In this document: piece by piece, positions 1 through 62,870 of the stretch
Position numbering within the stretch: position 1 is the stretch's first letter
Layout: each line of letters opens with the position of its first letter
Origin: Prevotella sp.
GTDB taxonomy: Bacteria; Bacteroidota; Bacteroidia; Bacteroidales; Bacteroidaceae
Assembly (NCBI GenBank): GCA_017483805.1
Contig: JAFUUL010000088.1
Span: 1 to 62,870 of the forward strand
Direction of reading: 5' to 3'
Length of the DNA stretch: 62,870 bases
Notes under the pieces: generated by a model
Told to the model about the DNA's origin: nothing
Databases searched by the model: none
The model's input: the letters and a program-made list of their open reading frames with translations, nothing else
Translations under genes and position numbers: made by a program

Positions 1-190
1 GATCCGCCACAGAAATAAACGCTCATCAGCGAACGGACTATCTCGCTGAACTGATATCCGATGATACTGCTGCATCTCTGACCCAGTGTTGAGTCGATAA
101 CGGGTGAAAGTATGGAGTCAAATTTCTCCATGATAGAAAAATTCCTCCAAAAGGTGTGAGTTTCTCAGATTTTATTTGTACCTTTGCCAT
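1..190 (-). pseudogene. IS1380-type transposase, N-terminal fragment with frameshift
   Basis: Reading the minus strand from an ATG at 190 gives MAKVQIKSEKLTPFGGIF. One base out of frame it then continues SIMEKFDSILSPVIDSTLGQ and on to LMSVYFCGGS at the window edge. Joined, this is the start of Bacteroides IS1380-type (DDE) transposases as I remember them. The frame change falls at a run of five A at 137-141 (plus strand), where six bases would keep the frame. The gene is therefore either inactivated or affected by a sequencing error. An internal ATG at 131 could start the downstream frame. The rest of the gene lies outside the window. Together with the neighbouring toxin-antitoxin genes it marks this end as accessory DNA. 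Confidence 0.75.
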
Positions 191-260
191 GCCTTGTTAC
201 GATTTTCGCTTGTTTTCTAATTGCAACACTAAGATAAGTGAAAAATCTGACACGGCAAAA

Positions 261-287
261 TCCTGAGCAACTTTTTGTTGCTCAGGA
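261..287 (-). terminator. Perfect hairpin downstream of abiEii
   Basis: The arms TCCTGAGCAAC and GTTGCTCAGGA form a perfect 11-bp stem around a five-base loop. On the minus strand the stem is followed by TTTTG. It lies 64 bp beyond the abiEii stop and between that gene and the transposase start. It is best read as the Rho-independent terminator of the abiE pair, although it could belong to the end of the insertion sequence. Confidence 0.6.
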
Positions 288-350
288 ACTTATAAATTAA
301 TTCAAATCAACGTGTTGCGGAATTAAGGATTAAGAAATACGAGGAAGTCA

Positions 351-1436
351 TCAAGGCGTTTGAGTGACGTTTTGCAGCATCTCGCTATTTTTGCACCAAT
401 AGTAATACGCCTCGGGATTACCACGACGCAGTTTAGCCAATTCCTTGCTGACGACAGGTCTGATTGTCATGTCCTTCACTGCATCGACATTGCCAGAATA
501 TTTCTCGATATTGTGTATACCATATTCGATAGCAGTAGCCAGATAGGCTGCTTTGGCTGCATCGGTTATGGCATGATCAAGCGTATATCTGCCAACGTAG
601 ATATGGCTCTTCAATTTGTCAACTCCCTCTGCCAGCAGTTCAAAATCATTGTTCGGGTCAACCTTTCCGCGTGTAGCAAGTGCCATTGCTGAATTCCGGA
701 TATCCTCATAGACAATGCTGAGGTCGTCACCCTTTCCACGATATGATGACAGTTCAACGACCGCTATCGACTTGAATGTTTCTGCCGTAGTGGCAATGTC
801 TTCTACTGCATCAAACAGTCTTCCAATATCGTGTAGTTGCTTTGCAACATTGATTGTGGAGTTGTGCGTGCCTTTATAATAGGGAACACCGCACGTATTG
901 GGTGCGAAGGCTGTCAGTTTGTCGCCAAGAATATCGGCAACTGACGGTACCCGAATGATGGTTTCAATACCATCATTCTTGATGAATGGATGCAAGAGAG
1001 GTTTGTCTTCTATTTGATGATAGTGGTTATCCTCGAAAAGCACATCAAGCAGTACGGAGTCCTCTATCTGGTCGGAATACACCACCTCGAAGAATGACTT
1101 GTAATGGCCCTTTGGCACGTTCCCGTTCCTGTTCTCACGTCTGATAGTCTTACAATCAGTAAAGCCATATTTCTCGCAGTTCTGGAGATATTTCTCAATG
1201 TCGGTTCCTGGTGGGCATAGAACGTCTATGTCTATAGAGAGCCTGCGGGCTTCTTCACCGAGTATCAGCAGCAGACTGGTTCCACCCTTGAAAGTCAGCG
1301 GACAACCTTCCTTGACAAGCATCTCCAATAGCGAGAAGGCACGGATAACCTTCTCTACAAGTTCGGGGTGGCGGAATTTATGCGTCGAGCAAACTTGGTC
1401 TATCCATTCCTTTTCAAAGCATTCTCTCTGTATCAT
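351..1436 (-). CDS. abiEii: AbiEii/AbiGii-family nucleotidyltransferase toxin
   Basis: This 361-residue protein is the toxin half of a type IV toxin-antitoxin (abortive phage infection) pair. The nucleotidyltransferase core is visible near the N-terminus: GGTS at residues 51-54 and the metal-binding pair D69/D71 in SIDIDVL, preceded by FK in FKGGTS. Family members transfer nucleotides to tRNA or related acceptors and stop growth. The start codon overlaps the stop of the upstream gene by four bases (ATGA, 1433-1436), so the two are translationally coupled with the antitoxin first, as expected. The C-terminal half is helical and less conserved. The sequence here is more AT-rich than the PUL genes, consistent with horizontal acquisition. 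The family call is firm; the biochemical target is not known. Confidence 0.88.
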   Translation of the reverse strand: MIQRECFEKEWIDQVCSTHKFRHPELVEKVIRAFSLLEMLVKEGCPLTFKGGTSLLLILGEEARRLSIDIDVLCPPGTDIEKYLQNCEKYGFTDCKTIRRENRNGNVPKGHYKSFFEVVYSDQIEDSVLLDVLFEDNHYHQIEDKPLLHPFIKNDGIETIIRVPSVADILGDKLTAFAPNTCGVPYYKGTHNSTINVAKQLHDIGRLFDAVEDIATTAETFKSIAVVELSSYRGKGDDLSIVYEDIRNSAMALATRGKVDPNNDFELLAEGVDKLKSHIYVGRYTLDHAITDAAKAAYLATAIEYGIHNIEKYSGNVDAVKDMTIRPVVSKELAKLRRGNPEAYYYWCKNSEMLQNVTQTP

Positions 1437-2143
1437 TGTATTTCTTTTAAGTCGTTAAGTATAGATTCCTTCTCATTACGACGGTCTGCATATCTCAGCA
1501 GGCGAGTCTGATTAACGTCATAATGGGTGATGGCGGTTCTGAGCATCTCCAGATTCTCATAGCCATGCAGATAGTAGAAGTCGGGATCGACCCTGGTATC
1601 CACTAGTAGTTTCTCTATGGTTGGAACAGGCACCCTACCGTCAAGCATCAGGGGAGACTCAGTCACCAGAGGCTTCACGATGATGTTGTCCCTGCTAAGA
1701 TCAATATAAGTCGACGCTATTTTCTTGGTCGGAGAAAGGAAAATTCGCCCTTTATATTTTGGTAGTAGGAGATTGAAAACACTCTCCGTGACATCACGGT
1801 TAGTCTCAATGTAAACCGTATTGTTAGGCGTGAGATCATGCAGTAAGGGTGTCATAACACCTCCACTATACACACAGAAGTCTGCAAGAGGGAACTGACG
1901 AGATAAAGCATTATACAAAGAACGGGCTTTAGCATTTGCTTTCACCTGAAATGTGTTAGAGACATGTGCTGTGTATATACCACGACCTATTCTGCGCAGT
2001 TTACCCTGTCTGCACAGATTACTCAAATGCCAACTGAGCGTATTCCTTGTGATTCCGGCAGTAACCTCTATCGGAATATCGTCAACGGCAAATTGCTGCA
2101 GCCCATTGGCATAGTTCAGTATTTTGTCACTTACTCCTTGCAT
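1433..2143 (-). CDS. abiEi: AbiEi-like antitoxin / winged-helix regulator
   Basis: This 236-residue protein is the likely antitoxin of the downstream AbiEii toxin. The N-terminal ~70 residues form a winged-helix domain (TLSWHLSNLCRQGKLRRIG followed by the wing GRGIYTA), which in AbiEi proteins binds the operon's own promoter. The remainder matches the DUF6088/AbiEi C-terminal domain by general appearance (FCVYSGGVMTPLLHDLTP, then PTIEKLLVD). I place the start at the ATG at 2143. An in-frame TTG at 2170 would lie inside the minus-7 promoter element at 2167-2175 and so cannot be in the mRNA. Autorepression is inferred from the family. The four-base overlap with abiEii supports one operon. Confidence 0.82.
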   Translation of the reverse strand: MQGVSDKILNYANGLQQFAVDDIPIEVTAGITRNTLSWHLSNLCRQGKLRRIGRGIYTAHVSNTFQVKANAKARSLYNALSRQFPLADFCVYSGGVMTPLLHDLTPNNTVYIETNRDVTESVFNLLLPKYKGRIFLSPTKKIASTYIDLSRDNIIVKPLVTESPLMLDGRVPVPTIEKLLVDTRVDPDFYYLHGYENLEMLRTAITHYDVNQTRLLRYADRRNEKESILNDLKEIQ

Positions 2144-2166
2144 TCTTTCTCGTTGCAGAAATCTCT

Positions 2167-2199
2167 GCAAAGATAACCAAAAATTGGCAAATATACAAA
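2167..2199 (-). promoter_or_regulatory. Promoter of abiEi-abiEii
   Basis: On the minus strand TATCTTTGC (2175-2167) fits the Bacteroidales minus-7 element TAnnTTTG. A TTTG minus-33 element (2199-2196) lies 20 nt upstream. The abiEi ATG is 23 bases below the element. Confidence 0.7.
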
Positions 2200-2357
2200 T
2201 TATTGCCGTTTTTTAGTTCCTTTTTTAATGTTTGTTGGCAGATGTGGTTGGAAAGCAAACAAACCATGGGAAGATCTGTTTAGTGCCGTAAAGGTTAAAA
2301 ATGATCAAAAATGGATCCTCGCAGATCGTCCACAGACCGAGTGATCGGCTTTTTTCG

Positions 2358-2366
2358 TACCTTTGC
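2358..2366 (+). promoter_or_regulatory. Minus-7 element almost touching the start codon
   Basis: TACCTTTGC ends at 2366 and the ATG of the next gene is at 2375. Transcription usually starts a few bases beyond this element, so the mRNA would be leaderless or nearly so. No TTTG minus-33 element is seen 19-21 nt upstream. Confidence 0.55.
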
Positions 2367-2374
2367 AGACAGGT

Positions 2375-2893
2375 ATGAAGAATCAAAAAGTATTGACACA
2401 TAAAGAGGCTGTAAGGAGAGCACTGGAGGAACTTGGCGGCAGAGCCAGGCTGAGGGATATTTATCCTCGGGTGATTCCGTATGTGAAGTACAAGCCGGGC
2501 AGCGACATCAGGGCTACCCTGCGCCGACTGCTGCAGACAACACCTGTGCTGTTTCGACGGACGGAGGGCAGAAAAGGCTGGTGGGAACTGGTGTCGTTTC
2601 AGGAAGAGTTGGCGGCACGTGACAGGAAAATAGCGGAGTTGAAGCATTCGCAGATCACCAAAGAGGCAATCATCAAGGGCTTCAACGAATACGACACCCT
2701 GACAGAACGTATCGATGCAAAGCAGATGATGCAACTGATGTTCCGAGGGAATGCCGCATGGGACGATGCATACAAGGAAATGAAAGATGCGGGATACTTC
2801 AAGGAGACTGTGCCGCAGGTCATTCTGAACAACCCGCAGTTCAGGTCGCTTTACGAAGTAACGGGTAATCAGGAAGTGAAGATTGGGAAGTAG
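2375..2893 (+). CDS. Unknown protein with N-terminal winged-helix-like region
   Basis: I do not recognise a named family for this 172-residue protein. Residues ~8-65 (AVRRALEELGGRARLRDIYP, then IRATLRRLLQ and GRKGWWEL) have the pattern of a HARE-type or restriction-associated winged helix, suggesting DNA binding. The C-terminal half is helical and charged (ELAARDRKIAELKHSQITKE) and may oligomerise. I use the ATG at 2375 rather than an upstream in-frame TTG at 2363, which falls inside the TACCTTTGC promoter element. It is divergent from abiEi and followed after five bases by the next small gene, so the two probably form an operon. The role is unknown; a regulator for the accessory region is one possibility. 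Confidence 0.6.
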   Translation: MKNQKVLTHKEAVRRALEELGGRARLRDIYPRVIPYVKYKPGSDIRATLRRLLQTTPVLFRRTEGRKGWWELVSFQEELAARDRKIAELKHSQITKEAIIKGFNEYDTLTERIDAKQMMQLMFRGNAAWDDAYKEMKDAGYFKETVPQVILNNPQFRSLYEVTGNQEVKIGK

Positions 2894-2898
2894 TGGTC

Positions 2899-3321
2899 AT
2901 GGAGACAGAGAATAAGAAAGTAGCAGGCATCACTTTCAGCGGTGACATCACGGTGAACGGCCCCATGTTCGACATTCACGACAATGAGCACGTGCATATC
3001 GGGAGGCCTGCAGAGGAAGCAGAGAACAGGGGTGACAACGGCGTGAAGGAGGTCAAGGTGGAGCGGAACGAAGAACGGTTTCACTTTATTCACATTGAGA
3101 TTGAGGATGAGGAGGCGTGGCGCATTCACGATGCAATAAAACGACTGGTTGCTAACTACAGTATTCCAGAGATCTGTAGGTATCTAAAAGAGCAGAAGCA
3201 GAACGGGAAGTTGATGCTTCCTTCGGATTCAATTGCCATGTATAACGAGTTGGTTCGCCTGGGGATGCCGAAGGGAAAAGGATTCAGCGAGAACCATTTT
3301 AGAAACAGTTACACGAAATAG
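2899..3321 (+). CDS. Unknown small protein
   Basis: This 140-residue protein begins METENKKVAGITFSGDITVN and continues GPMFDIHDNEHVHIG, a beta-rich opening that I associate loosely with uncharacterised Bacteroidales accessory-region proteins. A highly charged linker follows (residues ~45-65), then a helical C-terminal region (DEEAWRIHDAIKRLVANY, ending FSENHFRNSYTK). The start is the ATG at 2899; a GTG at 2893 overlapping the previous stop is possible. There is no signal peptide or membrane segment. A clear terminator follows at 3347-3381, closing the operon begun at 2375. No function is proposed. Confidence 0.6.
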   Translation: METENKKVAGITFSGDITVNGPMFDIHDNEHVHIGRPAEEAENRGDNGVKEVKVERNEERFHFIHIEIEDEEAWRIHDAIKRLVANYSIPEICRYLKEQKQNGKLMLPSDSIAMYNELVRLGMPKGKGFSENHFRNSYTK

Positions 3322-3346
3322 ACCACGGTATCGTAGATCGTTATCA

Positions 3347-3381
3347 AGCATCAGAACTATGGCGGTTCTGGTGCTTTTTTT
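3347..3381 (+). terminator. Rho-independent terminator
   Basis: AGCATCAGAAC (3347-3357) pairs with GTTCTGGTGCT (3365-3375) apart from one wobble, and a run of seven T begins at 3375. It ends the two-gene unit 2375-3321. Confidence 0.85.
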
Positions 3382-3393
3382 GTGCCTTGCGTT

Positions 3394-3448
3394 AGGGATA
3401 TTTCGGGATGTGGCGGGATATTTCGGGATATGACGGGAAAGTACGGGA
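3394..3448. repeat. Helically phased GGGA array
   Basis: CGGGA occurs at 3404, 3414, 3424, 3434 and 3444, with AGGGA at 3394: six copies exactly 10 bp apart. Two 20-bp near-identical units (3395-3414 and 3415-3434) plus a decayed third underlie the pattern. It lies between a terminator and the primase-like gene set, where an operator or iteron-type origin element would be expected. The function is unproven. Confidence 0.7.
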
Positions 3449-3569
3449 CGGCCACCTTTAAAGCCAATCACCTTTAGGAATTTATGTCGAAATTTGCACT
3501 GTCAAATGATTACAGGAAATAGACATAAGGAAAAGGAAGCAACAAATTCTAAACACTGTTTAAAAAAGA

Positions 3570-3863
3570 ATGGAAGCAACAGTAAGAATTTTGAATCAGT
3601 CGGGACTGATTACACGTCAGTACACCGACAAGAAGACGGGCGAACAGAAGGTGATCAACTCTGTGCTGCTCAAGTTGTCGGACGGAACGGACTCTTTCCT
3701 CGGAGAGATCACGGGCGAGAGGGCTGTGAACTGTCCGAAGTTCGACCCCCAGCGCCAGTACAAGGTGCAGTGCTCTATGGTGGTGCGTGAGTGGAACTCG
3801 CAGCAGACTGGCGAGGCCATGCAGGCTACGACGATCTACGTTGATAAAATCGGGATGGTATGA
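3570..3863 (+). CDS. Small unknown protein, possible OB-fold
   Basis: This 97-residue protein (MEATVRILNQSGLITRQYTD...) has alternating beta strands with basic and aromatic residues (QYKVQCSMVVREWN, TIYVDKIG). This is compatible with a small OB-fold single-strand nucleic-acid binder, but I see no decisive motif. Context supports a DNA-metabolism role: its last four bases (ATGA, 3860-3863) overlap the start of the next gene, and that gene overlaps a primase/ATPase-like protein. The ATG at 3570 is the first start giving the full beta-rich sequence. An overlapping longer frame from 3494 looks spurious. Family unknown; single-strand binding is inference. Confidence 0.6.
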   Translation: MEATVRILNQSGLITRQYTDKKTGEQKVINSVLLKLSDGTDSFLGEITGERAVNCPKFDPQRQYKVQCSMVVREWNSQQTGEAMQATTIYVDKIGMV

Positions 3864-4315
3864 AGAAGTTGCAGAAGTCGTATAAGTCGAACACGCGCAT
3901 CTATGATGACGGTTCGATTGAGGTGGACCCACAGGCTCAGGGCGAGCCATCACAGAAAGAGGTTAAGAAGGTGGGCAAGTCGAAGCGGTACGTTACCAAC
4001 GGCAAGAACCCGCTGACGTGTGTGGAGTTGAAGTGTCCTGAGGACGTGCCCGACAAGGCGGCCTACTTCCACAAGGAGTTGGCGAAGTTGACGAAGGACA
4101 TTCAGATCAGCGAGCCGGAGATGCCGGAGGGGGAGTTCCTCATCGACAAGCCGAACCTGAAGGTGTGCTTCGCACAGCAGGAGGGTAAGGTGTCGGCATG
4201 GCTGACGTTTGAGACGAAAGGACTGTTGGAGATAAGGAGAGAGTTGTACTCATTAACCAGCGAGATTGACAAATGTTTTGTTATCAACGAAACTTTGGTT
4301 GCCCCACAGAAGTAG
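3860..4315 (+). CDS. Unknown protein coupled to the primase-like gene
   Basis: This 151-residue protein has a basic N-terminus (MKKLQKSYKSNTRIY, then KKVGKSKRYVTNGKN) that could contact nucleic acid. A mixed alpha/beta C-terminus with an acidic patch (ISEPEMPEGEFLIDKPNLKV) follows. I do not recognise the family. It starts inside the stop of the previous gene (ATGA) and its last 43 bases overlap the next gene in another frame, so the three reading frames are tightly coupled. This arrangement suggests an accessory subunit for the downstream protein. There is no signal peptide. Confidence 0.6.
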   Translation: MKKLQKSYKSNTRIYDDGSIEVDPQAQGEPSQKEVKKVGKSKRYVTNGKNPLTCVELKCPEDVPDKAAYFHKELAKLTKDIQISEPEMPEGEFLIDKPNLKVCFAQQEGKVSAWLTFETKGLLEIRRELYSLTSEIDKCFVINETLVAPQK

Positions 4316-6759
4316 TCACTCAGGAACAGTTTCGGGCGCTCGTAGGGGCGTCTGAAACTCTCCGAAAGGTGAAGGAAGGTCGCGAGGCTTTGGCGCGGGG
4401 CGACAAGGCGACCTACGACAAGTTGAAGAAGTCGCTGCCGTTTGTGATTTTCATTGCGACCTACGCCGAGACGCTGTCTGTGAAAAGTCAGAAGATGGGT
4501 TGCTGGAGAAAGCAGGCGGCATGTAGGCTGAACGGACTCTGTGTGATAGACTTCGACCATGTGGACGAGGCCTCCCCCAGCCCCTCCGAAGGAGGGGTGA
4601 AACGTGCGGTAAAGGAGATCTGGGAGGAAGCCTACGAACGATTGTCAGAAGAGGACCGGAAGCGGATTCTTCTGGTGTATGTGACGCCTTCTGGTCATGG
4701 ATTGAAGGTGGTGTTTATCGCTGACGCAGCGGTGGGCAACCTGATAGACAACCAGAAAGCGTTTTCTATGAAGCTGGGACTGAACCCCGACGAGGCATGT
4801 AAGGATGCCAGCAGAGGGGCGTTCCTGACTACGCATGATGATATTTTATTGATCGACGAAGCGCGGCTCTTCACATTTGAGAATGCTGCCTTCGGAGAGA
4901 AGTACAATGAGGCGTATCATCAAGGCAAGTCGCAGCCGACGGTTAAGGCCTCCCCAAGCCCCTCCCAAGGAGGGGGTGTTGGAATACAGGATTCCGCTCC
5001 CCCATCTACCTCTTCAAGTAACCAGACATCCCCTCCTTTGGAGGGGCTTGGGGAGGCTTACAACGGCATCCCTCTATCGAAGATTATCGAGGCATGGATG
5101 GAGGGCAGAAATCTGGAGAACCATCGGCACGATACGCTGGTGGAGTTGGCAAGCCATCTAAGGTATCTGATAGGCAAGAATGCCAAGAAGATTACCGAGG
5201 TGGTGATGTCGCTGACGTGGGTTCAGGATCTTGCTGCCGAGGGCGAGGATGTGGCTGGCACTGTCAGTTCAGTGATGAGTTGGCGGTACACCGAGAAGAA
5301 GCCGCCGAAGTTGGTGGAGGCGCTGAAGAAATGTGGTGCGGATGCTCAGACCAACCCTGCCCCTCCTAACTCAGGAGGGGAAAAGAATAGTGATATCTAT
5401 GCGCTGCTGCCGTTAGACAAGTGGGCAGAGGAATTGCAGGAAATGGCAGGGCACTATCCCTGCATGAAGGAACTCTTCTTAAATGTGCATCCGCACAAAC
5501 TGCCTGCGGTGCTGTTTTCGAGTGCTGCGCTGTTCGGTACGCTGATGACCCGGGCGTGGTATCACTTCTGGTATGAACCTGAGATCGTTCGTCGCCTGAA
5601 CTACTGCATCTTCATCATTGGTGATCCTGGTGCGGGGAAGAATGTGATTGAAAAGTTCTACTTCAAGATTGCCGACCCGATGATTCAGGCTGACCAGGTG
5701 GGTATCGATGCGGTGAACCGCTACAAGGACGGACGAACCGAAAGGACTACCTCGACGAAGGCCCAGAAGGGTGATGCCCTGAAGAAGCCTGTTGTGGGTA
5801 TCCGTGTTCACCCAGCCCGCACGGCAACGGGTGAGTTTATCCGTCACATGCTGGCTGCTGTCGAGACGGTGCAGGGCAAGCCGATGAACCTGCACATGTT
5901 CTCGTTCGACTCGGAACTGGACAACGTCACCAAGAACAATAAGGGTGGCGACTGGAAAGACCGCGAGATTCTGGAACTTAAGTCGTTCCACAACGAGCAG
6001 GACGGACAGATGTATGCCAATCAGGAGTCGGTCACGGGTATGTTCAACGTCTACTGGAACTTCATCTATACCGGCACGCCGTATGCCCTGCATCGAAAGG
6101 TGAACCAGCGCAACTTCGGCACGGGTATGTCGACCCGACTTGCCGTGATACCACTGCCTGACAAAGGTTTGGCGCAGCGGCATCAGCAGGTAGACCCGTC
6201 AGCCAACGAGACGCTCCGCACGTGGGCTTATCGGCTGGATAAAGTGGAGGGAGAAATCCCCATAGAACCGCTGAACGACGAGACCTACGAATGGCAGTCG
6301 GCACACTTGGAAATCGCCGAGTTCAACGGCGACAAGGCAGACCGCACGCTGCTGAAGCGTATTCCGTACTACGGCATCGGCGTTTCGTTGCCCTTTATCC
6401 TGATGCGTCATTGGGATGAGTGGCAGGAGAAGCGCAGTCTGACGATGGACGACAGGGACCGGTGTCTGTGCCGGCTGGCCATGGAGATCCAGTACAAGTG
6501 TCAGCAGTTCTTCTTCGGCGAGATGGCCTTCAACTACTTCGCCGACCAGAACAAGGAGTTCGTGCAGCGACGCCGCTCCACCCGCTACGACGAGTGCTTC
6601 CGCAAGTTGCCAGACGAGTTCCGCACGCAGCAGTTCAAGGACTGCTTCAACACCAACGACTCGGCAACGTCGCGTGCTCTGAAGCGCCTGAAAGCCGACG
6701 GACTCATAGAGAAACTGAGTTATGGTGCCTATCGGAAATTGGTTCAGGAGTTGCCGTAA
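4273..6759 (+). CDS. BT4734/VirE N-domain protein with DUF3987-like ATPase core
   Basis: This 828-residue protein is of a type common in Bacteroidota accessory regions. Residues ~10-165 resemble the BT4734/VirE N-terminal domain, with primase-polymerase-like stretches LCVIDFDHVD and LLVYVTPSGHGLKVVF. Residues ~375-640 resemble a DUF3987/VirE-type ATPase core; the P-loop reads GDPGAGKN near residue 454, with N where S or T is usual. The C-terminus (FRTQQFKDCF, then SRALKRLKADGLIEKL) is a winged helix. A primase or replicative-helicase role for a mobile element is inferred from family resemblance. The linker regions contain four palindrome-derived proline/glycine inserts (see the repeat entries). 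The start at 4273 overlaps the preceding gene by 43 bases but gives the expected N-domain opening. Confidence 0.72.
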   Translation: MFCYQRNFGCPTEVVTQEQFRALVGASETLRKVKEGREALARGDKATYDKLKKSLPFVIFIATYAETLSVKSQKMGCWRKQAACRLNGLCVIDFDHVDEASPSPSEGGVKRAVKEIWEEAYERLSEEDRKRILLVYVTPSGHGLKVVFIADAAVGNLIDNQKAFSMKLGLNPDEACKDASRGAFLTTHDDILLIDEARLFTFENAAFGEKYNEAYHQGKSQPTVKASPSPSQGGGVGIQDSAPPSTSSSNQTSPPLEGLGEAYNGIPLSKIIEAWMEGRNLENHRHDTLVELASHLRYLIGKNAKKITEVVMSLTWVQDLAAEGEDVAGTVSSVMSWRYTEKKPPKLVEALKKCGADAQTNPAPPNSGGEKNSDIYALLPLDKWAEELQEMAGHYPCMKELFLNVHPHKLPAVLFSSAALFGTLMTRAWYHFWYEPEIVRRLNYCIFIIGDPGAGKNVIEKFYFKIADPMIQADQVGIDAVNRYKDGRTERTTSTKAQKGDALKKPVVGIRVHPARTATGEFIRHMLAAVETVQGKPMNLHMFSFDSELDNVTKNNKGGDWKDREILELKSFHNEQDGQMYANQESVTGMFNVYWNFIYTGTPYALHRKVNQRNFGTGMSTRLAVIPLPDKGLAQRHQQVDPSANETLRTWAYRLDKVEGEIPIEPLNDETYEWQSAHLEIAEFNGDKADRTLLKRIPYYGIGVSLPFILMRHWDEWQEKRSLTMDDRDRCLCRLAMEIQYKCQQFFFGEMAFNYFADQNKEFVQRRRSTRYDECFRKLPDEFRTQQFKDCFNTNDSATSRALKRLKADGLIEKLSYGAYRKLVQELP
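4569..4599. repeat. Palindromic insert A inside coding sequence
   Basis: The element is about 30 bp with a CCCCTCC-GAA-GGAGGGG hairpin at 4581-4597 preceded by CCTCCCCCAG. It is translated in frame as ASPSPSEGG in the VirE-like protein. Related copies are at 4948, 5028, 5360 and 30288. Confidence 0.8.
4948..5058. repeat. Paired inverted palindromic inserts B and C
   Basis: GCCTCCCCAAGCCCCTCC (4949-4966) and its exact reverse complement (5040-5057) bound a 109-bp segment. Each end also carries the short CCCCTCC/GGAGGGG hairpin. The ends are read as ASPSPSQGGG and SPPLEGLGEA, and the segment between them as a Ser/Thr/Pro-rich linker. The structure looks like a very short mobile element tolerated in frame. 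Confidence 0.8.
5360..5380. repeat. Palindromic insert D inside coding sequence
   Basis: CCCCTCC (5360-5366) and GGAGGGG (5374-5380) flank a seven-base loop and are translated PAPPNSGGEK. This is the fourth member of the family within the same gene, again in a linker. Confidence 0.75.
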
Positions 6760-6901
6760 TACTGAAACTTGAAACTGCATGGTTTTGCACTTTTGCAGTT
6801 TTGCAAACTTGACTTAAAGGTCTTAATTTGATACTATCATGAGTTTACCAAGAGGAATACGACACAGGGGCCTACATCGGGAACGTCAGCCGACTGAACC
6901 G

Positions 6902-8824
6902 TCAGTCGCCGAAGCCGCCCATGCCCTGGAACGAGGGGGCGGGCTCGCGACCCAGGTCGAGCAGCAGTTTGATCAGGGCGCGACGGCGGAGAGTCCAGGT
7001 GGGATAGTCGTCGGCACGCAGCACCTTGGGCTCGAAGCCGGGCATCTGCGGCATGCCCTGCATGAACTCCATCGTGCTGGTGGTGATGACGCAGGGCTTG
7101 GTCTTGCCGTCGGCCAGCAGGCGGTCGGCAATGGCATCGGCACCGCCCACCTTGAACCAACTCTCCATGGTGTCGCCCTCGCCGGGCACCAGTTGGATCA
7201 TGCGGGGGATGGTCATCGTGCCACGCGGCATGGGTGAGACGTACCAGGCCTCGGCGCGCTGCAGGTCGTAACTGACGGTGCCGTGGCGGATGTCGCCCTG
7301 CGAGGCGAAGTTGAAGGGCGAGGCGGGATTGTCGGCCACGCTGTACTTGAAGCCGCGGTCGGGGGAGAGCCACATGTTGCAGGGGTCGGCCACGGGGGTG
7401 CCGTCGACGAGGAAGCAGTAGCGATAGGTGTCGAAGAGATAGTCGCTGAGGGTGACGGCCCACACGCCGTCGGAGTCGCGCTGCATGGCGATGGGGTCGG
7501 GCTGCATCTCGCACTGGAGCAGCACCTGGCGGGCCTCAGGGGCCTTGAAGCGGAAGGTGACGCCCTGCTCGCCATAGTCGGGCGAGACGATGGGACGGGG
7601 GAAGAGGCGGGCCATGACGCCAGGGGTGAACTGGGGCTCGCTGCCTGTGGCTGCCGGGGCGGGCTGTGCGGAGCGCATGGCGGCCTCGGCGGCCTTCTTG
7701 TTGAAGAGCAGGGGCAGGGTCTGAGCGAGGAAGTACTTGGCGTTCATCCAGGTGTGGCCGAAGCGGCCGGTGGTGAGCACCTTGACGCTGCGGATGCCCT
7801 TGTCGTCGAGGAACTGCATATAGTCGCGGGCGTTGCCGTAGAGGAAGTCGTCGGTGCCCACGCCGAGCCAGAACAGACGTATCTGCCGGTTGGTCTCGTC
7901 GGCATGGTCGTAGACGTCGGGGATGTCGGTGGAGGTGAAGGAACTGTAACTGCACAGGTAGCCGAAGCGGTCGAGATGGGTCAGGCCGTTGTAGAGGGCC
8001 TGGTTGCCGCCGCGCGAAAAGCCGCCGATGGCACGGTGGTCGCGGTTGTTCTGGGTGCGGTAGTTCTGTTCGACGAAGGGCATGAGGTCGCCTATGAGGT
8101 CGCGGCTGAAGGGGTCGCCGCCGAAGCGCGTCTGGGGCATGCCGTCGCCCTCGGCCCGTGCGGGCTGCAGTTTGGTGGGGTTGCCGTAGGGCATGACGAC
8201 GATCATCTCCTTGGCCTGACGGCTGGCGATGAGGTTGTCGAGGATATAGTTGACGCGCCCCACCTTGTAGTAGACCTCCTCGGTGTCGGTGGTGCCGCTG
8301 ATGAGGTAGAACACGGGGTAGCGCTTCTGCTGGTCGGTCTGATAACTGGGAGGCAGATAGATGACGGCATTGTTGGTGCCGCCGATGGCCTTGGAGTAGT
8401 AGTGCACGTACTCGATGCGTCCGTGGGGCACGTCGCAGATGTCGTGGGGCAGCGAGCCGCCGCCTGGAATCTCCAGCAGGCTGCTCTTGAAGCCCTCGTT
8501 GGGGAAGTACTGCGGATTCTCAGGGTCCATCACGCTGACGCCGTCGACGATGAAGCAGTAGGGATACATGTCGGGGGCGGCAGGGCCGAGGGTGGCCGTC
8601 CAGAGTCCGGTGAGCGAGTCGCGCTGCATGGGGTTACGGCCTGCAAACTGCACGTCGACCAGCACCTGGCGGGCGTGGTCGTTGTGATAGCGGAAGGTGA
8701 CGGTGCCGTCGGCATTGCACACCACAGAGGGGGTGGCCGATAGTTGTGCGTAGGCCTGCAGGCTCACGAGTCCGCAGGCAGCCAGAAGGCACAGAGTTTG
8801 CTTCTTGATGATGTTCAGGTTCAT
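6902..8824 (-). CDS. Two-module CE1-family esterase, second module degenerate
   Basis: This 640-residue secreted protein has a signal peptide ending near AYAQ. Module one has an immunoglobulin-like domain (residues ~27-120) and then a CE1/esterase-D alpha/beta hydrolase domain. The catalytic triad is visible: Ser near 270 in GGFSRGG, Asp near 325 in VGTDDFLYG, His near 356 in GRFGHTW. CE1 enzymes remove feruloyl or acetyl groups from arabinoxylan. From ~410 a second immunoglobulin-like domain and the opening of a second esterase domain follow, but there is no GxSxG and the domain stops early at GMGGFGD. I choose the ATG at 8824; an ATG at 8854 would begin inside the intergenic hairpin. It is the third gene after susC1 and susD1. 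Acting on xylan ferulate is inferred from the neighbours. Confidence 0.8.
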   Translation of the reverse strand: MNLNIIKKQTLCLLAACGLVSLQAYAQLSATPSVVCNADGTVTFRYHNDHARQVLVDVQFAGRNPMQRDSLTGLWTATLGPAAPDMYPYCFIVDGVSVMDPENPQYFPNEGFKSSLLEIPGGGSLPHDICDVPHGRIEYVHYYSKAIGGTNNAVIYLPPSYQTDQQKRYPVFYLISGTTDTEEVYYKVGRVNYILDNLIASRQAKEMIVVMPYGNPTKLQPARAEGDGMPQTRFGGDPFSRDLIGDLMPFVEQNYRTQNNRDHRAIGGFSRGGNQALYNGLTHLDRFGYLCSYSSFTSTDIPDVYDHADETNRQIRLFWLGVGTDDFLYGNARDYMQFLDDKGIRSVKVLTTGRFGHTWMNAKYFLAQTLPLLFNKKAAEAAMRSAQPAPAATGSEPQFTPGVMARLFPRPIVSPDYGEQGVTFRFKAPEARQVLLQCEMQPDPIAMQRDSDGVWAVTLSDYLFDTYRYCFLVDGTPVADPCNMWLSPDRGFKYSVADNPASPFNFASQGDIRHGTVSYDLQRAEAWYVSPMPRGTMTIPRMIQLVPGEGDTMESWFKVGGADAIADRLLADGKTKPCVITTSTMEFMQGMPQMPGFEPKVLRADDYPTWTLRRRALIKLLLDLGREPAPSFQGMGGFGD

Positions 8825-8836
8825 ATCTTTTCTATA

Positions 8837-8868
8837 AGAGGGGCACCCTCGCATGGGGGATGCCCTCT
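8837..8868 (-). other. Intercistronic hairpin between susD1 and the esterase
   Basis: AGAGGGGCACCC (8837-8848) pairs with GGGATGCCCTCT (8857-8868) with one bulge and one wobble. No U-run follows on the minus strand. It may be a processing or stability element that lowers esterase expression relative to susCD. Confidence 0.5.
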
Positions 8869-8896
8869 CTCTTGTATTCAGAATAATCTCGTTGTA

Positions 8897-10654
8897 TCAG
8901 TTAGCCCATGCGCCCCATACCTGGTGCATCTGGTCGTTCACCTCGATGACCGACTGCGGAATGGGCCAGTACTCGTGTTTGTTCTTCACGAACTCCAACT
9001 TGACGCCATCCTCGGCAAACGGATGGTGAATCTTGTAGTAGAGTTTGTGAGGCTTGGTCTGAGGTGCGCTGCCGTCAGAAGGATTCCAGTACTCATCCCA
9101 CTGCAGGGGGATATTGTCCAGCACCTTGTCGTAGCACTCCTTGGCGATGCCCCAGCGCACGATGTCGAGCCAGCGGCAGCCCTCGAACCAGAGTTCATAC
9201 TGCTTCTCGTCCTGCAGCACCTGGAGGTTGACCTCAGCAGAGATGGTCTGCGACCCGGCACGCTGCTGAATCTTGTTGATATACTTCTTGGCCTCAGCGT
9301 TGTCGCCTGTAGCAAGGCAAGCCTCAGCGTAGAGCAGGTAGGCCTCGCCCAGACGAGCCAGACAGAAGTTGGTGTTGTTGCAGTTGTCGCCAACAGCCAG
9401 GCCTGCATCGTTGGGGTGCATCATCATCTTCACCTCCATCACGTCGCTGCGAGAGAACGAACCGGCAGACTTGGTGATACCACGGTTGGGGTCCAGTTCC
9501 TTCTCGGCACGAGTAGCGAGCGTACCACCAGCCTCAACATCGTCGGCCCAGGGGCACAGGGTAGGATCGTAGAAGAACTCATCGGAGGTGAGGAAGGTAG
9601 CCTTACGACGATAACTGTCGCCGTCGTTGGCCAGCATCTTGTGGGCAAAATCCTGGTTGATGGCACCACCGCCCCAACCGCCAGTTGAGCAGATCTGGGG
9701 GTTCTTGCCGCCACCTACGATGTCGTCGCCACGCCAGTTGAGCACGTTGGCCACCATCCAGCGGCCACGGTTGTTACCACCACGCCAAGCCTCAGAGCCA
9801 CCGGCTGCAGCAGTATTAGTGACATAGTTGAACTCGAAGATCTTCTCCTCGCAGCCGTCGCCCTCCACATGGAAGAGGTCGCGGAAGCGCTCACCAGGCA
9901 CCAGGGCGTAGTTGGGAGACTCGACCAGCGGCTTCAGCATGCTCTTAGCCTTGGCATTGTCGCCACCGAAGAGGGCCGACTTACCACCCACGAACTGAGC
10001 GAAGCCCTTCGTGACAACCCAGGCACCCTCCTTGTCGCCCTGACCCTGACGGTCGGGCAGGTCGGCCATAGCCTCTTCACACTCCTTGACACAGAAGTCG
10101 AAGATAGCCTTCTGAGACTCGGCATTGGTCGGTTTGTCTGTGGTGATCAGATGATCGATGAGGGGCGGACGATAGTAGACCTGTGCTGCCAGCATGTGGG
10201 CCCAGGCGCGCATGACTCTGGCCTCGGCAACAGCCTTCTTCTTGGCAGGCGTGTCGGCAGTCTCACCGAAATAGTTGATCACGAGGTTTGCCGAGTAGAT
10301 GGCCTTATAGATGTGGTTATAGAGGGTCTTGAAGGGACCGAAACTGGCATCGAAGCGGAACTCGTTGAGTTCGCGGAAGCCCGTGTGGTCAGCCTTGTCG
10401 CCACCGGCTGCGAAGACATCGTCAGACGAGTAGTTCAGACCCATGATATAGGCATTCCAAATACCTTCGTTGCCACCAATCTCACCATTGAAGGTAGCAT
10501 ACATAGCCGTCACTGCCGACTCGGCATCTGCATCGGTCTTATAGAAGTTGCCGGTGCTGCTGGTTGCCTTCTGCTCGACCTCGAGTTTATCCTCGCACGA
10601 CGTCAGCATCATACCTGCAGAAAGCAATGCCAAAGAAAATAATATCTTTTTCAT
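8897..10654 (-). CDS. SusD/RagB-family surface lipoprotein 1
   Basis: This 585-residue glycan-binding lipoprotein is the partner lid of the SusC transporter encoded just upstream. The signal peptide MKKILFSLALLSAGMMLTSC ends in a lipobox with C20; acidic residues follow (EDK), typical of Bacteroidota surface lipoproteins. SusD-type helical repeats run through the first half (FYKTDADAESAVTAMYATFN; EARVMRAWAHMLAAQVYY). The C-terminal segment contains YELWFEGCRWLDIVRWG, the characteristic SusD motif, and ends YWPIPQSVIEVNDQMHQVWG. Length is usual for the family. It starts 37 bp after the susC1 stop, across a tandem heptanucleotide repeat. Substrate specificity (arabinoxylan oligomers) is inferred from the locus. 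Confidence 0.95.
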   Translation of the reverse strand: MKKILFSLALLSAGMMLTSCEDKLEVEQKATSSTGNFYKTDADAESAVTAMYATFNGEIGGNEGIWNAYIMGLNYSSDDVFAAGGDKADHTGFRELNEFRFDASFGPFKTLYNHIYKAIYSANLVINYFGETADTPAKKKAVAEARVMRAWAHMLAAQVYYRPPLIDHLITTDKPTNAESQKAIFDFCVKECEEAMADLPDRQGQGDKEGAWVVTKGFAQFVGGKSALFGGDNAKAKSMLKPLVESPNYALVPGERFRDLFHVEGDGCEEKIFEFNYVTNTAAAGGSEAWRGGNNRGRWMVANVLNWRGDDIVGGGKNPQICSTGGWGGGAINQDFAHKMLANDGDSYRRKATFLTSDEFFYDPTLCPWADDVEAGGTLATRAEKELDPNRGITKSAGSFSRSDVMEVKMMMHPNDAGLAVGDNCNNTNFCLARLGEAYLLYAEACLATGDNAEAKKYINKIQQRAGSQTISAEVNLQVLQDEKQYELWFEGCRWLDIVRWGIAKECYDKVLDNIPLQWDEYWNPSDGSAPQTKPHKLYYKIHHPFAEDGVKLEFVKNKHEYWPIPQSVIEVNDQMHQVWGAWAN

Positions 10655-10664
10655 AATTTCTTTT

Positions 10665-10692
10665 TCTTAATTCTTAATTCTTAACTCTTAAT
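10665..10692. repeat. Four tandem 7-bp repeats between susC1 and susD1
   Basis: TCTTAAT, TCTTAAT, TCTTAAC, TCTTAAT (plus strand) fill the intercistronic gap and run into the susC1 stop codon. On the mRNA they give repeated AUUAAGA upstream of the susD1 start, so copy-number change would alter the leader length in steps of seven bases. Confidence 0.8.
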
Positions 10693-13600
10693 TAAAAGGT
10701 CACGCTCAGGCCAAGAACCATCTTCTTCATGTTAGGATAGACACCCTTGTCGAGGCCCGGGCAGTTGTACTCCTGAGTGCAGGTCTCCGGGTCGAGGCCA
10801 GGATAACTGGTGAAGGTGAAGAAGTCGTCGAGAGAGATGTATGCACGCACGTTCTCCATGTATGCCTTCTTAGTGATGCTCTTCGGCAGCGTATAGCCCA
10901 GTTGGACTTGCTTGAGTTTGAAGAACGAGCCATTGTAGACCATAGCAGACGACTGGTAGAACTTAGCCACACCATGTACGCTGGCAGCATTGGGGAACTT
11001 GCCCGACTTGAAGTCATCGTAGACACCCTTGGCAATGTTGTTGTAGCCAGTACGATAGAGACCGTAGTAGACGTCGTTGCCAGCCTGGCCTGCACCGAAG
11101 ATGGTCAGGTCGATGCCCTTATACTCAGCATTCAGCGTGATGCCGTAGGTCACGTCAGGCAGACCAGAACCGATGTTCATCATGTCGCCATCCTGCGGGT
11201 CGTTGGTGGTGCCTCCGTCGCTCGTGTAGTAAAGTGCTGTGCCGTCATCGGCTCTGCCGGCATACTTATAGCCGCGCATGTACCACACGGGTTCACCCTC
11301 TTCGAAGTAGCAGCGGATGGCACCAGGGCTGGCACCCTCGACAGTAGCACCCTCGATACGCTCGATGGAGGGATCCAGATAGGTGGCCTTGTTCTTCAGC
11401 GTGGCCATGTTGGCAGAAACGCCATACTTGAAGTCGCCGATGTGGTCTCTCCAAGAGAGTTCCAACTCGAGACCGCTGTTCTCAATCTTACCGGCATTGA
11501 TGGTCATGGTAGAGAAACCAGACTCAGGCATGACAGGAGCAGGAACGAGCAGGTCTTTCGTAGTCTTCTTATACCAGTCGATGCCTACAGTCAGGCGATC
11601 GCTCAGGAAGCGCATGTCGAGACCCAGGTCAATCTGCTCAGACTTCTCCCAAGTCAGGTCGGGGTTGGCAATACCGTTAGGCATTGACCCGTAGGTGACG
11701 GCATTGGTAGGACCATAGTTGTAGAACTGCGAGTTCAGAGAGATACCAGCCGTGTAGGCATAGTTGTTCAGCACGTTGACATTGCCGTTGGTACCCCATG
11801 ATGCACGAACCTTACCGAACGACATGATGCTGGGATCGACGGCGTCTTTGAAGAACTTCTCGTTAGAGAATGTCCAGCCAGCGGATGCAGAGAAGAAGTG
11901 GCCCCAACGGTTGTCCTTCGACAGTTTGGAAGAGTCGAATGCGTCGGCACGGAAGTTCATCTGCAGACTATAGCGGTTGTCGTAGTTGTAGAGCAGACGA
12001 CCGAAGTAAGAGAGGGCACGGGTAGTACCAGGAATGCCCTGAATGGTCTTGGTCGTGTTGGCATTGCCGTTGATGCTGCTGAGGTAGATATAGTTGGCCT
12101 CATAGGCATTGAGGATGTCAGGACCGTCGGCCTTGCCAGTAACATAGTTGCTGTCCGACTGGCGGAACGACATACCGACCATGGCGCCCACATTGTGCTT
12201 GCCGAAATCCTGGTTGTAGTTCACGAAGTTCTCCCACTGATACCAGGTAGAGTTGCTGCTGGTGCCGCTGATGGAGTAGTTGTCGCCGTGGGTCTGGGTG
12301 TTGAGATAGTAGGGATACTGCCAGTCAGAACTGTTGGTGAAAGAAAGACGGTAGCCCAGACGAGAGGTGAAGGTCACATATTTAATAGGAGTGATATTCA
12401 TGAAGACAGTACCATTGACATTCACGCCACTGCTCTTACCCTCAGCACGGTCGCGCTGTGAGAAGGGGTTGGCGCCTGCCAGACGCTGGTTGAAATAAGA
12501 GGTGGCATAGTAGCCGTTCTCATCGCCAAAGAGCCTATAGCGAGAGTCACGAGCCTGGATGGCATCATAGTAGTTACGATAGTCGCCCAGCATCTGCCCG
12601 GGAGCAGTCCAGTAGAGCGGAGTCAGCGGGTCGATGAGCAGGAGCATTTCGAAAGAAGAACCGTAGCCGTTCTCAGAGACGCTGCGGGTAGACCACTTCT
12701 CGATAGAGGTGTTGGTGCCCACCTGCAACCAGTCCTTGATCCTGTAGTCAGCATTGATCTGCCCAGTCAGGCGCTCATACTTATCCTTGTCGCCCTTGAC
12801 GATACCGTCCTGGTTCACGTAACTGGTGCTCAGGAAGTAAGAACCGCGATCGTTGCCGCCCTGGAAGGTCAGCGTGTGCTGCTGAGCCCAAGAGTTCTCG
12901 AAGTACTCGTCCATCCAGTCGGTATCGGTGTCAGGATTCCAGCCGTATAGGTTCTTGGCATCAGCCATGTCGGCCGTCACCTGAGCCTCGCCGAGTTGCA
13001 TGCCCATCCAGTCCCTGAACTGAGCAGCGTTGAGCAGTTTGCCCACGTGACCCAGCGACTGGTTGGTGAACTTACCAGTATAGTTGATGGTTCCCTTACC
13101 CTTGGCACCCTGTTTGGTGGTGATCAGGATCACGCCGTTACCAGCCTCAGCACCATAGATGGCAGCCGAAGCAGCATCCTTCAGCACCTCCATCGACTCG
13201 ATCATCGAGGGGTCGAGGTACTGGATGCTCGCCACCTGCAGACCATCGACGATGAGCAGCGGGCCTATGTTGCTGGAGTTAGAGGAATAACCACGCACGC
13301 GGATGTTGGCACCCATGCCGGGCTTACCAGAACTGTTCAGAATCTGCACACCCGCGGCCTTACCCTGCAGGGCGGCGGCAGCGTCGGTCGTAGAGCGGTT
13401 CTCCAGGTCGGCAGCCTTCACCGAAGCCACGGCACCAGTCAGGTCGCTCTTCTTCTGCACACCATAACCAATCACGACAACGTCGTTCAGCGCGTTGGTG
13501 TCTTCCTGCAGAACGACAGCCAGGTTCTGGCCGCTGACCTTGACAGTCTGCGGCACATATCCCACATAAGAAATGTTGAGCGTGGCGCCCTGGGCAGCCT

Positions 13601-13799
13601 GAATGCTAAACTGACCATCGGCATTAGTGATCGTGCCCAGACTGGAGCCCAGCACTTTCACGGTAGCACCGATGACTGGCTCACCCTGTTCGTCGTTGAC
13701 CGTTCCTTTGACCAGGCTCTGAGCCCATGCGCCCAGCGGCAGCAAACAGAGCAGGAACAGCATCAAAAGTGGCTTTTGAAGATACTTAAAGTTTGACAT
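10692..13799 (-). CDS. SusC/RagA-family TonB-dependent transporter 1
   Basis: This 1035-residue outer-membrane transporter imports oligosaccharides released at the surface. Signal peptide residues 1-26 (LPLGAWAQ) are followed by a carboxypeptidase-regulatory-like domain (~28-110, VKGTVNDEQGEPVIGATVKV), then the TonB plug (~120-230, with VVVIGYGVQKKSDLTGAVAS and VLKDAASAAIYG). The 22-strand barrel ends in F (MVLGLSVTF). All hallmark SusC motifs are present. It is the first gene of the susC1-susD1-esterase operon, with promoter at 13832-13840 and a regulatory box upstream. Length is normal. The ligand is probably arabinoxylan oligosaccharides, inferred from the enzymes encoded next door. Confidence 0.95.
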   Translation of the reverse strand: MSNFKYLQKPLLMLFLLCLLPLGAWAQSLVKGTVNDEQGEPVIGATVKVLGSSLGTITNADGQFSIQAAQGATLNISYVGYVPQTVKVSGQNLAVVLQEDTNALNDVVVIGYGVQKKSDLTGAVASVKAADLENRSTTDAAAALQGKAAGVQILNSSGKPGMGANIRVRGYSSNSSNIGPLLIVDGLQVASIQYLDPSMIESMEVLKDAASAAIYGAEAGNGVILITTKQGAKGKGTINYTGKFTNQSLGHVGKLLNAAQFRDWMGMQLGEAQVTADMADAKNLYGWNPDTDTDWMDEYFENSWAQQHTLTFQGGNDRGSYFLSTSYVNQDGIVKGDKDKYERLTGQINADYRIKDWLQVGTNTSIEKWSTRSVSENGYGSSFEMLLLIDPLTPLYWTAPGQMLGDYRNYYDAIQARDSRYRLFGDENGYYATSYFNQRLAGANPFSQRDRAEGKSSGVNVNGTVFMNITPIKYVTFTSRLGYRLSFTNSSDWQYPYYLNTQTHGDNYSISGTSSNSTWYQWENFVNYNQDFGKHNVGAMVGMSFRQSDSNYVTGKADGPDILNAYEANYIYLSSINGNANTTKTIQGIPGTTRALSYFGRLLYNYDNRYSLQMNFRADAFDSSKLSKDNRWGHFFSASAGWTFSNEKFFKDAVDPSIMSFGKVRASWGTNGNVNVLNNYAYTAGISLNSQFYNYGPTNAVTYGSMPNGIANPDLTWEKSEQIDLGLDMRFLSDRLTVGIDWYKKTTKDLLVPAPVMPESGFSTMTINAGKIENSGLELELSWRDHIGDFKYGVSANMATLKNKATYLDPSIERIEGATVEGASPGAIRCYFEEGEPVWYMRGYKYAGRADDGTALYYTSDGGTTNDPQDGDMMNIGSGLPDVTYGITLNAEYKGIDLTIFGAGQAGNDVYYGLYRTGYNNIAKGVYDDFKSGKFPNAASVHGVAKFYQSSAMVYNGSFFKLKQVQLGYTLPKSITKKAYMENVRAYISLDDFFTFTSYPGLDPETCTQEYNCPGLDKGVYPNMKKMVLGLSVTF

Positions 13800-13831
13800 A
13801 AGTTAGTTAATTAGGTTAAAAAAATTGTGCT

Positions 13832-13879
13832 GCAAAGTTACGACGAAACCCGCCATCGTCTTTTTCTCGTTTGTTTCAT
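13832..13879 (-). promoter_or_regulatory. susC1 promoter with 12-bp regulatory box
   Basis: Minus-strand TAACTTTGC (13840-13832) is the minus-7 element. ATGAAACAAACG (13879-13868) lies 27 nt upstream, matching the box at three other promoters near the HTCS gene. No TTTG minus-33 element is present, suggesting dependence on an activator. Confidence 0.7.
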
Positions 13880-13954
13880 TTGATTACCTTTTCACTTTCG
13901 ATTCAAGCATGAGACAAATAGAAAAGGAAGACGAACAAAAGAGAAAAGTGAGGC

Positions 13955-14001
13955 AAAAAAGAAGCAGCATCCACACAAACAAGGATCTGTGCGGATGCTG
14001 C
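13955..14001 (-). terminator. Terminator of the glycoside-hydrolase operon
   Basis: GCAGCATCCACACA (13964-13977) pairs with TGTGCGGATGCTGC (13988-14001) with one mismatch. On the minus strand the stem is followed by TTCTTTTTTG. It lies 20 bp beyond the last gene of the operon. Confidence 0.85.
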
Positions 14002-14020
14002 CCTTAAGTCAGTTTTTATA

Positions 14021-16762
14021 CTAATACATCTGCCAATAGTCCAGACGGACATCGCCCTGAACGGCATCGAAGCAGAAGTAGAGGTCGTGCACGCCGGTGG
14101 CTCCGGTCAACTTGGCTGCAAACTGGCGGTACTTCTCCAGCGAGCCGGTACTGCGAACGACGGCCGTGCCGATGATGGGGCCGTCCTGACTATCCAAGCG
14201 CAGGGTGACGGTGGCCGTGCCTGTGGCGGCAGCAGCGATGCTGAACCGACGGGCACCCTGGCTGCCACGCTCGGCTTTGCCGCTCTGTCCTGCTGAGAAG
14301 TCCACACCACGCAGACGGATATACTCGCCGTCATCGAGGTCGTAGACATACATATTGCGACGGCCCGTTGACTCGGGCATATCCTTTACCACGCCAGTAT
14401 TCTCGATGCCCATCTTGGCCGTTTTCAGGCCGTAGCCCCAGTTCATGGTCTCTGCCTCCACACGCCGGTAGGGGTTCAGCCAGTGCAACTGTTTCAAGGG
14501 TTGCTGGTCCAGCCAGTAGGGCACCGTCTGGATGGTGCCGTCGGTGTTGTACGTAATCTCCGTGGCCGAGACACTGCGACGCTCATGGTGCTGGAAGGTC
14601 TCGAGGTGCATCAGGTCGTAGTTCTGGCCGAATACATACGAGTGGCCCTTGAAGTCGCAGATGCCTGGATGGTTGCCGCGGTCGCGGGGCGTGGGACTCA
14701 TGATGTAGCCCTTCCACTCCCAAGGCCCCGTGGGCGATTCGCTCATGGCATAGCCCAGTGCTTCTGGGCAACAGGTAGAGGCGAAGCCAAGGTAGTAGTG
14801 CCCGTTTCGTTTATAGAACCAGGGGCCTTCCTGATAATTTGGTATGTGGGGCAACTTCGTGACATCGCTTTTCAGTGAGATCATATCGTCACCCAGCAGG
14901 GCATAGAAAGTGTGGGGATTACCCCAGTACATATAGGCCTGCCCATCGTCATCGGTATAGACCGTGGGGTCGATGTCGAACCAGTTACTCTGGTCCCACA
15001 CCAGGGGCTTGCCCAGCGGATCGCGGAAGGGGCCATAGGGCGAGTCGCTCTCCAGCACGCCGATACCGTGGCCGTGGAGTGGCGCATAGAGGTAGTATTT
15101 TCCGTTACGCTCGACGGTCTGTATGGCCCATGCGCCATTTTCGCGCGAGCGCCAGGGGAAATCTTTCAGCGAGGCCACGGCGCCGTGCTCCGTCCAGTTC
15201 ACCATGTCGGTGGTCGACCACAGCAGCCAGTCGTACATGAAGAAACCAGCAGAGTTGCGCTCGTTAGGGTCTGGAACATCCTCAGGCGAAGCATCGTGAG
15301 ATGTATATAAGAACAAGGTATCGCCCACAACCAGCGGCGACGGGTCGGCAGTGTACTTGGTCTGGAAGAGGGGCATGTTGACCTGCTCCAGTGAGCGCAT
15401 CTCCCACCAGTCGAAGTTAAAGAGTTTCGGGCCTTTGCGGCCTGTGAAGACGAAGTAGAGGTCGTGGGTACCAGAGGCTATGACCGGCAAGTCGAGAGTC
15501 AGCGTCTGCCACTGTTCCCATCCGCCCGTGCCAGGCACAAGGAGCGTGCCGAGGAGTGTGCCGCCAAGGCTGTCGGTGCGAATCTCTATCTGACCACCAC
15601 GCAGACCGCTGGCCACACGGGCCGTGAAGGTGCGGGGCAGGCGATGGCCAAAGTCCACATTCTGCAGTTTGATGTAGTCGCCGTTGTGGATATCGGTCAC
15701 ATAGACGCCCACCTCTGCATTCTGTTCCGTCTTCACACCCCTCGAAAAAGCCATCGTCTCAGCCTCCACCTTGCGATAGGGATTGAAGGTGGCGATGGGC
15801 TTCACGCCTTCATCGGTGGGCAGGATGGTGGGGAACGAGCCGTCGGCATTGTATTCGAACTCCTCCACGGCCACGCTGCGACCGAAGCCGCCGCCACCGG
15901 GCAACTTGCCCGTGTGGTAGAAGAAGTAACTATGACCCTTGTAGTCAGCCACGCCGCAGTGGTTGGTGAACGACTTGGTATCGCTCAGCGGCATGATCTC
16001 GCCGGCATAGGTCCAGGGGCCACAGGGCGAGGGAGCCGTACTGTAGGAGATATGTTCTGGCACGCCGCCTGCAGCATAGAGCAACTGATACCGCCCGCTA
16101 CGTTTCATCAGCCACGGGCCTTCTACGTAGGAGTCGCGGTAGGTCTTGCCCTGCTCGCGTTCGTTCATCGCTGGCGAGCCAAAGGCCTCCTCGGTCATGG
16201 GCAGCATGCCTACCCCACCCTCGTAGGAGATCATGTCGCGGTTCAGTTTCAGATAGTAGACTCTGGGATTGCCCCACATCAGCCACGCCTGACCATCGTC
16301 GTCGATCATCACCGTGGGGTCTATGTGGTCCCACTTTCCGTCCTCGTAGAGTGGCTTGCCTATAGCGTCACGGAAAGGGCCTGTAGGCGAATCGCTCACG
16401 GCTACGCCGATAGCCATACCATTGGACAGTCTGGAGTGTGCACAGATGTACCAGTAATACTTGCCGTCGCGCTCTATGCACTGCGATGCCCAGGCGCGGT
16501 CATCGGCCCATGAGAACGACTCAAGGGCAAGGGGCGAACCATGGTCCTGCCAGTTCACCATATCCTCGGTCGAGTAGACGCGCCACTCCTGCATCCAGAA
16601 GAAGTCGGCCCCATCCTCGTCGTGACCGGTATAGACATACATGCGGTCGCCAGCCACCAAGGGGGCTGGGTCGCTGGTGCACCAGGTCTGCACAAACGGG
16701 TTCTGTGCGGTGGCTGCCTCGGCCATCAGGGCGACGGCAGCCGTCAGTAGAATCTTTTTCAT
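14021..16762 (-). CDS. Double GH43-CBM6 enzyme
   Basis: This 913-residue secreted enzyme (signal peptide to ~A19) has two copies of the same architecture: GH43 ~25-325, CBM6-like ~335-460, GH43 ~465-770, CBM6-like ~780-913. In the first copy the GH43 catalytic acids are visible as D31 (TSDPAPL), D148 (HIDPTVMIDDDG) and E214 (YVEGPW). The second copy has TADPSPL, DIDPTVYTDDDG and YQEGPW, so both look active. GH43 enzymes with CBM6 are typically alpha-L-arabinofuranosidases or beta-xylosidases acting on arabinoxylan. The two halves are diverged, implying different specificities or positions of attack. It is the last gene of the GH operon, 13 bp after the GH31 gene. The exact GH43 subfamily is not assigned. 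Confidence 0.88.
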   Translation of the reverse strand: MKKILLTAAVALMAEAATAQNPFVQTWCTSDPAPLVAGDRMYVYTGHDEDGADFFWMQEWRVYSTEDMVNWQDHGSPLALESFSWADDRAWASQCIERDGKYYWYICAHSRLSNGMAIGVAVSDSPTGPFRDAIGKPLYEDGKWDHIDPTVMIDDDGQAWLMWGNPRVYYLKLNRDMISYEGGVGMLPMTEEAFGSPAMNEREQGKTYRDSYVEGPWLMKRSGRYQLLYAAGGVPEHISYSTAPSPCGPWTYAGEIMPLSDTKSFTNHCGVADYKGHSYFFYHTGKLPGGGGFGRSVAVEEFEYNADGSFPTILPTDEGVKPIATFNPYRKVEAETMAFSRGVKTEQNAEVGVYVTDIHNGDYIKLQNVDFGHRLPRTFTARVASGLRGGQIEIRTDSLGGTLLGTLLVPGTGGWEQWQTLTLDLPVIASGTHDLYFVFTGRKGPKLFNFDWWEMRSLEQVNMPLFQTKYTADPSPLVVGDTLFLYTSHDASPEDVPDPNERNSAGFFMYDWLLWSTTDMVNWTEHGAVASLKDFPWRSRENGAWAIQTVERNGKYYLYAPLHGHGIGVLESDSPYGPFRDPLGKPLVWDQSNWFDIDPTVYTDDDGQAYMYWGNPHTFYALLGDDMISLKSDVTKLPHIPNYQEGPWFYKRNGHYYLGFASTCCPEALGYAMSESPTGPWEWKGYIMSPTPRDRGNHPGICDFKGHSYVFGQNYDLMHLETFQHHERRSVSATEITYNTDGTIQTVPYWLDQQPLKQLHWLNPYRRVEAETMNWGYGLKTAKMGIENTGVVKDMPESTGRRNMYVYDLDDGEYIRLRGVDFSAGQSGKAERGSQGARRFSIAAAATGTATVTLRLDSQDGPIIGTAVVRSTGSLEKYRQFAAKLTGATGVHDLYFCFDAVQGDVRLDYWQMY

Positions 16763-16768
16763 AAATTA

Positions 16769-16789
16769 TCAATTTTCAATCTTCAATCT
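16769..16789. repeat. Three 7-bp repeats at the GH31/GH43 junction
   Basis: TCAATTT, TCAATCT, TCAATCT (plus strand) span the GH31 stop codon and the gap before the next start. The last codons of GH31 (IED-stop) are encoded by them. Same unit length as the repeats at 10665 and 21397. Confidence 0.7.
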
Positions 16790-18929
16790 TCACAAAGACT
16801 GGAATATGCCCTTTGTCGACAGCCGTGGTGACGGTCTGCCCGCCCTCGTAGTGCTGACCTGTGCGGTAGTCGCGCCAGCCGCCCTTGTTGCGGGGCAGAT
16901 AGGTGGACCACGAGGTAACACCCGGCTCGGTGACGGGACTGATGAGCAGCGACGGGCCGAACATATACTCATAGCGCTGCTGCAGGGCCTCAGGGTCATC
17001 GGCAAAGTCGAACACCAGCGGGCGCATCAGCGTGTAGCCCTCGTCGGCCACGCGCCGAGCGCACGCTGCGATGTAGGGCTTCAGCCGGTAGCGCTCGCGC
17101 AGGCACTCGGCGATGATGGCCTGCGCCTCGGGCCCGTAGTTCCAGGGCTCGGTGTTGCTCATGTAGCCATGCACGCGCATCAGGGGCAGATAGACGCTGA
17201 TTTCTATCCAGCGCAGCATACGCTCGATGTAGGCACTGTCAGTGTACTGGTTCTGCGGACGGAAGAAGCCGCCTGCATCGTAGGTCCACCAAGGTATGCC
17301 CGCCGCCTGCACGCCCAGTCCGGCCGTGATCTGACGGCGCAGCGTCTCCCAGTCGTTGCCCACGTCGCCGCTCCACAATGCCGCTCCATAGCGCTGAATG
17401 CCAGAGAAGCCGCAGCGGGTCAGGATAGGTGCCTTCGTCCCCTCGTACACCGTCGCGTTGACCAGCAGGGGATAGACGTTGCGCACCTGCTCGCCACTCC
17501 AGCGGCCACGGTTCACGCGGCGGCCCGCCAGATCGTCGTTCTCAGGCTCCGTGGCATCCTGCCACCAGGCATCAATGCCCAGCGGCACCAGTCGCTCACT
17601 GAAGTTGCGCCAGTAGGCAGCGGCGGCATCGGGGTTGAAGAAGTCTATCCAGTCGGTGCCTGGGATATAGTAGCCGTCGGCCTGCATCTGCCGACCGACC
17701 TCCGAGCCTTTGTCAATCTTCGACCATACCGACACCATCAGCCGCATGTTCATCTGGTGCAGGCTGTCGGTCATCGCCTTGGGGTCGGGATAGTTGGCCT
17801 CGTCGAAGCGCATCGAGTTCCAACCGTACTTGCCCCAGTACTGCCAGTCCTGTACCAGCAGGTCTACGGGCAGTTGCTCCTGGCGGAAGCGGTTGGCCGT
17901 CTGCAGGATTTCCTCCTGCGAGTGGAAGCGCTCGCGGCAGTGGATATAGCCCAGCATCCACTCCGGCATCAGGGGAGCGGGGCCGGTCAGTTCGCGGTAG
18001 GTGGCTATCACCTCGTCGGCCGAACCTACGAACACGGTATAGTCCACGGCCGTGGCCACGGGGGAGCGCAGCGTGGTCTCTGCCCCCACCTTATTATAAT
18101 AGAGCACGGGATGGTCGTCGGCCGTCAGTTCTGCCTGCACGCGGTGGCTGCCCTTGTCCAGATGGACAATGCACGAGGCCGTGGGCGGCAGCCAGAGGTT
18201 CTGCATCTCGATGACGGCCTGGCCGTCGATGGTGAGGTTGTGGCGGCGGGCCATCTTCTGTCCCACATCCAGCAGCAGGGCATAGTCGCCCGACTCGGGG
18301 ATATCGAGCGTGGCCTCGAAGACATTGCGCCGTCGCACCTCCTGACGGCCGCCCTCTGTAGAGGTGACATTGACCACCTCGGTCTGCCCCACCCCCTCGT
18401 GCTTCTTCAGTGCCACCGAATGGTCACAGGGATTATACTCCGTCAGGCCATAGTTGTTCCACAGCACGCCGTAGCCCTTGCTGGAGAGCAGCATGGGTAT
18501 GCTGATCTGGGTGTTCACCTGTGTCAGCCGCCGCGAGAGGCCTCGGATGTTGGTGTAGCCGTCCTGAAACTGGCCCAGTCCGTAGAGGCACTCGTCGGCC
18601 GCCGACTGAAAGCGCAGCGTGGCCACGCCGTCGCGCATCTGGTGGGCCGTGGCCGTGAAGACCGTGTGGCCCTTCTTGTCGCTCACGCTGACGGTGCCGC
18701 GCCAGCGGTCTATCCGCACGCTGATGTCACTGTGCTTCACCTCCGAATGTTTCACGTAGACCCAGTCGGGCAGCGGGTCGGCCGTAGCCCCCACCTCATA
18801 CCTGATGCGCACGGCATTGCGTGCCACCATCTTGGTGCTGATGCGTCCCTCACCGAAGGCCGCCTGCTCAGCATTTGCCGTCAGGCAAGCCGCCACCGAC
18901 AGCAGAAGGGCAAAAATCTTCTCGCGCAT
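16776..18929 (-). CDS. GH31 alpha-glycosidase, probably alpha-xylosidase type
   Basis: This 717-residue secreted enzyme has its signal peptide ending near LTANA. An N-terminal beta-sandwich (to ~330) precedes the GH31 barrel. The catalytic nucleophile is the Asp in WWQDATEPEND near residue 450, and the acid/base Asp is in LWSGDVGNDW near 523; both are GH31 hallmarks. Upstream barrel motifs MPEWMLGYIHCRERF and VDLLVQDWQYWGKYGWN also fit. GH31 members cut terminal alpha-xylose or alpha-glucose. Beside xylan and xyloglucan-type enzymes an alpha-xylosidase is likely, but sequence alone does not settle it. Length is on the short side because it has few accessory domains. It lies 10 bp after the CotH-like gene and 13 bp before the double GH43. 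Confidence 0.88.
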   Translation of the reverse strand: MREKIFALLLSVAACLTANAEQAAFGEGRISTKMVARNAVRIRYEVGATADPLPDWVYVKHSEVKHSDISVRIDRWRGTVSVSDKKGHTVFTATAHQMRDGVATLRFQSAADECLYGLGQFQDGYTNIRGLSRRLTQVNTQISIPMLLSSKGYGVLWNNYGLTEYNPCDHSVALKKHEGVGQTEVVNVTSTEGGRQEVRRRNVFEATLDIPESGDYALLLDVGQKMARRHNLTIDGQAVIEMQNLWLPPTASCIVHLDKGSHRVQAELTADDHPVLYYNKVGAETTLRSPVATAVDYTVFVGSADEVIATYRELTGPAPLMPEWMLGYIHCRERFHSQEEILQTANRFRQEQLPVDLLVQDWQYWGKYGWNSMRFDEANYPDPKAMTDSLHQMNMRLMVSVWSKIDKGSEVGRQMQADGYYIPGTDWIDFFNPDAAAAYWRNFSERLVPLGIDAWWQDATEPENDDLAGRRVNRGRWSGEQVRNVYPLLVNATVYEGTKAPILTRCGFSGIQRYGAALWSGDVGNDWETLRRQITAGLGVQAAGIPWWTYDAGGFFRPQNQYTDSAYIERMLRWIEISVYLPLMRVHGYMSNTEPWNYGPEAQAIIAECLRERYRLKPYIAACARRVADEGYTLMRPLVFDFADDPEALQQRYEYMFGPSLLISPVTEPGVTSWSTYLPRNKGGWRDYRTGQHYEGGQTVTTAVDKGHIPVFVKIED

Positions 18930-18939
18930 ATTCTCCAGA

Positions 18940-21264
18940 TTATTTAACGACTACCTTACGACCACGATGGATGTAGATGCCCTTGCGCGGATGCTCCACT
19001 TGCTGACCGTTCAGGTTGCGGTAGAGACCATCCATCGGCACGGTGGTGATGACGGCAGGCACGGCAGTGCCGACCTTGGGCGTGAGCCAGGCCGCGGTCA
19101 GACGAACGGTGCTGCCCCAGTCTACCTTCAGGGCGTTCAGGTGGACAAAGCCATCAGGACGCACGCTGCCATTGGTGTCGTTCATCCGGCTCAGGTCTTC
19201 CAGCGGCACGACGATGGCCTGCAGGCTGCTGTCCCAGTAGGGGTCGCTGCCACCGAACGAGACCACTATCTGCTTCCACGGCCCGTGGGCCACCAGGCGG
19301 TTGGCCAGAATGCGCAGGCCACTGCCCGACCCCCGCAGCACCAGACGGTCGTACTGACTCAGGTCGGCATACTGGTTGTGGTCTACATTCACGAAGCCGG
19401 CAATGGCTCCGCCGCCGCCCACGTCGACACCCATCTGCCAGTCTACGCTGACAGGCTTGTCGAGCGGCTCGGCATCGGCCCCGGTGCCATCCCACTCGCG
19501 GAACATCGATGCCGTGAGCGGCGTCCAGTCGGCAGGTGCCTCGAAGTCGTCTATGCTGAAATAGTTTAAGATGCTGCTGAGCAGATAGTCGGTGCGCACG
19601 GGGAAGTACTGGGTGAGCAGACGGTTGCGCTCGGCCATATAGTGCTGGTCTACGGTGTAGAGTTGGCCGGCCGTCTGCCAGCGGTGCACGTCGCGCCGAT
19701 AGTCGCCCCAGCGGGCTGCCTCGGCATAGATGGCGGTCTGGATGGTGTGGTAGAGGCTATCCCAGACGCTGACCACCGACCGCTGGCCCAGCAGCCCGTC
19801 GTCGGCCAGCACCTCGCGGGCACGCTCGGCATAGCGGCGGGCAAACTGCTGATTGCGCATCAGGTCGCTGAAGATGCCGGTGGGGAAGCCCCTGCCGCCC
19901 GTTTTGCCGAGAATGTTTTCGCGGGGATTCTCCAGAATGATCTCGCTGTCCCAGCAGAGGAAGCGGAAGCCCTGGCTGTCGGCCCCGCGACGGCGCAGGG
20001 CGTACCAGTTGTGGTGGTCCCAGTCGGTGTTGCCACCATACTGGTTGATAAGCATATAGTCGATAAAGCCGTCGATGTCGAGCAGCGTGTCGAGTCTTTC
20101 GTAGGCAGACTGATCGGTAGCGGCTGCCGCCGTCTGCACCATCTCTTCCCAGGCCGTGAGGTCGCCCTCGCTGGCCTCGATATGGTTGCCGCCCGACTCC
20201 TCGATCTTCACCACGTCGATGTCGCTCTTCTGTCCGCCCAGGTGATCCTTGCCATACTGATCGTCCACGCGCTCGGCAATGTTGTAGAGTCCCCAGTACA
20301 TACCGTTGAGGAAGAGGTTCACGTAGAGGGCATTCACGCTGGTGCGCCCCATCTTGCGCTGCATGCGGCGGGCCCACACATCGCGGGTGTACTGGGCGTT
20401 CTGGCGGTTGCCCTCGCTCCAGTGCTGCCAGGCGTTGCCGAAGTGGCAGCGCAGCACCAGTTGGTCGAACTTCTGCGACTCGCCCGCACCAAAGAGCGGA
20501 TACTTCAGGCTCTTAGGGCCGTACTGCTCCTTGAACACCAGACGGAAGGAGTGCTTGGGGTTCTTCTCGGCCAGCCGCCCATGACCGCCGTGCAGCCGGA
20601 GGCCGCAGGTGGTGGAGAAGCCCTGCTCGCTACCGTCAGGAGAGAACATCTCCACACTGGCCGGACGCGTCCAGCCGTGACCGGTGTTGTCGCCCACGGG
20701 CGGGCCGGTGAAGATGTAGATGCCGCCGCGGTCAGGGTCGTTCTCATGGCTGAAGAGGTGGTCCCTGTCGGTGACGATGCTGACCACGGGCAGCGACTTC
20801 AGGCCCTCGATGATCTTAGGGCGCAGCGCGGCATCGGCGGTCATCTCGGGATCCATCTCATAGTCGGCCTTGGCCCTGCCGGAGATCTGCGTGTAGCGTC
20901 CCCACTCCGAGGGATAGCCCTCTGGGGTGTTGCCCTGACGCAGAATGTCTTCTACGAAGAGGTAGGTGGCCGTTGCGATGGGCGTGACGCGGCCCGTGTC
21001 GGCCACGACGGCAGCCCGCAGGATGGTGGTGCCGCTGATGGTGATGGGTTGCACGTAGAGAGTGCTCTGCTGCGTGGGCTCACTGCCGTCCAGGGTGTAG
21101 CGGATGGGCACGCCCTCGGGGAGTGGCGAACTGCCCTCTGCCTGGGTGATTTGCAGCGAGAACGCCTGGTCGTAGAAGCCGTGGGGCTGACTGAACTGCA
21201 GGCTCTGCCCCTGACTGATGGCCGGCCAGGCGACCATCAGCAGCAGCAGGCTCAGCGTCTTCAT
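18940..21264 (-). CDS. Secreted CotH-kinase-like protein with chitobiase-type beta-sandwich
   Basis: This 774-residue secreted protein is encoded inside the xylan enzyme operon. After the signal peptide, residues ~25-100 look like the chitobiase/hexosaminidase C-terminal beta-sandwich (PEGVPIRYTLDGSEPTQQST). The central part (~130-560) is CotH-like: LNGMYWGLYNIAERVDDQYG, DGFIDYMLINQYGGNTDWDH and NWYALRR are diagnostic segments. In the spore-coat family CotH is an atypical protein kinase. The C-terminal domain (~600-750) is beta-rich, possibly carbohydrate-binding, and the tail NLNGQQVEHPRKGIYI...VVVK resembles a type IX secretion signal. The start may be 21285 instead of 21264. Its role in glycan use is unknown; surface-protein phosphorylation is speculative. 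Confidence 0.8.
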   Translation of the reverse strand: MKTLSLLLLMVAWPAISQGQSLQFSQPHGFYDQAFSLQITQAEGSSPLPEGVPIRYTLDGSEPTQQSTLYVQPITISGTTILRAAVVADTGRVTPIATATYLFVEDILRQGNTPEGYPSEWGRYTQISGRAKADYEMDPEMTADAALRPKIIEGLKSLPVVSIVTDRDHLFSHENDPDRGGIYIFTGPPVGDNTGHGWTRPASVEMFSPDGSEQGFSTTCGLRLHGGHGRLAEKNPKHSFRLVFKEQYGPKSLKYPLFGAGESQKFDQLVLRCHFGNAWQHWSEGNRQNAQYTRDVWARRMQRKMGRTSVNALYVNLFLNGMYWGLYNIAERVDDQYGKDHLGGQKSDIDVVKIEESGGNHIEASEGDLTAWEEMVQTAAAATDQSAYERLDTLLDIDGFIDYMLINQYGGNTDWDHHNWYALRRRGADSQGFRFLCWDSEIILENPRENILGKTGGRGFPTGIFSDLMRNQQFARRYAERAREVLADDGLLGQRSVVSVWDSLYHTIQTAIYAEAARWGDYRRDVHRWQTAGQLYTVDQHYMAERNRLLTQYFPVRTDYLLSSILNYFSIDDFEAPADWTPLTASMFREWDGTGADAEPLDKPVSVDWQMGVDVGGGGAIAGFVNVDHNQYADLSQYDRLVLRGSGSGLRILANRLVAHGPWKQIVVSFGGSDPYWDSSLQAIVVPLEDLSRMNDTNGSVRPDGFVHLNALKVDWGSTVRLTAAWLTPKVGTAVPAVITTVPMDGLYRNLNGQQVEHPRKGIYIHRGRKVVVK

Positions 21265-21294
21265 CGTAGATGGAAGATGGAACATTATTGGCTG

Positions 21295-24225
21295 TTATCT
21301 GATGACTTTCTGAACGGTACCGTCTGCACGGCGGATGATGCTGATGCCGCGTCGCGGCTGGACTGTCCGCCGTCCTTGCAGGTCGTAGACTGCATTGAAG
21401 ACTGAAGACGGAAGACCGAAGATGGGGCGGATGCCTACGGCCGGCTCGGCGGAGAAGCGCCACGAGAGCACCTGGGCATCGGCACTGAGAGGCAGGGCGA
21501 AGTAGAGATAGTCGCAGAGGCCCGTCGGCACGCTGGCCAGATCGACCGCGACGGTCTGCTCCTCCTGCGCGTTGAACTCTACCACGGCCAGCGGTGCGGC
21601 TGTCAGCAGGTTGCACTTCACCTCCAGCCGGCCCATGCCCTTCACTCTCACCACAAGGCTGCGGGCCGTCTGATTGTTGGCATTGAAGTTGACGCCACGC
21701 ACCATCCACCAGTTGTCGGCGGCTACGGCAGCCATCGCGCCCGACTGCTCCACGAAGGGGTTGATGCGGGCCGACGCCAACTGATCCACGCCACTGATGG
21801 ACACGCCCGACCGCGTGAGCGTGGAGATGCGGCCCGTGCGCGGAGCAACGGTGACGGGGCTCAACTGCAGGTTGCGGTAGCCACCGCTACACCCCATCTG
21901 CGACTCCAGCCACTGGGTGTGGTAGATCAGATAGTACTGGCCTGCGAAACTGTGCAGGTGGGAGTGGTTGTTGCCATAGGGATAGCCCAGCGTGCCGGGA
22001 TTGGGCAGCACCACGCCACCGTAACTCCAGTTGTCGGCCAGGGGGTCGCTGGCCGTCAGATGGACGATGGAGGCAGCACCGGGGGCAGTGGCTGTGCTGC
22101 TGTAGGCAGACCAGTCGCTGGCAATGGTCCAGCGGGTGCAGTAAGAGAACACCCACCGGCTGCCGACGTAGTTCAGTTCGTTGGCCTCGAAGTGGCAGGG
22201 GGCCGAGATGGTCTTGATGTCGCCGTCGAGGCTGATCATGTCAGCCCCCAACTTCACGATGCGGGCATTGCCGGGCTGCAAGGCGGTGCCCACAATGTCG
22301 CCACCGCCGAAGGTAAGATAGGCCTCCGAGCCGTCGGGCTTGATGCAGGCACCGGGGTCGATGATGTTGGAGATGGTGCCCAGCCCTGGCGTAGAACCGT
22401 CGATGAGGGCATGGCCGAGGGGATCGGTCCACGGGCCTGTGGGCGAGGTGGCGGTCAGCACGCCGATGCCTGCCGCACCATTGGTGAAGTAGAGGTAGAA
22501 GTGGGTCTGGCCGTCAGCCTCCTGGCGGCTGACGATGCTGGGGGCCCACGATGCCCATATCCAGGGGGCTGCCGCCTTCACGTCGATGACGCCGTGGTGG
22601 GTCCAGTTCACCAGGTCGGCCGTCGACAGGCACGCCAGTTGGGTGATGTGGCTATAGGTGTTAGAGGAGAGGCCGTCGCAGAAGTCGAACTCCTGCTGGT
22701 CGTTGGTGGCATAGACATAGAGTCGGCCATCATACTCGATGGCAGTGGGGTCGGCCATAAACCGGTTGGCCCAGAGGGGGTTGGCGTATTCCGGCTGCTT
22801 GGCCGAGGTGGCCAGCACGCTCTCCTGAGGGGTGCCGTCGGCATCCTTCTCGAAGACGAAGGTATAGAACACCCCCGGCAGCAACTTCACCACGGGCTTC
22901 TGCGTGCCGTTGCCGAACTTCTCGGTGACGTCGGCCCTGCGGGCATTGGCGGCGTCGCTGGTGGCCACCTGGGTGATGCGGGCCGGGGCAAAGGGCAGGC
23001 TGACGGTCAGGTTGTAGGTGTCGGTGGTCGAGGTGTTGAGCACCATCACCACCACGCTGTCACCCTGGGCACTGATGTAGGCAGAGCCACCCTTCAGCAC
23101 ATTGTTGGTAGCCGAGAGCGAGGAGTAGACACGCGTCTTGCCCGTGGCATACTTGGCATAGTGGCTGAACACCCAGGCGCGCTTCCACAACTGAGCGTCG
23201 CTGCCGCCGTGGTTGCAGGCAAAGAAGTCGTTGGTCATCGAGTAGTAGACATAGGCCGAGTAGCCGGCCTTCATGGCTTTCTCTATGCTCTCTATCATGG
23301 CATACTCGGCACTGAAAGCGCCGCCGTAGCCATCGGCATAGTCAATCAGGAACTCGGTCTCCCACATACGCTTGCCGGTCTTCTTGGTGACGTTCTGCAC
23401 AAACGACCAGTCGTTGGTGCCATAGAGGTGGTTGCCCCACACGTCGATATTGTCGAGGGCATCCTGCAGGGTCACCAATTTATTATTATAGGTGTGCTGT
23501 CCCCAGCCGAAGCACTCAGGGCCCATCACCTTGCACTTGGGATCCAGCCGTTGGCGCAGGGCCTTGCACATGGCAGCCATCTCCGTGGGCGAATAGATGC
23601 AACTCTCGTAACTGGCATGCTCCACGCCATTGTCGGTAGCCGTGGGCGTATAGTCGCTCTCGTTCTGTATGGAGATCATGTCGATGGGTGCCCCCTTCTG
23701 CTCCATCGTCTGGCGGTAGCGCTCCAGGAAGTCGGCATACTCGTCGTAATATGCCGGATTGATGGCACCGCCATTCGAGCCCTGACCGCCCCATGAGTGT
23801 TCCACGAGCGGCCACACCCAGGTGCCGAAGTCGTTCTGATATTTCGTGGTGTTCTGGGTCTTGTATTTCTTGGGGGGCGTCCAGGGTGTGGCAAACACCT
23901 GCATACGGGGATTGATCTGCCGCGCCCAGCGGATGGGGTTGCCGTATTCGCCCCAGTTGTTCTCGTTGGGATTCACCCTGACGCGCATGATGTTCAGGCC
24001 CACCTGGCCTTCGCCCGTACCCCACAGCAGGTTCACCTTCTGCTGGGTGTAGACATCGCCCCACTGGCCGTTCATGCCCGTACCGCCGAACCCGTCGATG
24101 TACTGATACTTCGTCGTAGCCGTCGTTGTCAGCGTGGCAGTCCGATCGGCGGCCAGTGCCTGCCCACCGAGCCCGATGGCCAGCGCCGCAAGCATAATGA
24201 TAGTTTTCTTCGTCGTCATTGTCAT
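21295..24225 (-). CDS. GH30-GH43 fusion, bifunctional xylan enzyme
   Basis: This 976-residue secreted enzyme (signal ending near ALAA) has an N-terminal GH30 domain (~30-470). It shows IDGFGGTGMNGQWGDV, the acid/base Glu in SIQNESDYTP (~188) and the nucleophile Glu in MWETEFLIDY (~288). GH30 enzymes of this kind are endo-xylanases or beta-xylosidases/glucuronoxylanases. A GH43 domain follows (~490-800: NRFMADPTAIEYDGRLYVYA, NIIDPGACI, HFEANELNYV). Then come a beta-sandwich region and a type IX-like tail (DLQGRRTVQPRRGISII). The fusion places chain cleavage and side-chain removal on one polypeptide. The start is uncertain: ATG at 24225 leaves seven bases after the upstream stop, whereas 24255 would overlap it. 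Confidence 0.87.
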   Translation of the reverse strand: MTMTTKKTIIMLAALAIGLGGQALAADRTATLTTTATTKYQYIDGFGGTGMNGQWGDVYTQQKVNLLWGTGEGQVGLNIMRVRVNPNENNWGEYGNPIRWARQINPRMQVFATPWTPPKKYKTQNTTKYQNDFGTWVWPLVEHSWGGQGSNGGAINPAYYDEYADFLERYRQTMEQKGAPIDMISIQNESDYTPTATDNGVEHASYESCIYSPTEMAAMCKALRQRLDPKCKVMGPECFGWGQHTYNNKLVTLQDALDNIDVWGNHLYGTNDWSFVQNVTKKTGKRMWETEFLIDYADGYGGAFSAEYAMIESIEKAMKAGYSAYVYYSMTNDFFACNHGGSDAQLWKRAWVFSHYAKYATGKTRVYSSLSATNNVLKGGSAYISAQGDSVVVMVLNTSTTDTYNLTVSLPFAPARITQVATSDAANARRADVTEKFGNGTQKPVVKLLPGVFYTFVFEKDADGTPQESVLATSAKQPEYANPLWANRFMADPTAIEYDGRLYVYATNDQQEFDFCDGLSSNTYSHITQLACLSTADLVNWTHHGVIDVKAAAPWIWASWAPSIVSRQEADGQTHFYLYFTNGAAGIGVLTATSPTGPWTDPLGHALIDGSTPGLGTISNIIDPGACIKPDGSEAYLTFGGGDIVGTALQPGNARIVKLGADMISLDGDIKTISAPCHFEANELNYVGSRWVFSYCTRWTIASDWSAYSSTATAPGAASIVHLTASDPLADNWSYGGVVLPNPGTLGYPYGNNHSHLHSFAGQYYLIYHTQWLESQMGCSGGYRNLQLSPVTVAPRTGRISTLTRSGVSISGVDQLASARINPFVEQSGAMAAVAADNWWMVRGVNFNANNQTARSLVVRVKGMGRLEVKCNLLTAAPLAVVEFNAQEEQTVAVDLASVPTGLCDYLYFALPLSADAQVLSWRFSAEPAVGIRPIFGLPSSVFNAVYDLQGRRTVQPRRGISIIRRADGTVQKVIR
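21397..21424. repeat. Four 7-bp repeats inside the GH30-GH43 coding sequence
   Basis: GAAGACT, GAAGACG, GAAGACC and GAAGATG (plus strand) encode the GLPSSVF segment near the C-terminus. Seven is not a multiple of three, so gain or loss of a unit would shift the frame and remove or change the secretion-like tail. Two further AGATGGA units lie at 21268-21281, just before the CotH-like start. Confidence 0.65.
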
Positions 24226-24232
24226 TAGTATG

Positions 24233-25846
24233 TTAATTGATTCTTTTGTATTCAAAATGGTCTACGTCCACATAGCCTCCCTGCTTCTTGGTGGCATAGC
24301 AGAAGATGGCAAACTTGGTGCCCATGAAGAAGCGGCGATAGTCAAACCGCATCCTGTAGTCGGCTGTGCCAATACTGGTCCACTGCTCGCCGTCGAGGCT
24401 GTAATAGAAAGTGGCGGCGTCGCGACCGACATTGAAGTCGGCATCGATGCGGAGAAAGACGGTGGCGGCCTTGCTCAGGTCGACCGTCTCCACGACCTTC
24501 TCGTCCACACCGGTCACGGCCTTCTCGCGCTCAGTCAGCGAGACCGACTGCTCGCTCATCTGGAGCACACACTTCTTGCCCTGCTTCTTGATGGTCAGCA
24601 CGCCGCTGTCGCCATTGAAGGCAGCCAGGCCGGCGCAGTCGCCATCGCGCAGGTGGCTCACGTCGAGGGCCACGGCACCCGTACACTTCGGCCCCTCCAT
24701 GCGCTGGGTCAGCGTGTTGGGAGCCAGATACAGATTGCCTGCCACGCGGCTGGTCTTCAGCCGCAGGAAGCCCGGACGCTCTGTCAGCGACCAAGCCGCA
24801 TCGACGGGATTGTGGTTCCACTGCCAATGGAGGCCAAGGTCGGCCTCATTGAAATCGTCACTTCGGACGATGGCCGTCGGGGGCTGGTTGCTCACCAGCG
24901 GGCGCATCACCTGGGGCACACGGCCGTTCTCGTCGCCAATCATCGGCCAGCCGTCAATCCAGCGGACGGGCGAGAGTGTGAGCACACGGCCCACGCCACC
25001 ACGATCCTGGAAAATGATGCCATACCAGTCGCCATCCTCTGTGTCGACGATGGTGCCCTGCCCGATGTAGGGGAAGCCGCCGAAGTCGCTCTCCAGGATG
25101 ACAGCCTTCTCCCACTGGCCGTTCAGGTCGGTGGTACGGTAGCACACCTCGCGGCGATGACGGCCGGGGGCATAGACATGACTGATCAGCAGGGCATAGT
25201 AGGTGCCGCGATGCTTGATGACACGCGTGCCTTCCAGCAGGCCGCGCTCGTCGGCCTCACGCTCAAAGTAGTGGCGGTCGCTGCCCTCGACGACGCTCTT
25301 CAGGTCGCGTGACAACTGACACATCTGGCCCGTTCCGTAGAACACGTAGGGTGTGCCGTCATCATCGAAGAAGAGCGTGGCATCGTGGAAGTGGCGCAGA
25401 CGGCTGTGGATGGTCCAGGGACCTTCGGCCCGCTCCGCCGTGCAGATATACGTCTGTCCCATCGGCCCGCCCTCGTTGGGGGCGAAGAGCGCCCAGAAGC
25501 GGCCGTCGTGATACTTCAGCGACGTGGCCCACTGGCCGCGCCCGTAGACCGTCCCCTCCTGCATGTCGTACTTCGGCGAGTCGGTCAGCCGGTCGAACAC
25601 ATAGCCCACTGTCTCCCAGTTCTTCAGGTCCTTCGAGGCCATGATGGGGGCACCGGGCATGAGGTGCATGGTGGTAGACACCATGTAGAACGTATCCCCC
25701 ACCCTGATCACGTCGGGGTCGGGCACGTCGGCCCAGAGCATGGGGTTCTCTATGAGAGAGGGCTGCCGGGAGTCTGCTCCCTGCGCACTGAGCATGCTGA
25801 TGTTCAGCAGCAGGACGGCGGCTATGGTTAAGATACTGCGTTTCAT
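24233..25846 (-). CDS. GH43 beta-xylosidase / arabinofuranosidase
   Basis: This 537-residue secreted enzyme has a signal peptide ending near LSAQG. The GH43 five-blade propeller spans ~35-320, with the catalytic base Asp in DVPDPDVIRVGD (D43), the pKa-modulating Asp in HDATLFFDDDG and the acid Glu in LLEGTRVIK. The C-terminal ~200 residues form a beta-sandwich (LHWQWNHNPVDAAWSL, FNGDSGVLTIKK, TFYYSLDGEQW) like the accessory domain of GH43 beta-xylosidases of the XynB type (CBM91-like). It probably releases xylose or arabinose from xylo-oligosaccharides. It is the first gene of the GH operon, 27 bp below a minus-7 element. It lies immediately downstream of the terminator that closes the preceding transcription unit. 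Confidence 0.88.
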   Translation of the reverse strand: MKRSILTIAAVLLLNISMLSAQGADSRQPSLIENPMLWADVPDPDVIRVGDTFYMVSTTMHLMPGAPIMASKDLKNWETVGYVFDRLTDSPKYDMQEGTVYGRGQWATSLKYHDGRFWALFAPNEGGPMGQTYICTAERAEGPWTIHSRLRHFHDATLFFDDDGTPYVFYGTGQMCQLSRDLKSVVEGSDRHYFEREADERGLLEGTRVIKHRGTYYALLISHVYAPGRHRREVCYRTTDLNGQWEKAVILESDFGGFPYIGQGTIVDTEDGDWYGIIFQDRGGVGRVLTLSPVRWIDGWPMIGDENGRVPQVMRPLVSNQPPTAIVRSDDFNEADLGLHWQWNHNPVDAAWSLTERPGFLRLKTSRVAGNLYLAPNTLTQRMEGPKCTGAVALDVSHLRDGDCAGLAAFNGDSGVLTIKKQGKKCVLQMSEQSVSLTEREKAVTGVDEKVVETVDLSKAATVFLRIDADFNVGRDAATFYYSLDGEQWTSIGTADYRMRFDYRRFFMGTKFAIFCYATKKQGGYVDVDHFEYKRIN

Positions 25847-25872
25847 TCCGGTTCAGTTATTGATTTCACGAT

Positions 25873-25919
25873 GCAAAGGTAGCAAAAAGAAACGAGACAC
25901 GGAGCAGTCCGTGTCTCGT
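25873..25919 (-). promoter_or_regulatory. Promoter of the glycoside-hydrolase operon
   Basis: Minus-strand TACCTTTGC (25881-25873) is the minus-7 element. At the 26-nt position where other PUL promoters have the regulatory box it carries only ACGAGACACGGA (GAnACA core kept). The upstream terminator stem occupies this whole region. No TTTG minus-33 element is seen. Confidence 0.6.
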
Positions 25920-25927
25920 TTCTTTTA
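25884..25927 (-). terminator. Terminator fused to the next promoter
   Basis: AGAAACGAGACACGGA (25888-25903) and TCCGTGTCTCGTTTCT (25908-25923) form a perfect 16-bp stem with a GCAG loop, extended by A/T pairs and followed by TTTTTG on the minus strand. It closes the gene ending at 25945 and stops two bases above the minus-7 element of the GH operon. Confidence 0.9.
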
Positions 25928-25944
25928 GAATATGTATCTTACGC

Positions 25945-28900
25945 TTACTTTTTGACGACCTTCTCAGTCTTCACAGTGCCGTCGCTCATGTATTTCTTCA
26001 CAATCACGATGCCCTGACGAGCCGAGTTGATGCGGCGGCCATCCAGGTTGTAGATCTCGATAGCGCGAACCTTGGCAGGCTGAGCCACGTTGAGATCAAT
26101 ACCATCGGCGATGTCCTGCTGAACCTGTGCATAGGCCGAAGCGTAGTCGAAGCCCGTTGCGGGAGCAGTCAGGTAGATAGCCTTGATCTGGTCGAACATC
26201 CACTGTGAGGTGGCAGGCGTATTCATACCAACTGTCATAACGCCATCGGTCACTACGATGTTCTCCATCACCTGATCGTGGTGTCCCTGATACTGACCAT
26301 AGTAGGTCACGTCTACCGTAGCGGCAAAGTTCACAGCGCGATCCTCCTCAGCACCGTCCTCAACGGCGGGCGTCTCAGAGGTCTTCACGAATACGAAGCC
26401 ATTGGTCACGTCATCGTCAGCCCAACTTGCAGCATCGAGAACGACGGTGTAGACACCGGCGGGCAGGTCGCTGACAGTCTGCTCGAAGCGTGCAGCCGAA
26501 TGATACTTGGTGAAGGCCACGTCCTCAGCGATGCCGGGGATGTTGCGCGGCGTACCGCCAACCCACATGGTAGTGATATCGCCAGTGCCGATACTCATGT
26601 TCCAACCAGGCACATTCTCGGCCGAAACGCCGTTCTTCACCTGCAGGGCATAGATATTCGGGTTCTTGAAGAACACGCTCATGTCATACTTCGGGGCAAT
26701 CTCGTTGAGGTCGGCATCTACAGTAGGCTTGAACAGTTCGTTGCCAGCCTCCTTCAGTTGACCATAGACATTCTCCTTGATGCGGAGTTTCACCTTCTCA
26801 GCCAGTTCGTCGTCGTCGGTCAGGGCATTGACAGCAGCCTGCACCAGTTCATCGTCTTCAGCGACGCCCAGCGACTTCAGAGCCTCTGCACCACGGCGCA
26901 GACGATCAACCAGAACCTTCACGCCGCTGTCGCCAGTAGCCGACACACCTGCAGTGAAGAGTGCGCTGGTGTTGGCCACGATGTCCTTCAGTTCAGCGAT
27001 GGCAGCCGTCAGATCGGCATCCACCTTCAGTGAATCATAGTTGTAGAACAACTTCCACTCCTCGGCGGTGGGGTCGGCGATGGTGTCGGCCACGTTGCGC
27101 CATGCAGAAGAGCCATGATACTTGGCAACCAGAGTCTCCAGTTGACCGAACAACTCGGTAGCCATGAACTTATGCTTCAGGTTGGGAGCACCGTTGTCAG
27201 TCTCGGCAGATACCTGACGAATCACGTCGATAGCCTGCTTGATCTGCTCATCATAACTGTCGCAGAGACCACCGTGGTTCTCCAGGGCGTTAGCCAGGGC
27301 TGTCAGGTCTTCGGCAGCGGTAGCGTAAGCAGAAGGATTGGTGTAGCCTTCCTTCTCCACCTCGTACTTGGCGATAGCGGCATCCAGAGCGGTGAAGTCA
27401 GCGCCTTCATAACGCTCACCGGCATACTTGTTGCGGGCAGCCTTGGCGCTCTCCAGTGTGGCATCCAGCAGACGGATCCACTCGGCACCCGGCTGATAAG
27501 GCAGATACTGAACCTTCACATTGCCAATAGCGCTGGCATCGTTGTAGCCGGCAGGCTCACCTGAACTGTCACCGGGAACAAGGCGGATGATGTAGTTACC
27601 CTCGACAGTGACGGGGATGATGATATCGAAATCGGTAGACTTAGTGGTAGTCTTGAAGTCGGGCTCAATGGCCTTGCGCTCTTCAACCAGAATCTGAGTC
27701 TCGTCAGTGATGCTTCCGTCAGCCACGTTGACAGCAGCCTCGGGCAGCACCTGAACCTTCAGCGTGCGGGCAGCACCGTCGCCGTCCCACTTGGCAGCCT
27801 TCAGCATCAGGTGATAGTTCTTGGCCTTCAGGGTCAGTTTGGCATCGTCCTTCGTGCCATAGAGGGCCACACCGCCACCTGCCGTGCCGCGCTGGCCGAG
27901 ATAGAGGATATCGGCAGCAAAGCCAGCCTGTCCGTGCATCAGACGGCAACCAGAGCCCGAGTTGGCATCCTGCATGCCGCCGGCATCAGAGTTGGTGATC
28001 CAACTATTGCCGCTGGCAGCGAAGTCGTCGGTCATCACGGTCTCTTCCACATCGTTGGGATCGAGTTCCACCTTGCCCACGCTGAACGTATAGGTAGTGT
28101 CGCCAAACACCTCGTCGCCCAGATGCATCTTAGGATAGATCTTGTTGACAGAGATGGTGTACTCGCCAGTAGTCAGATCGCCACCCTCACGAGTCAGCGT
28201 AATGTCTGTGGCAAAGCCAGTGTTAGGAGCAACAGCCAGAGCAGCACCATTGATGGTAGCCGTCAGGGCAGCGCAGTCAACATCCTTGTCGAAGGTCAGT
28301 TTGAACTCCTTGATGCTGTTGGGCAGGTTGAACGAACCGTCCTCGGGCTCAGCCTTCAGCACCACCGGAGTCAGATAATCATAAGGATAGCCTTCGTTCT
28401 CCTCAACCTCAGCGTTCAGGGTAGCCACCACGTCAGAGAAGTTCTTCACGTCCTGATCCTTCACAGCACCCGAGGTATAGACAATGTGGAATGCCTCGTC
28501 GGCAGGATTGTTGAAACTGACCGTCACCTCATCTTTCTCCTCAGCAGCAGCCTCCAGGAACACATAGAAGCGACCATCAGCAAAGCCTTCAATAGAATAG
28601 AGGTCCACAGCCTTACCGTTCACCTTCACCGTTGCACAGTCATTGGGGAACAGCAGACGGGGCTTACCACCCTTCTTCACCAGGTCAGCCACATTGGTGT
28701 CGAAACCGAAGTCAACCAGCACCACGTCGTTGCTGAACTCAGCAGTCGTACCATACTTATAGATTTCGAACTTGATGTTGTCGAAGTAGTAGGTATTGGC
28801 AGCAGTATGGTTGTCGGGGTTCAGGTTGAAGGCAGCAGACTGGAACTGCTTATCAGCCTTCGACTGATCTGCCGACACCTCATCTTCAAGTTCAAAGGTC

Positions 28901-29808
28901 TGCCAGTCGGTAGTGAAATCCAAATTGCCGAACAACTTCCAGTGGATATAGTCGGAAGGCTCTGCGTGAGCCTGAGTGCCAACAGATGCAGCCTCGTCGG
29001 CACGATAGTCGAACGACACCTTATACTTAGTGCCGGCAGGAACAGCCTCATTGAAGCGGAACCAGAACTGGTTGTCATAGTCGTTGGCCGTCTTGTCGCC
29101 GGTCTTCACCACGACGCCGCGGCTGCCATCCTTACCCTGGCCGTCCACGATCTCCGAATTCACCACGCTACCAGCGTTGTCGCCAATGTTCACCTTCGTG
29201 AAGAACGAACTTGCGTCGTCGCCCTCCATGTTGCTGTTGTTGATCAGGTTGGTCCAGCCCACCTGCTGCACCTTTGCGTCCTTCACCACGACCATGCTGG
29301 TGACGGTGGTATTCTGCCAGTTGGCACCCTTAATGGCATGCAGATAAGCAAAGCCCTTGTCCTTCACCATCTGCTTCAGGTCAACGGTATAGACAGTCTC
29401 GCCCTCGTTCTCACCTGCAGTCTTCGTGAAGTATTTCTCAGCCCATGTGCCCTCGCACTTAGGATACTCAATCAAGTGCGAATTAGCCTCAGTGGCATCA
29501 AACAGGCCCTCGTCCACGTCACGGTTCATCATGATGCGCGGGGTTCCCTCGGTGGCCACCACAATCAGTTTGCTGTACGTTGACAGGTCAGCAAAGTTCT
29601 TCACGCCACCGTCACCGTAGGGCTGGCCTGTAGAAACGCCCACATTCCAGTCAGGCGTTGCGGCTGTTGCCTTAGCCTCGTCAAGGCCCCACTTGTCACT
29701 GTGGGTCCAGAACGGAACCTCCTGCAGCGAAATCTCCTCTGCGCTGACATTCGTCACACCGAGCATCATCAATGCCAGTGTGAGATACATGCGGAAAAAT
29801 TTTCTCAT
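25945..29808 (-). CDS. Very large secreted protein of unknown function, PUL-associated
   Basis: This ~1287-residue protein begins with a signal peptide (MRKFFRMYLTLALMMLGV...VSAEE). Residues ~60-185 contain a beta-rich module (PYGDGGVKNFADLSTYSKLI, TPRIMMNRDVDEG, FAYLHAIKG). The same module recurs in the 1500-residue neighbour. A CBM4/9-like region follows (~190-350, NLINNSNMEGDD, KVSFDYRADE), then an Ig-like domain (~490-600, PEDGSFNLPNSIKEFKLTFD) and a helical, FIVAR-like region (~800-1050). The last ~60 residues (IEIYNLDGRRINSARQGIVI...VVKK) resemble a type IX secretion tail. No catalytic motif is recognised. The promoter shares the regulatory box, so it is probably induced with the PUL. 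A surface glycan-binding or matrix role is inferred. Confidence 0.72.
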   Translation of the reverse strand: MRKFFRMYLTLALMMLGVTNVSAEEISLQEVPFWTHSDKWGLDEAKATAATPDWNVGVSTGQPYGDGGVKNFADLSTYSKLIVVATEGTPRIMMNRDVDEGLFDATEANSHLIEYPKCEGTWAEKYFTKTAGENEGETVYTVDLKQMVKDKGFAYLHAIKGANWQNTTVTSMVVVKDAKVQQVGWTNLINNSNMEGDDASSFFTKVNIGDNAGSVVNSEIVDGQGKDGSRGVVVKTGDKTANDYDNQFWFRFNEAVPAGTKYKVSFDYRADEAASVGTQAHAEPSDYIHWKLFGNLDFTTDWQTFELEDEVSADQSKADKQFQSAAFNLNPDNHTAANTYYFDNIKFEIYKYGTTAEFSNDVVLVDFGFDTNVADLVKKGGKPRLLFPNDCATVKVNGKAVDLYSIEGFADGRFYVFLEAAAEEKDEVTVSFNNPADEAFHIVYTSGAVKDQDVKNFSDVVATLNAEVEENEGYPYDYLTPVVLKAEPEDGSFNLPNSIKEFKLTFDKDVDCAALTATINGAALAVAPNTGFATDITLTREGGDLTTGEYTISVNKIYPKMHLGDEVFGDTTYTFSVGKVELDPNDVEETVMTDDFAASGNSWITNSDAGGMQDANSGSGCRLMHGQAGFAADILYLGQRGTAGGGVALYGTKDDAKLTLKAKNYHLMLKAAKWDGDGAARTLKVQVLPEAAVNVADGSITDETQILVEERKAIEPDFKTTTKSTDFDIIIPVTVEGNYIIRLVPGDSSGEPAGYNDASAIGNVKVQYLPYQPGAEWIRLLDATLESAKAARNKYAGERYEGADFTALDAAIAKYEVEKEGYTNPSAYATAAEDLTALANALENHGGLCDSYDEQIKQAIDVIRQVSAETDNGAPNLKHKFMATELFGQLETLVAKYHGSSAWRNVADTIADPTAEEWKLFYNYDSLKVDADLTAAIAELKDIVANTSALFTAGVSATGDSGVKVLVDRLRRGAEALKSLGVAEDDELVQAAVNALTDDDELAEKVKLRIKENVYGQLKEAGNELFKPTVDADLNEIAPKYDMSVFFKNPNIYALQVKNGVSAENVPGWNMSIGTGDITTMWVGGTPRNIPGIAEDVAFTKYHSAARFEQTVSDLPAGVYTVVLDAASWADDDVTNGFVFVKTSETPAVEDGAEEDRAVNFAATVDVTYYGQYQGHHDQVMENIVVTDGVMTVGMNTPATSQWMFDQIKAIYLTAPATGFDYASAYAQVQQDIADGIDLNVAQPAKVRAIEIYNLDGRRINSARQGIVIVKKYMSDGTVKTEKVVKK

Positions 29809-29871
29809 GTGCATAATTGTTTTTAGTTAATAATATTGGTTTAATAAATCTTGATTTCTCGGAATCACGCT

Positions 29872-29918
29872 GCAAAGGTAAAGCCCTTTGCGCAAACGGG
29901 CTTTATCGTTTGTTTCAT
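29872..29918 (-). promoter_or_regulatory. Promoter with 12-bp box and hairpin spacer
   Basis: Minus-strand TACCTTTGC (29880-29872) is preceded by a spacer containing AAAGCCC...GGGCTTT. ATGAAACAAACG (29918-29907) lies exactly 26 nt upstream of the element. The block is about 85 percent identical by eye to the promoter at 34868-34914. No TTTG minus-33 element is found at the canonical spacing. Confidence 0.75.
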
Positions 29919-29954
29919 AAGATTTCGTTTTCGTATTACTTACAAAAAACAAGG

Positions 29955-30194
29955 TGCACTTTCTGCACTTACTACACCTAAAGCCTGTCAAACCACCCAT
30001 GCTATTCAACACGACAACAGCCATCTTGGCTTGCTTCGGATAACAGTTCCCAGTTGTTCCTCCCGTGGGAACTGACTGTTTCTCCCAAGGAAACAAAGTG
30101 TTTCTCCTGGAGAAACAAACTGTTTCCATAGGAGAAACAAATCGGAAACACTTTTCCTTGGGGACGACCAAGTGCAGTAAGTGCAGAAAGTGCA
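29955..30194. mobile_element. MITE-like element with 22-bp inverted repeats
   Basis: Arms at 29955-29976 and 30173-30194 are inverted repeats of 22 bp with one mismatch; each is built of tandem nonamers TGCACTTWC. The 196-bp interior contains at least four hairpins of GTTTCTCC...GGAGAAAC type at ~22-bp spacing. No transposase is encoded. The 144-codon open frame across it on the minus strand looks like a by-product of the repeats. The left end abuts the conserved promoter block of the gene at 25945-29808. Confidence 0.7.
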
Positions 30195-30241
30195 GCATCT
30201 TTTCGGTAACTATATATGTGCGCTGACTGTTAATGAACCTG

Positions 30242-30274
30242 AAAAAGCCCCCGCCGCACATAGCGACAGGGGCT
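30242..30274 (-). terminator. Terminator of the 1500-residue protein gene
   Basis: AGCCCCCGCCGC (30246-30257) pairs with GCGACAGGGGCT (30263-30274) with two wobbles, followed by TTTTTC on the minus strand. It lies about 40 bp beyond the stop at 30314. Confidence 0.8.
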
Positions 30275-30287
30275 CTCTTAGGATTTT

Positions 30288-30305
30288 CCTCCCCGAGGGG
30301 AGGGG
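30288..30305. repeat. CCTCCCC palindrome, REP-like
   Basis: CCTCCCC-GA-GGGGAGG with an extra GG is the same family as the inserts in the VirE-like gene. Here it lies in the 3-prime untranslated region between the stop and the terminator. Confidence 0.6.
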
Positions 30306-30313
30306 TTAGTTGT

Positions 30314-33300
30314 TTACTTAATCACGACCTTGCGGCCACCAATGATGTAGAGACCCTTCTGAGCCTTCTGCACCTTCTGACCATTCAGGTTGTAGATAGC
30401 ACCGTTCTCAGTGCCAGCCTTCACAGCGTTGATGCCGGTGAGGACTTCCTGATCCTGCTCAGCGTCGATGAAGTAGATGTGGCAGCCGTTGGTGTTCTTC
30501 ACGAGAACATTCACAGTACCCGTCTCGCCAGGCACCTTCCACTCCTGCTCCACATAGGTCTTAGGAGCAGCAACAGCGTTACCCTCGGCATCCTTCAGTT
30601 CTACGTCGCCGACAAACAGTTGCACGCCACGAGCATCAGTTGACTTGTGCGACTCAACACCCATCTTGATGGTGGTGCCGGCCTTCACAGCCTTGATGGT
30701 CAGAATCTCCTGGCCCTTGCCACCGAACCAGAGGTATGCAGGACCATGATACTCACCAAGACTTGTCTTAGGATAGTTCACGGCGATGGCCAATGCACGG
30801 CTCTTAGCATAAGTAGCATTGAACTCAAGACCCTTAAACTCACCAATAGCCACGCCGTTAGCGGTCAGTTCGCTGGCCTCCTCAATAGCCCAGAAGCAGT
30901 TGTCCTTAGAGGCTGCATAGGTGTCGCATTCCTTGCTGGGATCTTTCTCGTGGTCAGTCCACAAGGCATCGTTGTCAACGCACTTAGTTATGCCTTCTTT
31001 GCCTTCAACAGCAGTTATGGTCACCTTGGCGGCCTCAGCCTTCAGGTTGGCAACGGTCTCGCTGCTCCACTTGGTGAAGTCCCAAGTATGGGTCACCTCA
31101 ACGGCCTTCTTCTCGAACTGCACGTTCTTGAACGACAGCCAAGAGATGTTGTTGTCGGCAGCGACGATGAACTTGATTGTCAGCACGCCATCAGCAGCAA
31201 CAGTACCCTTAGCGGCAACCTCCTTCAGATAGAACTGAGAGTCACCAATCTGAGTGCCATCGGCCACATTGACAGCCTCGCCCTCGTTAGCCTGCAGGGT
31301 GATGCCAGCAGCAGGAGCCTCGGCACCATTCTTTATACGTACGCGTACCCAAGCGGTCACGTCGTAGTCGCCAGCCTCCAGATTGTTCATGGTGGCGGTC
31401 AGGGTCTTCTCACCGAGAGAATCGCCATCGCCGATCCAGTACTCAATGAAGGGAACAATGAAGTTAGAACCGTCGTTTCCACCTTCTGTCGACCACGTGT
31501 TCACATGATATGTAGTCCAGTCCATCGGCTCTGCATCCCATACGCTCATCAGCAGGTCGTCAACGGTGTTGGCAGCATGCCAGCCAGTGATGGCGTTAGG
31601 ATCCTGCAGGGCACTGGCCTCAGCCTTGGTCAGCGTACCGGCCTCATACTTGGCAGCCCACTGTCCGTAGTAGGTTTCGAGAGCCTCTGCTGTGTAGAGG
31701 TTGGTGCTCTCGGTGAATGCCTTCATCTTGGGCAGCACCTCCTTGGCAGCAATCGAACCCTCTGCCTTGTCGATAGCAGCAGTCAGAGTAGCGATGGCAG
31801 CATTGATAGCCTCAGTGCCGCTCACGTTCTCCGTCTCAGTCAGAGCAGCATTCAGGGCTGCGTCGATAGCAGCAATCTCTGCTTTACCCACCAGGTCTTG
31901 GGCCTTCTCACGAAGTTCGGCCAACTGTGCCAGAATAGCACCGTTCTTCACCTGATCGATGGTTGCATCAGCACCATAGTAAGTCAGGACGAAGTTGTCC
32001 CAAATGCACCACAGAGCAGTGTTGCCTTCCAGTTTAGCGCCAATGGTCAGCGTACCGCCTTCTGCCACCTCTACAAAGATAGGATCAATCGTATAGAGGC
32101 CGTTCTTGAACGATGTGCCAGCATCACCCATGCTATTCTCAGTACCAGTCTTCACAGGGAAGGTCTGCTTTTCATCGTTGGCATAGAAGTAAGGCAGATG
32201 TTCGTTATCCGTGCCATCCTGACGATAGAAGCCCTGAGCAGTCAGAGCGTAGATACCCTTGGGAGCATCGGCCAACACCTGAATCAGCGTGAACTCCGAA
32301 TGGTAAGACTCTGCGCAGTTATTGCCGATAGAACCATTGTTTGCTTCGCCGCCTGAGAGGTTCTTGTTGGAAGCCTCGATAGTCCACTTGCTTACGTAGC
32401 GGTTGTTGCGGCCAAAGTCGTGGTCCTCGATCAGCAGAGTGGCATCCATCGGGTCGTCCATCGTAGCATCCCTCAGGGCAGCCTTGGCCTCGTCGAGAGA
32501 GACAATAAGCCACAGAGCATTCTCGCTGTCAGCAGGCAGATTCTTGCCCAGCACCGTCGATGTACCATCCCATCCAAAGTAGTTGTCGCCATTGGCAATC
32601 GTGTAGGCGTAGACGGGCTGTGTCTCTTCTTCATCAGAATAGCCGTAGATACCTGCACGCTTGATAGTCAGGGCCAAGGGAGAGCCGTTGTCCATATAGT
32701 CGCCATTGAAGTAGTAACTGGTACCACCGTTGTTCACCTGCGACTCCATCTTGTAGGTGCCATCCTCATTCGGGTCGAGTTTCACGTATTCGGGATGAGC
32801 CACCAGCGAGGCCTGCGTGCCCCAACTATTACCGACGCCCCAGTACTTCTCACTTGCAATATTGGCAATGATATACTTCTGATATGTAAACTCAGCAGGC
32901 TCCTTGGGTGCCTCATAGGTCACCAGTTTGTTGCCGGCGTTAAACTCGTAGACAGGATCACCCTCCTTGGGCTGATACTTCGTCATTGTACCAGTGACAA
33001 CAACCGTTGCGCCAACCTTCACGTCATCAATAGAGGCGAAGTCAGCACCATCGATACCCTTGCCCTGATAGCACTCGAATTGCTTGGTTGTACCGTCATC
33101 AGAAATCCAATAGGTGATGTACTTCTTGGTATCATCGAACTTGTCAACCTGCGATACAATACCCTTCACGAATACCACATCGCTCAGAGCCTTGCCTGCC
33201 TCGATCAACTCGATAGCCTTGGCAACGGTGTATGCGGTCTCGGCGGTGTTGGCAATCGTAGCGGGAGCCACAGTCTCCTCGTTGGCTGCAGCAATCGTAA

Positions 33301-34816
33301 CCACGATTTTTGTGAGTTGGTTGGTCTTGGTAGGAATAAACTTGATACTTGAAGCATTGCCTTCCCAAACCTTTTCTGTCAATCCCTCAGGATTTGCAGT
33401 CAGGCCGAAGTTGGAGCCATTGGCTGTGAACTCAACCTTTGTGATGGCCTTACCCTCGGGGGCAGCCAGAGCAATCACGCTGTTCGAATAAGCACGAACC
33501 TGCGGACCAGTCCAGAAACGAGCAGGTGTAGTTGCACCAGCCTGATCAAAACTCAGGGTCACACCCTCTTCTACGATAGGCTCAGTAATATTGCCCTGCT
33601 CGGCTGTCTCACCAGAACCACTGCCAAGTGCATGTTCCCACTTGTTTGCAGCAAAGTCGAAGGTCACCTCCGTAGCAGCGGGAGCAGCCTCCTTGTAGAG
33701 CAGCATATCGGTGACGATGACACTAGTACCATATCCCTGCGCCTTGATGCAGTGCAGACGAGCAAAATTATAGTCATCAACAATCTTCTTCAGGTCAATG
33801 GTAAAAGTCTTACCATCAATGGTCTCATAGGCTTCCGTGGACCATGTGTATTCATTGTTGGGATTGATGTCGAGCATCTTCGAGTCAGCCTTGGTCTCTG
33901 CCTGCTGGCCGTTAGCCTCCAAACGATTCATGCAGAAGCGAGGCTTCACTTCGCCTGCCACAACAACGATAAGTTTGTCATAGCCAGCCAGGTCGGCCCA
34001 TTTCAGTTCGCTCACGTTGCCGTCGCCATAAGGCAGGCCACTAGCAGTAAACAGCACGCAGGGAGCACCTGCTACGGCTGTACCCTCACCAGGTTCTGCC
34101 AGCGAGGCATACTGCTTGAACATATCGGCCGACAGGTTGGTGTAGCCATCGGCCAGTGCCAAAGCATCTACGGCATTGTTCAGTGTTTTCATAGCAGAAG
34201 TAAGGCTTTCCTCCGTAGCGTCAGTAGCGTCATAGGCTGCCTGAGCAGTGGTAATGGCCGTCTGCAAGGCAGCAAAACTTTCCGCGGTTTTTCCAATACT
34301 AGTGCACAGTTTTGCTTTGGCAATAGCCTTCGAAAGATTCTCCTTTGGCAGAGCCAGAGGGTCAGAACTCTTCACCAGATAGACTTCATTTACTTTCACC
34401 TTTCCACTGCCATTATAGCCTGAAAGGCATATCTCCTGACAGTCGGTCAGATAAGCCGCATCCATACTAAAATCTGAAAGATTGTACTCTTTCTTTCCAG
34501 ACTCAGTAACAATAGTCACCCCACCGGCAGTAGTTCCTTTGCTATTAGCATAGAACATAAAGCGGTAGCCATCTCCTTCCAAAATCTCGCAATCAATCAC
34601 CAGTTTTTCATAACTGGTCAGATTCCCGTTTGGAAGTCCAATGTTGTGCAACTGATTTCCATACGGCGAAGACCAAGAAAAGGTCTTAGCCTCTGAGTCC
34701 CATGTAATGCCAGTGGGGCTTTCAAAGGTAGCATAGACCTTGTCTTGCGCATCTACAGTCATCACGCCTAGTACACACAATACAAGCGTGAAGAATAGTT
34801 TAGTAAATACTTTCAT
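30314..34816 (-). CDS. Giant secreted protein of unknown function, PUL-associated
   Basis: This 1500-residue protein has a signal peptide ending near VDAQD. Residues ~25-150 form a beta-sandwich-like module (NLTSYEKLVID, EICLSGYNGSGKVKVNEVYL). A helical FIVAR-like segment follows (~155-225), then a second copy of the module (~255-385: LPYGDGNVSELKWADLAGYD, KPRFCMNRLEANG). An OB-fold-like region with YITYWISDDGTTKQFECYQG is at ~560-630. Several CBM-like beta domains and more helical spacers lead to the tail NGAIYNLNGQKVQKAQKGLY...KVVIK, a type IX-like C-terminus. No catalytic site is recognised. It is encoded directly after the HTCS gene from its own boxed promoter. The shared module with the 1287-residue protein suggests a pair of cooperating surface glycan-binding proteins. 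Confidence 0.72.
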   Translation of the reverse strand: MKVFTKLFFTLVLCVLGVMTVDAQDKVYATFESPTGITWDSEAKTFSWSSPYGNQLHNIGLPNGNLTSYEKLVIDCEILEGDGYRFMFYANSKGTTAGGVTIVTESGKKEYNLSDFSMDAAYLTDCQEICLSGYNGSGKVKVNEVYLVKSSDPLALPKENLSKAIAKAKLCTSIGKTAESFAALQTAITTAQAAYDATDATEESLTSAMKTLNNAVDALALADGYTNLSADMFKQYASLAEPGEGTAVAGAPCVLFTASGLPYGDGNVSELKWADLAGYDKLIVVVAGEVKPRFCMNRLEANGQQAETKADSKMLDINPNNEYTWSTEAYETIDGKTFTIDLKKIVDDYNFARLHCIKAQGYGTSVIVTDMLLYKEAAPAATEVTFDFAANKWEHALGSGSGETAEQGNITEPIVEEGVTLSFDQAGATTPARFWTGPQVRAYSNSVIALAAPEGKAITKVEFTANGSNFGLTANPEGLTEKVWEGNASSIKFIPTKTNQLTKIVVTIAAANEETVAPATIANTAETAYTVAKAIELIEAGKALSDVVFVKGIVSQVDKFDDTKKYITYWISDDGTTKQFECYQGKGIDGADFASIDDVKVGATVVVTGTMTKYQPKEGDPVYEFNAGNKLVTYEAPKEPAEFTYQKYIIANIASEKYWGVGNSWGTQASLVAHPEYVKLDPNEDGTYKMESQVNNGGTSYYFNGDYMDNGSPLALTIKRAGIYGYSDEEETQPVYAYTIANGDNYFGWDGTSTVLGKNLPADSENALWLIVSLDEAKAALRDATMDDPMDATLLIEDHDFGRNNRYVSKWTIEASNKNLSGGEANNGSIGNNCAESYHSEFTLIQVLADAPKGIYALTAQGFYRQDGTDNEHLPYFYANDEKQTFPVKTGTENSMGDAGTSFKNGLYTIDPIFVEVAEGGTLTIGAKLEGNTALWCIWDNFVLTYYGADATIDQVKNGAILAQLAELREKAQDLVGKAEIAAIDAALNAALTETENVSGTEAINAAIATLTAAIDKAEGSIAAKEVLPKMKAFTESTNLYTAEALETYYGQWAAKYEAGTLTKAEASALQDPNAITGWHAANTVDDLLMSVWDAEPMDWTTYHVNTWSTEGGNDGSNFIVPFIEYWIGDGDSLGEKTLTATMNNLEAGDYDVTAWVRVRIKNGAEAPAAGITLQANEGEAVNVADGTQIGDSQFYLKEVAAKGTVAADGVLTIKFIVAADNNISWLSFKNVQFEKKAVEVTHTWDFTKWSSETVANLKAEAAKVTITAVEGKEGITKCVDNDALWTDHEKDPSKECDTYAASKDNCFWAIEEASELTANGVAIGEFKGLEFNATYAKSRALAIAVNYPKTSLGEYHGPAYLWFGGKGQEILTIKAVKAGTTIKMGVESHKSTDARGVQLFVGDVELKDAEGNAVAAPKTYVEQEWKVPGETGTVNVLVKNTNGCHIYFIDAEQDQEVLTGINAVKAGTENGAIYNLNGQKVQKAQKGLYIIGGRKVVIK

Positions 34817-34867
34817 GTTACTTTGTTTTTTGGTTAATAATAGAAATAGGTGTTTTTATAATGCGAT

Positions 34868-34914
34868 GCAAAGGTAAAGCCCTTTGCGCGAAAGGGCTTT
34901 TCCATTTGTATCAT
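34868..34914 (-). promoter_or_regulatory. Promoter with 12-bp box and perfect hairpin spacer
   Basis: Minus-strand TACCTTTGC (34876-34868) follows AAAGCCCTTT...AAAGGGCTTT, a perfect 10-bp stem. ATGATACAAATG (34914-34903) is exactly 26 nt upstream of the minus-7 element. It is nearly a duplicate of the promoter at 29872. Confidence 0.75.
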
Positions 34915-34976
34915 AAGGTTTCGTTTTTGTATTACCTACCAAAAACAAAGTACGCTTTTCCGAATAAAGGCTAAAA

Positions 34977-37900
34977 TCACTTGCCGCTCTCGGCGTATTC
35001 GGAGGGTGAGACGCCGAAGTGCTTGCGGAAGATGGTGGAGAAGTGGGCCAAGTTGGAGAAGCCCACGGTGTAGGCCACCTGCGTGATGTTGATCTTCTGC
35101 TCCTTCAGCAGGCGGGCGGCCTGCTCGAGGCGGATGTTGCGGATGAACTCACTGGTGGAAATGCCCGTCATCTCCTTCATCTTGCGATGCAGTTGAGCAC
35201 GGCTGATGCCTACCTCCTGAGTGAGCATATCCACATTGAAGTCGCTGTTCGACAGGTTCTTGTTCACCGCCTTCATGATGCGCTCCATCAGCAGTTCGTC
35301 GTTGCCCTTCACCTCGGGTGCCTCCACGCGGTCGGCCTGCTGCTGGGCTCCGGTGAACTTGCCCTTCAGCCGCAGGCGCGACTGAATGAGGTTGTCGATG
35401 GTCATGTGGAGTTCCTCCATGTCGAAGGGCTTGGCCAGGAAGGCATCGGCACCGCGCTCCAGTCCCTGCAGGCGGTTGCCCACGTCGGCCTTCGAGGTGA
35501 GCATGATGACGGGGATGTGGGCTATGTTCATGTTGGTCTTGACCATGCGCAGCATCGTGAAGCCGTCCATCTCGGGCATCATCACGTCGGAGACCACCAG
35601 GTCGTAGTCGCTGGTGAGCAGTTCCTTCAGGCCGTCCTTGCCGTTGGCCGCCTTGCCGAACTTATAGTAGTGACCCAGTTCACTGGCAATATAGTTGGCA
35701 ATCTCCTCGTCGTCGTCGACCACGAGGACGCGCCGCCGGGAGCCGCCGCCGGCAGACCCGCCGCCACCCCCATTCCCGAGCGGCGCTCGCCTACCCGTTG
35801 CCTTTCCCTGTGAGGGCGGGGCGTATGTAGTGCTATCGGCAGTGGACTGGGGCTGACCACTCCCCTCCGCTCGGGAATGGGGTTGGGGGAGAGTCTCCAT
35901 CTCTTCCTCCTTCAGGTGGGCATTGCCCAGCGGCAGTGCGACGGTGAACTGGGCGCCCTGCTGACCGTCGGAACGGTGGGCGGCCTCAATCTGGCCATGA
36001 TGCATGTCGACAATCATCTTGCAGAGGTTCAGGCCGATGCCCGTGCCCTTGATGCCCAGTTTGCGGGCATTGGCACCCTGATAGAAGCGGTCGAAGATGT
36101 GCTTCAGGTTGTCGGCATCGAGACCGGCACCGTTGTCGGTCACCTGCAGGCGAACGGCCCGCTCGTCGCGGGTGAGGGCGATCTTCACGGCACCCTGCTC
36201 GCCGCAGTATTTGAAGGCATTGGAGAGCAGGTTGCTGACCACCTTGTCGAACTGGCCGCGGTCCACCCAGGCCTCCACCTCGTCGGCATCGGTCTCAAAC
36301 TGGAAGTCGATGTCGCGCTCTTTGGCGTTATACTCATACATCTTGCAGATGCTGCGCACAAAGGCTACCATCTCCGTGGGCTGGCAGTGCAGGTGCATCT
36401 GCTGCTTGTCTATCTTGCGCACGTCGAGAATCTGGTTCACCAGGTTGAGTATGCGCTTGGCATTGTGCTCGATGGTCACGACCGAGGGCTGGAAGGTCGA
36501 CGTGTTGAACGACTGCAGTTGGTCGGCCGTGGTCAGGCTGTCCAGGCGGGCATTCTTCAGTTTCTCCAGCGGCGCAAGGATGAGCGTCAGCGGCGAGCGG
36601 ATGTCGTGGGTGGCGTTGATGAGGAACTTCATCTTCTCCTCGTTCAACTGCTCGTTGGCGCGGCGGCGGTAGGTGTATAGCACATAGGCCAGCAGCGACA
36701 GGGCGACGAGGGCATAGATGAAATAGGCCCAGAGCGAGCGGTACCACGGCTGGCGAATGGTGACGAGCACCACCTTCTCGGGCGTATAGTCGTTGCCCTG
36801 CTGGGCCCTCACGGCTATGCGGTAGGTGCCAGGCTGCAGATGGCCCAGCGTAAAGTCGTTCTGTCCGGCGGCATTGCGGATCCACTCGCCATTGTTGACG
36901 CTGTACTCGAGAATGATGTTAGAGGGATCGTCGAAGTTGAACTGCGAGAAGGCCAGCGTGACGGTGTGGTCGAGATAACTGAGCGTGAAATAGTTGCTCT
37001 CGCGAATGGCACGGTCGGTCACCTCTACGCCGTTGATGACGGTGCCCCGCTGCACATACTGGTCGCCCACGCGGAATGCCGTGAGTTTCAGGGGGTCGAG
37101 GGCACTCACCTTCTCCTTCACGTCGGCAGGACGGAAGACGGTGAGGCCGTCGTTGTGGGCAAAGTAGACGATGTCGCCATCGGTGTGCATGCCCACGCCA
37201 TAGAGATACTCCTTCTGCACGAGGCCGTTGCCGGAGATATGACCCACAAACGACTGGCTGCTCAGCCTGTACTGCCAGATGCCCATCGACGAGGAGCACC
37301 ACAGGTCGCCGTTGTTGGCCTGAACGATGTAACTCACCACCTTGTTCTGGAGGGTCTCGCTGCCAGGGAAGCGCTCCACCTGGCGCGTCTGCGGGTCGTA
37401 GAGATAGAGGCCCTGCTCGGTGCCTATGGCGATGCAGCCCTTCAGTGAACGTCCGTCGGGCAACTGACCGGCATGCAGTTCGCACACGTCGAAGCACACC
37501 ACGCCATTGAGCAACTGACCCCAGCCCTGCGAGCGGAAACTGTCATGATCAGGATCGTAGCACGACACGCCCGAGGCGGTGGCCAGCCAGATGAGTCCCT
37601 GCTCATCGGCCGAAAGGCCCATCACCCAGTTGTTGCAGAGGCGACCCTTCACGGAGTCGTCCTCCTCAAACACGTTGTGGTTGAGCAGCGAGCCCGTCTG
37701 CGGATTGTAGACGCAGAAGCCGCGGGAGAAGGTGGAGATGTAGAGCCGGCCGCGGTCGTCACTGGTCACATCGTTGAACTTGTCGCAGTCGAAGGTGACC
37801 TTCAGTTGGGAGCGCCCCGTCTGGGGGTCGTAGGCAAAGAGGCCGTCGTCGGTACCTATCCAGTAGCGCTGCTGGCGGTCGCGGAAGATGAACTCTGTGG

Positions 37901-39023
37901 CATCGGGGGCCTGCGGATGAGACACCACGCGGCCCTGGGCATTGAAGCCATAGACGCCCACGCCCTGCACCGTGGTCCACACCATGCCGCCATCGCCCTC
38001 GCACACCGAACTGATGGTGCTGCCCAGGCTGACGCCCTGGTCGGCAAAACTCCAGTTGGCAAACTGCATGGGGTGCTGGGGCAGCATGAGCAGGCCCTTG
38101 CGGTGGCAGCCCAGCCACAGGTTGCCACGATTGTCGAACACCAAGGCACTGATCTTGGCTGTGGCCTGGTCGATGCCCTGGGCACTGGCCTCAACACGCT
38201 CCAAGCGGCGGCCCACCAGCCGGTAGAGGCCGTTGCCTCGCGTACCTATATATATTACGCCATCCTTGTTGATTGCCACACGGGTGAAGATGATATCCTT
38301 GCCGGCCACTGCACTCATGTCGAAGCCAGCATCGACAAAACGCCCGTCGCGATAGGCCAGCAGACCATGCATGCACAGCACCAACACCTCGCCATTCAGT
38401 TCGAAGAACATCGAGGGAGCACCCAGGATGGACTGGAATTTCTGCACCTGGCTGCCCTCAATCAGGTAGATGGTGTCATCGAAGCCGCTCTTCCACAGGC
38501 GCCGGCGACCATCCTCATACAGCCGACTGAAATAGCCATCGGTGCCCTCGATGGCCACAGGCTGCAACTGGGCATCGGCCGAAGCCAGGCTGTAGAGCCC
38601 ATAGCCGGCAGTGCCCACCAGCAGGGTGCCGTCGGCACTCTGGCAGATGCTGGTCACACGAGGCGTGATGCGGTCGGGGAAAGCATAGTGGCAGAACTGA
38701 CCGCGCTCGTAGTCGTAGCGGTCGAGGCCCCTGTTGGTGCCCACCCACAAACGGCCCTCGCGGTCGCAGAGCAGCGTGACCATCACGTTGGCCTGCACCG
38801 AGGTGGTATCGGCATCGTCGTGCAGAAAGGTCTGGAAGTGGTAGCCGTCGAACCGGTTCAGCCCGTAGTCGGTGGCAATCCACATGGAGCCTTCGCGGTC
38901 TTGGCACAGGCTGCAGATGAGGCTGCTGGAGAACTGGTCGGAGGGGAAGAAGTGTCCACGCTGCGCTACGGCACACACGGCAAATAGCAGCAGAGAGGTT
39001 ATCGTCAGCAATAGTCGTTTCAT
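34977..39023 (-). CDS. Hybrid two-component system sensor-regulator (HTCS)
   Basis: This 1348-residue protein senses oligosaccharides in the periplasm and activates PUL genes. In order: signal peptide; two-component regulator propeller repeats (~25-680, e.g. SMWIATDYGLNRFDG, LWVGTNRGLDRYDY); Y_Y_Y domain (~690-755); membrane helix (LWAYFIYALVALSLLAYVL, ~765-785). The histidine kinase has its H-box in NATHDIRSPLTL (His ~807) and an ATPase domain (GTGIGLNLCKMIV). The receiver domain has its phospho-acceptor Asp in LVVSDVMMPEMDG (~1144), and an AraC-type DNA-binding domain (~1245-1345, VAYTVGFSNLAHFSTIFRKH) ends the protein. All parts look intact. The kinase-receiver linker (about residues 1047-1085) is expanded by a palindrome-bounded insertion. 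Its position between the xylan PUL and the fasciclin operon, and the shared promoter box, make it the probable regulator of both. Confidence 0.95.
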   Translation of the reverse strand: MKRLLLTITSLLLFAVCAVAQRGHFFPSDQFSSSLICSLCQDREGSMWIATDYGLNRFDGYHFQTFLHDDADTTSVQANVMVTLLCDREGRLWVGTNRGLDRYDYERGQFCHYAFPDRITPRVTSICQSADGTLLVGTAGYGLYSLASADAQLQPVAIEGTDGYFSRLYEDGRRRLWKSGFDDTIYLIEGSQVQKFQSILGAPSMFFELNGEVLVLCMHGLLAYRDGRFVDAGFDMSAVAGKDIIFTRVAINKDGVIYIGTRGNGLYRLVGRRLERVEASAQGIDQATAKISALVFDNRGNLWLGCHRKGLLMLPQHPMQFANWSFADQGVSLGSTISSVCEGDGGMVWTTVQGVGVYGFNAQGRVVSHPQAPDATEFIFRDRQQRYWIGTDDGLFAYDPQTGRSQLKVTFDCDKFNDVTSDDRGRLYISTFSRGFCVYNPQTGSLLNHNVFEEDDSVKGRLCNNWVMGLSADEQGLIWLATASGVSCYDPDHDSFRSQGWGQLLNGVVCFDVCELHAGQLPDGRSLKGCIAIGTEQGLYLYDPQTRQVERFPGSETLQNKVVSYIVQANNGDLWCSSSMGIWQYRLSSQSFVGHISGNGLVQKEYLYGVGMHTDGDIVYFAHNDGLTVFRPADVKEKVSALDPLKLTAFRVGDQYVQRGTVINGVEVTDRAIRESNYFTLSYLDHTVTLAFSQFNFDDPSNIILEYSVNNGEWIRNAAGQNDFTLGHLQPGTYRIAVRAQQGNDYTPEKVVLVTIRQPWYRSLWAYFIYALVALSLLAYVLYTYRRRANEQLNEEKMKFLINATHDIRSPLTLILAPLEKLKNARLDSLTTADQLQSFNTSTFQPSVVTIEHNAKRILNLVNQILDVRKIDKQQMHLHCQPTEMVAFVRSICKMYEYNAKERDIDFQFETDADEVEAWVDRGQFDKVVSNLLSNAFKYCGEQGAVKIALTRDERAVRLQVTDNGAGLDADNLKHIFDRFYQGANARKLGIKGTGIGLNLCKMIVDMHHGQIEAAHRSDGQQGAQFTVALPLGNAHLKEEEMETLPQPHSRAEGSGQPQSTADSTTYAPPSQGKATGRRAPLGNGGGGGSAGGGSRRRVLVVDDDEEIANYIASELGHYYKFGKAANGKDGLKELLTSDYDLVVSDVMMPEMDGFTMLRMVKTNMNIAHIPVIMLTSKADVGNRLQGLERGADAFLAKPFDMEELHMTIDNLIQSRLRLKGKFTGAQQQADRVEAPEVKGNDELLMERIMKAVNKNLSNSDFNVDMLTQEVGISRAQLHRKMKEMTGISTSEFIRNIRLEQAARLLKEQKINITQVAYTVGFSNLAHFSTIFRKHFGVSPSEYAESGK
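35768..35882. mobile_element. 115-bp inverted-repeat element inside the HTCS gene
   Basis: CCCCATTCCCGAGCGG (35768-35783) and CCGCTCGGGAATGGGG (35867-35882) are perfect 16-bp inverted repeats. The segment is translated as the Pro/Gly/Ser-rich linker between kinase and receiver domains. It resembles the paired palindromes at 4948-5058 in size and plan. Confidence 0.7.
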
Positions 39024-39059
39024 CGTTGTAGTAAGAGTCTTTATAGTACCATTTCGACT

Positions 39060-39091
39060 GCAAAGATACTAAATAAAAACAAAACGGCAAA
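39060..39091 (-). promoter_or_regulatory. HTCS gene promoter, canonical type
   Basis: Minus-strand TATCTTTGC (39068-39060) with TTTG (39091-39088) 19 nt upstream is a canonical constitutive Bacteroidales promoter. It lacks the 12-bp box, as expected if the regulator itself is not autoregulated through it. Confidence 0.75.
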
Positions 39092-39103
39092 TTTTTGGAC
39101 AAG

Positions 39104-39149
39104 AAAAAGAAAGCGACCACCGATATTTCACATACAGGCGGTCACTTTC
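39104..39149 (-). terminator. Terminator of the candidate sRNA
   Basis: GAAAGCGACCACC (39109-39121) pairs with GGCGGTCACTTTC (39137-39149) with two wobbles, and TTTTTCTTG follows on the minus strand. There is no comparable U-run on the plus strand. Confidence 0.85.
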
Positions 39150-39283
39150 AGAGTTTTGTACCATAACTAACTCTACTACAAAAAATAAAATCAACTACTA
39201 ACTATTTACTATTCCTTACGAAGAAAAATTACTACAAACAACTTTTACTATTTCAAACTACTAACAATCTTGTCTCGGATTCA
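39104..39283 (-). ncRNA. Candidate small RNA between the HTCS gene and the fasciclin operon
   Basis: A boxed promoter (39288-39334) and a strong terminator (39104-39149) enclose about 180 nt without a convincing reading frame. The body is AU-rich, full of UAG triplets, and carries repeated octamer-like words (ATAGTAAA twice, TTAGTAGTT twice, TTGTAGTA twice). The first transcribed bases CGTGAATCCGAGA nearly match the leader of the gene at 25945-29808. It could be a regulatory RNA of the PUL. Alternatives are an HTCS leader with attenuation or a decayed gene. Confidence 0.5.
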
Positions 39284-39287
39284 CGAT

Positions 39288-39334
39288 GCAAAATTACTGC
39301 ATTTCATCGAAATAGGCTTTCTCATTTGTTTCGC
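39288..39334 (-). promoter_or_regulatory. Boxed promoter with no gene directly below it
   Basis: Minus-strand TAATTTTGC (39296-39288) has GCGAAACAAATG (39334-39323) exactly 26 nt upstream, then AGAAAGCC as at the promoters at 29872 and 34868. GTAATTTTGCATCGT is shared with the fasciclin operon promoter. It lies just beyond the SusD2 stop. Confidence 0.65.
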
Positions 39335-39358
39335 TTTTCTTCTTTTTTGTATATTTTG

Positions 39359-41092
39359 TTATGGTAAGGGCAAATACCAGTTCTCTGTATCCATCAACCT
39401 GGCGCGCAGAGCCTCGTCAGCCTTGCCTTCGCGGCGAGAAACGGGGTCGGCCAGATAGGCTGGATCGTGGCGACGCAGGGCCACACGCATCAGGTCGTAG
39501 TAGCGACTTCCCTCGAATGCACCCTCGAGCGCCATCTCGTCGATGATCATATCCTCGACCAGAGGAATCTGATAGTCGACAGTGTCCTGGCGGGTGGCCA
39601 GTTCCTGCTCCGGCTGCGGCAGCACATAGTAGGCATTGGCATGGGAGTCGCCAGAGCCCAGTGAGTGGACACCATAGATCAGGCGGTTGCCATTGTCATC
39701 GTTGAGCCTATAGACCAGGGGATCGAAGAAGATGAGGTCGCCAGCCTGGTTGCGCTCAATGCTATCCACATTGGCCTTGAGCACATCGTCGCACATACCA
39801 TGCTTCAGCACGGCAAAGGCCGACTGGGGATAGCCGGCACGGTTGAGGGCTTCGGCATAGCGCAGATAGAGCATGGTGACGCGGTAGAGGGGCACCCGGT
39901 CGGAATAGACCTTGGAGATGCCTTGAAAATAAGTGTTATACTCTGAGTACTCGCTCCGGTTGCCCCGTGAGGTGAGACTGAAATTGGACGAATAGCGCAG
40001 GTCGCCGATGTACTTGTGGTCGGCAAAGCCCGTGCGGGGCACGTAGATGGTGTCGGACTTGGTGGCAGTCTTCTCTTCTATGCAATAGATCTGGGCCTCA
40101 GAGAGAGCGGCCATGGCCGAAGAGGCGGTCAGGGAATAGTAGAAGTTGTTCTCGGTGGTGGAGTTGAAAAGGTTGTACAGGTCACTCACCACGCCGTCGA
40201 AGACACGCCGATCCATGGGGATAAAACATATCTGCTCTTGATCGCCACCAGTGAAGTAGCCGTCGTATGGGGTGATGAACTGCGACGAACTGCTCCACGT
40301 GACGCGCTGGCTGCTCATCTGCTTGGGGCTGCGCGTGTCAGTGAGATAGTCGTGATACCAGGTAGCGGCCTCCTGATAGCGTCCGGCCCACAGGCAGAGA
40401 TCGCCCAAGAGGGCACGCATGGGGATGAAGAATTTCTCAGAAGACATATTATTGACTCCGCCATACTCTGGCAGGTTGACATCCACATAGGGCGTCAGGT
40501 CGTCAATGAAGGTATTGCAGATGTCCTGAATGCCTCTGGTGGGCTGGTTCATGGCATCGCGGGCTTCCTTCTCGGTCATCAGGGGCTCCAGGACGAGGGG
40601 CACCTCGCCATAGTTTAGGGCCAACTGCAGATAGGTCCATGCGCGGAAGGACTTGACGGCGGCATACTCACGCAAGAAGAGGTTGCGGCCACGACGCTCC
40701 ATGGCCGTGTCGATGTGGGCCAGGAAATAGTTGCAGTTGTTGATGACGGCATAGTAGTCGCTCACCTCGTTGTACTTGTTGGCACTGACGAAGTCGAAGG
40801 CGGCCAGATGCTTCAGGTCGGCAGTGGCATCGTCGGTGACGATCATCAGGTCGCCACGGGCGGCACCGAGGAGCACCGAACGGTCAGCCACCGTCTGCAG
40901 GCCATTGATGATGCCCATGACGCTATAGACTGAGTCGGTGGCATGATTCAGCGTGTGGTCTTCGGCATACTCCACCAGATCAGACTCCGGTTCCAGCATG
41001 TCGGAGCAGGAAACCGCTCCAATAGCCAATAAACAATAACCAACAACCGTTATTGCATCTGTCATTTTCGTTATAATTGATGGTCTTTTCAT
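39359..41092 (-). CDS. SusD/RagB-family surface lipoprotein 2
   Basis: This 577-residue lipoprotein (lipobox GAVSC, C29, followed by SDMLEPESD) pairs with the SusC homologue encoded 33 bp upstream. The SusD pattern is visible in YAAVKSFRAWTYLQLALNYG and in the C-terminal FEGSRYYDLMRVALRRHDP, the equivalent of the SusD FEGxRWxDLxR motif. It would cap SusC2 at the cell surface and capture the ligand. It is the last gene of the fasciclin-SusCD operon, and no enzyme gene follows it. The ligand is unknown and may not be a simple polysaccharide, since the operon encodes no glycoside hydrolase. Confidence 0.92.
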   Translation of the reverse strand: MKRPSIITKMTDAITVVGYCLLAIGAVSCSDMLEPESDLVEYAEDHTLNHATDSVYSVMGIINGLQTVADRSVLLGAARGDLMIVTDDATADLKHLAAFDFVSANKYNEVSDYYAVINNCNYFLAHIDTAMERRGRNLFLREYAAVKSFRAWTYLQLALNYGEVPLVLEPLMTEKEARDAMNQPTRGIQDICNTFIDDLTPYVDVNLPEYGGVNNMSSEKFFIPMRALLGDLCLWAGRYQEAATWYHDYLTDTRSPKQMSSQRVTWSSSSQFITPYDGYFTGGDQEQICFIPMDRRVFDGVVSDLYNLFNSTTENNFYYSLTASSAMAALSEAQIYCIEEKTATKSDTIYVPRTGFADHKYIGDLRYSSNFSLTSRGNRSEYSEYNTYFQGISKVYSDRVPLYRVTMLYLRYAEALNRAGYPQSAFAVLKHGMCDDVLKANVDSIERNQAGDLIFFDPLVYRLNDDNGNRLIYGVHSLGSGDSHANAYYVLPQPEQELATRQDTVDYQIPLVEDMIIDEMALEGAFEGSRYYDLMRVALRRHDPAYLADPVSRREGKADEALRARLMDTENWYLPLP

Positions 41093-41125
41093 CTTTTCAA
41101 TGTTTATTGTTTCACGTATATTGTC

Positions 41126-44100
41126 TTACAGGTTGATGTTCACCCCCAGAGAGAAGTTACGCCCGGAAGCAAGCACACCGCGGTCGATGCCCTGAGTGAG
41201 CACGCCACCAGCGATGGCGCAGTCGGGGTCGCTGCCCAGATAGCGGGTGACGGTGAACAGATTGGAGGCATTACCCCAGATGGTGAGTCCCTGCAGATAG
41301 GTGCTCTGAATGGGCAGGTAGTAACTCAGGGTGACCGATGCGAGGCGCAGGTAACTGCCGTCCTCGATCCAGCGGTCGCTGAAGCGGGCGTTGCCCATGG
41401 GGTCTTTGTAACTCACACGGGGGATGTCGGTCTGCTGGCCCTCAACGGCCCAGCGGCGGCTGACTGCTTTGGTTTGGTTGACAAAGTAACTGCCGCCCTC
41501 AAGGAGTGAGCGCTGATAGTTGAAGACATCGTTGCCCAGAGAGTAGTTGAACACAGCCGAAAGAGTGAGGTTCTTCCAATTGAACTGTGTGTAGATATTA
41601 CCATAGATGTCGGGATTGGGATCGCCGATGACAAAGCGGTCGTCTGCATCGATGACGCCATTGTTGTCCTTGTCGACGAAGCGCATATCGCCTGCAGCGA
41701 AGTACTCCTTCTGGTCGCGTTCGTTCACCTGGTAGTAGCCATCGGCATCAGCATCGGCCTGACGGGCATAGACGCCATCGGTCTTGTAGCCATAGAACAG
41801 GCCAACGGGCTGGCCCACCTTGGTCTGGATGGTGGCACCATAGACCTCGGTCTCAAACGGGCGGTCGTTGTCTGGCAGGGCCGTCACCTTGTTCTGGTAG
41901 TGGCCGGCAGAGGCCCCCAGTTCCCAACGGAAGTTCTTCAGGTTGAGCACCTTCATGCCCACATGGACATCGAAGCCCTCGTTCTGCAGTTTGCCATCGT
42001 TGCTCCAACTCTCCTCCAGACCACTGGTCCATGCCAACTGGCGGAGCGACAGCAGATCGGATGTCCAACTCTTGAAATAGTTCAGGCGGACATTCAGGCG
42101 GTTGTTGAGGAAGTTGCCCTCAAGACCGGCCGTGAGGCGAGAGGTGGTCTCCCACTTCAACTCGGTGTTGCCGATGTTGCCGATGACAATGCCCGTTGCC
42201 GAATTGCCAAGCATACGGCGCGAGACGAAGTAAGAGCGCGAAGCGATATAGTCGAGATTATCGTTGCCGGTGATGTCGAAACCTGCACTGAGGCGCAAGT
42301 AGTCGATGCCCTTGACACCGGCCAGCCACTTCTCGTTGCTCAGCACCCATGCACCCTCTACACTGGGGAACAGCCCCCAGACGACGCCGGCGACTTTCAG
42401 GCCGGAGGCATCGCTACCGAAACGGGAAGAGGCGTGGGCCGAGAGACCGGCATTCAGATAGTAGCGCTGGGCATAGTTGTAGTCGGCCAGGGCATACCAC
42501 TGCAGTTCGGTGGTCTTGTCGTTAGCACCATCGGTGGTCTTGAACAAGAGCGAAGAGGTCATGTTGGGTCGCTTATCGTTAGGCGTGTTATAACCGCTCT
42601 GGGAGGTCAGGGTGTAACTGCTGTTGAGATAGCGGAAGCCACCCTTCACACTCACCTGATGGGCACCATACTGGTTCTGCCAGTCCAGACGGGTGTCACT
42701 CTGAAGGACGGTCTGGTTGGCGGCCTGACTCTGCACGAAGTTGTGGAGCGTGGTGTTCTCGTCGAGACCATCTACGATGAAGGTCGGCACGCCCTGGATA
42801 GGCAGGTAGTAGTTCTCGTTGGTATTGACCAGCGAGAGGGAGAAGTGCTCGCTTACCGACAGGTGCTTGTTGAACTCATAGCGGGGCTTGACTGAGAAGA
42901 CGATGAGGCGGTTGCCCAGATTGTTGCGGTTCTTGCCCTCGCCATACTCCAAGATACTTCTGGGGTTGGCCAGACGTCCGCGGTTCTGGAACATTCCCTC
43001 CAGATAGTCATCGGCCTCGGCCAGGAACTGACCGATCTCACCCCTGTTGTCGAAGGCGAAGGGCGAGAGGAACGGCGCCTTGGCCAGTCCAAGGAAGCCC
43101 GGAGAGGTGACCACGCCAGAGAGGATGGAGACGGGAGCACCATCGTCACGCAGGCTGCGGTCCACATCGCTGTAAGAGGCATCGAAGCGTACATTGAGCC
43201 GACGTGCAATCTCGATGTCACTGTTCAAGCGCATATTGAAGCGAGAGAAGTCGTTGTTCTTCAGCGTGCTGTTACCCAGAGAGTAGCCAACAGACAGATT
43301 GTAGGAGGCCACATTGTCGCCACCCTGCACGTTGATGCCATAGTTCTGAGAGAAGGCATTCTCGTAGACCTCGTCCTTCCAGTTGGTGTTCTGGTGGTAC
43401 TTGGCATAATAGAAATTGGTGCGGTCGTTGGTGAGATACTTCATCTGATCCATGGAGAGGGTCTTGCCGGCCAGCAACTCCGTGGTGTAGAGGCGGTAGT
43501 CCTCGGCACCCATCATGTCGGGCAGGTTAGGCGTGAGTTCGTAACGACCGTTGATGGTCACGTCAATCTTGGTGGCCATCGACTTGTTGCGCTTGGTCTT
43601 GATGAGGATAACGCCATTGGCACCCTTGGCGCCATAGAGAGCGGTACCATTCTTCAGCACCTCGACACGCTCGATGTCGTTGACATTGAGGTTGGCCAGC
43701 ATATTGTTGAAATAGCCATCGTGCAGGGTCGAACGGTCATACTGCATATCCAGAATGACATCGTCGACAACAATCAGCGGGTTGGCATTGGCCTTGATGG
43801 AGTTGATGCCCGACATGAGGAGCATGTTGCCCAGGCCAGGAACGCCGCTATGAGACACGGAGCGCAGGTCGGCACCGAGTTGCCGGGCAACCAAGGGATC
43901 GATGCTCAACTCCGAAGTATTATCGAAACTGACAGCCTCTGCCGACTGGGTGGCCACGGTCTGGCGCTTGTACAGGGGTGAGAACACTTCGTTGTACAGA
44001 TAGCCGTTGGCCCTGCCATTGGCAATGGCGCACTGCTGCATGTTGTAGCCGTCGACGCGCATCAACACAGAACGCACGTAGTCGGGAGCCTTCAGTTCGT

Positions 44101-44284
44101 AGACGCCCTGCTCATCGGTCATGGCCGTGTACTTCGTCTCTCCATAGGCAGACACGATCACACCAGCCAAAGGCTGCTGTGTGGCGGCATCGACGACCCG
44201 ACCCGTCACTGTCTTCAGGTTATCCTGTGCTGCCATCGTCATGGCAATGAGCAGCATAAAGAGTGAAATGATATACTTCTTCAT
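41126..44284 (-). CDS. SusC/RagA-family TonB-dependent transporter 2
   Basis: This 1052-residue protein has a signal peptide ending MTMAAQ and a carboxypeptidase-regulatory-like domain (~25-105, VTGRVVDAATQQPLAGVIVS). A plug with DDVILDMQYDRS and IERVEVLKNGTALYGAKGAN is followed by an outer-membrane barrel. The plug region is atypical: the usual VVVxGYG stretch near the TonB end is replaced by LYKRQTVATQSAEAVSFDNT. The terminal residue is L (LGVNINL) rather than the usual F. Barrel features are otherwise normal (IPRVSYKDPMGNARFSDRWI, FSDRWIEDGSYLRLASVTLS). It begins two bases after the stop of a fasciclin lipoprotein gene, implying tight coupling. Ligand unknown. Confidence 0.92.
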   Translation of the reverse strand: MKKYIISLFMLLIAMTMAAQDNLKTVTGRVVDAATQQPLAGVIVSAYGETKYTAMTDEQGVYELKAPDYVRSVLMRVDGYNMQQCAIANGRANGYLYNEVFSPLYKRQTVATQSAEAVSFDNTSELSIDPLVARQLGADLRSVSHSGVPGLGNMLLMSGINSIKANANPLIVVDDVILDMQYDRSTLHDGYFNNMLANLNVNDIERVEVLKNGTALYGAKGANGVILIKTKRNKSMATKIDVTINGRYELTPNLPDMMGAEDYRLYTTELLAGKTLSMDQMKYLTNDRTNFYYAKYHQNTNWKDEVYENAFSQNYGINVQGGDNVASYNLSVGYSLGNSTLKNNDFSRFNMRLNSDIEIARRLNVRFDASYSDVDRSLRDDGAPVSILSGVVTSPGFLGLAKAPFLSPFAFDNRGEIGQFLAEADDYLEGMFQNRGRLANPRSILEYGEGKNRNNLGNRLIVFSVKPRYEFNKHLSVSEHFSLSLVNTNENYYLPIQGVPTFIVDGLDENTTLHNFVQSQAANQTVLQSDTRLDWQNQYGAHQVSVKGGFRYLNSSYTLTSQSGYNTPNDKRPNMTSSLLFKTTDGANDKTTELQWYALADYNYAQRYYLNAGLSAHASSRFGSDASGLKVAGVVWGLFPSVEGAWVLSNEKWLAGVKGIDYLRLSAGFDITGNDNLDYIASRSYFVSRRMLGNSATGIVIGNIGNTELKWETTSRLTAGLEGNFLNNRLNVRLNYFKSWTSDLLSLRQLAWTSGLEESWSNDGKLQNEGFDVHVGMKVLNLKNFRWELGASAGHYQNKVTALPDNDRPFETEVYGATIQTKVGQPVGLFYGYKTDGVYARQADADADGYYQVNERDQKEYFAAGDMRFVDKDNNGVIDADDRFVIGDPNPDIYGNIYTQFNWKNLTLSAVFNYSLGNDVFNYQRSLLEGGSYFVNQTKAVSRRWAVEGQQTDIPRVSYKDPMGNARFSDRWIEDGSYLRLASVTLSYYLPIQSTYLQGLTIWGNASNLFTVTRYLGSDPDCAIAGGVLTQGIDRGVLASGRNFSLGVNINL

Positions 44285-44286
44285 AG

Positions 44287-45930
44287 TTATTCTGATTTAG
44301 AGGTGCGGGGTTTGAGATAAATGCAGTCCAGATACATCTCACGGGCATAGGTCGACGTCTGGCGAGATGTGATAGAGCAAGTCAGTTTGATGCTGGCACG
44401 CTTACCGTTCTGGCCATAACTGCACACGGGGAACTTGAAGCCCTGGGCAATGAGCACAGTGTCGATGCGCTGAGGATCGGACTGGAACTCTGTCTTGTTG
44501 TCAGGCGTCGTGCAACTGTAGGTTGCCGTCTTTCCGTTCTGTCCGATGTAGTTGATGGTGGCCTTGAACTTGCAAGGACGCTGATCGGGCGATGTCTGGT
44601 TGTAGACAGACTTGGGGAGGATAACGGCATAGACATCGTAACTGCCGCTCAGGGTGTTGTTGACCTGGAACTCGACGCTCCAGTTGTCGGTGGCCTGCAG
44701 CGGTGCAATGCGCAGATAGCGGCCTTCGGAAATGCTGTCGGCCGTCACTTGGCGGATATTGTAGACACACTTCTCATAGTCGGTGATGAGATAGGTGCTC
44801 TCGCCCTCTACATACAGTTCCTTGAAATAAGTCTGTTCGGGCGTGAAGGGCCACTTGTCGGCGGTGTAGACGGTGCCGTTGCTGCAATCCAGCGGCTGGG
44901 CTCCATAGAGGATGCCGCCCTCATCGAAGGGCCTGGGGAACACATGATAGACATGCTTGCCATTGACAATGGACACATTCTCCGCGAGATAAGGAACGGA
45001 AATCAGAGAGTCTTTGGGAGACTTCTGGTCAGTCATGTTGAAGATGGCATCCTGAAGCAGGGCACTGGTAGTATAGAACTGCTGAAGAGAGTCCCGCTTC
45101 TCCATGTTGTCCTCGAAGTTATAATAGGAAAAGGCCTCGTCCCAGACTTCGTTCCAACCATCAGTGGCAGGCACCACGGCCAGGTAGGTGGAGTCCTCGG
45201 CATTCAACTCGCCAATCCGCTCCAACAGACGATTGCGCTCATAGACCACAGAGTCTACATAGACGGGCACACCGTCGACCACGCCACTCGACACAGAGGC
45301 GGCGGCATCGAAGACATCCTCGTTGAAGCGGCGCAGACGGGCACCGATGCCCTCCAACTGAGGATTGTCGCACAGCATCTCGTAGATATTGTAGTTATAG
45401 GGCAATGCCTTCTGCAACGTATGGAGCACGCCATTGGCAGCACGGGTATTGGCCTTGGCGACGGGCACGCCACCGATGCTGCCGTCAGCCATGCCAATCC
45501 GCTTGAGGTTGAGCATCAGCATACGTGCCGAGTCGGAGGTGACAGAAACCAGGGAATGCGAGAGATGGTTCTGCACGAAACTCTTTTCGACCGACGAGTC
45601 GCCCACGGCCGTCTGTACCAACTGCAGCAGAGAGTCTTTGTTGAACGTGCCGTTCAGCGGTGCCATCACGGTGAAGGCCTGACCGCTACCAAGGATATCG
45701 GCGTAACTGACAGGTTTCTTCTGGTGCATGCGGTACACCTTGGTCTGTTCAAGCACCTCACAGAAGTCGCTCAACTGAGCATCGGCCTTCATCTGCTCCC
45801 ACAGCGTCGAACCAGACTCCGACACGCCGATGGTGCCCTCATAATGGTCATCCCACTCTGAGCAGGCCGTCATGCCGCAGCACCAGATGCCTGCCAGAAG
45901 GATATGCTTTATCATTTTGGTCTTCTTCAT
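44287..45930 (-). CDS. Fasciclin-domain surface lipoprotein 3
   Basis: This ~547-residue lipoprotein (lipobox GMTAC, C23, then SEWDDHYEG) has a fasciclin-like domain in its first ~190 residues: LSDFCEVLEQTKVYRM, AFTVMAPLNGTFNKDSLLQL and NGVLHTLQKALPYNYNIYEM follow the family's H1/H2 pattern. A second, more diverged fasciclin-like unit follows (~190-370, TYLAVVPATDGWNEVWDEAF). The C-terminal ~150 residues are a beta-rich domain (NWSVEFQVNNTLSGSYDVYA, SIKLTCSI) that may bind ligand. Fasciclin domains mediate adhesion or ligand binding. An ATG at 45942 is an alternative start. It lies between another fasciclin gene and susC2; the spacing suggests these proteins act in the SusCD2 complex. Confidence 0.82.
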   Translation of the reverse strand: MKKTKMIKHILLAGIWCCGMTACSEWDDHYEGTIGVSESGSTLWEQMKADAQLSDFCEVLEQTKVYRMHQKKPVSYADILGSGQAFTVMAPLNGTFNKDSLLQLVQTAVGDSSVEKSFVQNHLSHSLVSVTSDSARMLMLNLKRIGMADGSIGGVPVAKANTRAANGVLHTLQKALPYNYNIYEMLCDNPQLEGIGARLRRFNEDVFDAAASVSSGVVDGVPVYVDSVVYERNRLLERIGELNAEDSTYLAVVPATDGWNEVWDEAFSYYNFEDNMEKRDSLQQFYTTSALLQDAIFNMTDQKSPKDSLISVPYLAENVSIVNGKHVYHVFPRPFDEGGILYGAQPLDCSNGTVYTADKWPFTPEQTYFKELYVEGESTYLITDYEKCVYNIRQVTADSISEGRYLRIAPLQATDNWSVEFQVNNTLSGSYDVYAVILPKSVYNQTSPDQRPCKFKATINYIGQNGKTATYSCTTPDNKTEFQSDPQRIDTVLIAQGFKFPVCSYGQNGKRASIKLTCSITSRQTSTYAREMYLDCIYLKPRTSKSE

Positions 45931-45959
45931 ATCTGATATCATTATTGTTCGTTGTTCTG

Positions 45960-47957
45960 TTAATGCTGGTCTTCACCCTCGGGACTACCGTAGACACTCT
46001 TAGGACAGAGTTCCAGATAGTCGAAACTCCAGTAGCAACTGGGATCCTTCAGCACCTGACGGGCACGCAGGTAGTAGTCCTGCCCTTCCTCCAGTTGAGT
46101 CGTGGTCATGATGTAGCGCAGGTTGTGAATGTGAGAACGGAGCACGTTGGTCTTGTCGCCTCCCTGCCAGTAGCAGTCCATGCCCTTCATATAACCGTGA
46201 TTGCGCATGGCCTTGTCGATAGCCTTGTTGGCATTGATGGCCTCGGTGGTCTCTCCGCTCACGTCAGCCACCCAACCGATGGTGGGGTCGCTGCCGTAGA
46301 TACGCAGGTCGGCAGGAATACCGCAAGGCACGCCGTCGAGATAGAACTGCACCACGCCACGCTCCACGCCGACCGTATAGCCGACACGAATCTCATAGGT
46401 GCCAGACTTGGGCACGGGCGGCAACTTGAACGTAGCATCGAAGATACCGCTGACAGTGACACCATTGCTCTTATAGTGCGACCACCAGATATCATCACCA
46501 TGCATGCCGACAACAGCCTGCTCGCCCATCACCTTCCAGTTCTTGATGTATCCAAGGCGGAAGGCAATGACCTGCTCCTTACCGAAACGGCCACGGGCAC
46601 CGCTGTTCTGGAAGTCGGGACTCAGCACGCTGGAGTCGAAGCGCAGGCGACAGTTGAGCACCTCGTCGCGCACCGTCTCATTGAACTCCAGGATATCATC
46701 CAGATAGTGGTACATACCATTGGGGGCCTGCTTGAGAGTGCTGACCAACTCTTTGCCTTGCAGGACTCTCACGCCCTTGACCTGATAGCGATTGCCCAGG
46801 CCCTTGCGGTTGATGTAGAGTTGCTCGTTAGGATAGCAGAAGCGCATGATGGTGCCGGGGCACATGGTCTCGTAGAACTCCTCGGGGTCGGCCTTGCTCG
46901 TATCCCAACATCTCAGAGTCTCCGAACTGCCGATAATCTCGTCATAAGGCAGAATGCGGTCCAGCAGGTGATAACTGACGAAGCGGTTCAGGGGGTTCTT
47001 GCGGCTCTTGAAGTCGTTGTCATACTTGCCTGCATCCTGTGGATAGACGGCATCGTAGACCTTCTTGGCATAGGCAATCAGATCGTTCAGATCATAAATG
47101 TCGTGCTCGTTGTAGACTGCATCGGGCTCGATGAAAGCCGTAAACTTGAAGTAGCGCTTCTCCGGCCACTGGGCGGGCACAGCCACGCCACCATCGGAAC
47201 CCGACTTACAGACGATGCGGTTGTTCCAGGAATAGACAGAGTCCTGCGACACCTTGTCGGCCCCCCATTCGGGATAGGTCTCATCCTCAAAAGCCATCAG
47301 AGAGTCGGCCATACCAGTCAGGAACAGAGCCTGAGAGAAGATGCTGATGAGCGAATCGGCAGCAATGACATCGGGCAACTTGTCGCTGGTACGCGGAATA
47401 ATTCTGTTCACGATATGCACCACGCCATTGGTCACCGAGTCGTCGAACTCTACCATACGAGCCACTGTATTGGCATAGTGGACAATGGCATTGTTGTTGC
47501 TGGCGTCATTGGAAACGGACACCTCAATATAGGTCTCTGCCATGTTTTGGCCGAGCGAGCCCTCTGACTTGTCGGTGGTGAAAAAGGCGTTGTCCTTGAT
47601 GATGTGGGTACGAACCAGTGTGTCTATGACTGCCGAGGGGATATCCTCGATGGTAGCGTAACTGTTTTCGGACAGATAAATGGCTATGGCCTCATTGTTA
47701 GGTGCAAAGACCGTATAGTCGCCATAGGTGGAGAGCAGGGCGAAATAGGGCGTCTTCTTCATGATGTCGACAAACGACCCTACCTTCTCAGGATTATCTT
47801 CAAGGAACGCAGCAGCCGTCATCTTCTCAGACGTGTATCTGGTCATGGGCACATCGTCGTCGTTGTCGACACACGAAGTCAGCGCTACGCTAAATGACAT
47901 ATGACACATGATAAGCGATAAACCTATCAGAAGTCTCTTTGTTATCTTGGTAATCAT
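45960..47957 (-). CDS. Fasciclin-domain surface lipoprotein 2
   Basis: This 665-residue lipoprotein (lipobox VALTSC, C29, then VDNDDD) has a first fasciclin domain at ~50-200, showing YFALLSTYGDYTVFAPNNEA and TNGVVHIVNRIIPRTSDKLP, close to the family consensus. A second, diverged unit spans ~205-420 (VISAADSLISIFSQ-like opening, RYFKFTAFIEPDAVYNEHDI). The C-terminal ~200 residues look like a lectin-type beta-sandwich (PVPKSGTYEIRVGYTVGVER, VVQFYLDGVPCGIPADLRI). A possible carbohydrate or glycoprotein ligand is inferred from that fold only. It is encoded 24 bp after susD3 and 17 bp before the next fasciclin gene, in the middle of the operon. Confidence 0.83.
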   Translation of the reverse strand: MITKITKRLLIGLSLIMCHMSFSVALTSCVDNDDDVPMTRYTSEKMTAAAFLEDNPEKVGSFVDIMKKTPYFALLSTYGDYTVFAPNNEAIAIYLSENSYATIEDIPSAVIDTLVRTHIIKDNAFFTTDKSEGSLGQNMAETYIEVSVSNDASNNNAIVHYANTVARMVEFDDSVTNGVVHIVNRIIPRTSDKLPDVIAADSLISIFSQALFLTGMADSLMAFEDETYPEWGADKVSQDSVYSWNNRIVCKSGSDGGVAVPAQWPEKRYFKFTAFIEPDAVYNEHDIYDLNDLIAYAKKVYDAVYPQDAGKYDNDFKSRKNPLNRFVSYHLLDRILPYDEIIGSSETLRCWDTSKADPEEFYETMCPGTIMRFCYPNEQLYINRKGLGNRYQVKGVRVLQGKELVSTLKQAPNGMYHYLDDILEFNETVRDEVLNCRLRFDSSVLSPDFQNSGARGRFGKEQVIAFRLGYIKNWKVMGEQAVVGMHGDDIWWSHYKSNGVTVSGIFDATFKLPPVPKSGTYEIRVGYTVGVERGVVQFYLDGVPCGIPADLRIYGSDPTIGWVADVSGETTEAINANKAIDKAMRNHGYMKGMDCYWQGGDKTNVLRSHIHNLRYIMTTTQLEEGQDYYLRARQVLKDPSCYWSFDYLELCPKSVYGSPEGEDQH

Positions 47958-47981
47958 AATATACAGTTTTCGATTTTCAAT

Positions 47982-49697
47982 TTACTTCAACTCAGAATCT
48001 TCTCCCTTGTTGAAGGCAGGATTCTGCTTCAGCAGAGGATTGGCTTTCAGTTCACTCTTCGCATAGGGGAAATAGATATAGTTGGGGTCGGCCAACTTGA
48101 TCTTGATGACATTGATGTCCTGACGATACTTGCGGATGGCACAGGAAGCCAAGCGTGTGGTCTCGCCATCGCGGCGCGAAGCCCTCACCAAGTCATACCA
48201 ACGCTTGCCCTCGAAGAGGAACTCACGCTGACGCTCTGCAAAGAGCAGGTCTTCCATCTGGCTACGCGAGGCAGAATACTTCTCGTAAGACAGACCAGTA
48301 CCGCTGTCGTCGGGACCAATGCCATTGGCACGCTTGTAGACCGTATTGATCAACTGGAAAGCCTCAGCGAAATCATCGTCGCTACGCTCGATGAGAGCCT
48401 CGGCCTTCATCAGCAGCACGTCACTCAGACGATAGATTATCCAGTTGGCATTCTTTGTGGCACGGCGACTTGAAGTTACCGAAACGCTACCAAGTCTCTG
48501 CAGGCTGAAACTGGTGTTGGTGCGCACGAACTTGGCTATGGAGTAACTGGTTCCTTCGTTCTCTACATTCTCATAGTAGCGACAGTCCTTCTGCGACTCA
48601 AATATCTGATTCTGATCCAAGGTAAACCCGTCAGTCAGACAGTCGGCAGCCCTCAAGTAGCCATTGTGATTGCTGCTTGAACCATAGTACTTGCTGACCC
48701 AGTTGTTCTCCTGATTGGAGTTGCCGTTATAATAGATCTCGAAAAGGCTCTCAAACGAGTTCTTGCTTCCGAAAATCTCTGTATAGGCGTTGCCAACTGT
48801 TTGCGAGCCCAATTCAGCCTCCAGAATCAGAGGAATCTGATCATCATAGAGTGCCACATCATTGAGTTGGTCTTTCTGCAACAGTTCCTTGTAGAGTTCT
48901 TTCTTGTACTCAATGACTTTGTCGCAATTCTCGATCACGCGGTCCCAGTCGCCCTTCCACAGATAGAGGTCGGCCAGAAGGGCGTAGATGGCACTGCGAG
49001 TGACGCGGCTGTTGTTCTCGATTGGCACATAGACGCGCTTGCCCTGCACTTTCTCCACATCATAGCGGCGAATAGCCTTGTCCTTCACGTTCTCCAGATC
49101 GTTGATCAATGAGTCGAGCACATCCTCGAAAGGCGTGGCCGGCAGAATATAGTTCTGATTATCATCGATACTGGGAGCCGTGGTGTAAGGCACATCACGG
49201 AAGGTGCGGATGAGATAGAAATAGCAAAGGGCACGGAGTGTGGTCATCTCGGCTATGGTGGACTGAAGTTCCTCATAGGTGTAGTTAGCATCGTAGGCTT
49301 CCACCTCGGGAGCATAGTGGATGACAATGTTACAACGGTTGATCACATTGTAGAATGAAGCCCAGTTGCACATCGAGTTAGAAGGCATCAGGTTCTCTCG
49401 GAGAATCTCCCTGATATCATTAGGGGGAACAGAACCATCCAACACATTCTCTGAACGCATCTCACCCCATACACCCATGCGGGTCACTACAGCCTCGTCG
49501 GCCAATGCTTCATAACAACCGTTCACAGCACTGGTCACGTCAGCCTTCTCCTTCCAGTAGTTCTCAAGTACAACCTGGTCCATGGGGAGAATATCGAGGA
49601 AATCGCTGCAACCGGTGAGCACGACAGCACCCAGCGAGAGGAGGAGGACACCCCTCATGGATTCTTTCACCTTATTATATATATATGTAGTCATCAT
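47982..49697 (-). CDS. SusD/RagB-family surface lipoprotein 3
   Basis: This 571-residue lipoprotein (lipobox AVVLTGC, C30, then SDFLDILPMDQV) is a classic RagB/SusD opening. Further SusD signatures are YWKEKADVTSAVNGCYEALA, MTTLRALCYFYLIRTFRDVP and, near the C-terminus, RQREFLFEGKRWYDLVRASR. The tail (FPYAKSELKANPLLKQNPAF) is the usual RagB ending. It would cap SusC3, encoded 22 bp upstream. The start could also be 49658. The RagB-like length and DILPxD opening suggest a glycan or glycopeptide ligand; specificity cannot be told. Confidence 0.95.
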   Translation of the reverse strand: MMTTYIYNKVKESMRGVLLLSLGAVVLTGCSDFLDILPMDQVVLENYWKEKADVTSAVNGCYEALADEAVVTRMGVWGEMRSENVLDGSVPPNDIREILRENLMPSNSMCNWASFYNVINRCNIVIHYAPEVEAYDANYTYEELQSTIAEMTTLRALCYFYLIRTFRDVPYTTAPSIDDNQNYILPATPFEDVLDSLINDLENVKDKAIRRYDVEKVQGKRVYVPIENNSRVTRSAIYALLADLYLWKGDWDRVIENCDKVIEYKKELYKELLQKDQLNDVALYDDQIPLILEAELGSQTVGNAYTEIFGSKNSFESLFEIYYNGNSNQENNWVSKYYGSSSNHNGYLRAADCLTDGFTLDQNQIFESQKDCRYYENVENEGTSYSIAKFVRTNTSFSLQRLGSVSVTSSRRATKNANWIIYRLSDVLLMKAEALIERSDDDFAEAFQLINTVYKRANGIGPDDSGTGLSYEKYSASRSQMEDLLFAERQREFLFEGKRWYDLVRASRRDGETTRLASCAIRKYRQDINVIKIKLADPNYIYFPYAKSELKANPLLKQNPAFNKGEDSELK

Positions 49698-49719
49698 AAC
49701 TTCCTTTAATCTTTGTCAA

Positions 49720-52700
49720 TTAAAACTGAATGGTTACACCACCTGTAAACGACTTGGCACGTGGCGTCTTGGCATTATCGGTGACAACGCCCATCGAACC
49801 ATAGCCCACTTCCGGGTCGGCACCCGAGTACTTGGTCAGGCAGAACAGGTTGTTGGCCGAGACATAGAGGCTCAGTTGGTTCAGACCCAACTTCTTGATG
49901 ACTTTCGGGTCGAACGAGTAACTGATCTGTGTGTAGTTCAGACGGATGAAAGAGCCGTCTTCAACAAAGCGGTCGCTGCCCAGCCAGTTGTAGCCCATCT
50001 GGTGAAGGGCACGCGGCATCTCGGTGATGTCGCCCTCCACACGCCAACGCCAGTTGACGGCACGGCTCTGGTTGTTGTTGGAATACATATTCTCCACATT
50101 CATGCGGGCTGCGTTGATAATCTTGTTGCCATAGCGGAAATTGAACTGGTTTTTCCACGACAGACGGCCATAGTTCAACTTGAAGCCGAAACCGCCAGTG
50201 AACTTGGGAAGAGAAGAACCCAGATAGACGATGTCGAGTTCGTTGATCTGACCATCGTAGTTGATATCCTCATACTTGGCATCACCGCCAGAGAACTCGT
50301 ATGGCATAGAGCCACCGGAATAGATGACAGGCTTGGTCATGCCATGCTCATCGAGGATGACCACTCCATTAGCATCGCGGGCCACAGGGGCATCGGGGCC
50401 ACTGACACCAGGAACCTCCACTTCGGAATATTTACTGTACTGATAGACACCCTTGTAGCGGAAGCCATAGATGCTGCCGAAGGCGCGATTCAGTTCCACG
50501 CGGGTCATATAGGTGCCGTTGCTGCCGTTGAAGTCGGGGTTCAACTGCTGGCTGTTCAGCACGGTCTCGTCCATAGCCGTCAACTGGTTGCGGTTATTGG
50601 CGAAGGTCACGTTGAAGTCGAACGACAATTTGCCAAGACGGACTATGCGGTTACCATTGATGTTGAACTCCCAACCCACGTTCTTCAGGTCACCCACATT
50701 CTGGAAAGCAAGTGCCGTGTAGCCAGAAGAGGTCGGAATGCCGCGGTTGGCCATCAACATATCAGAAGTGTACTGCCAATAGTACTCCACATTACCAGTC
50801 AGCCTATCATCGAAGAAACCGAAGTCGACACCCAGATTATAGGTCTTCTTCTGTTCCCACTTCAGGTTCTTCAACTGAATCTTGTCAGGATACATCACAC
50901 CGCTGCCCATATAGGCCTTACCATTGCCATCAGAGTAGGTGCTGAAATACAGATATTCACGACCTGGTGCACGACCTACGACACCCCAGCCCGGACGGAA
51001 CGAAAGCATCGACACGAAAGGCAGTGCTTTCTGGAACCAGGGCTCCTTGCTGATGTTCCAGCGCAATGAGAATGCGGGGAAATTACCCCAGCGCTGATCA
51101 TCACCAAACTGGGTGCTACCGTCACGGCGTACGGAGAAGTCGGCCATATAGCGGCCCTTATAGGCATAGTGGGCAGAATAGGTGAAATAGATGCTGCGCC
51201 ACTGTCCGCTGCCAGTGCTCATATTGGTGATCAAGCCTTGTGCAGCCGTGCTTTCAATGCTACCGGAAGGCAGGCCCCATTGCGTGGTGCTCTGTGAACT
51301 GTTGTTACCACTGGTGAGTTGTCCACGAAGCATCATCGACAGCGAATGGTCTTTGTTCTTGAAGGCGGGCGTGAAAGTCAGCGTGTGCGTAGTGGTCACA
51401 CCAAGGCTCTTCGATGAACTGGACGTGGTCTGGTTGGCCGTGTGCTGATCGTCATTCCATCCATTGGTATTCAGCGACAGAGGCATGAACTGGTCTTCAT
51501 AACGGTTGAAGATATTGAACACCACCTTGCCTTCGTACTGCAGGCGTGTCTTATCATCTTCCAAGCCCAGCAGGTTGTAGCGTAACTTGAACTCTGGCTC
51601 AATGTTATAACTGGTCTCGTTGTTCTTGGCCAGTTTAGCCAATGCTACGGGATTTCTGTTCCCCAGCATATCATTCAGTTCTCGCGATACGCTCTTTTGG
51701 ATGGTGTAGTACTCATCCAGATCGTTACCATCCCTGTCTTCTTCATAAATAGAAAGGTTAGGCATACGAACATAAGCAAGCCCCAGGAGGTCACCATTGT
51801 TCTTCTTGTTCTTCGTATAGGTCAGAGCAATGTTCGTCTCAATCTTGATGCGGTCAGAGACAAAGTAGTCGAGGTTGACACGCGAGGTGAAGCGGTCGAG
51901 TTGCTGCTCAATGATAGAACCTGTCTCATGGTCGTAACCAGCACCAATACGGAAGTTGGCCTTTTCGCCACCACCACTCAGTGAAAGATAGTGGTTCTGG
52001 CGCCAACCCACCTGCTTTACTTCTTTCAGCCAGTCGGTATTGTCGTCGTACATACGCCATTCCGAAAAATTAGGCTTGTAACTGATCTCATCGATATTGC
52101 TGGCCTCATCACTCATTTCAGGATTAAAATACTCCTCTTTCAGCATCATGGTGTACTCGTCACCGTTCAGCATCTTGTAGCCTTGGGGCTGATAGGTGCC
52201 AGTGAGGCGGAACGAATAGGTCACGCGTGTCTTGCCGCGCGAACCACGCTTGGTCTTGATTTCGATGACACCATTGGAGCCTTGAGAACCCCAGATGGCC
52301 GTAGCGGCAGCATCCTTCAGCACCGAAATGCTTTCGATGTCTTCAGGATTGATGTTCAGCAACTGTGCAAACTTCTCCTCATTCATGTCACTGGAGATGT
52401 CGCCAGCACCTGTCTCCCACACATTGCCGTCGACCACAATCAGAGGCTCATTAGAGCCGATGCTGGAGATGGTGGACACACCGCGCAAACGCATAGAAGT
52501 GCCGGAGCCCAGGTTACCCGAATTGGCCACGATATCCAGACCGGCGATACGACCCTGCAGGGCCTCGTCGACAGTGGTGATGGCCAAACCCTCAAATTCC
52601 TTCATATCAATGCTCTGACGGGCTGTTGATATCTCGTCCATCGGCACAGCCAAGCCGGAGCCCTGCGCACGGCGCTTGGCCGTGACGGTCACCTCCTTGA

Positions 52701-53010
52701 TCTGAGTGGCATCCTGCAGGCGTACCACGAACTTGGTCTTATTGATAGCAAGGGTCTGCGTCTTACATCCCACATAGGAAATACGCAGTTTGTCTTTCGG
52801 ATTCTTCAATTTAAAAGAGAAGTTACCGTTCATGTCGGTGACTGCCGAGGCCACGATACGGTTGGCGGCATCGACCTCCACGACATTGGCCATGATCACC
52901 GGTCCATAAGCATCGGAAACGGTACCGCTAATGATATCACCGGCAGACTGGGCGTTGGCAGCAATTAAAAAATTAAAGAACGAAAATAATAATATACTCA
53001 ATCGTTTCAT
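49720..53010 (-). CDS. SusC/RagA-family TonB-dependent transporter 3
   Basis: This 1096-residue transporter has a signal peptide ending AANAQ and a carboxypeptidase-regulatory-like domain (~25-110, SGTVSDAYGPVIMANVVEVD). Its plug has VLKDAAATAIWGSQGSNGVI and the RLRGVSTISSIGSNEPLIVV segment, and the barrel ends in F (TGGVTIQF). The TonB-side motif is variant (VTAKRRAQGSGLAVPMDEIS instead of VVVxGYG). The barrel contains the common SusC segment DLKNVGWEFNINGNRIVR. It is the second gene of the operon, 21 bp after a fasciclin lipoprotein gene and 22 bp before susD3. Having two complete SusCD pairs in one operon suggests two ligands, or two chemical forms of one ligand. Confidence 0.94.
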   Translation of the reverse strand: MKRLSILLFSFFNFLIAANAQSAGDIISGTVSDAYGPVIMANVVEVDAANRIVASAVTDMNGNFSFKLKNPKDKLRISYVGCKTQTLAINKTKFVVRLQDATQIKEVTVTAKRRAQGSGLAVPMDEISTARQSIDMKEFEGLAITTVDEALQGRIAGLDIVANSGNLGSGTSMRLRGVSTISSIGSNEPLIVVDGNVWETGAGDISSDMNEEKFAQLLNINPEDIESISVLKDAAATAIWGSQGSNGVIEIKTKRGSRGKTRVTYSFRLTGTYQPQGYKMLNGDEYTMMLKEEYFNPEMSDEASNIDEISYKPNFSEWRMYDDNTDWLKEVKQVGWRQNHYLSLSGGGEKANFRIGAGYDHETGSIIEQQLDRFTSRVNLDYFVSDRIKIETNIALTYTKNKKNNGDLLGLAYVRMPNLSIYEEDRDGNDLDEYYTIQKSVSRELNDMLGNRNPVALAKLAKNNETSYNIEPEFKLRYNLLGLEDDKTRLQYEGKVVFNIFNRYEDQFMPLSLNTNGWNDDQHTANQTTSSSSKSLGVTTTHTLTFTPAFKNKDHSLSMMLRGQLTSGNNSSQSTTQWGLPSGSIESTAAQGLITNMSTGSGQWRSIYFTYSAHYAYKGRYMADFSVRRDGSTQFGDDQRWGNFPAFSLRWNISKEPWFQKALPFVSMLSFRPGWGVVGRAPGREYLYFSTYSDGNGKAYMGSGVMYPDKIQLKNLKWEQKKTYNLGVDFGFFDDRLTGNVEYYWQYTSDMLMANRGIPTSSGYTALAFQNVGDLKNVGWEFNINGNRIVRLGKLSFDFNVTFANNRNQLTAMDETVLNSQQLNPDFNGSNGTYMTRVELNRAFGSIYGFRYKGVYQYSKYSEVEVPGVSGPDAPVARDANGVVILDEHGMTKPVIYSGGSMPYEFSGGDAKYEDINYDGQINELDIVYLGSSLPKFTGGFGFKLNYGRLSWKNQFNFRYGNKIINAARMNVENMYSNNNQSRAVNWRWRVEGDITEMPRALHQMGYNWLGSDRFVEDGSFIRLNYTQISYSFDPKVIKKLGLNQLSLYVSANNLFCLTKYSGADPEVGYGSMGVVTDNAKTPRAKSFTGGVTIQF

Positions 53011-53031
53011 AGTCTGTGCACTTTAGATTTC

Positions 53032-55644
53032 TTAATTACCATAGTTTAACGGCTTGTCAATCAGATGAATCACAGCAGAAGAAGTGGTGTACAACTCCGT
53101 GGCAGCCTCGGCATTGTCGCCGTTATAAAGATACTCGCGGGCCTGAATGTTATAGAGAGGCTGCTCCTTGCCGTTCTCGTCGACGTAGGTCTTCTTCACC
53201 ACCGTGTGATGCGTGTTATTCTCAATATCTTCGGCATCCTGCACCTGAATCTCATCGTCCAGCAGATCGGCCTTCAGCATATAGAAGCGATGGGTCGCCT
53301 GGTTGATAAGAGAGGTCTCGAAGGTGCCCGACTCGGGCTCGGCACCAATGTAGAGTGCATTATCCTGAATGTGATACTTCAGGAAGTTCACAATACCCAG
53401 CGAGTCGGCTTCGGCTCCGGCGGCGTCGCCAGCCTCACGCTTCTGGTCGACGATCTCCCATGATGACAACTTGCCTTTGTCCTGCAAATCCTGTATGGCC
53501 TCATTAGAAGGCACATAGACCGTATAATGGTAGGTATTGAACAGAGAGAGATTGGTGCCGCCGCAGGCCTTGTTGTCGGCAGCATTGCCCGTACCCAGAT
53601 TATGGATATTCTCAAACAGGCCACTGCCATCGAGCAGTTCCAGGAACTTCTGGAAATAAGCGGGATGGGCAGCCAGTTGGTCGCGCACGGTCATCCGGGT
53701 ACCCATGATGGGCTCTCCGTCGAGCACGTAGACCATGCCGTTACCGCCACTGACCTCCTTGCGCTGATCGTAGACACGCGAGATATGCAAAGGCTGACCC
53801 TCGTTCATCTGGTAACTGCCCTCTACAGTCATATTGGCAGCATCGCTGGGATTGGTCACACGCACACCGCAACCGTTCTTTGAACGGAAATAGTTGTACT
53901 GGCCGTCCCACACCCGGCCAATGACGATATGGGTGTCGAGGACATCCTGCAGGCAGCGCTTAATGCGATTGTAATTCGTAGTCGTTCCTATTGAATCGCG
54001 TGCACCTGTCACGGGGTCGTAATTATAAATGACGGCATAGACGCGCTCTTGGTCGTTCTTCACATTGTCATCCCAACGGAAACTGAGCAACTGCAGAGTC
54101 TCCTCCTTTCCGTAGGAGCAGGGATCGATATACTCCAGCAGGGCATCGTTTGTGGGCACGAAGAAACTGTAACTGGTGCCAAGGGCATTCAGATAGACAT
54201 CATACTTACACTGGTTGATGGCCCAGTTGATGATCTTCATCGTGCGGTTGATGAGCGGCGGGAAGAGCACACTGATGTATCTCGTCGGCGAGAACACCTT
54301 GTTGGTCAGATAGACGGCACCATTGCAGGCCAGCCACACGGAGTCGACGTCTGCCACATCCACGCCCATCGGGTCGTTGGCATCGTTGAGGATACCATCG
54401 AACTTCGAAGGAACTGACGAGATGAACGACGGAAGCATATTCACCTTGAGCAACTGGATGATGGTTTCATCGTCGACGTCATCCCACGAACTGAAGTTCT
54501 CGCTCAGCGGCTTGCCGGGGCCATTCCAGTAGGCCTCCATGGCTGCATCGGTGGGAACCATCATCACGGCCATGTCGCGCTGCTCGGCAGCATTACCTTC
54601 GCTGGCAGACTTGTAGTTGGCAGAATAATAGGAGTTCCACTCCGGGTCGAACGGCAGCCAGGTGAACACGCCGCCGCCATCGGGCAGGGTCTTTACCTCC
54701 ACGCCACGCTTCTCATTGAAGAAACGCTTGGTATATACCGTGTCCACATTAGCCTCGTAGAGATAGTTGTACTGCGTGGTCTGGGCGAGATCCCTGCTGT
54801 CGGGATAAGGTGCGCAGAAGCGCTCCAGAATCCTGTTGAACACACTGACCTGGGGCTTCTGGGCTATCAGTTCGGCCATATTGGGCAGCGGGGTCACCAC
54901 TTCCTCGGTGCGATGGATGAAACCGTTGGCACAACGGATGTTCTGCTCAACAATGTTGATGCCATTCACGCTGGCATCACCGCTCTGACGGCTTACCGTG
55001 CCGTTGAACAGGAAATTGTAGTCATCGTTCGTGATGCGGTTGTTCACCATCTGAGCCTCAAGGAACAGCAGCATGGGAACGGCTGATCCGTCTTCCATGC
55101 ACACCATGCTCCTGCCGCTCTCGCGATGGCGCTTCCAGTATTTGTTGTCGGGCATGTCCTGGGGCTTCAGCACGGGCACCGTGTCAAACTCGTCCAAAGC
55201 AGAGAAGCGGCGCATGCACTGTCCTTCACGCAGCGGTTTGCCCTGAATGGTAGACAGGCTGTTGATCTGAATGGAGTTGTCGATCATTCCGCCGTAGAGC
55301 AGCATCTTCTTCTGTGCAGTCGAGAGGTCTTCGTAACGCTTCACGCCCCAACTGTTGTTTTGATAGAAACGCCCGTAGGCCGCGTCGTCGGCAGCAAAGA
55401 GCGTCTTCGAACCAGTCTTGGCCAGCACCTCGCGATAGCCAAGTTCCTCAATAAGCCGCACCGTGTTGGTGTAGTTACCCTGCTGGTCCAGCCAACCATA
55501 GATGCTCATGTCCCAACCCTCGGGGACTCGCTCATCCAGGTCGTACTCCGAACATGACAAAAGGGCACCACTGCCTGACAGCAGCACACTGGCAGCCAGC
55601 AACCAGTGCCGGCCCCATCTCCAGATTTGTCTTTTGGTTTTCAT
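53032..55644 (-). CDS. Fasciclin-domain surface lipoprotein 1
   Basis: This 870-residue lipoprotein (lipobox GALLSC, C31, then SEYDLDERVPEG) is the largest of the three fasciclin proteins here. At least three fasciclin-like units are suggested: ~45-240 (TVRLIEELGYREVLAKTGSK, TLFAADDAAYGRFYQ, NGFIHRTEEVVTPLPN), ~245-480 (VSVFNRILERFCAPYP, AVMMVPTDAAMEAYW), and ~490-840 (YSFFVPTNDALLEYI, YTVYVPSNEAIQDLQDKG). Fasciclin units act as adhesion or small-ligand-binding modules. It is the first gene of a seven-gene operon and has its own promoter at 55705-55713. Its position ahead of susC3 mirrors fasciclin 3 ahead of susC2. Function is inferred only from domains and context. Confidence 0.83.
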   Translation of the reverse strand: MKTKRQIWRWGRHWLLAASVLLSGSGALLSCSEYDLDERVPEGWDMSIYGWLDQQGNYTNTVRLIEELGYREVLAKTGSKTLFAADDAAYGRFYQNNSWGVKRYEDLSTAQKKMLLYGGMIDNSIQINSLSTIQGKPLREGQCMRRFSALDEFDTVPVLKPQDMPDNKYWKRHRESGRSMVCMEDGSAVPMLLFLEAQMVNNRITNDDYNFLFNGTVSRQSGDASVNGINIVEQNIRCANGFIHRTEEVVTPLPNMAELIAQKPQVSVFNRILERFCAPYPDSRDLAQTTQYNYLYEANVDTVYTKRFFNEKRGVEVKTLPDGGGVFTWLPFDPEWNSYYSANYKSASEGNAAEQRDMAVMMVPTDAAMEAYWNGPGKPLSENFSSWDDVDDETIIQLLKVNMLPSFISSVPSKFDGILNDANDPMGVDVADVDSVWLACNGAVYLTNKVFSPTRYISVLFPPLINRTMKIINWAINQCKYDVYLNALGTSYSFFVPTNDALLEYIDPCSYGKEETLQLLSFRWDDNVKNDQERVYAVIYNYDPVTGARDSIGTTTNYNRIKRCLQDVLDTHIVIGRVWDGQYNYFRSKNGCGVRVTNPSDAANMTVEGSYQMNEGQPLHISRVYDQRKEVSGGNGMVYVLDGEPIMGTRMTVRDQLAAHPAYFQKFLELLDGSGLFENIHNLGTGNAADNKACGGTNLSLFNTYHYTVYVPSNEAIQDLQDKGKLSSWEIVDQKREAGDAAGAEADSLGIVNFLKYHIQDNALYIGAEPESGTFETSLINQATHRFYMLKADLLDDEIQVQDAEDIENNTHHTVVKKTYVDENGKEQPLYNIQAREYLYNGDNAEAATELYTTSSAVIHLIDKPLNYGN

Positions 55645-55704
55645 ACGTTGTTTGAGATTTTTGATATTGTTTGGTTTTTATTCTCGTTTAACTTTTTCGA
55701 CGAT

Positions 55705-55751
55705 GCAAAATTACACATTATTTATGGGAGCGGCATTTTTATTTGTCAGCA
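55705..55751 (-). promoter_or_regulatory. Promoter of the fasciclin-SusCD operon
   Basis: Minus-strand TAATTTTGC (55713-55705). In the same register as the PUL boxes lies TGCTGACAAATA (55751-55740), keeping the ACAAAT core, followed by AAAATGCC (compare AGAAAGCC at the sRNA promoter). GTAATTTTGCATCGT is identical to the sRNA promoter. Confidence 0.6.
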
Positions 55752-55868
55752 TGGTTTTTCTGTTCGTCAACACTTTTTTACGTTCGTTTCATCTTCTTTT
55801 CTTTTCGTCTCAGGCATCATCTGGCACCCTCGTCCCACATCTTTATTTGGTAAAAAAGGCTCAAAACA

Positions 55869-55901
55869 TTTGGCTTTTTAATGCTATTTATGTAATTTTG
55901 C
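55869..55901 (+). promoter_or_regulatory. Canonical promoter of the TlpA-like gene
   Basis: TTTG (55869-55872), 20 nt, then TAATTTTGC (55893-55901). The start codon follows at 55935. Confidence 0.75.
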
Positions 55902-55934
55902 ATTTGAATAAGCAACTTCATATCACAACGCAAG

Positions 55935-56459
55935 ATGTTAAGGAAAGTGACCATACTGCTGTGCCTCCTGTCCGCCTTTTCGGCTTGCAGCCAGATTGAC
56001 GACAATGCAGACGGCAACAACAAGGCTGCCATCATTACCGAAGGTGACCTGCTTCCTGCTTTCACGCTGTCCGGTTCTGACGGGAGCCAAGTGACTTCGG
56101 CTTCACTCAACGGACGGGTCTTCATCCTCAATTTCTTTGACACGCGCTGTCCTGACTGCCAGCAGGAATTCCGCGTGTTACAGCAAATCTATGACCATTA
56201 CGCCACTACGGTTCCCATCCTCAATGTTCCGCGCAGTCAGAGCCGCGACGAGGTGGCCGCCTATTGGAAAGAGGCCGAACTGACTATGCCATTCTACATT
56301 CCTGACGAAAAAGACCTCTACTATCAGTTTGCCTCATCCACGATTCCCCGCACCTATGTGGTCGGTGCCGATGGTAGGGTGGCAGCAGCCTTCGATGACT
56401 CTCCCATCGCCGACCACCAGACACTCGACGCCCTGCTTCAGCAACTTAAAGATTGTTAA
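55935..56459 (+). CDS. TlpA-like thioredoxin-fold lipoprotein
   Basis: This 174-residue protein has a lipoprotein signal (SAFSAC, C18) followed by SQIDDN. The thioredoxin fold is clear: PAFTLSGSDGSQVTSASLNG, FILNFFDTRCPDCQQEF with the redox-active CPDC pair, and the cis-proline region STIPRTYVVGADG. TlpA/ResA-like proteins reduce or rearrange disulfides outside the cytoplasm; in Bacteroidota they often accompany cell-envelope stress or nutrient loci. It diverges from the fasciclin operon across a 290-bp gap containing both promoters. The CPDC pair, rather than CPPC or CGPC, is unusual but seen in this family. Partner unknown. Confidence 0.88.
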   Translation: MLRKVTILLCLLSAFSACSQIDDNADGNNKAAIITEGDLLPAFTLSGSDGSQVTSASLNGRVFILNFFDTRCPDCQQEFRVLQQIYDHYATTVPILNVPRSQSRDEVAAYWKEAELTMPFYIPDEKDLYYQFASSTIPRTYVVGADGRVAAAFDDSPIADHQTLDALLQQLKDC

Positions 56460-56487
56460 GGAATGGGGATAATAAGGGAAAAAGTAG

Positions 56488-56496
56488 TACCTTTGC
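56488..56496 (+). promoter_or_regulatory. Minus-7 element of the TPR-like lipoprotein gene
   Basis: TACCTTTGC lies 33 bp upstream of the ATG at 56529. No TTTG minus-33 element is seen at 19-21 nt. It also excludes an in-frame upstream ATG at 56463 as start. Confidence 0.6.
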
Positions 56497-56528
56497 CGAC
56501 AATCAAGACGTTTAAGTATATCATCAAC

Positions 56529-58709
56529 ATGAAGAAAAGGAATCTGACATCGGCACTGCTCATCGCAATGGCCGCACTGACTTGGAGTTGTACGGACAAC
56601 AGGGCTCTTTCGCTCGATCTCGATGACTATCGACCCATAGACGAGTTCGTAGATGCCTATGAGGCCATCAGTACCGAACGGGTGCCAGGGGCTACCTATG
56701 ACCTGGAGAAGACCATCAGGGTGGTCAACGCCATCGAACTGGCTCAGATGCGCTCGGAAAACTTCGACGAGTTTCTCGACTTCATGGCCCGGCAGGACTA
56801 CACTCATGTGGACCCACGCGTCCTCGATGCCAAGCGCAAGTTGTTCCCCATCCTGCAACGCACCTACGAGTTGAAGAGAGACAACGAGCAACTGAGCGAT
56901 GCCTGGATGCTCATCAGAGGTGCCACCAAGGGCGGTGAGACACTGGTCAAGAATACTTCTGGCAGCGAGGCGCTACGCATCATGCACGGGGACATCTTTG
57001 CCCTGCTGGGCATCATCAGTGGCGAGGATGCTGACCAATCGACCAATGAGGCCTTTGCACAATATGAGAAGGACAAAGAACTTAAATCGAAAATCCAGGA
57101 AGATCTGGATGAACTGAAGGGTATGTACCGCCAGTATCTGCAGGAATATACTGTCATCTACAATGAGTATATGAACAAGTACGACAGTCTCTGCCTAGAG
57201 AAAGACAAAGCCTATCTGGCCATCTATGGCGGTCAGGCCGGCGAGGCATTGCGAATAACGGACAACATCTTGCGGCAGTATCCCAACAATTCTGAGGCCA
57301 TGCTGCTCAACGCCATGTCGAACCTGCTCATCGGGGCCACCGAGAATGCCCGCAACGGCAACAACCGCACCATCGTCAACAATCCTGAAGTGTCACTGCC
57401 CGACTCGCTTCCACAGCCTGAGACACCAGCCATGAACAGATACTTCCGGAAGGCCCAGCAGACACTTGCCCAGTACAATGCGAAGTTCCCCGGCAAGACG
57501 GCTCCAGCCAATCTGTTGGAGGGACTGTTGCAGAAGCAACTGGGTAATGAGGCAGCAGCCATCAGATGCTTCAATCTGGCAGGACAAGAGTATCCGCGAC
57601 AAGCCATACAACTGACCGATATGCTGGACTCCTATAATATGCGCAACTACAAGACGCAGACGGCCGAGGGGCTCTATCTGCGCCGACTCTACGCCTCGAC
57701 GATGGAGGGTTGCGGTCTGTTCAGTCCCAATCTGCAGAAGGCCAAACTCTATGCCGACAAGGGTGACATGGAGAATAGCAAGAAAGAGATTCACGACCAC
57801 TTCTTCCGCCGTATCAATCAGGGGGTATACGATGAACTGCTCAGCGATATGCAGTTCTGTGAGGAGAACCTCTACGCCCCATTCAACGACTTGCTCTTCG
57901 AACCGTCCTATCTGGATGTGCAGATAAAGCCTGAGAGTGAGTGGCTCTTCTGGAACAGCGACCATGTCATGGACGTCACCATCAGCAACCACTCCGATGT
58001 TTCGCTGGAAAATGTGCGCGTCTTCCTCTGCATCCACTACACCGATATGTATCAGGATGAATACGATGTCATCAAAGTGCCTAAGTCTGCCGGACGATTA
58101 GAGGCACACTCGACGGCCGACCTCGATACCGTGGGCCTCTATTATCCTGGCAAGACCTACGATGACATTGCCCACATCAGGGCCATCGTTGTTGCCGACA
58201 GGGAAATATGCTGGGTAGACAATGTAGGCTACAAGAAAGACCGCATCCTGGAGGCTCTGCGCGGCGGACGGAACAACGTCAGCCAGCAGCAGGAAGAGGC
58301 CCGCGAGGAATACCTGCGCCACTATTCTCTCGACCCCAACCGACTCATGGCTACACTCAGGGATGGCATCAAGGTGTTGCCGCCCGAAGATGACCCCGCC
58401 GAGGAAAAGGGCTGGTGGGACTCGTTCACCGACTGGTTCAGCAGCCCGGATAACAAACTGAAGATAGAGTTGCCGCGTGTTCTCTCAAAGGCAAATCCAG
58501 TCTTCACGCTCAACCCCATCGACCATGAAGATGCCATTTCTCCCGAGTCCAATGAAATCTTCGGCACACGCATCCGTCTGCAGTTCAACTATGAGCCGGC
58601 TTACGAGGAAGTACTGTCACTCTATATCTACAACGATGTGCAGAACTACAAGGTCGATATCATTTACCGTGGTGACCGCTCCGAAGTTCGCAACATTCAG
58701 AATATTTAG
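56529..58709 (+). CDS. Large lipoprotein of unknown function, TPR-like
   Basis: This 726-residue lipoprotein (lipobox ALTWSC, C21) begins TDNRALSLDLDDYRPIDEFV. The middle is strongly helical, with a probable coiled coil at ~190-245 (YEKDKELKSKIQEDLDELKG) and TPR-like stretches (AGEALRITDNILRQYPNNSE, GNEAAAIRCFNLAGQEYPRQ). A beta-rich segment follows at ~465-560 (WLFWNSDHVMDVTISNHSDV, VRVFLCIHYTDMYQDEY). I do not recognise the family. The start is set at MKKRNL (56529), which gives a proper lipoprotein signal and lies below the promoter; the upstream ATG at 56463 does not. It is followed 16 bp later by the LOG gene. A scaffold or assembly role at the envelope is a guess from TPR-like content. 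Confidence 0.72.
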   Translation: MKKRNLTSALLIAMAALTWSCTDNRALSLDLDDYRPIDEFVDAYEAISTERVPGATYDLEKTIRVVNAIELAQMRSENFDEFLDFMARQDYTHVDPRVLDAKRKLFPILQRTYELKRDNEQLSDAWMLIRGATKGGETLVKNTSGSEALRIMHGDIFALLGIISGEDADQSTNEAFAQYEKDKELKSKIQEDLDELKGMYRQYLQEYTVIYNEYMNKYDSLCLEKDKAYLAIYGGQAGEALRITDNILRQYPNNSEAMLLNAMSNLLIGATENARNGNNRTIVNNPEVSLPDSLPQPETPAMNRYFRKAQQTLAQYNAKFPGKTAPANLLEGLLQKQLGNEAAAIRCFNLAGQEYPRQAIQLTDMLDSYNMRNYKTQTAEGLYLRRLYASTMEGCGLFSPNLQKAKLYADKGDMENSKKEIHDHFFRRINQGVYDELLSDMQFCEENLYAPFNDLLFEPSYLDVQIKPESEWLFWNSDHVMDVTISNHSDVSLENVRVFLCIHYTDMYQDEYDVIKVPKSAGRLEAHSTADLDTVGLYYPGKTYDDIAHIRAIVVADREICWVDNVGYKKDRILEALRGGRNNVSQQQEEAREEYLRHYSLDPNRLMATLRDGIKVLPPEDDPAEEKGWWDSFTDWFSSPDNKLKIELPRVLSKANPVFTLNPIDHEDAISPESNEIFGTRIRLQFNYEPAYEEVLSLYIYNDVQNYKVDIIYRGDRSEVRNIQNI

Positions 58710-58725
58710 CAAACAGGTTTAGAAT

Positions 58726-59253
58726 ATGAAACTCTGCATCTTCTGTTCTGCCAACCAGAACATCGACCCGGAATACTTCGAGAGGACTCAAGAGTTAGGG
58801 GAATGGGCTGCAAAAAACGGCCATTCCATCGTGTTCGGAGGCCACGATGCCGGACTGATGCACACCGTGAGCCGTTCGGCTAAGGAGGCTGGCGGACAGG
58901 TCATAGGCGTGGTGCCCCGAAAGATTGAAGAGATGCGGAAACTGAGCCCCTACTTGGACGTGCACATTCCCACGGAAGACCTGACCGACCGCAAGGAACT
59001 GATGATGGCACAGAGCGATGCCTTCATCGTGCTGCCAGGCGGCATCGGCACACTCGACGAACTATTCACCGTTGCAGCGGCAGCCACCCTGAAATACCAT
59101 CAGAAGCCCATCATACTTTACAATATGAAGGGCTTCTGGGATTCGCTCATCGCCTGTCTGAACAACTTACAGGCAAAAGGGATGGTGCGCGGCACATGGA
59201 GCAGTTACATCCACGTGGTCACCGACATCAGCGGCATCAGCGCCTTACTGTAG
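58726..59253 (+). CDS. LOG-family nucleoside 5-prime-monophosphate phosphoribohydrolase
   Basis: This 175-residue cytoplasmic protein belongs to the LOG (lonely guy, Rossmann-like) family once annotated as lysine decarboxylase. The diagnostic motif PGGIGTLDELF is present, as are the N-terminal CIFCSANQN, GGHDAGLMHTVSRSAKEAGG and the conserved R-K in TDRKELMMAQSDAFIVLPGG. Family members release the base from nucleoside monophosphates. Length is typical. The stop overlaps by nine bases the stop of the convergent flavodiiron gene, leaving no intergenic space. Co-transcription with the upstream lipoprotein gene is likely from the 16-bp gap, though the functional link is unclear. Confidence 0.9.
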   Translation: MKLCIFCSANQNIDPEYFERTQELGEWAAKNGHSIVFGGHDAGLMHTVSRSAKEAGGQVIGVVPRKIEEMRKLSPYLDVHIPTEDLTDRKELMMAQSDAFIVLPGGIGTLDELFTVAAAATLKYHQKPIILYNMKGFWDSLIACLNNLQAKGMVRGTWSSYIHVVTDISGISALL

Positions 59254-60423
59254 CAGTTTCTCGGCCATCGCACGTCCAAGGGCCTCGCACTGGGCAAAGG
59301 TCTCAGCCGTCAGGCTCTGCTTGATCTCAACGGGCTGGCCAACGGCCTCATATTTCAGTTTCTCATCGTTCCACTTGGCAATCTCGGCCACTGCCTTCGA
59401 GGCCCAGCCATAACTGCCGAACCAGCCCAGGTAGCGTCCCTTGATGTCTTTCTGCGAGAGTTCGGAGAGCAGCACATCCATCTCGTGGTAGAGACCAGTG
59501 TTATAGGTCGGCGCACCTACGATGAGACCTTTGTAGCGGAACACGTCGCGAATGATATAAGAGTGGTGGGTCTTCGACACATTGTGCATCACGATGTTCT
59601 TCATGCCGGCCTCACTGGCAGCACGGGCTATCACCTCGGCAGCACGCTCCGTGTTGCCATACATCGTGCCATAGCAGATGACGAGACCTGGCGCAGCCTC
59701 GTATTTCGACAGACGGTCATAGATGCCGATGACCTTATCTATATACTGATGCCACACTGGGCCGTGGGTCGAGCAGATATAGTCGAGCGGGATGCCGGCC
59801 AGTTTCTTCAGGGCCATCTGCACGGGAGTGCCATACTTGCCCACAATGTTAGAGTAGTAACGCTCCATCTCGTCCCAGAAGTAGTCACAGTTCATGTTCT
59901 CGTCGATGATGGCACCGTTCAGCGCACCAAAGCAGCCAAAGGCATCGCCACTGAAGAGGGTCGTACCGCACAGGGTGACCATCGTCTCAGGCCAGTGCAC
60001 CATCGGGGTCAGCACGAAGTTAAGTGACAGGCCGCCCAATTCAATGGAATCGCCATTTTTAACCTCTTTGAGCCCAGTAGTAAGATGATAGAAACCCGAC
60101 ATCATGTCGAAGGTCTTCTTGTTTCCAACAATCTCGATATCGGGATAGAACTGGCGGAGCAACGCCAGCGAACCGCTGTGGTCAGGCTCCATGTGGTTGA
60201 CCACCACGTAGTCGATGGGCCGCTCGCCCAGCACCTCGCGAATGTTCTCCAGGAAAGGCATGAAGAAGTCTACCTCGACCGTATCGATCAGGGCTACCTT
60301 CTCGTCCACAACCAGATAAGCATTGTAACTCACGCCATTGGGAAGAGGCCATAGTCCTTCAAAGAGGGACTTGTTGCGGTCGTTCACTCCCACGTAGAAA
60401 ATCTTGTCTGTAATCTGTTTCAT
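59245..60423 (-). CDS. fprA: FprA-type flavodiiron protein
   Basis: This 392-residue cytoplasmic protein reduces oxygen (to water) or nitric oxide, protecting anaerobes. The N-terminal metallo-beta-lactamase-like domain carries the di-iron site, with H77, E79, D81 and H82 in NHMEPDHSG and further ligands in PMVHWPETM, SGDAFG and CSTHGPVW. The C-terminal flavodoxin domain begins near 250 with ICYGTMYGNTERAAEV, binding FMN. All key ligands are present and length is typical. It starts 16 bp after the PfkB kinase stop, so both are probably transcribed from the promoter at 61404-61435. It converges on the LOG gene with a nine-base stop overlap. Confidence 0.95.
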   Translation of the reverse strand: MKQITDKIFYVGVNDRNKSLFEGLWPLPNGVSYNAYLVVDEKVALIDTVEVDFFMPFLENIREVLGERPIDYVVVNHMEPDHSGSLALLRQFYPDIEIVGNKKTFDMMSGFYHLTTGLKEVKNGDSIELGGLSLNFVLTPMVHWPETMVTLCGTTLFSGDAFGCFGALNGAIIDENMNCDYFWDEMERYYSNIVGKYGTPVQMALKKLAGIPLDYICSTHGPVWHQYIDKVIGIYDRLSKYEAAPGLVICYGTMYGNTERAAEVIARAASEAGMKNIVMHNVSKTHHSYIIRDVFRYKGLIVGAPTYNTGLYHEMDVLLSELSQKDIKGRYLGWFGSYGWASKAVAEIAKWNDEKLKYEAVGQPVEIKQSLTAETFAQCEALGRAMAEKLLQ

Positions 60424-60439
60424 AACTCCTATATTATCT

Positions 60440-61378
60440 TTACTTTTTCACCTTTTTACTTTCCCCAAACTCCATGTCCACATAGTTGTCAATGCTCTGA
60501 CAGACATTGGCCGAGAACTGCATGGCACAGTCAATGATGCTGTCCCACTGGCTCTCGCTGAGTCCACGCTCTACCATTTGGCGAGTAATGTCGTATTTAA
60601 TCAGACCATAGACCAGACCGGCATTGAAGTTATCGCCAGCACCAATCGTGCTCACCACCTTGGACGTTTGTGGTACGGGATACTGTTTCCTCAGTCCGCC
60701 GTCAGCCCGAAGTTCCACAGGGTTGGCACCATTGGTGCAGATGAACTTCTTTGTGTAGAAGGCTATCTGCGAACGATAGATGGCATCCGGGTCGGTCTTA
60801 TGAAACATCACATCGAAGTCTTCCGTCGAGCCTCGCACGATGTCTGCCAACTCCAGATTCTCCAGTATGTTGGGTGTCAACTTCACCACCTCGTCCTTAT
60901 GCGAGGCACGGAAATTCACGTCATAGTAGAGGATAGCCCCATGCGAACGGGCATACTCCAAAAAGCCCTGCACCTGAGGTCGAATGACAGGATTGATGGC
61001 ATAGTAGGAGCCGAAGACCACGATATCGTCTTCGTTCACCTCTGGATAATTAAAGTCCAGACGGTCTTTAGGGTGGTCTTTATAGAAGATATACTCCGCG
61101 TCATTCCTGTCGTTGAGGAAAGCCAGCGACAATGGCGACTTGGAGTCAGGATAGACATTTACGCCAGATCCGTCAATACCATTTTTCTCGATGAAATCGA
61201 TGATTTTTCGCCCTACTCGATCGTTGCCAGTCTCACTGATGAAGGCAGCCTTCACGCCACAACGCCCCAACGAGACCAGACAATTGAAAGTGCTACCGCC
61301 TGGCACCGCACTGATGGGCTGGTCGTCCTTGAAGATGATGTCGAGAACCGTCTCGCCTATTCCTATGACTCGTCGCAT
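60440..61378 (-). CDS. PfkB-family sugar kinase, fructokinase-like
   Basis: This 312-residue cytoplasmic ribokinase-fold enzyme phosphorylates a sugar with ATP. PfkB signatures are both visible: the N-terminal glycine motif (GIGETVLDII, VPGGSTFNCLVSLGRCG) and the C-terminal catalytic motif TIGAGDNFNAG with the base Asp. Bacteroidota proteins of this form are usually annotated as fructokinases; substrate is not certain. It has a canonical promoter (61404-61435) divergent from the M16 peptidase gene and is followed by fprA after 16 bp. Confidence 0.9.
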   Translation of the reverse strand: MRRVIGIGETVLDIIFKDDQPISAVPGGSTFNCLVSLGRCGVKAAFISETGNDRVGRKIIDFIEKNGIDGSGVNVYPDSKSPLSLAFLNDRNDAEYIFYKDHPKDRLDFNYPEVNEDDIVVFGSYYAINPVIRPQVQGFLEYARSHGAILYYDVNFRASHKDEVVKLTPNILENLELADIVRGSTEDFDVMFHKTDPDAIYRSQIAFYTKKFICTNGANPVELRADGGLRKQYPVPQTSKVVSTIGAGDNFNAGLVYGLIKYDITRQMVERGLSESQWDSIIDCAMQFSANVCQSIDNYVDMEFGESKKVKK

Positions 61379-61403
61379 AATTCAGATTAGATTGTTTCGA
61401 GTT

Positions 61404-61435
61404 GCAAAGATACGAAATAAGTGAGAGAAAACAAA
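61404..61435 (-). promoter_or_regulatory. Canonical promoter of pfkB-type gene and fprA
   Basis: Minus-strand TATCTTTGC (61412-61404) with TTTG (61435-61432) 19 nt upstream. Start codon at 61378. Confidence 0.78.
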
Positions 61436-61455
61436 AGAAAAATCGCGATTTTCTT

Positions 61456-61487
61456 TTTGTTTTCCCAGCGAAAGGTCGTACCTTTGC
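61456..61487 (+). promoter_or_regulatory. Canonical promoter giving a leaderless M16 mRNA
   Basis: TTTG (61456-61459), 19 nt, TACCTTTGC (61479-61487), then the ATG only five bases further at 61492. Transcription start and start codon must nearly coincide. Confidence 0.75.
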
Positions 61488-61491
61488 ACCA

Positions 61492-62718
61492 ATGAATTAC
61501 AATACCTATCAATTGGACAATGGTCTGAGGGTCATTCACCTGCCCTCTGAGTCGAAAGTCATCTACTGCGGCATCGCCGTCAAGGCCGGCACTCGCAACG
61601 AGCAGCCTGGCGAAGAGGGTCTGGCCCACTTCTGCGAGCACCTGTCATTTAAGGGTACGGAGCACCGAAGCGCCGTACAGATCATCAATGCCATCGAGGG
61701 ACTGGGCGGCGAACTCAACGCCTTCACCAACAAAGAAGACACAGTCTTCTACTGCGCCATACAGAGCAAGCACTTCGTGAAGGCCGTCGATGTGCTGACA
61801 GACATCGTTTTCCATAGCATCTATCCTCAGCATGAGGTAGAGAAGGAACGCGAGGTGGTCTGCGACGAAATAGAGAGTTATGAGGATTCACCTGCCGAAC
61901 TTATCTACGACGAGATAGAAAACATCCTCTTTGAAGGCCATCCCTTAGGCCATAACATTCTGGGGAGCAGCGAGCGGGTCCGACGGTACAACAGCGAGGA
62001 TGCCCGCCACTTCACCCGCCGCTACTACCGCCCTGAGAATTGTGTCTTCTTTGTCAGTGGCGACATCCGTTTCAAGTCGCTTGTCCGTAGGCTGGAGGCT
62101 TTGGAGTGTCCAGCGTCTACAGACCAGCCTGCACAGCCCAGTCACAAAGACTGCGCAGACAGCCACACTGCCCAAGAGATCATCCGTCATCGCGGCACCC
62201 ATCAAGCCCATGTCATCGTGGGCACTCGGTCTTTTGCCGCCGAGGATCCTCGTCGCTGGTCCCTCTACCTCCTTAATAATATAATAGGTGGCCCAGGTCT
62301 GAACTCTCGGCTGAACCTTGCCCTGCGCGAACGAAACGGACTAGTCTACAGCGTAGAGAGCAGCATGGTGTGCTATGGCGATACGGGGGCGTGGTGCATC
62401 TACTTTGGATGCAATCAGGCAGATGTCAAGCGTTGTCTGCGACTGGTACGCCGCGAATTGGACAAACTGATGCAGACGCCACTCTCTGCCAATCAACTGA
62501 CCAAAGCCAAACAGCAACTGCAGGGCCAACTGGCCATCGCCTGCGACAGCCGCGAACAGTTCGCCCTCGACTTCGCCAAAAACTATCTGCACAGCAGCCG
62601 GCAGCGCAACCTGAACGACATCATGCGCCACATCGACAGCCTCACTGCCCAAGACCTGCAGCAGGTCGCCCAGAGCCTTTTCGACCGCCAGCGTCTCACC
62701 ACCCTGATATACGACTAA
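61492..62718 (+). CDS. M16-family zinc metallopeptidase
   Basis: This 408-residue protein has the inverted zinc motif HFCEH (H46, E49, H50) and the downstream glutamate in EREVVCDEIESYED, the M16 active site. The partner half of the fold includes NNIIGGPGLNSRLNLALRER followed by GLVYSVESSM, the conserved R/Y segment. No signal peptide is present, so it is probably cytoplasmic, like processing-peptidase or PqqL-type homologues. The start is the ATG at 61492: a frame from 61402 extends upstream but would start above the promoter. A terminator follows at 62790. The substrate is unknown. Confidence 0.93.
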   Translation: MNYNTYQLDNGLRVIHLPSESKVIYCGIAVKAGTRNEQPGEEGLAHFCEHLSFKGTEHRSAVQIINAIEGLGGELNAFTNKEDTVFYCAIQSKHFVKAVDVLTDIVFHSIYPQHEVEKEREVVCDEIESYEDSPAELIYDEIENILFEGHPLGHNILGSSERVRRYNSEDARHFTRRYYRPENCVFFVSGDIRFKSLVRRLEALECPASTDQPAQPSHKDCADSHTAQEIIRHRGTHQAHVIVGTRSFAAEDPRRWSLYLLNNIIGGPGLNSRLNLALRERNGLVYSVESSMVCYGDTGAWCIYFGCNQADVKRCLRLVRRELDKLMQTPLSANQLTKAKQQLQGQLAIACDSREQFALDFAKNYLHSSRQRNLNDIMRHIDSLTAQDLQQVAQSLFDRQRLTTLIYD

Positions 62719-62789
62719 GTAACATTTACAATTATTACTGTCCGCTAAACCATGACATGTTCGCGTACGTGTGCGCATGAGGAAAAATT

Positions 62790-62822
62790 GGGCTGACTCT
62801 CGCACGAGAATCAGCCCTTTTG
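62790..62822 (+). terminator. Terminator after the M16 peptidase gene
   Basis: GGGCTGA (62790-62796) pairs with TCAGCCC (62811-62817), with an inner TCTCG/CGAGA stem, followed by TTTT. Confidence 0.85.
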
Positions 62823-62824
62823 GT

Positions 62825-62833
62825 TATCTTTGC
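62825..62833 (+). promoter_or_regulatory. Minus-7 element of the next gene
   Basis: TATCTTTGC directly follows the terminator. A perfect 10-bp inverted repeat, TTTGGTTATC (62819-62828) and GATAACCAAA (62851-62860), spans the element and ends just before the ATG at 62863. Confidence 0.6.
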
Positions 62834-62862
62834 AGCTGCGAAACTCAAACGATAACCAAATC

Positions 62863-62870
62863 ATGGGCAA
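62863..62870 (+). CDS. First codons of a gene cut by the window end
   Basis: ATGGGCAA follows the promoter at 62825 by 29 bp. Only Met-Gly and part of the third codon are visible, so no product can be named. Confidence 0.4.

Follow-up and report, generated by a model that had tools for sequence, protein, structure and literature searches.

In this study, we have found that a 12-bp box recurring above promoters in a Prevotella sp. window (the whole stretch of 62,870 nucleotides that was analysed) very probably makes up the 5' portion of the half-site nearest the promoter in a tandem operator; sequence comparisons point to a class II activator site of the HTCS encoded at 34977-39023. The half-site is about 15 bp long, with ACRAA followed some ten bases later by AAA(G). 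A direct copy is found 21 bp further upstream; it is clear in four of five promoters but weak in that of susC1.

Boxes, half-sites, and register in the window

The original prediction described four boxes, each at a fixed distance above TAnnTTTG, and direct reading of the sequence bears this out: all four lie on the minus strand, at distances of 27, 26, 26, and 26 nt for the susC1, 29907, 34903, and 39323 boxes, respectively (Table 1). Within the window, GAWACAAAYG matches at exactly these four boxes (expected, 0.32; none of 100 shuffles reached 4); when two mismatches or fewer to the exact 12-mer were allowed, there were also 4 matches there, which is not above chance (expected, 3.48). Across the genome (3.63 Mb), the degenerate 12-mer alone was weak, and as a stand-alone element it was rejected (9 matches, 4 of them in the window, versus 4 for the reversed pattern). 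The core with its register (ACAAAYG-N25-28-TAnnTTTG) had five matches, four of which are the boxes, versus one for the reversed control, a result that favours the fixed distance. The fifth match, at C125, was discarded as a regulon member; judged by eye, the promoter there is on the other strand, and the match seems to be a chance occurrence. Two half-sites plus register gave four matches genome-wide, all within the window, and none for the reversed control. The box is real, but it is only part of the operator. Likewise, the four boxes stand, but the promoter count rises to five, since the promoter at 55706-55713 shares the register; there a near-box (55781-55792) overlaps the third half-site counted from the fasciclin/SusC promoter.

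Table 1. Features of the operator promoters and the HTCS gene
Locus	Feature	Coordinates	Strand	Remarks
susC1	Box ATGAAACAAACG	13868-13879	minus	27 nt above TAACTTTG
susC1	Proximal half-site ACAAACGAGAAAAAG	13860-13874	minus	
susC1	Weak distal half-site GTGAAAAGGTAATCA	13881-13895	minus	5/15 identical to proximal
susC1	-7 element TAACTTTG	13833-13840	minus	Gene 10692-13799
Large gene 25945-29814	Box ATGAAACAAACG	29907-29918	minus	26 nt above TACCTTTG
Large gene 25945-29814	Proximal half-site ACAAACGATAAAGCC	29899-29913	minus	Overlaps box, contains AAAGCC
Large gene 25945-29814	Distal half-site ACGAAAACGAAATCT	29920-29934	minus	21 bp upstream of proximal
Large gene 25945-29814	-7 element TACCTTTG	29873-29880	minus	
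Large gene 25945-29814	Inverted repeat AAAGCCC-N11-GGGCTTTA	29879-29904	minus	Extends into -7 element
Large gene 30314-34816	Box ATGATACAAATG	34903-34914	minus	26 nt above TACCTTTG
Large gene 30314-34816	Proximal half-site ACAAATGGAAAAGCC	34895-34909	minus	
Large gene 30314-34816	Distal half-site ACAAAAACGAAACCT	34916-34930	minus	
Large gene 30314-34816	-7 element TACCTTTG	34869-34876	minus	
Large gene 30314-34816	Inverted repeat AAAGCCC-N11-GGGCTTTA	34875-34900	minus	Extends into -7 element
HTCS	Gene	34977-39023	minus	1348 aa; Reg_prop propeller, HisKA, HATPase_c, response-regulator receiver, AraC-type HTH_18
HTCS	Box GCGAAACAAATG	39323-39334	minus	26 nt above TAATTTTG
HTCS	Proximal half-site ACAAATGAGAAAGCC	39315-39329	minus	Upstream of the gene
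HTCS	Distal half-site ACAAAAAAGAAGAAA	39336-39350	minus	
HTCS	-7 element TAATTTTG	39289-39296	minus	Operator-bearing distal promoter; ATG 265 nt further on
HTCS	Second promoter candidate, TTTG-N19-TATCTTTG	39061-39091	minus	Box-free
Fasciclin/SusC operon	Four half-sites	55732-55808	minus	Steps of 21, 20, and 21 bp; upstream of the operon
Fasciclin/SusC operon	-7 element TAATTTTG	55706-55713	minus	Gene 53032-55644; gap 26

The proximal and distal half-sites are identical at 8 to 10 of 15 positions in the four window promoters other than susC1. The best self-match lag at susC1 is 27, not 21, and at the 29873 and 39289 promoters, too, 21 does not stand out as the one best lag.

An AAAGCC word had also been noted at a constant offset, and it does start two bases past the box in three of the four promoters (susC1 has AAAAAG instead). 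Its status as a separate word was not upheld: AAA(G) belongs to the same half-site as the box, and in 48 promoters outside the window (described below) the AAA aligns with the AAA of the distal half-site (42, 45, and 45 of 48), the G more weakly (proximal, 34/48; distal, 20/48). The CC is found mainly in the proximal half-site; therefore, part of the word may belong instead to the inverted repeat listed for the two large-gene promoters. Of the 19 large-gene promoters lying outside the window, 7 were flagged as having that repeat, and none of 18 HTCS-gene promoters was; the repeat is not needed as an operator part. Because a co-directional gene lies upstream of every flagged case, the repeat is as likely to be the terminator of that gene as a second operator. 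An eighth case (L111), similar by eye, missed the flagging rule.

The HTCS protein and its neighbours

The features of an HTCS regulator, from propeller sensor through HisKA, HATPase, and receiver to AraC-type HTH, are present in one protein. Its receiver motif is AHIP; S/C-HIP is described for most, but not all, HTCSs, the first residue being S or C in 84%, in the part of the source cited here (PMC11253607). The two large genes behind operators are without assigned function. Xylan had been named as a substrate for testing; it is not shown by the domains found, which are only GH43, GH31, CBM6, CotH, esterase, and SusC/D.

Recurrence in related species

A matrix trained on the five window promoters only, with the -7 element left out, was run over 32 stretches from 27 other species in which the output domain is 78 to 90% identical. 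It gave 53 matches, versus 11 for the reversed matrix. The next TAnnTTTG lay at a gap of 26 in 38 of them, 47 in 4, 68 in 5, and 7 in 1; in the other 5 there was none within 120 nt. A relaxed two-part rule covering gaps of 8 to 59 gave 38 elements at 26, 4 at 27, 4 at 47, and at most 2 at any other gap, and 23 of the 27 species had one at 26 or 27. The rule found none in the fetched stretches of four species, three of these stretches being contigs of 6 to 14 kb or contig ends.

From outside the window, 48 non-redundant promoters were picked by the proximal word only. Their self-identity peaks at lag 21 (7.58/15; no other lag between 12 and 45 exceeds 5.92). In the distal half, which played no part in the selection, the A is present in 44 and the C in 46 of the 48. 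Spacer positions hold little information across species, yet the gap of 26 is kept. Among 44 operator promoters outside the window, drawn from stretches that were mostly HTCS centred, the downstream gene is the HTCS in 17 (in 17 related genomes) and a homologue of the two large genes in 19.

Counted anywhere in the genome, at any distance from the HTCS, the pattern is present in 26 of 29 genomes whose output domain shows 78% identity or more, versus 75 of 170 others (p 3.7e-6, kinship ignored). With output domains 68 to 78% identical there were 8 matrix matches versus 4 reversed, and 6 of the 8 were at gap 26; at 51 to 67% there were 5 versus 1, none followed by TAnnTTTG, and at about 50% there were 4 versus 3, with gap 26 in two of the 4. 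In the genome under study, the C197 locus, which encodes a related output domain in an open frame of 624 aa and so perhaps not a full HTCS, carries a clear repeat of another half-site, ACGAAATGATAAC, in the same layout; no clear repeat was seen at C187 or C104, which also have related output domains. For named relatives, 25 of 80 loci were scanned: counting weak ones, 15 had one candidate or more, and 10, among them Xylanibacter ruminicola Ga6B6, had none. In Hallella seregens ATCC 51272 there is a repeat at gap 27. Judged by length, several of the contigs scanned here coincide with contigs of the main relative set, so that not all are independent.

Promoter type

The operator promoters carry TAnnTTTG at -7, as in the Bacteroidetes primary-sigma consensus in the portion of the source cited (PMC7366714). 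Promoters of that type also have TTTG at about -33. The -33 TTTG was absent from all 53 operator promoters versus present at 35 of 141 other TAnnTTTGC sites (Fisher p 4.6e-6, kinship ignored). This lack fits activator dependence; by itself it proves little, because 106 of the 141 other sites lack TTTG too.

Alternative explanations

It could be that another DNA-binding regulator uses the tandem site and that the HTCS gene is merely one of its targets, since HTCS binding is a prediction from sequence and 75 of the 170 genomes lacking a close output domain have the pattern as well. However, the two-half-site pattern with its register is confined in this genome to the surroundings of the window HTCS, and in relatives, examined in mostly HTCS-centred stretches, the sites stand at the HTCS gene and at the genes next to it. 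Furthermore, the related output domain of C197 goes with a different half-site in the same layout, and direct repeats of 21 bp are the predicted HTCS form in the passages cited of PMC3878776. We consider another regulator unlikely.

The half-sites are A-rich, with A-runs about every ten bases, and phased A-tracts at about one per helical turn might bend the DNA or serve polymerase in a UP-like manner, with no protein-specific operator. This is very improbable: few letters are as well conserved as the distal C (46/48), lag 21 exceeds all other lags from 12 to 45, 31 and 32 included, the reversed word, with the same letters, does not occur above any of 310 sites, and two other loci have the same layout with different half-site letters. 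The 29873 and 34869 promoters are alike by eye over some 70 to 80 bp, as would be expected if the promoters had been copied from one another and the register reflected common descent without functional constraint. By eye, though, the susC1, HTCS, and fasciclin promoters have little in common beyond the operator and the -7 element, and the uninformative spacer across species with its persistent gap argues the same way; we regard common descent as the explanation with scarcely any probability.

A probable tandem HTCS operator

The fixed register had been taken as the sign of a DNA-bound activator, with the HTCS as candidate, and the comparative evidence (recurrence around HTCS genes whose output domains are similar, presence before the HTCS gene itself, the -33 place, and the predicted 21-bp repeat form) favours that proposal. 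A half-site of about 15 bp would suit one AraC-type domain making two helix-turn-helix contacts, and two half-sites 21 bp apart would present one DNA face. We infer that glycan sensing leads to receiver phosphorylation, that two output domains then bind the operator, and that the domain bound at the proximal half-site, in the -33 place, touches RNA polymerase above TAnnTTTG, activating rather than repressing (class II activation). Candidate targets are the susC1 operon, the two large genes, the fasciclin/SusC operon with its four half-sites, and the HTCS gene itself, where the box-free consensus promoter may provide basal expression and the operator promoter may add positive feedback. In 17 related genomes the HTCS gene has such an operator in front of it, which implies positive feedback, and autoregulation appears likely.

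Operators could be assigned to many HTCSs by a rule as simple as a 21-bp repeat at a fixed distance from the -7 element, and the rule amounts to a definite statement on how activator and polymerase come together. Whether one geometric rule governs HTCS promoters and the fasciclin array is room for two dimers, with an ordered or graded response, we judge to be evenly balanced. If so, a 21-bp repeat of any letters would end at a gap of 26 to 27 above TAnnTTTG and replace the -33 element, the operators and regulons of unstudied HTCSs could be read from sequence, and the four half-sites of the fasciclin/SusC promoter, where others have two, would build in an order or strength of response.

Comparison with known systems

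At araI1-I2, E. coli AraC binds tandem half-sites about 21 bp apart with the proximal one at the -35 region, as in the window operator; unlike the window HTCS, AraC is a cytoplasmic sugar sensor without two-component domains and acts at a sigma-70 promoter.

In the passages cited of Ravcheev et al. (2013, PMC3878776), predicted Bacteroides HTCS motifs are direct repeats averaging 21 bp (12+9, 16+5, and 14+6 bp in Bacteroides thetaiotaomicron examples), no motif was found for 20 of the 36 HTCSs of B. thetaiotaomicron, and the authors call for the others to be tested experimentally. The window operator shares with those predictions a two-site direct repeat of about 21 bp and a position upstream of operons that neighbour an HTCS gene; those passages state no distance to a -7 element, and the comparison is one of form. 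The B. thetaiotaomicron response regulators BT4124 and BT4663 likewise combine a receiver with an AraC-type HTH and have predicted sites, there with EMSA on promoter fragments, in the cited part of PMC11253607; they differ in operator, in targets, and in the receiver motif, AHIP here versus S/C-HIP in most. In the parts of the literature cited, we recognised no statement of a fixed distance from HTCS operator to -7 element or of a four-site operator, and absence from print is not claimed. Relative to the PMC3878776 passages, the present case concerns Prevotella sp., with a genome whose closest matches bearing a name are Prevotellaceae, gives an explicit -7 distance, has the HTCS gene as a likely target, and includes one promoter with four half-sites; the fixed register, the likely autoregulation, and the four-site array would thus extend what is known of HTCS operators.

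Results

Read directly, the four minus-strand boxes upstream of susC1, the two large genes and the HTCS gene lie at the distances from TAnnTTTG that the original prediction had given. Four copies of the core GAWACAAAYG are present in the window, where 0.32 would be expected. In the 199-contig genome of 3,626,307 bases, the degenerate 12-mer without register had nine matches versus four for the reversed pattern, and is therefore weak evidence by itself; core and register together gave five matches, four being the predicted boxes, and the reversed control one. The fifth, on contig C125, was rejected, since it and the promoter recognised there by eye lie on opposite strands.

The box forms one half of a repeated element. 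Three of the four boxes have a further copy, ACRAA...GAA, 21 bp upstream of them, and both copies plus register gave four genome matches, all inside the window (reversed control, 0): three of the predicted promoters and a fifth, 55706. The susC1 distal copy is weak (5/15 identical; best lag there, 27); the other four window promoters have 8, 9, 9 and 10 of 15 identical at lag 21, which in two of them ties with or falls one short of the best lag. Lag 21 is compelling across species, not in single promoters. In 48 nonredundant promoters picked by the proximal word alone, self-identity peaks at lag 21. The unselected distal half carries A in 44/48 and C in 46/48, then A-rich positions with AAA at 42, 45 and 45 of 48; the matching proximal stretch has A (35/48), A/T (45/48), A (42/48) and G (34/48). 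The AAAGCC word said to follow three boxes at the same offset exists and overlaps this proximal half-site stretch, its AAA aligned with the distal AAA. Some ten bases separate ACRAA from AAA(G), a spacing that, to judge by the family, would suit the two helix-turn-helix contacts made by a single AraC-type domain; the HTCS protein carries such a domain.

Coordinates of promoters (lower coordinate of the -7 element) and neighbouring features
Feature	Position	Details
susC1 promoter	13833	
Large-gene promoters	29873, 34869	
HTCS gene promoter	39289	
Fasciclin/SusC operon promoter	55706	
HTCS gene	34977-39023 (-)	
Large protein	25945-29814	1289 aa
Large protein	30314-34816	1500 aa
Fasciclin-domain proteins	45960-47957, 53032-55644	interspersed with two SusC/SusD pairs next to the HTCS gene
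Repeated intergenic element	29937-30213	inverted termini of ~41 bp (83% identity after reversal)
AAAGCCC-N11-GGGCTTTA inverted repeat	29879-29904, 34875-34900	reaches into -7 element
-7 element directly after terminator-like hairpin with T-run (by eye)	2358, 25874, 62825	

Recurrence was examined in 32 stretches (571 kb, 27 other species) surrounding HTCSs whose output domains share 78-90% identity with that of the window. A matrix built from the five window promoters, -7 element left out, gave 53 matches at 15 bits or more versus 11 when reversed. The next TAnnTTTG followed at gap 26 in 38, 47 in 4, 68 in 5 and 7 in 1, with none within 120 nt in 5/53; adding one repeat to 26 gives 47, and adding two gives 68. 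A word count above 310 TAnnTTTG sites found 28 at 26, 2 at 27, 5 at 47 and 3 at 48, with 13 further gaps represented once each (reversed word, 0). Under a relaxed two-part rule applied to every gap from 8 to 59, gap 26 accounted for 38 cases, gaps 27 and 47 for 4 each and no other gap for more than 2, and gap 26 or 27 was present in 23/27 species. The signal fades as output domain similarity drops: 8 matrix matches versus 4 reversed at 68-78% identity (6/8 at gap 26), 5 versus 1 at 51-67% (none followed by TAnnTTTG) and 4 versus 3 at about 50% (two at gap 26).

When matches anywhere in the genome were counted, irrespective of relatedness, 102/200 genomes of the genus (own included) had the pattern, versus 12/200 for the reversed control. 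It is enriched, though not exclusive, in genomes with a close output domain (26/29 other genomes at >=78% identity; 75/170 of the remainder). On contig C197 of the same genome, two promoters close to a gene whose output domain is related (37% identity; the open frame encodes 624 aa) carry ACGAAATGATAAC repeats, 13 and 11 of 15 identical at lag 21, in the same register; locus L179 of a named relative has a ACAWTWATTAACGGC repeat (13/15) at gap 26. Contigs C187 and C104, also with related output domains, had no clear repeat. These few loci (C197, L179) suggest a general geometry with regulator-specific letters.

Consecutive half-sites above 195 TAnnTTTGC sites (window and related loci) numbered two in 52 cases, three in 1 and four in 5; shuffled upstream stretches averaged 0.7 with two and had none with more. 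Besides 55706 there are four such four-site cases, and each of the five precedes a fasciclin-gene homologue. Three loci (L050, L101, L103) are nearly the same sequence at the array, so independent cases are fewer, and the consensus was drawn from the same loci, so the count is not a held-out test.

TTTG 17-23 nt above the -7 element was found in 0/53 promoters with the putative operator versus 35/141 other TAnnTTTGC sites, coding stretches included (p 4.6e-6), positions such as -33 being taken from the consensus. The proximal half-site occupies the place of TTTG, as for a class II activator. The window HTCS gene has an additional candidate promoter that lacks the box and fits the consensus, TTTG-N19-TATCTTTG; among the 17 other HTCS genes with an operator promoter, 7 were likewise flagged as having a second consensus promoter.

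The downstream gene was compared for 44 operator promoters outside the window (42 from the 27 species, 2 from genome G078). Homologues of the two large genes are the commonest targets (19/44) and the HTCS gene follows 17; the others precede fasciclin (1), esterase (1), GH43 (3) or none of the window proteins (3). Neither large protein has a Pfam or NCBIfam match above curated cut-off. Window domains include GH43, GH31, CBM6, CotH, esterase and SusC/SusD. The HTCS receiver reads AHIP; PMC11253607 gives S/C-HIP for most HTCSs.

Several repeats adjoin these promoters. One end of the intergenic element abuts the distal half-site of 29873; the element has a near-full copy on C126 (87%) and 41 genome matches among those listed, itself and its own ends included. 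The AAAGCCC inverted repeat occurs in the genome only at its two window positions, and was flagged in 7/19 large-gene promoters of related species and 0/18 HTCS-gene promoters; it may be either the upstream gene's terminator or a second operator. At the three hairpin promoters, terminator and promoter look, by eye, as if fused.

Discussion

AraC at the E. coli I1-I2 site offers one comparison, its two half-sites being spaced by about 21 bp in tandem and the nearer one lying in the -35 region. In Bacteroides thetaiotaomicron, motifs were predicted for 16 of 36 HTCSs, every one a direct repeat with a mean spacing of 21 bp, and HTCS dimers on one DNA face were proposed (PMC3878776); PMC11253607 describes EMSA in which two HTCS response regulators were combined with promoters carrying predicted sites. 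The element described here therefore probably belongs to an already known operator type. Like those motifs (PMC3878776), it is a direct repeat, here of 21 bp. To this the present analysis adds, claiming no priority, the register, a putative operator preceding the HTCS gene (17 related genomes) and an array of four half-sites.
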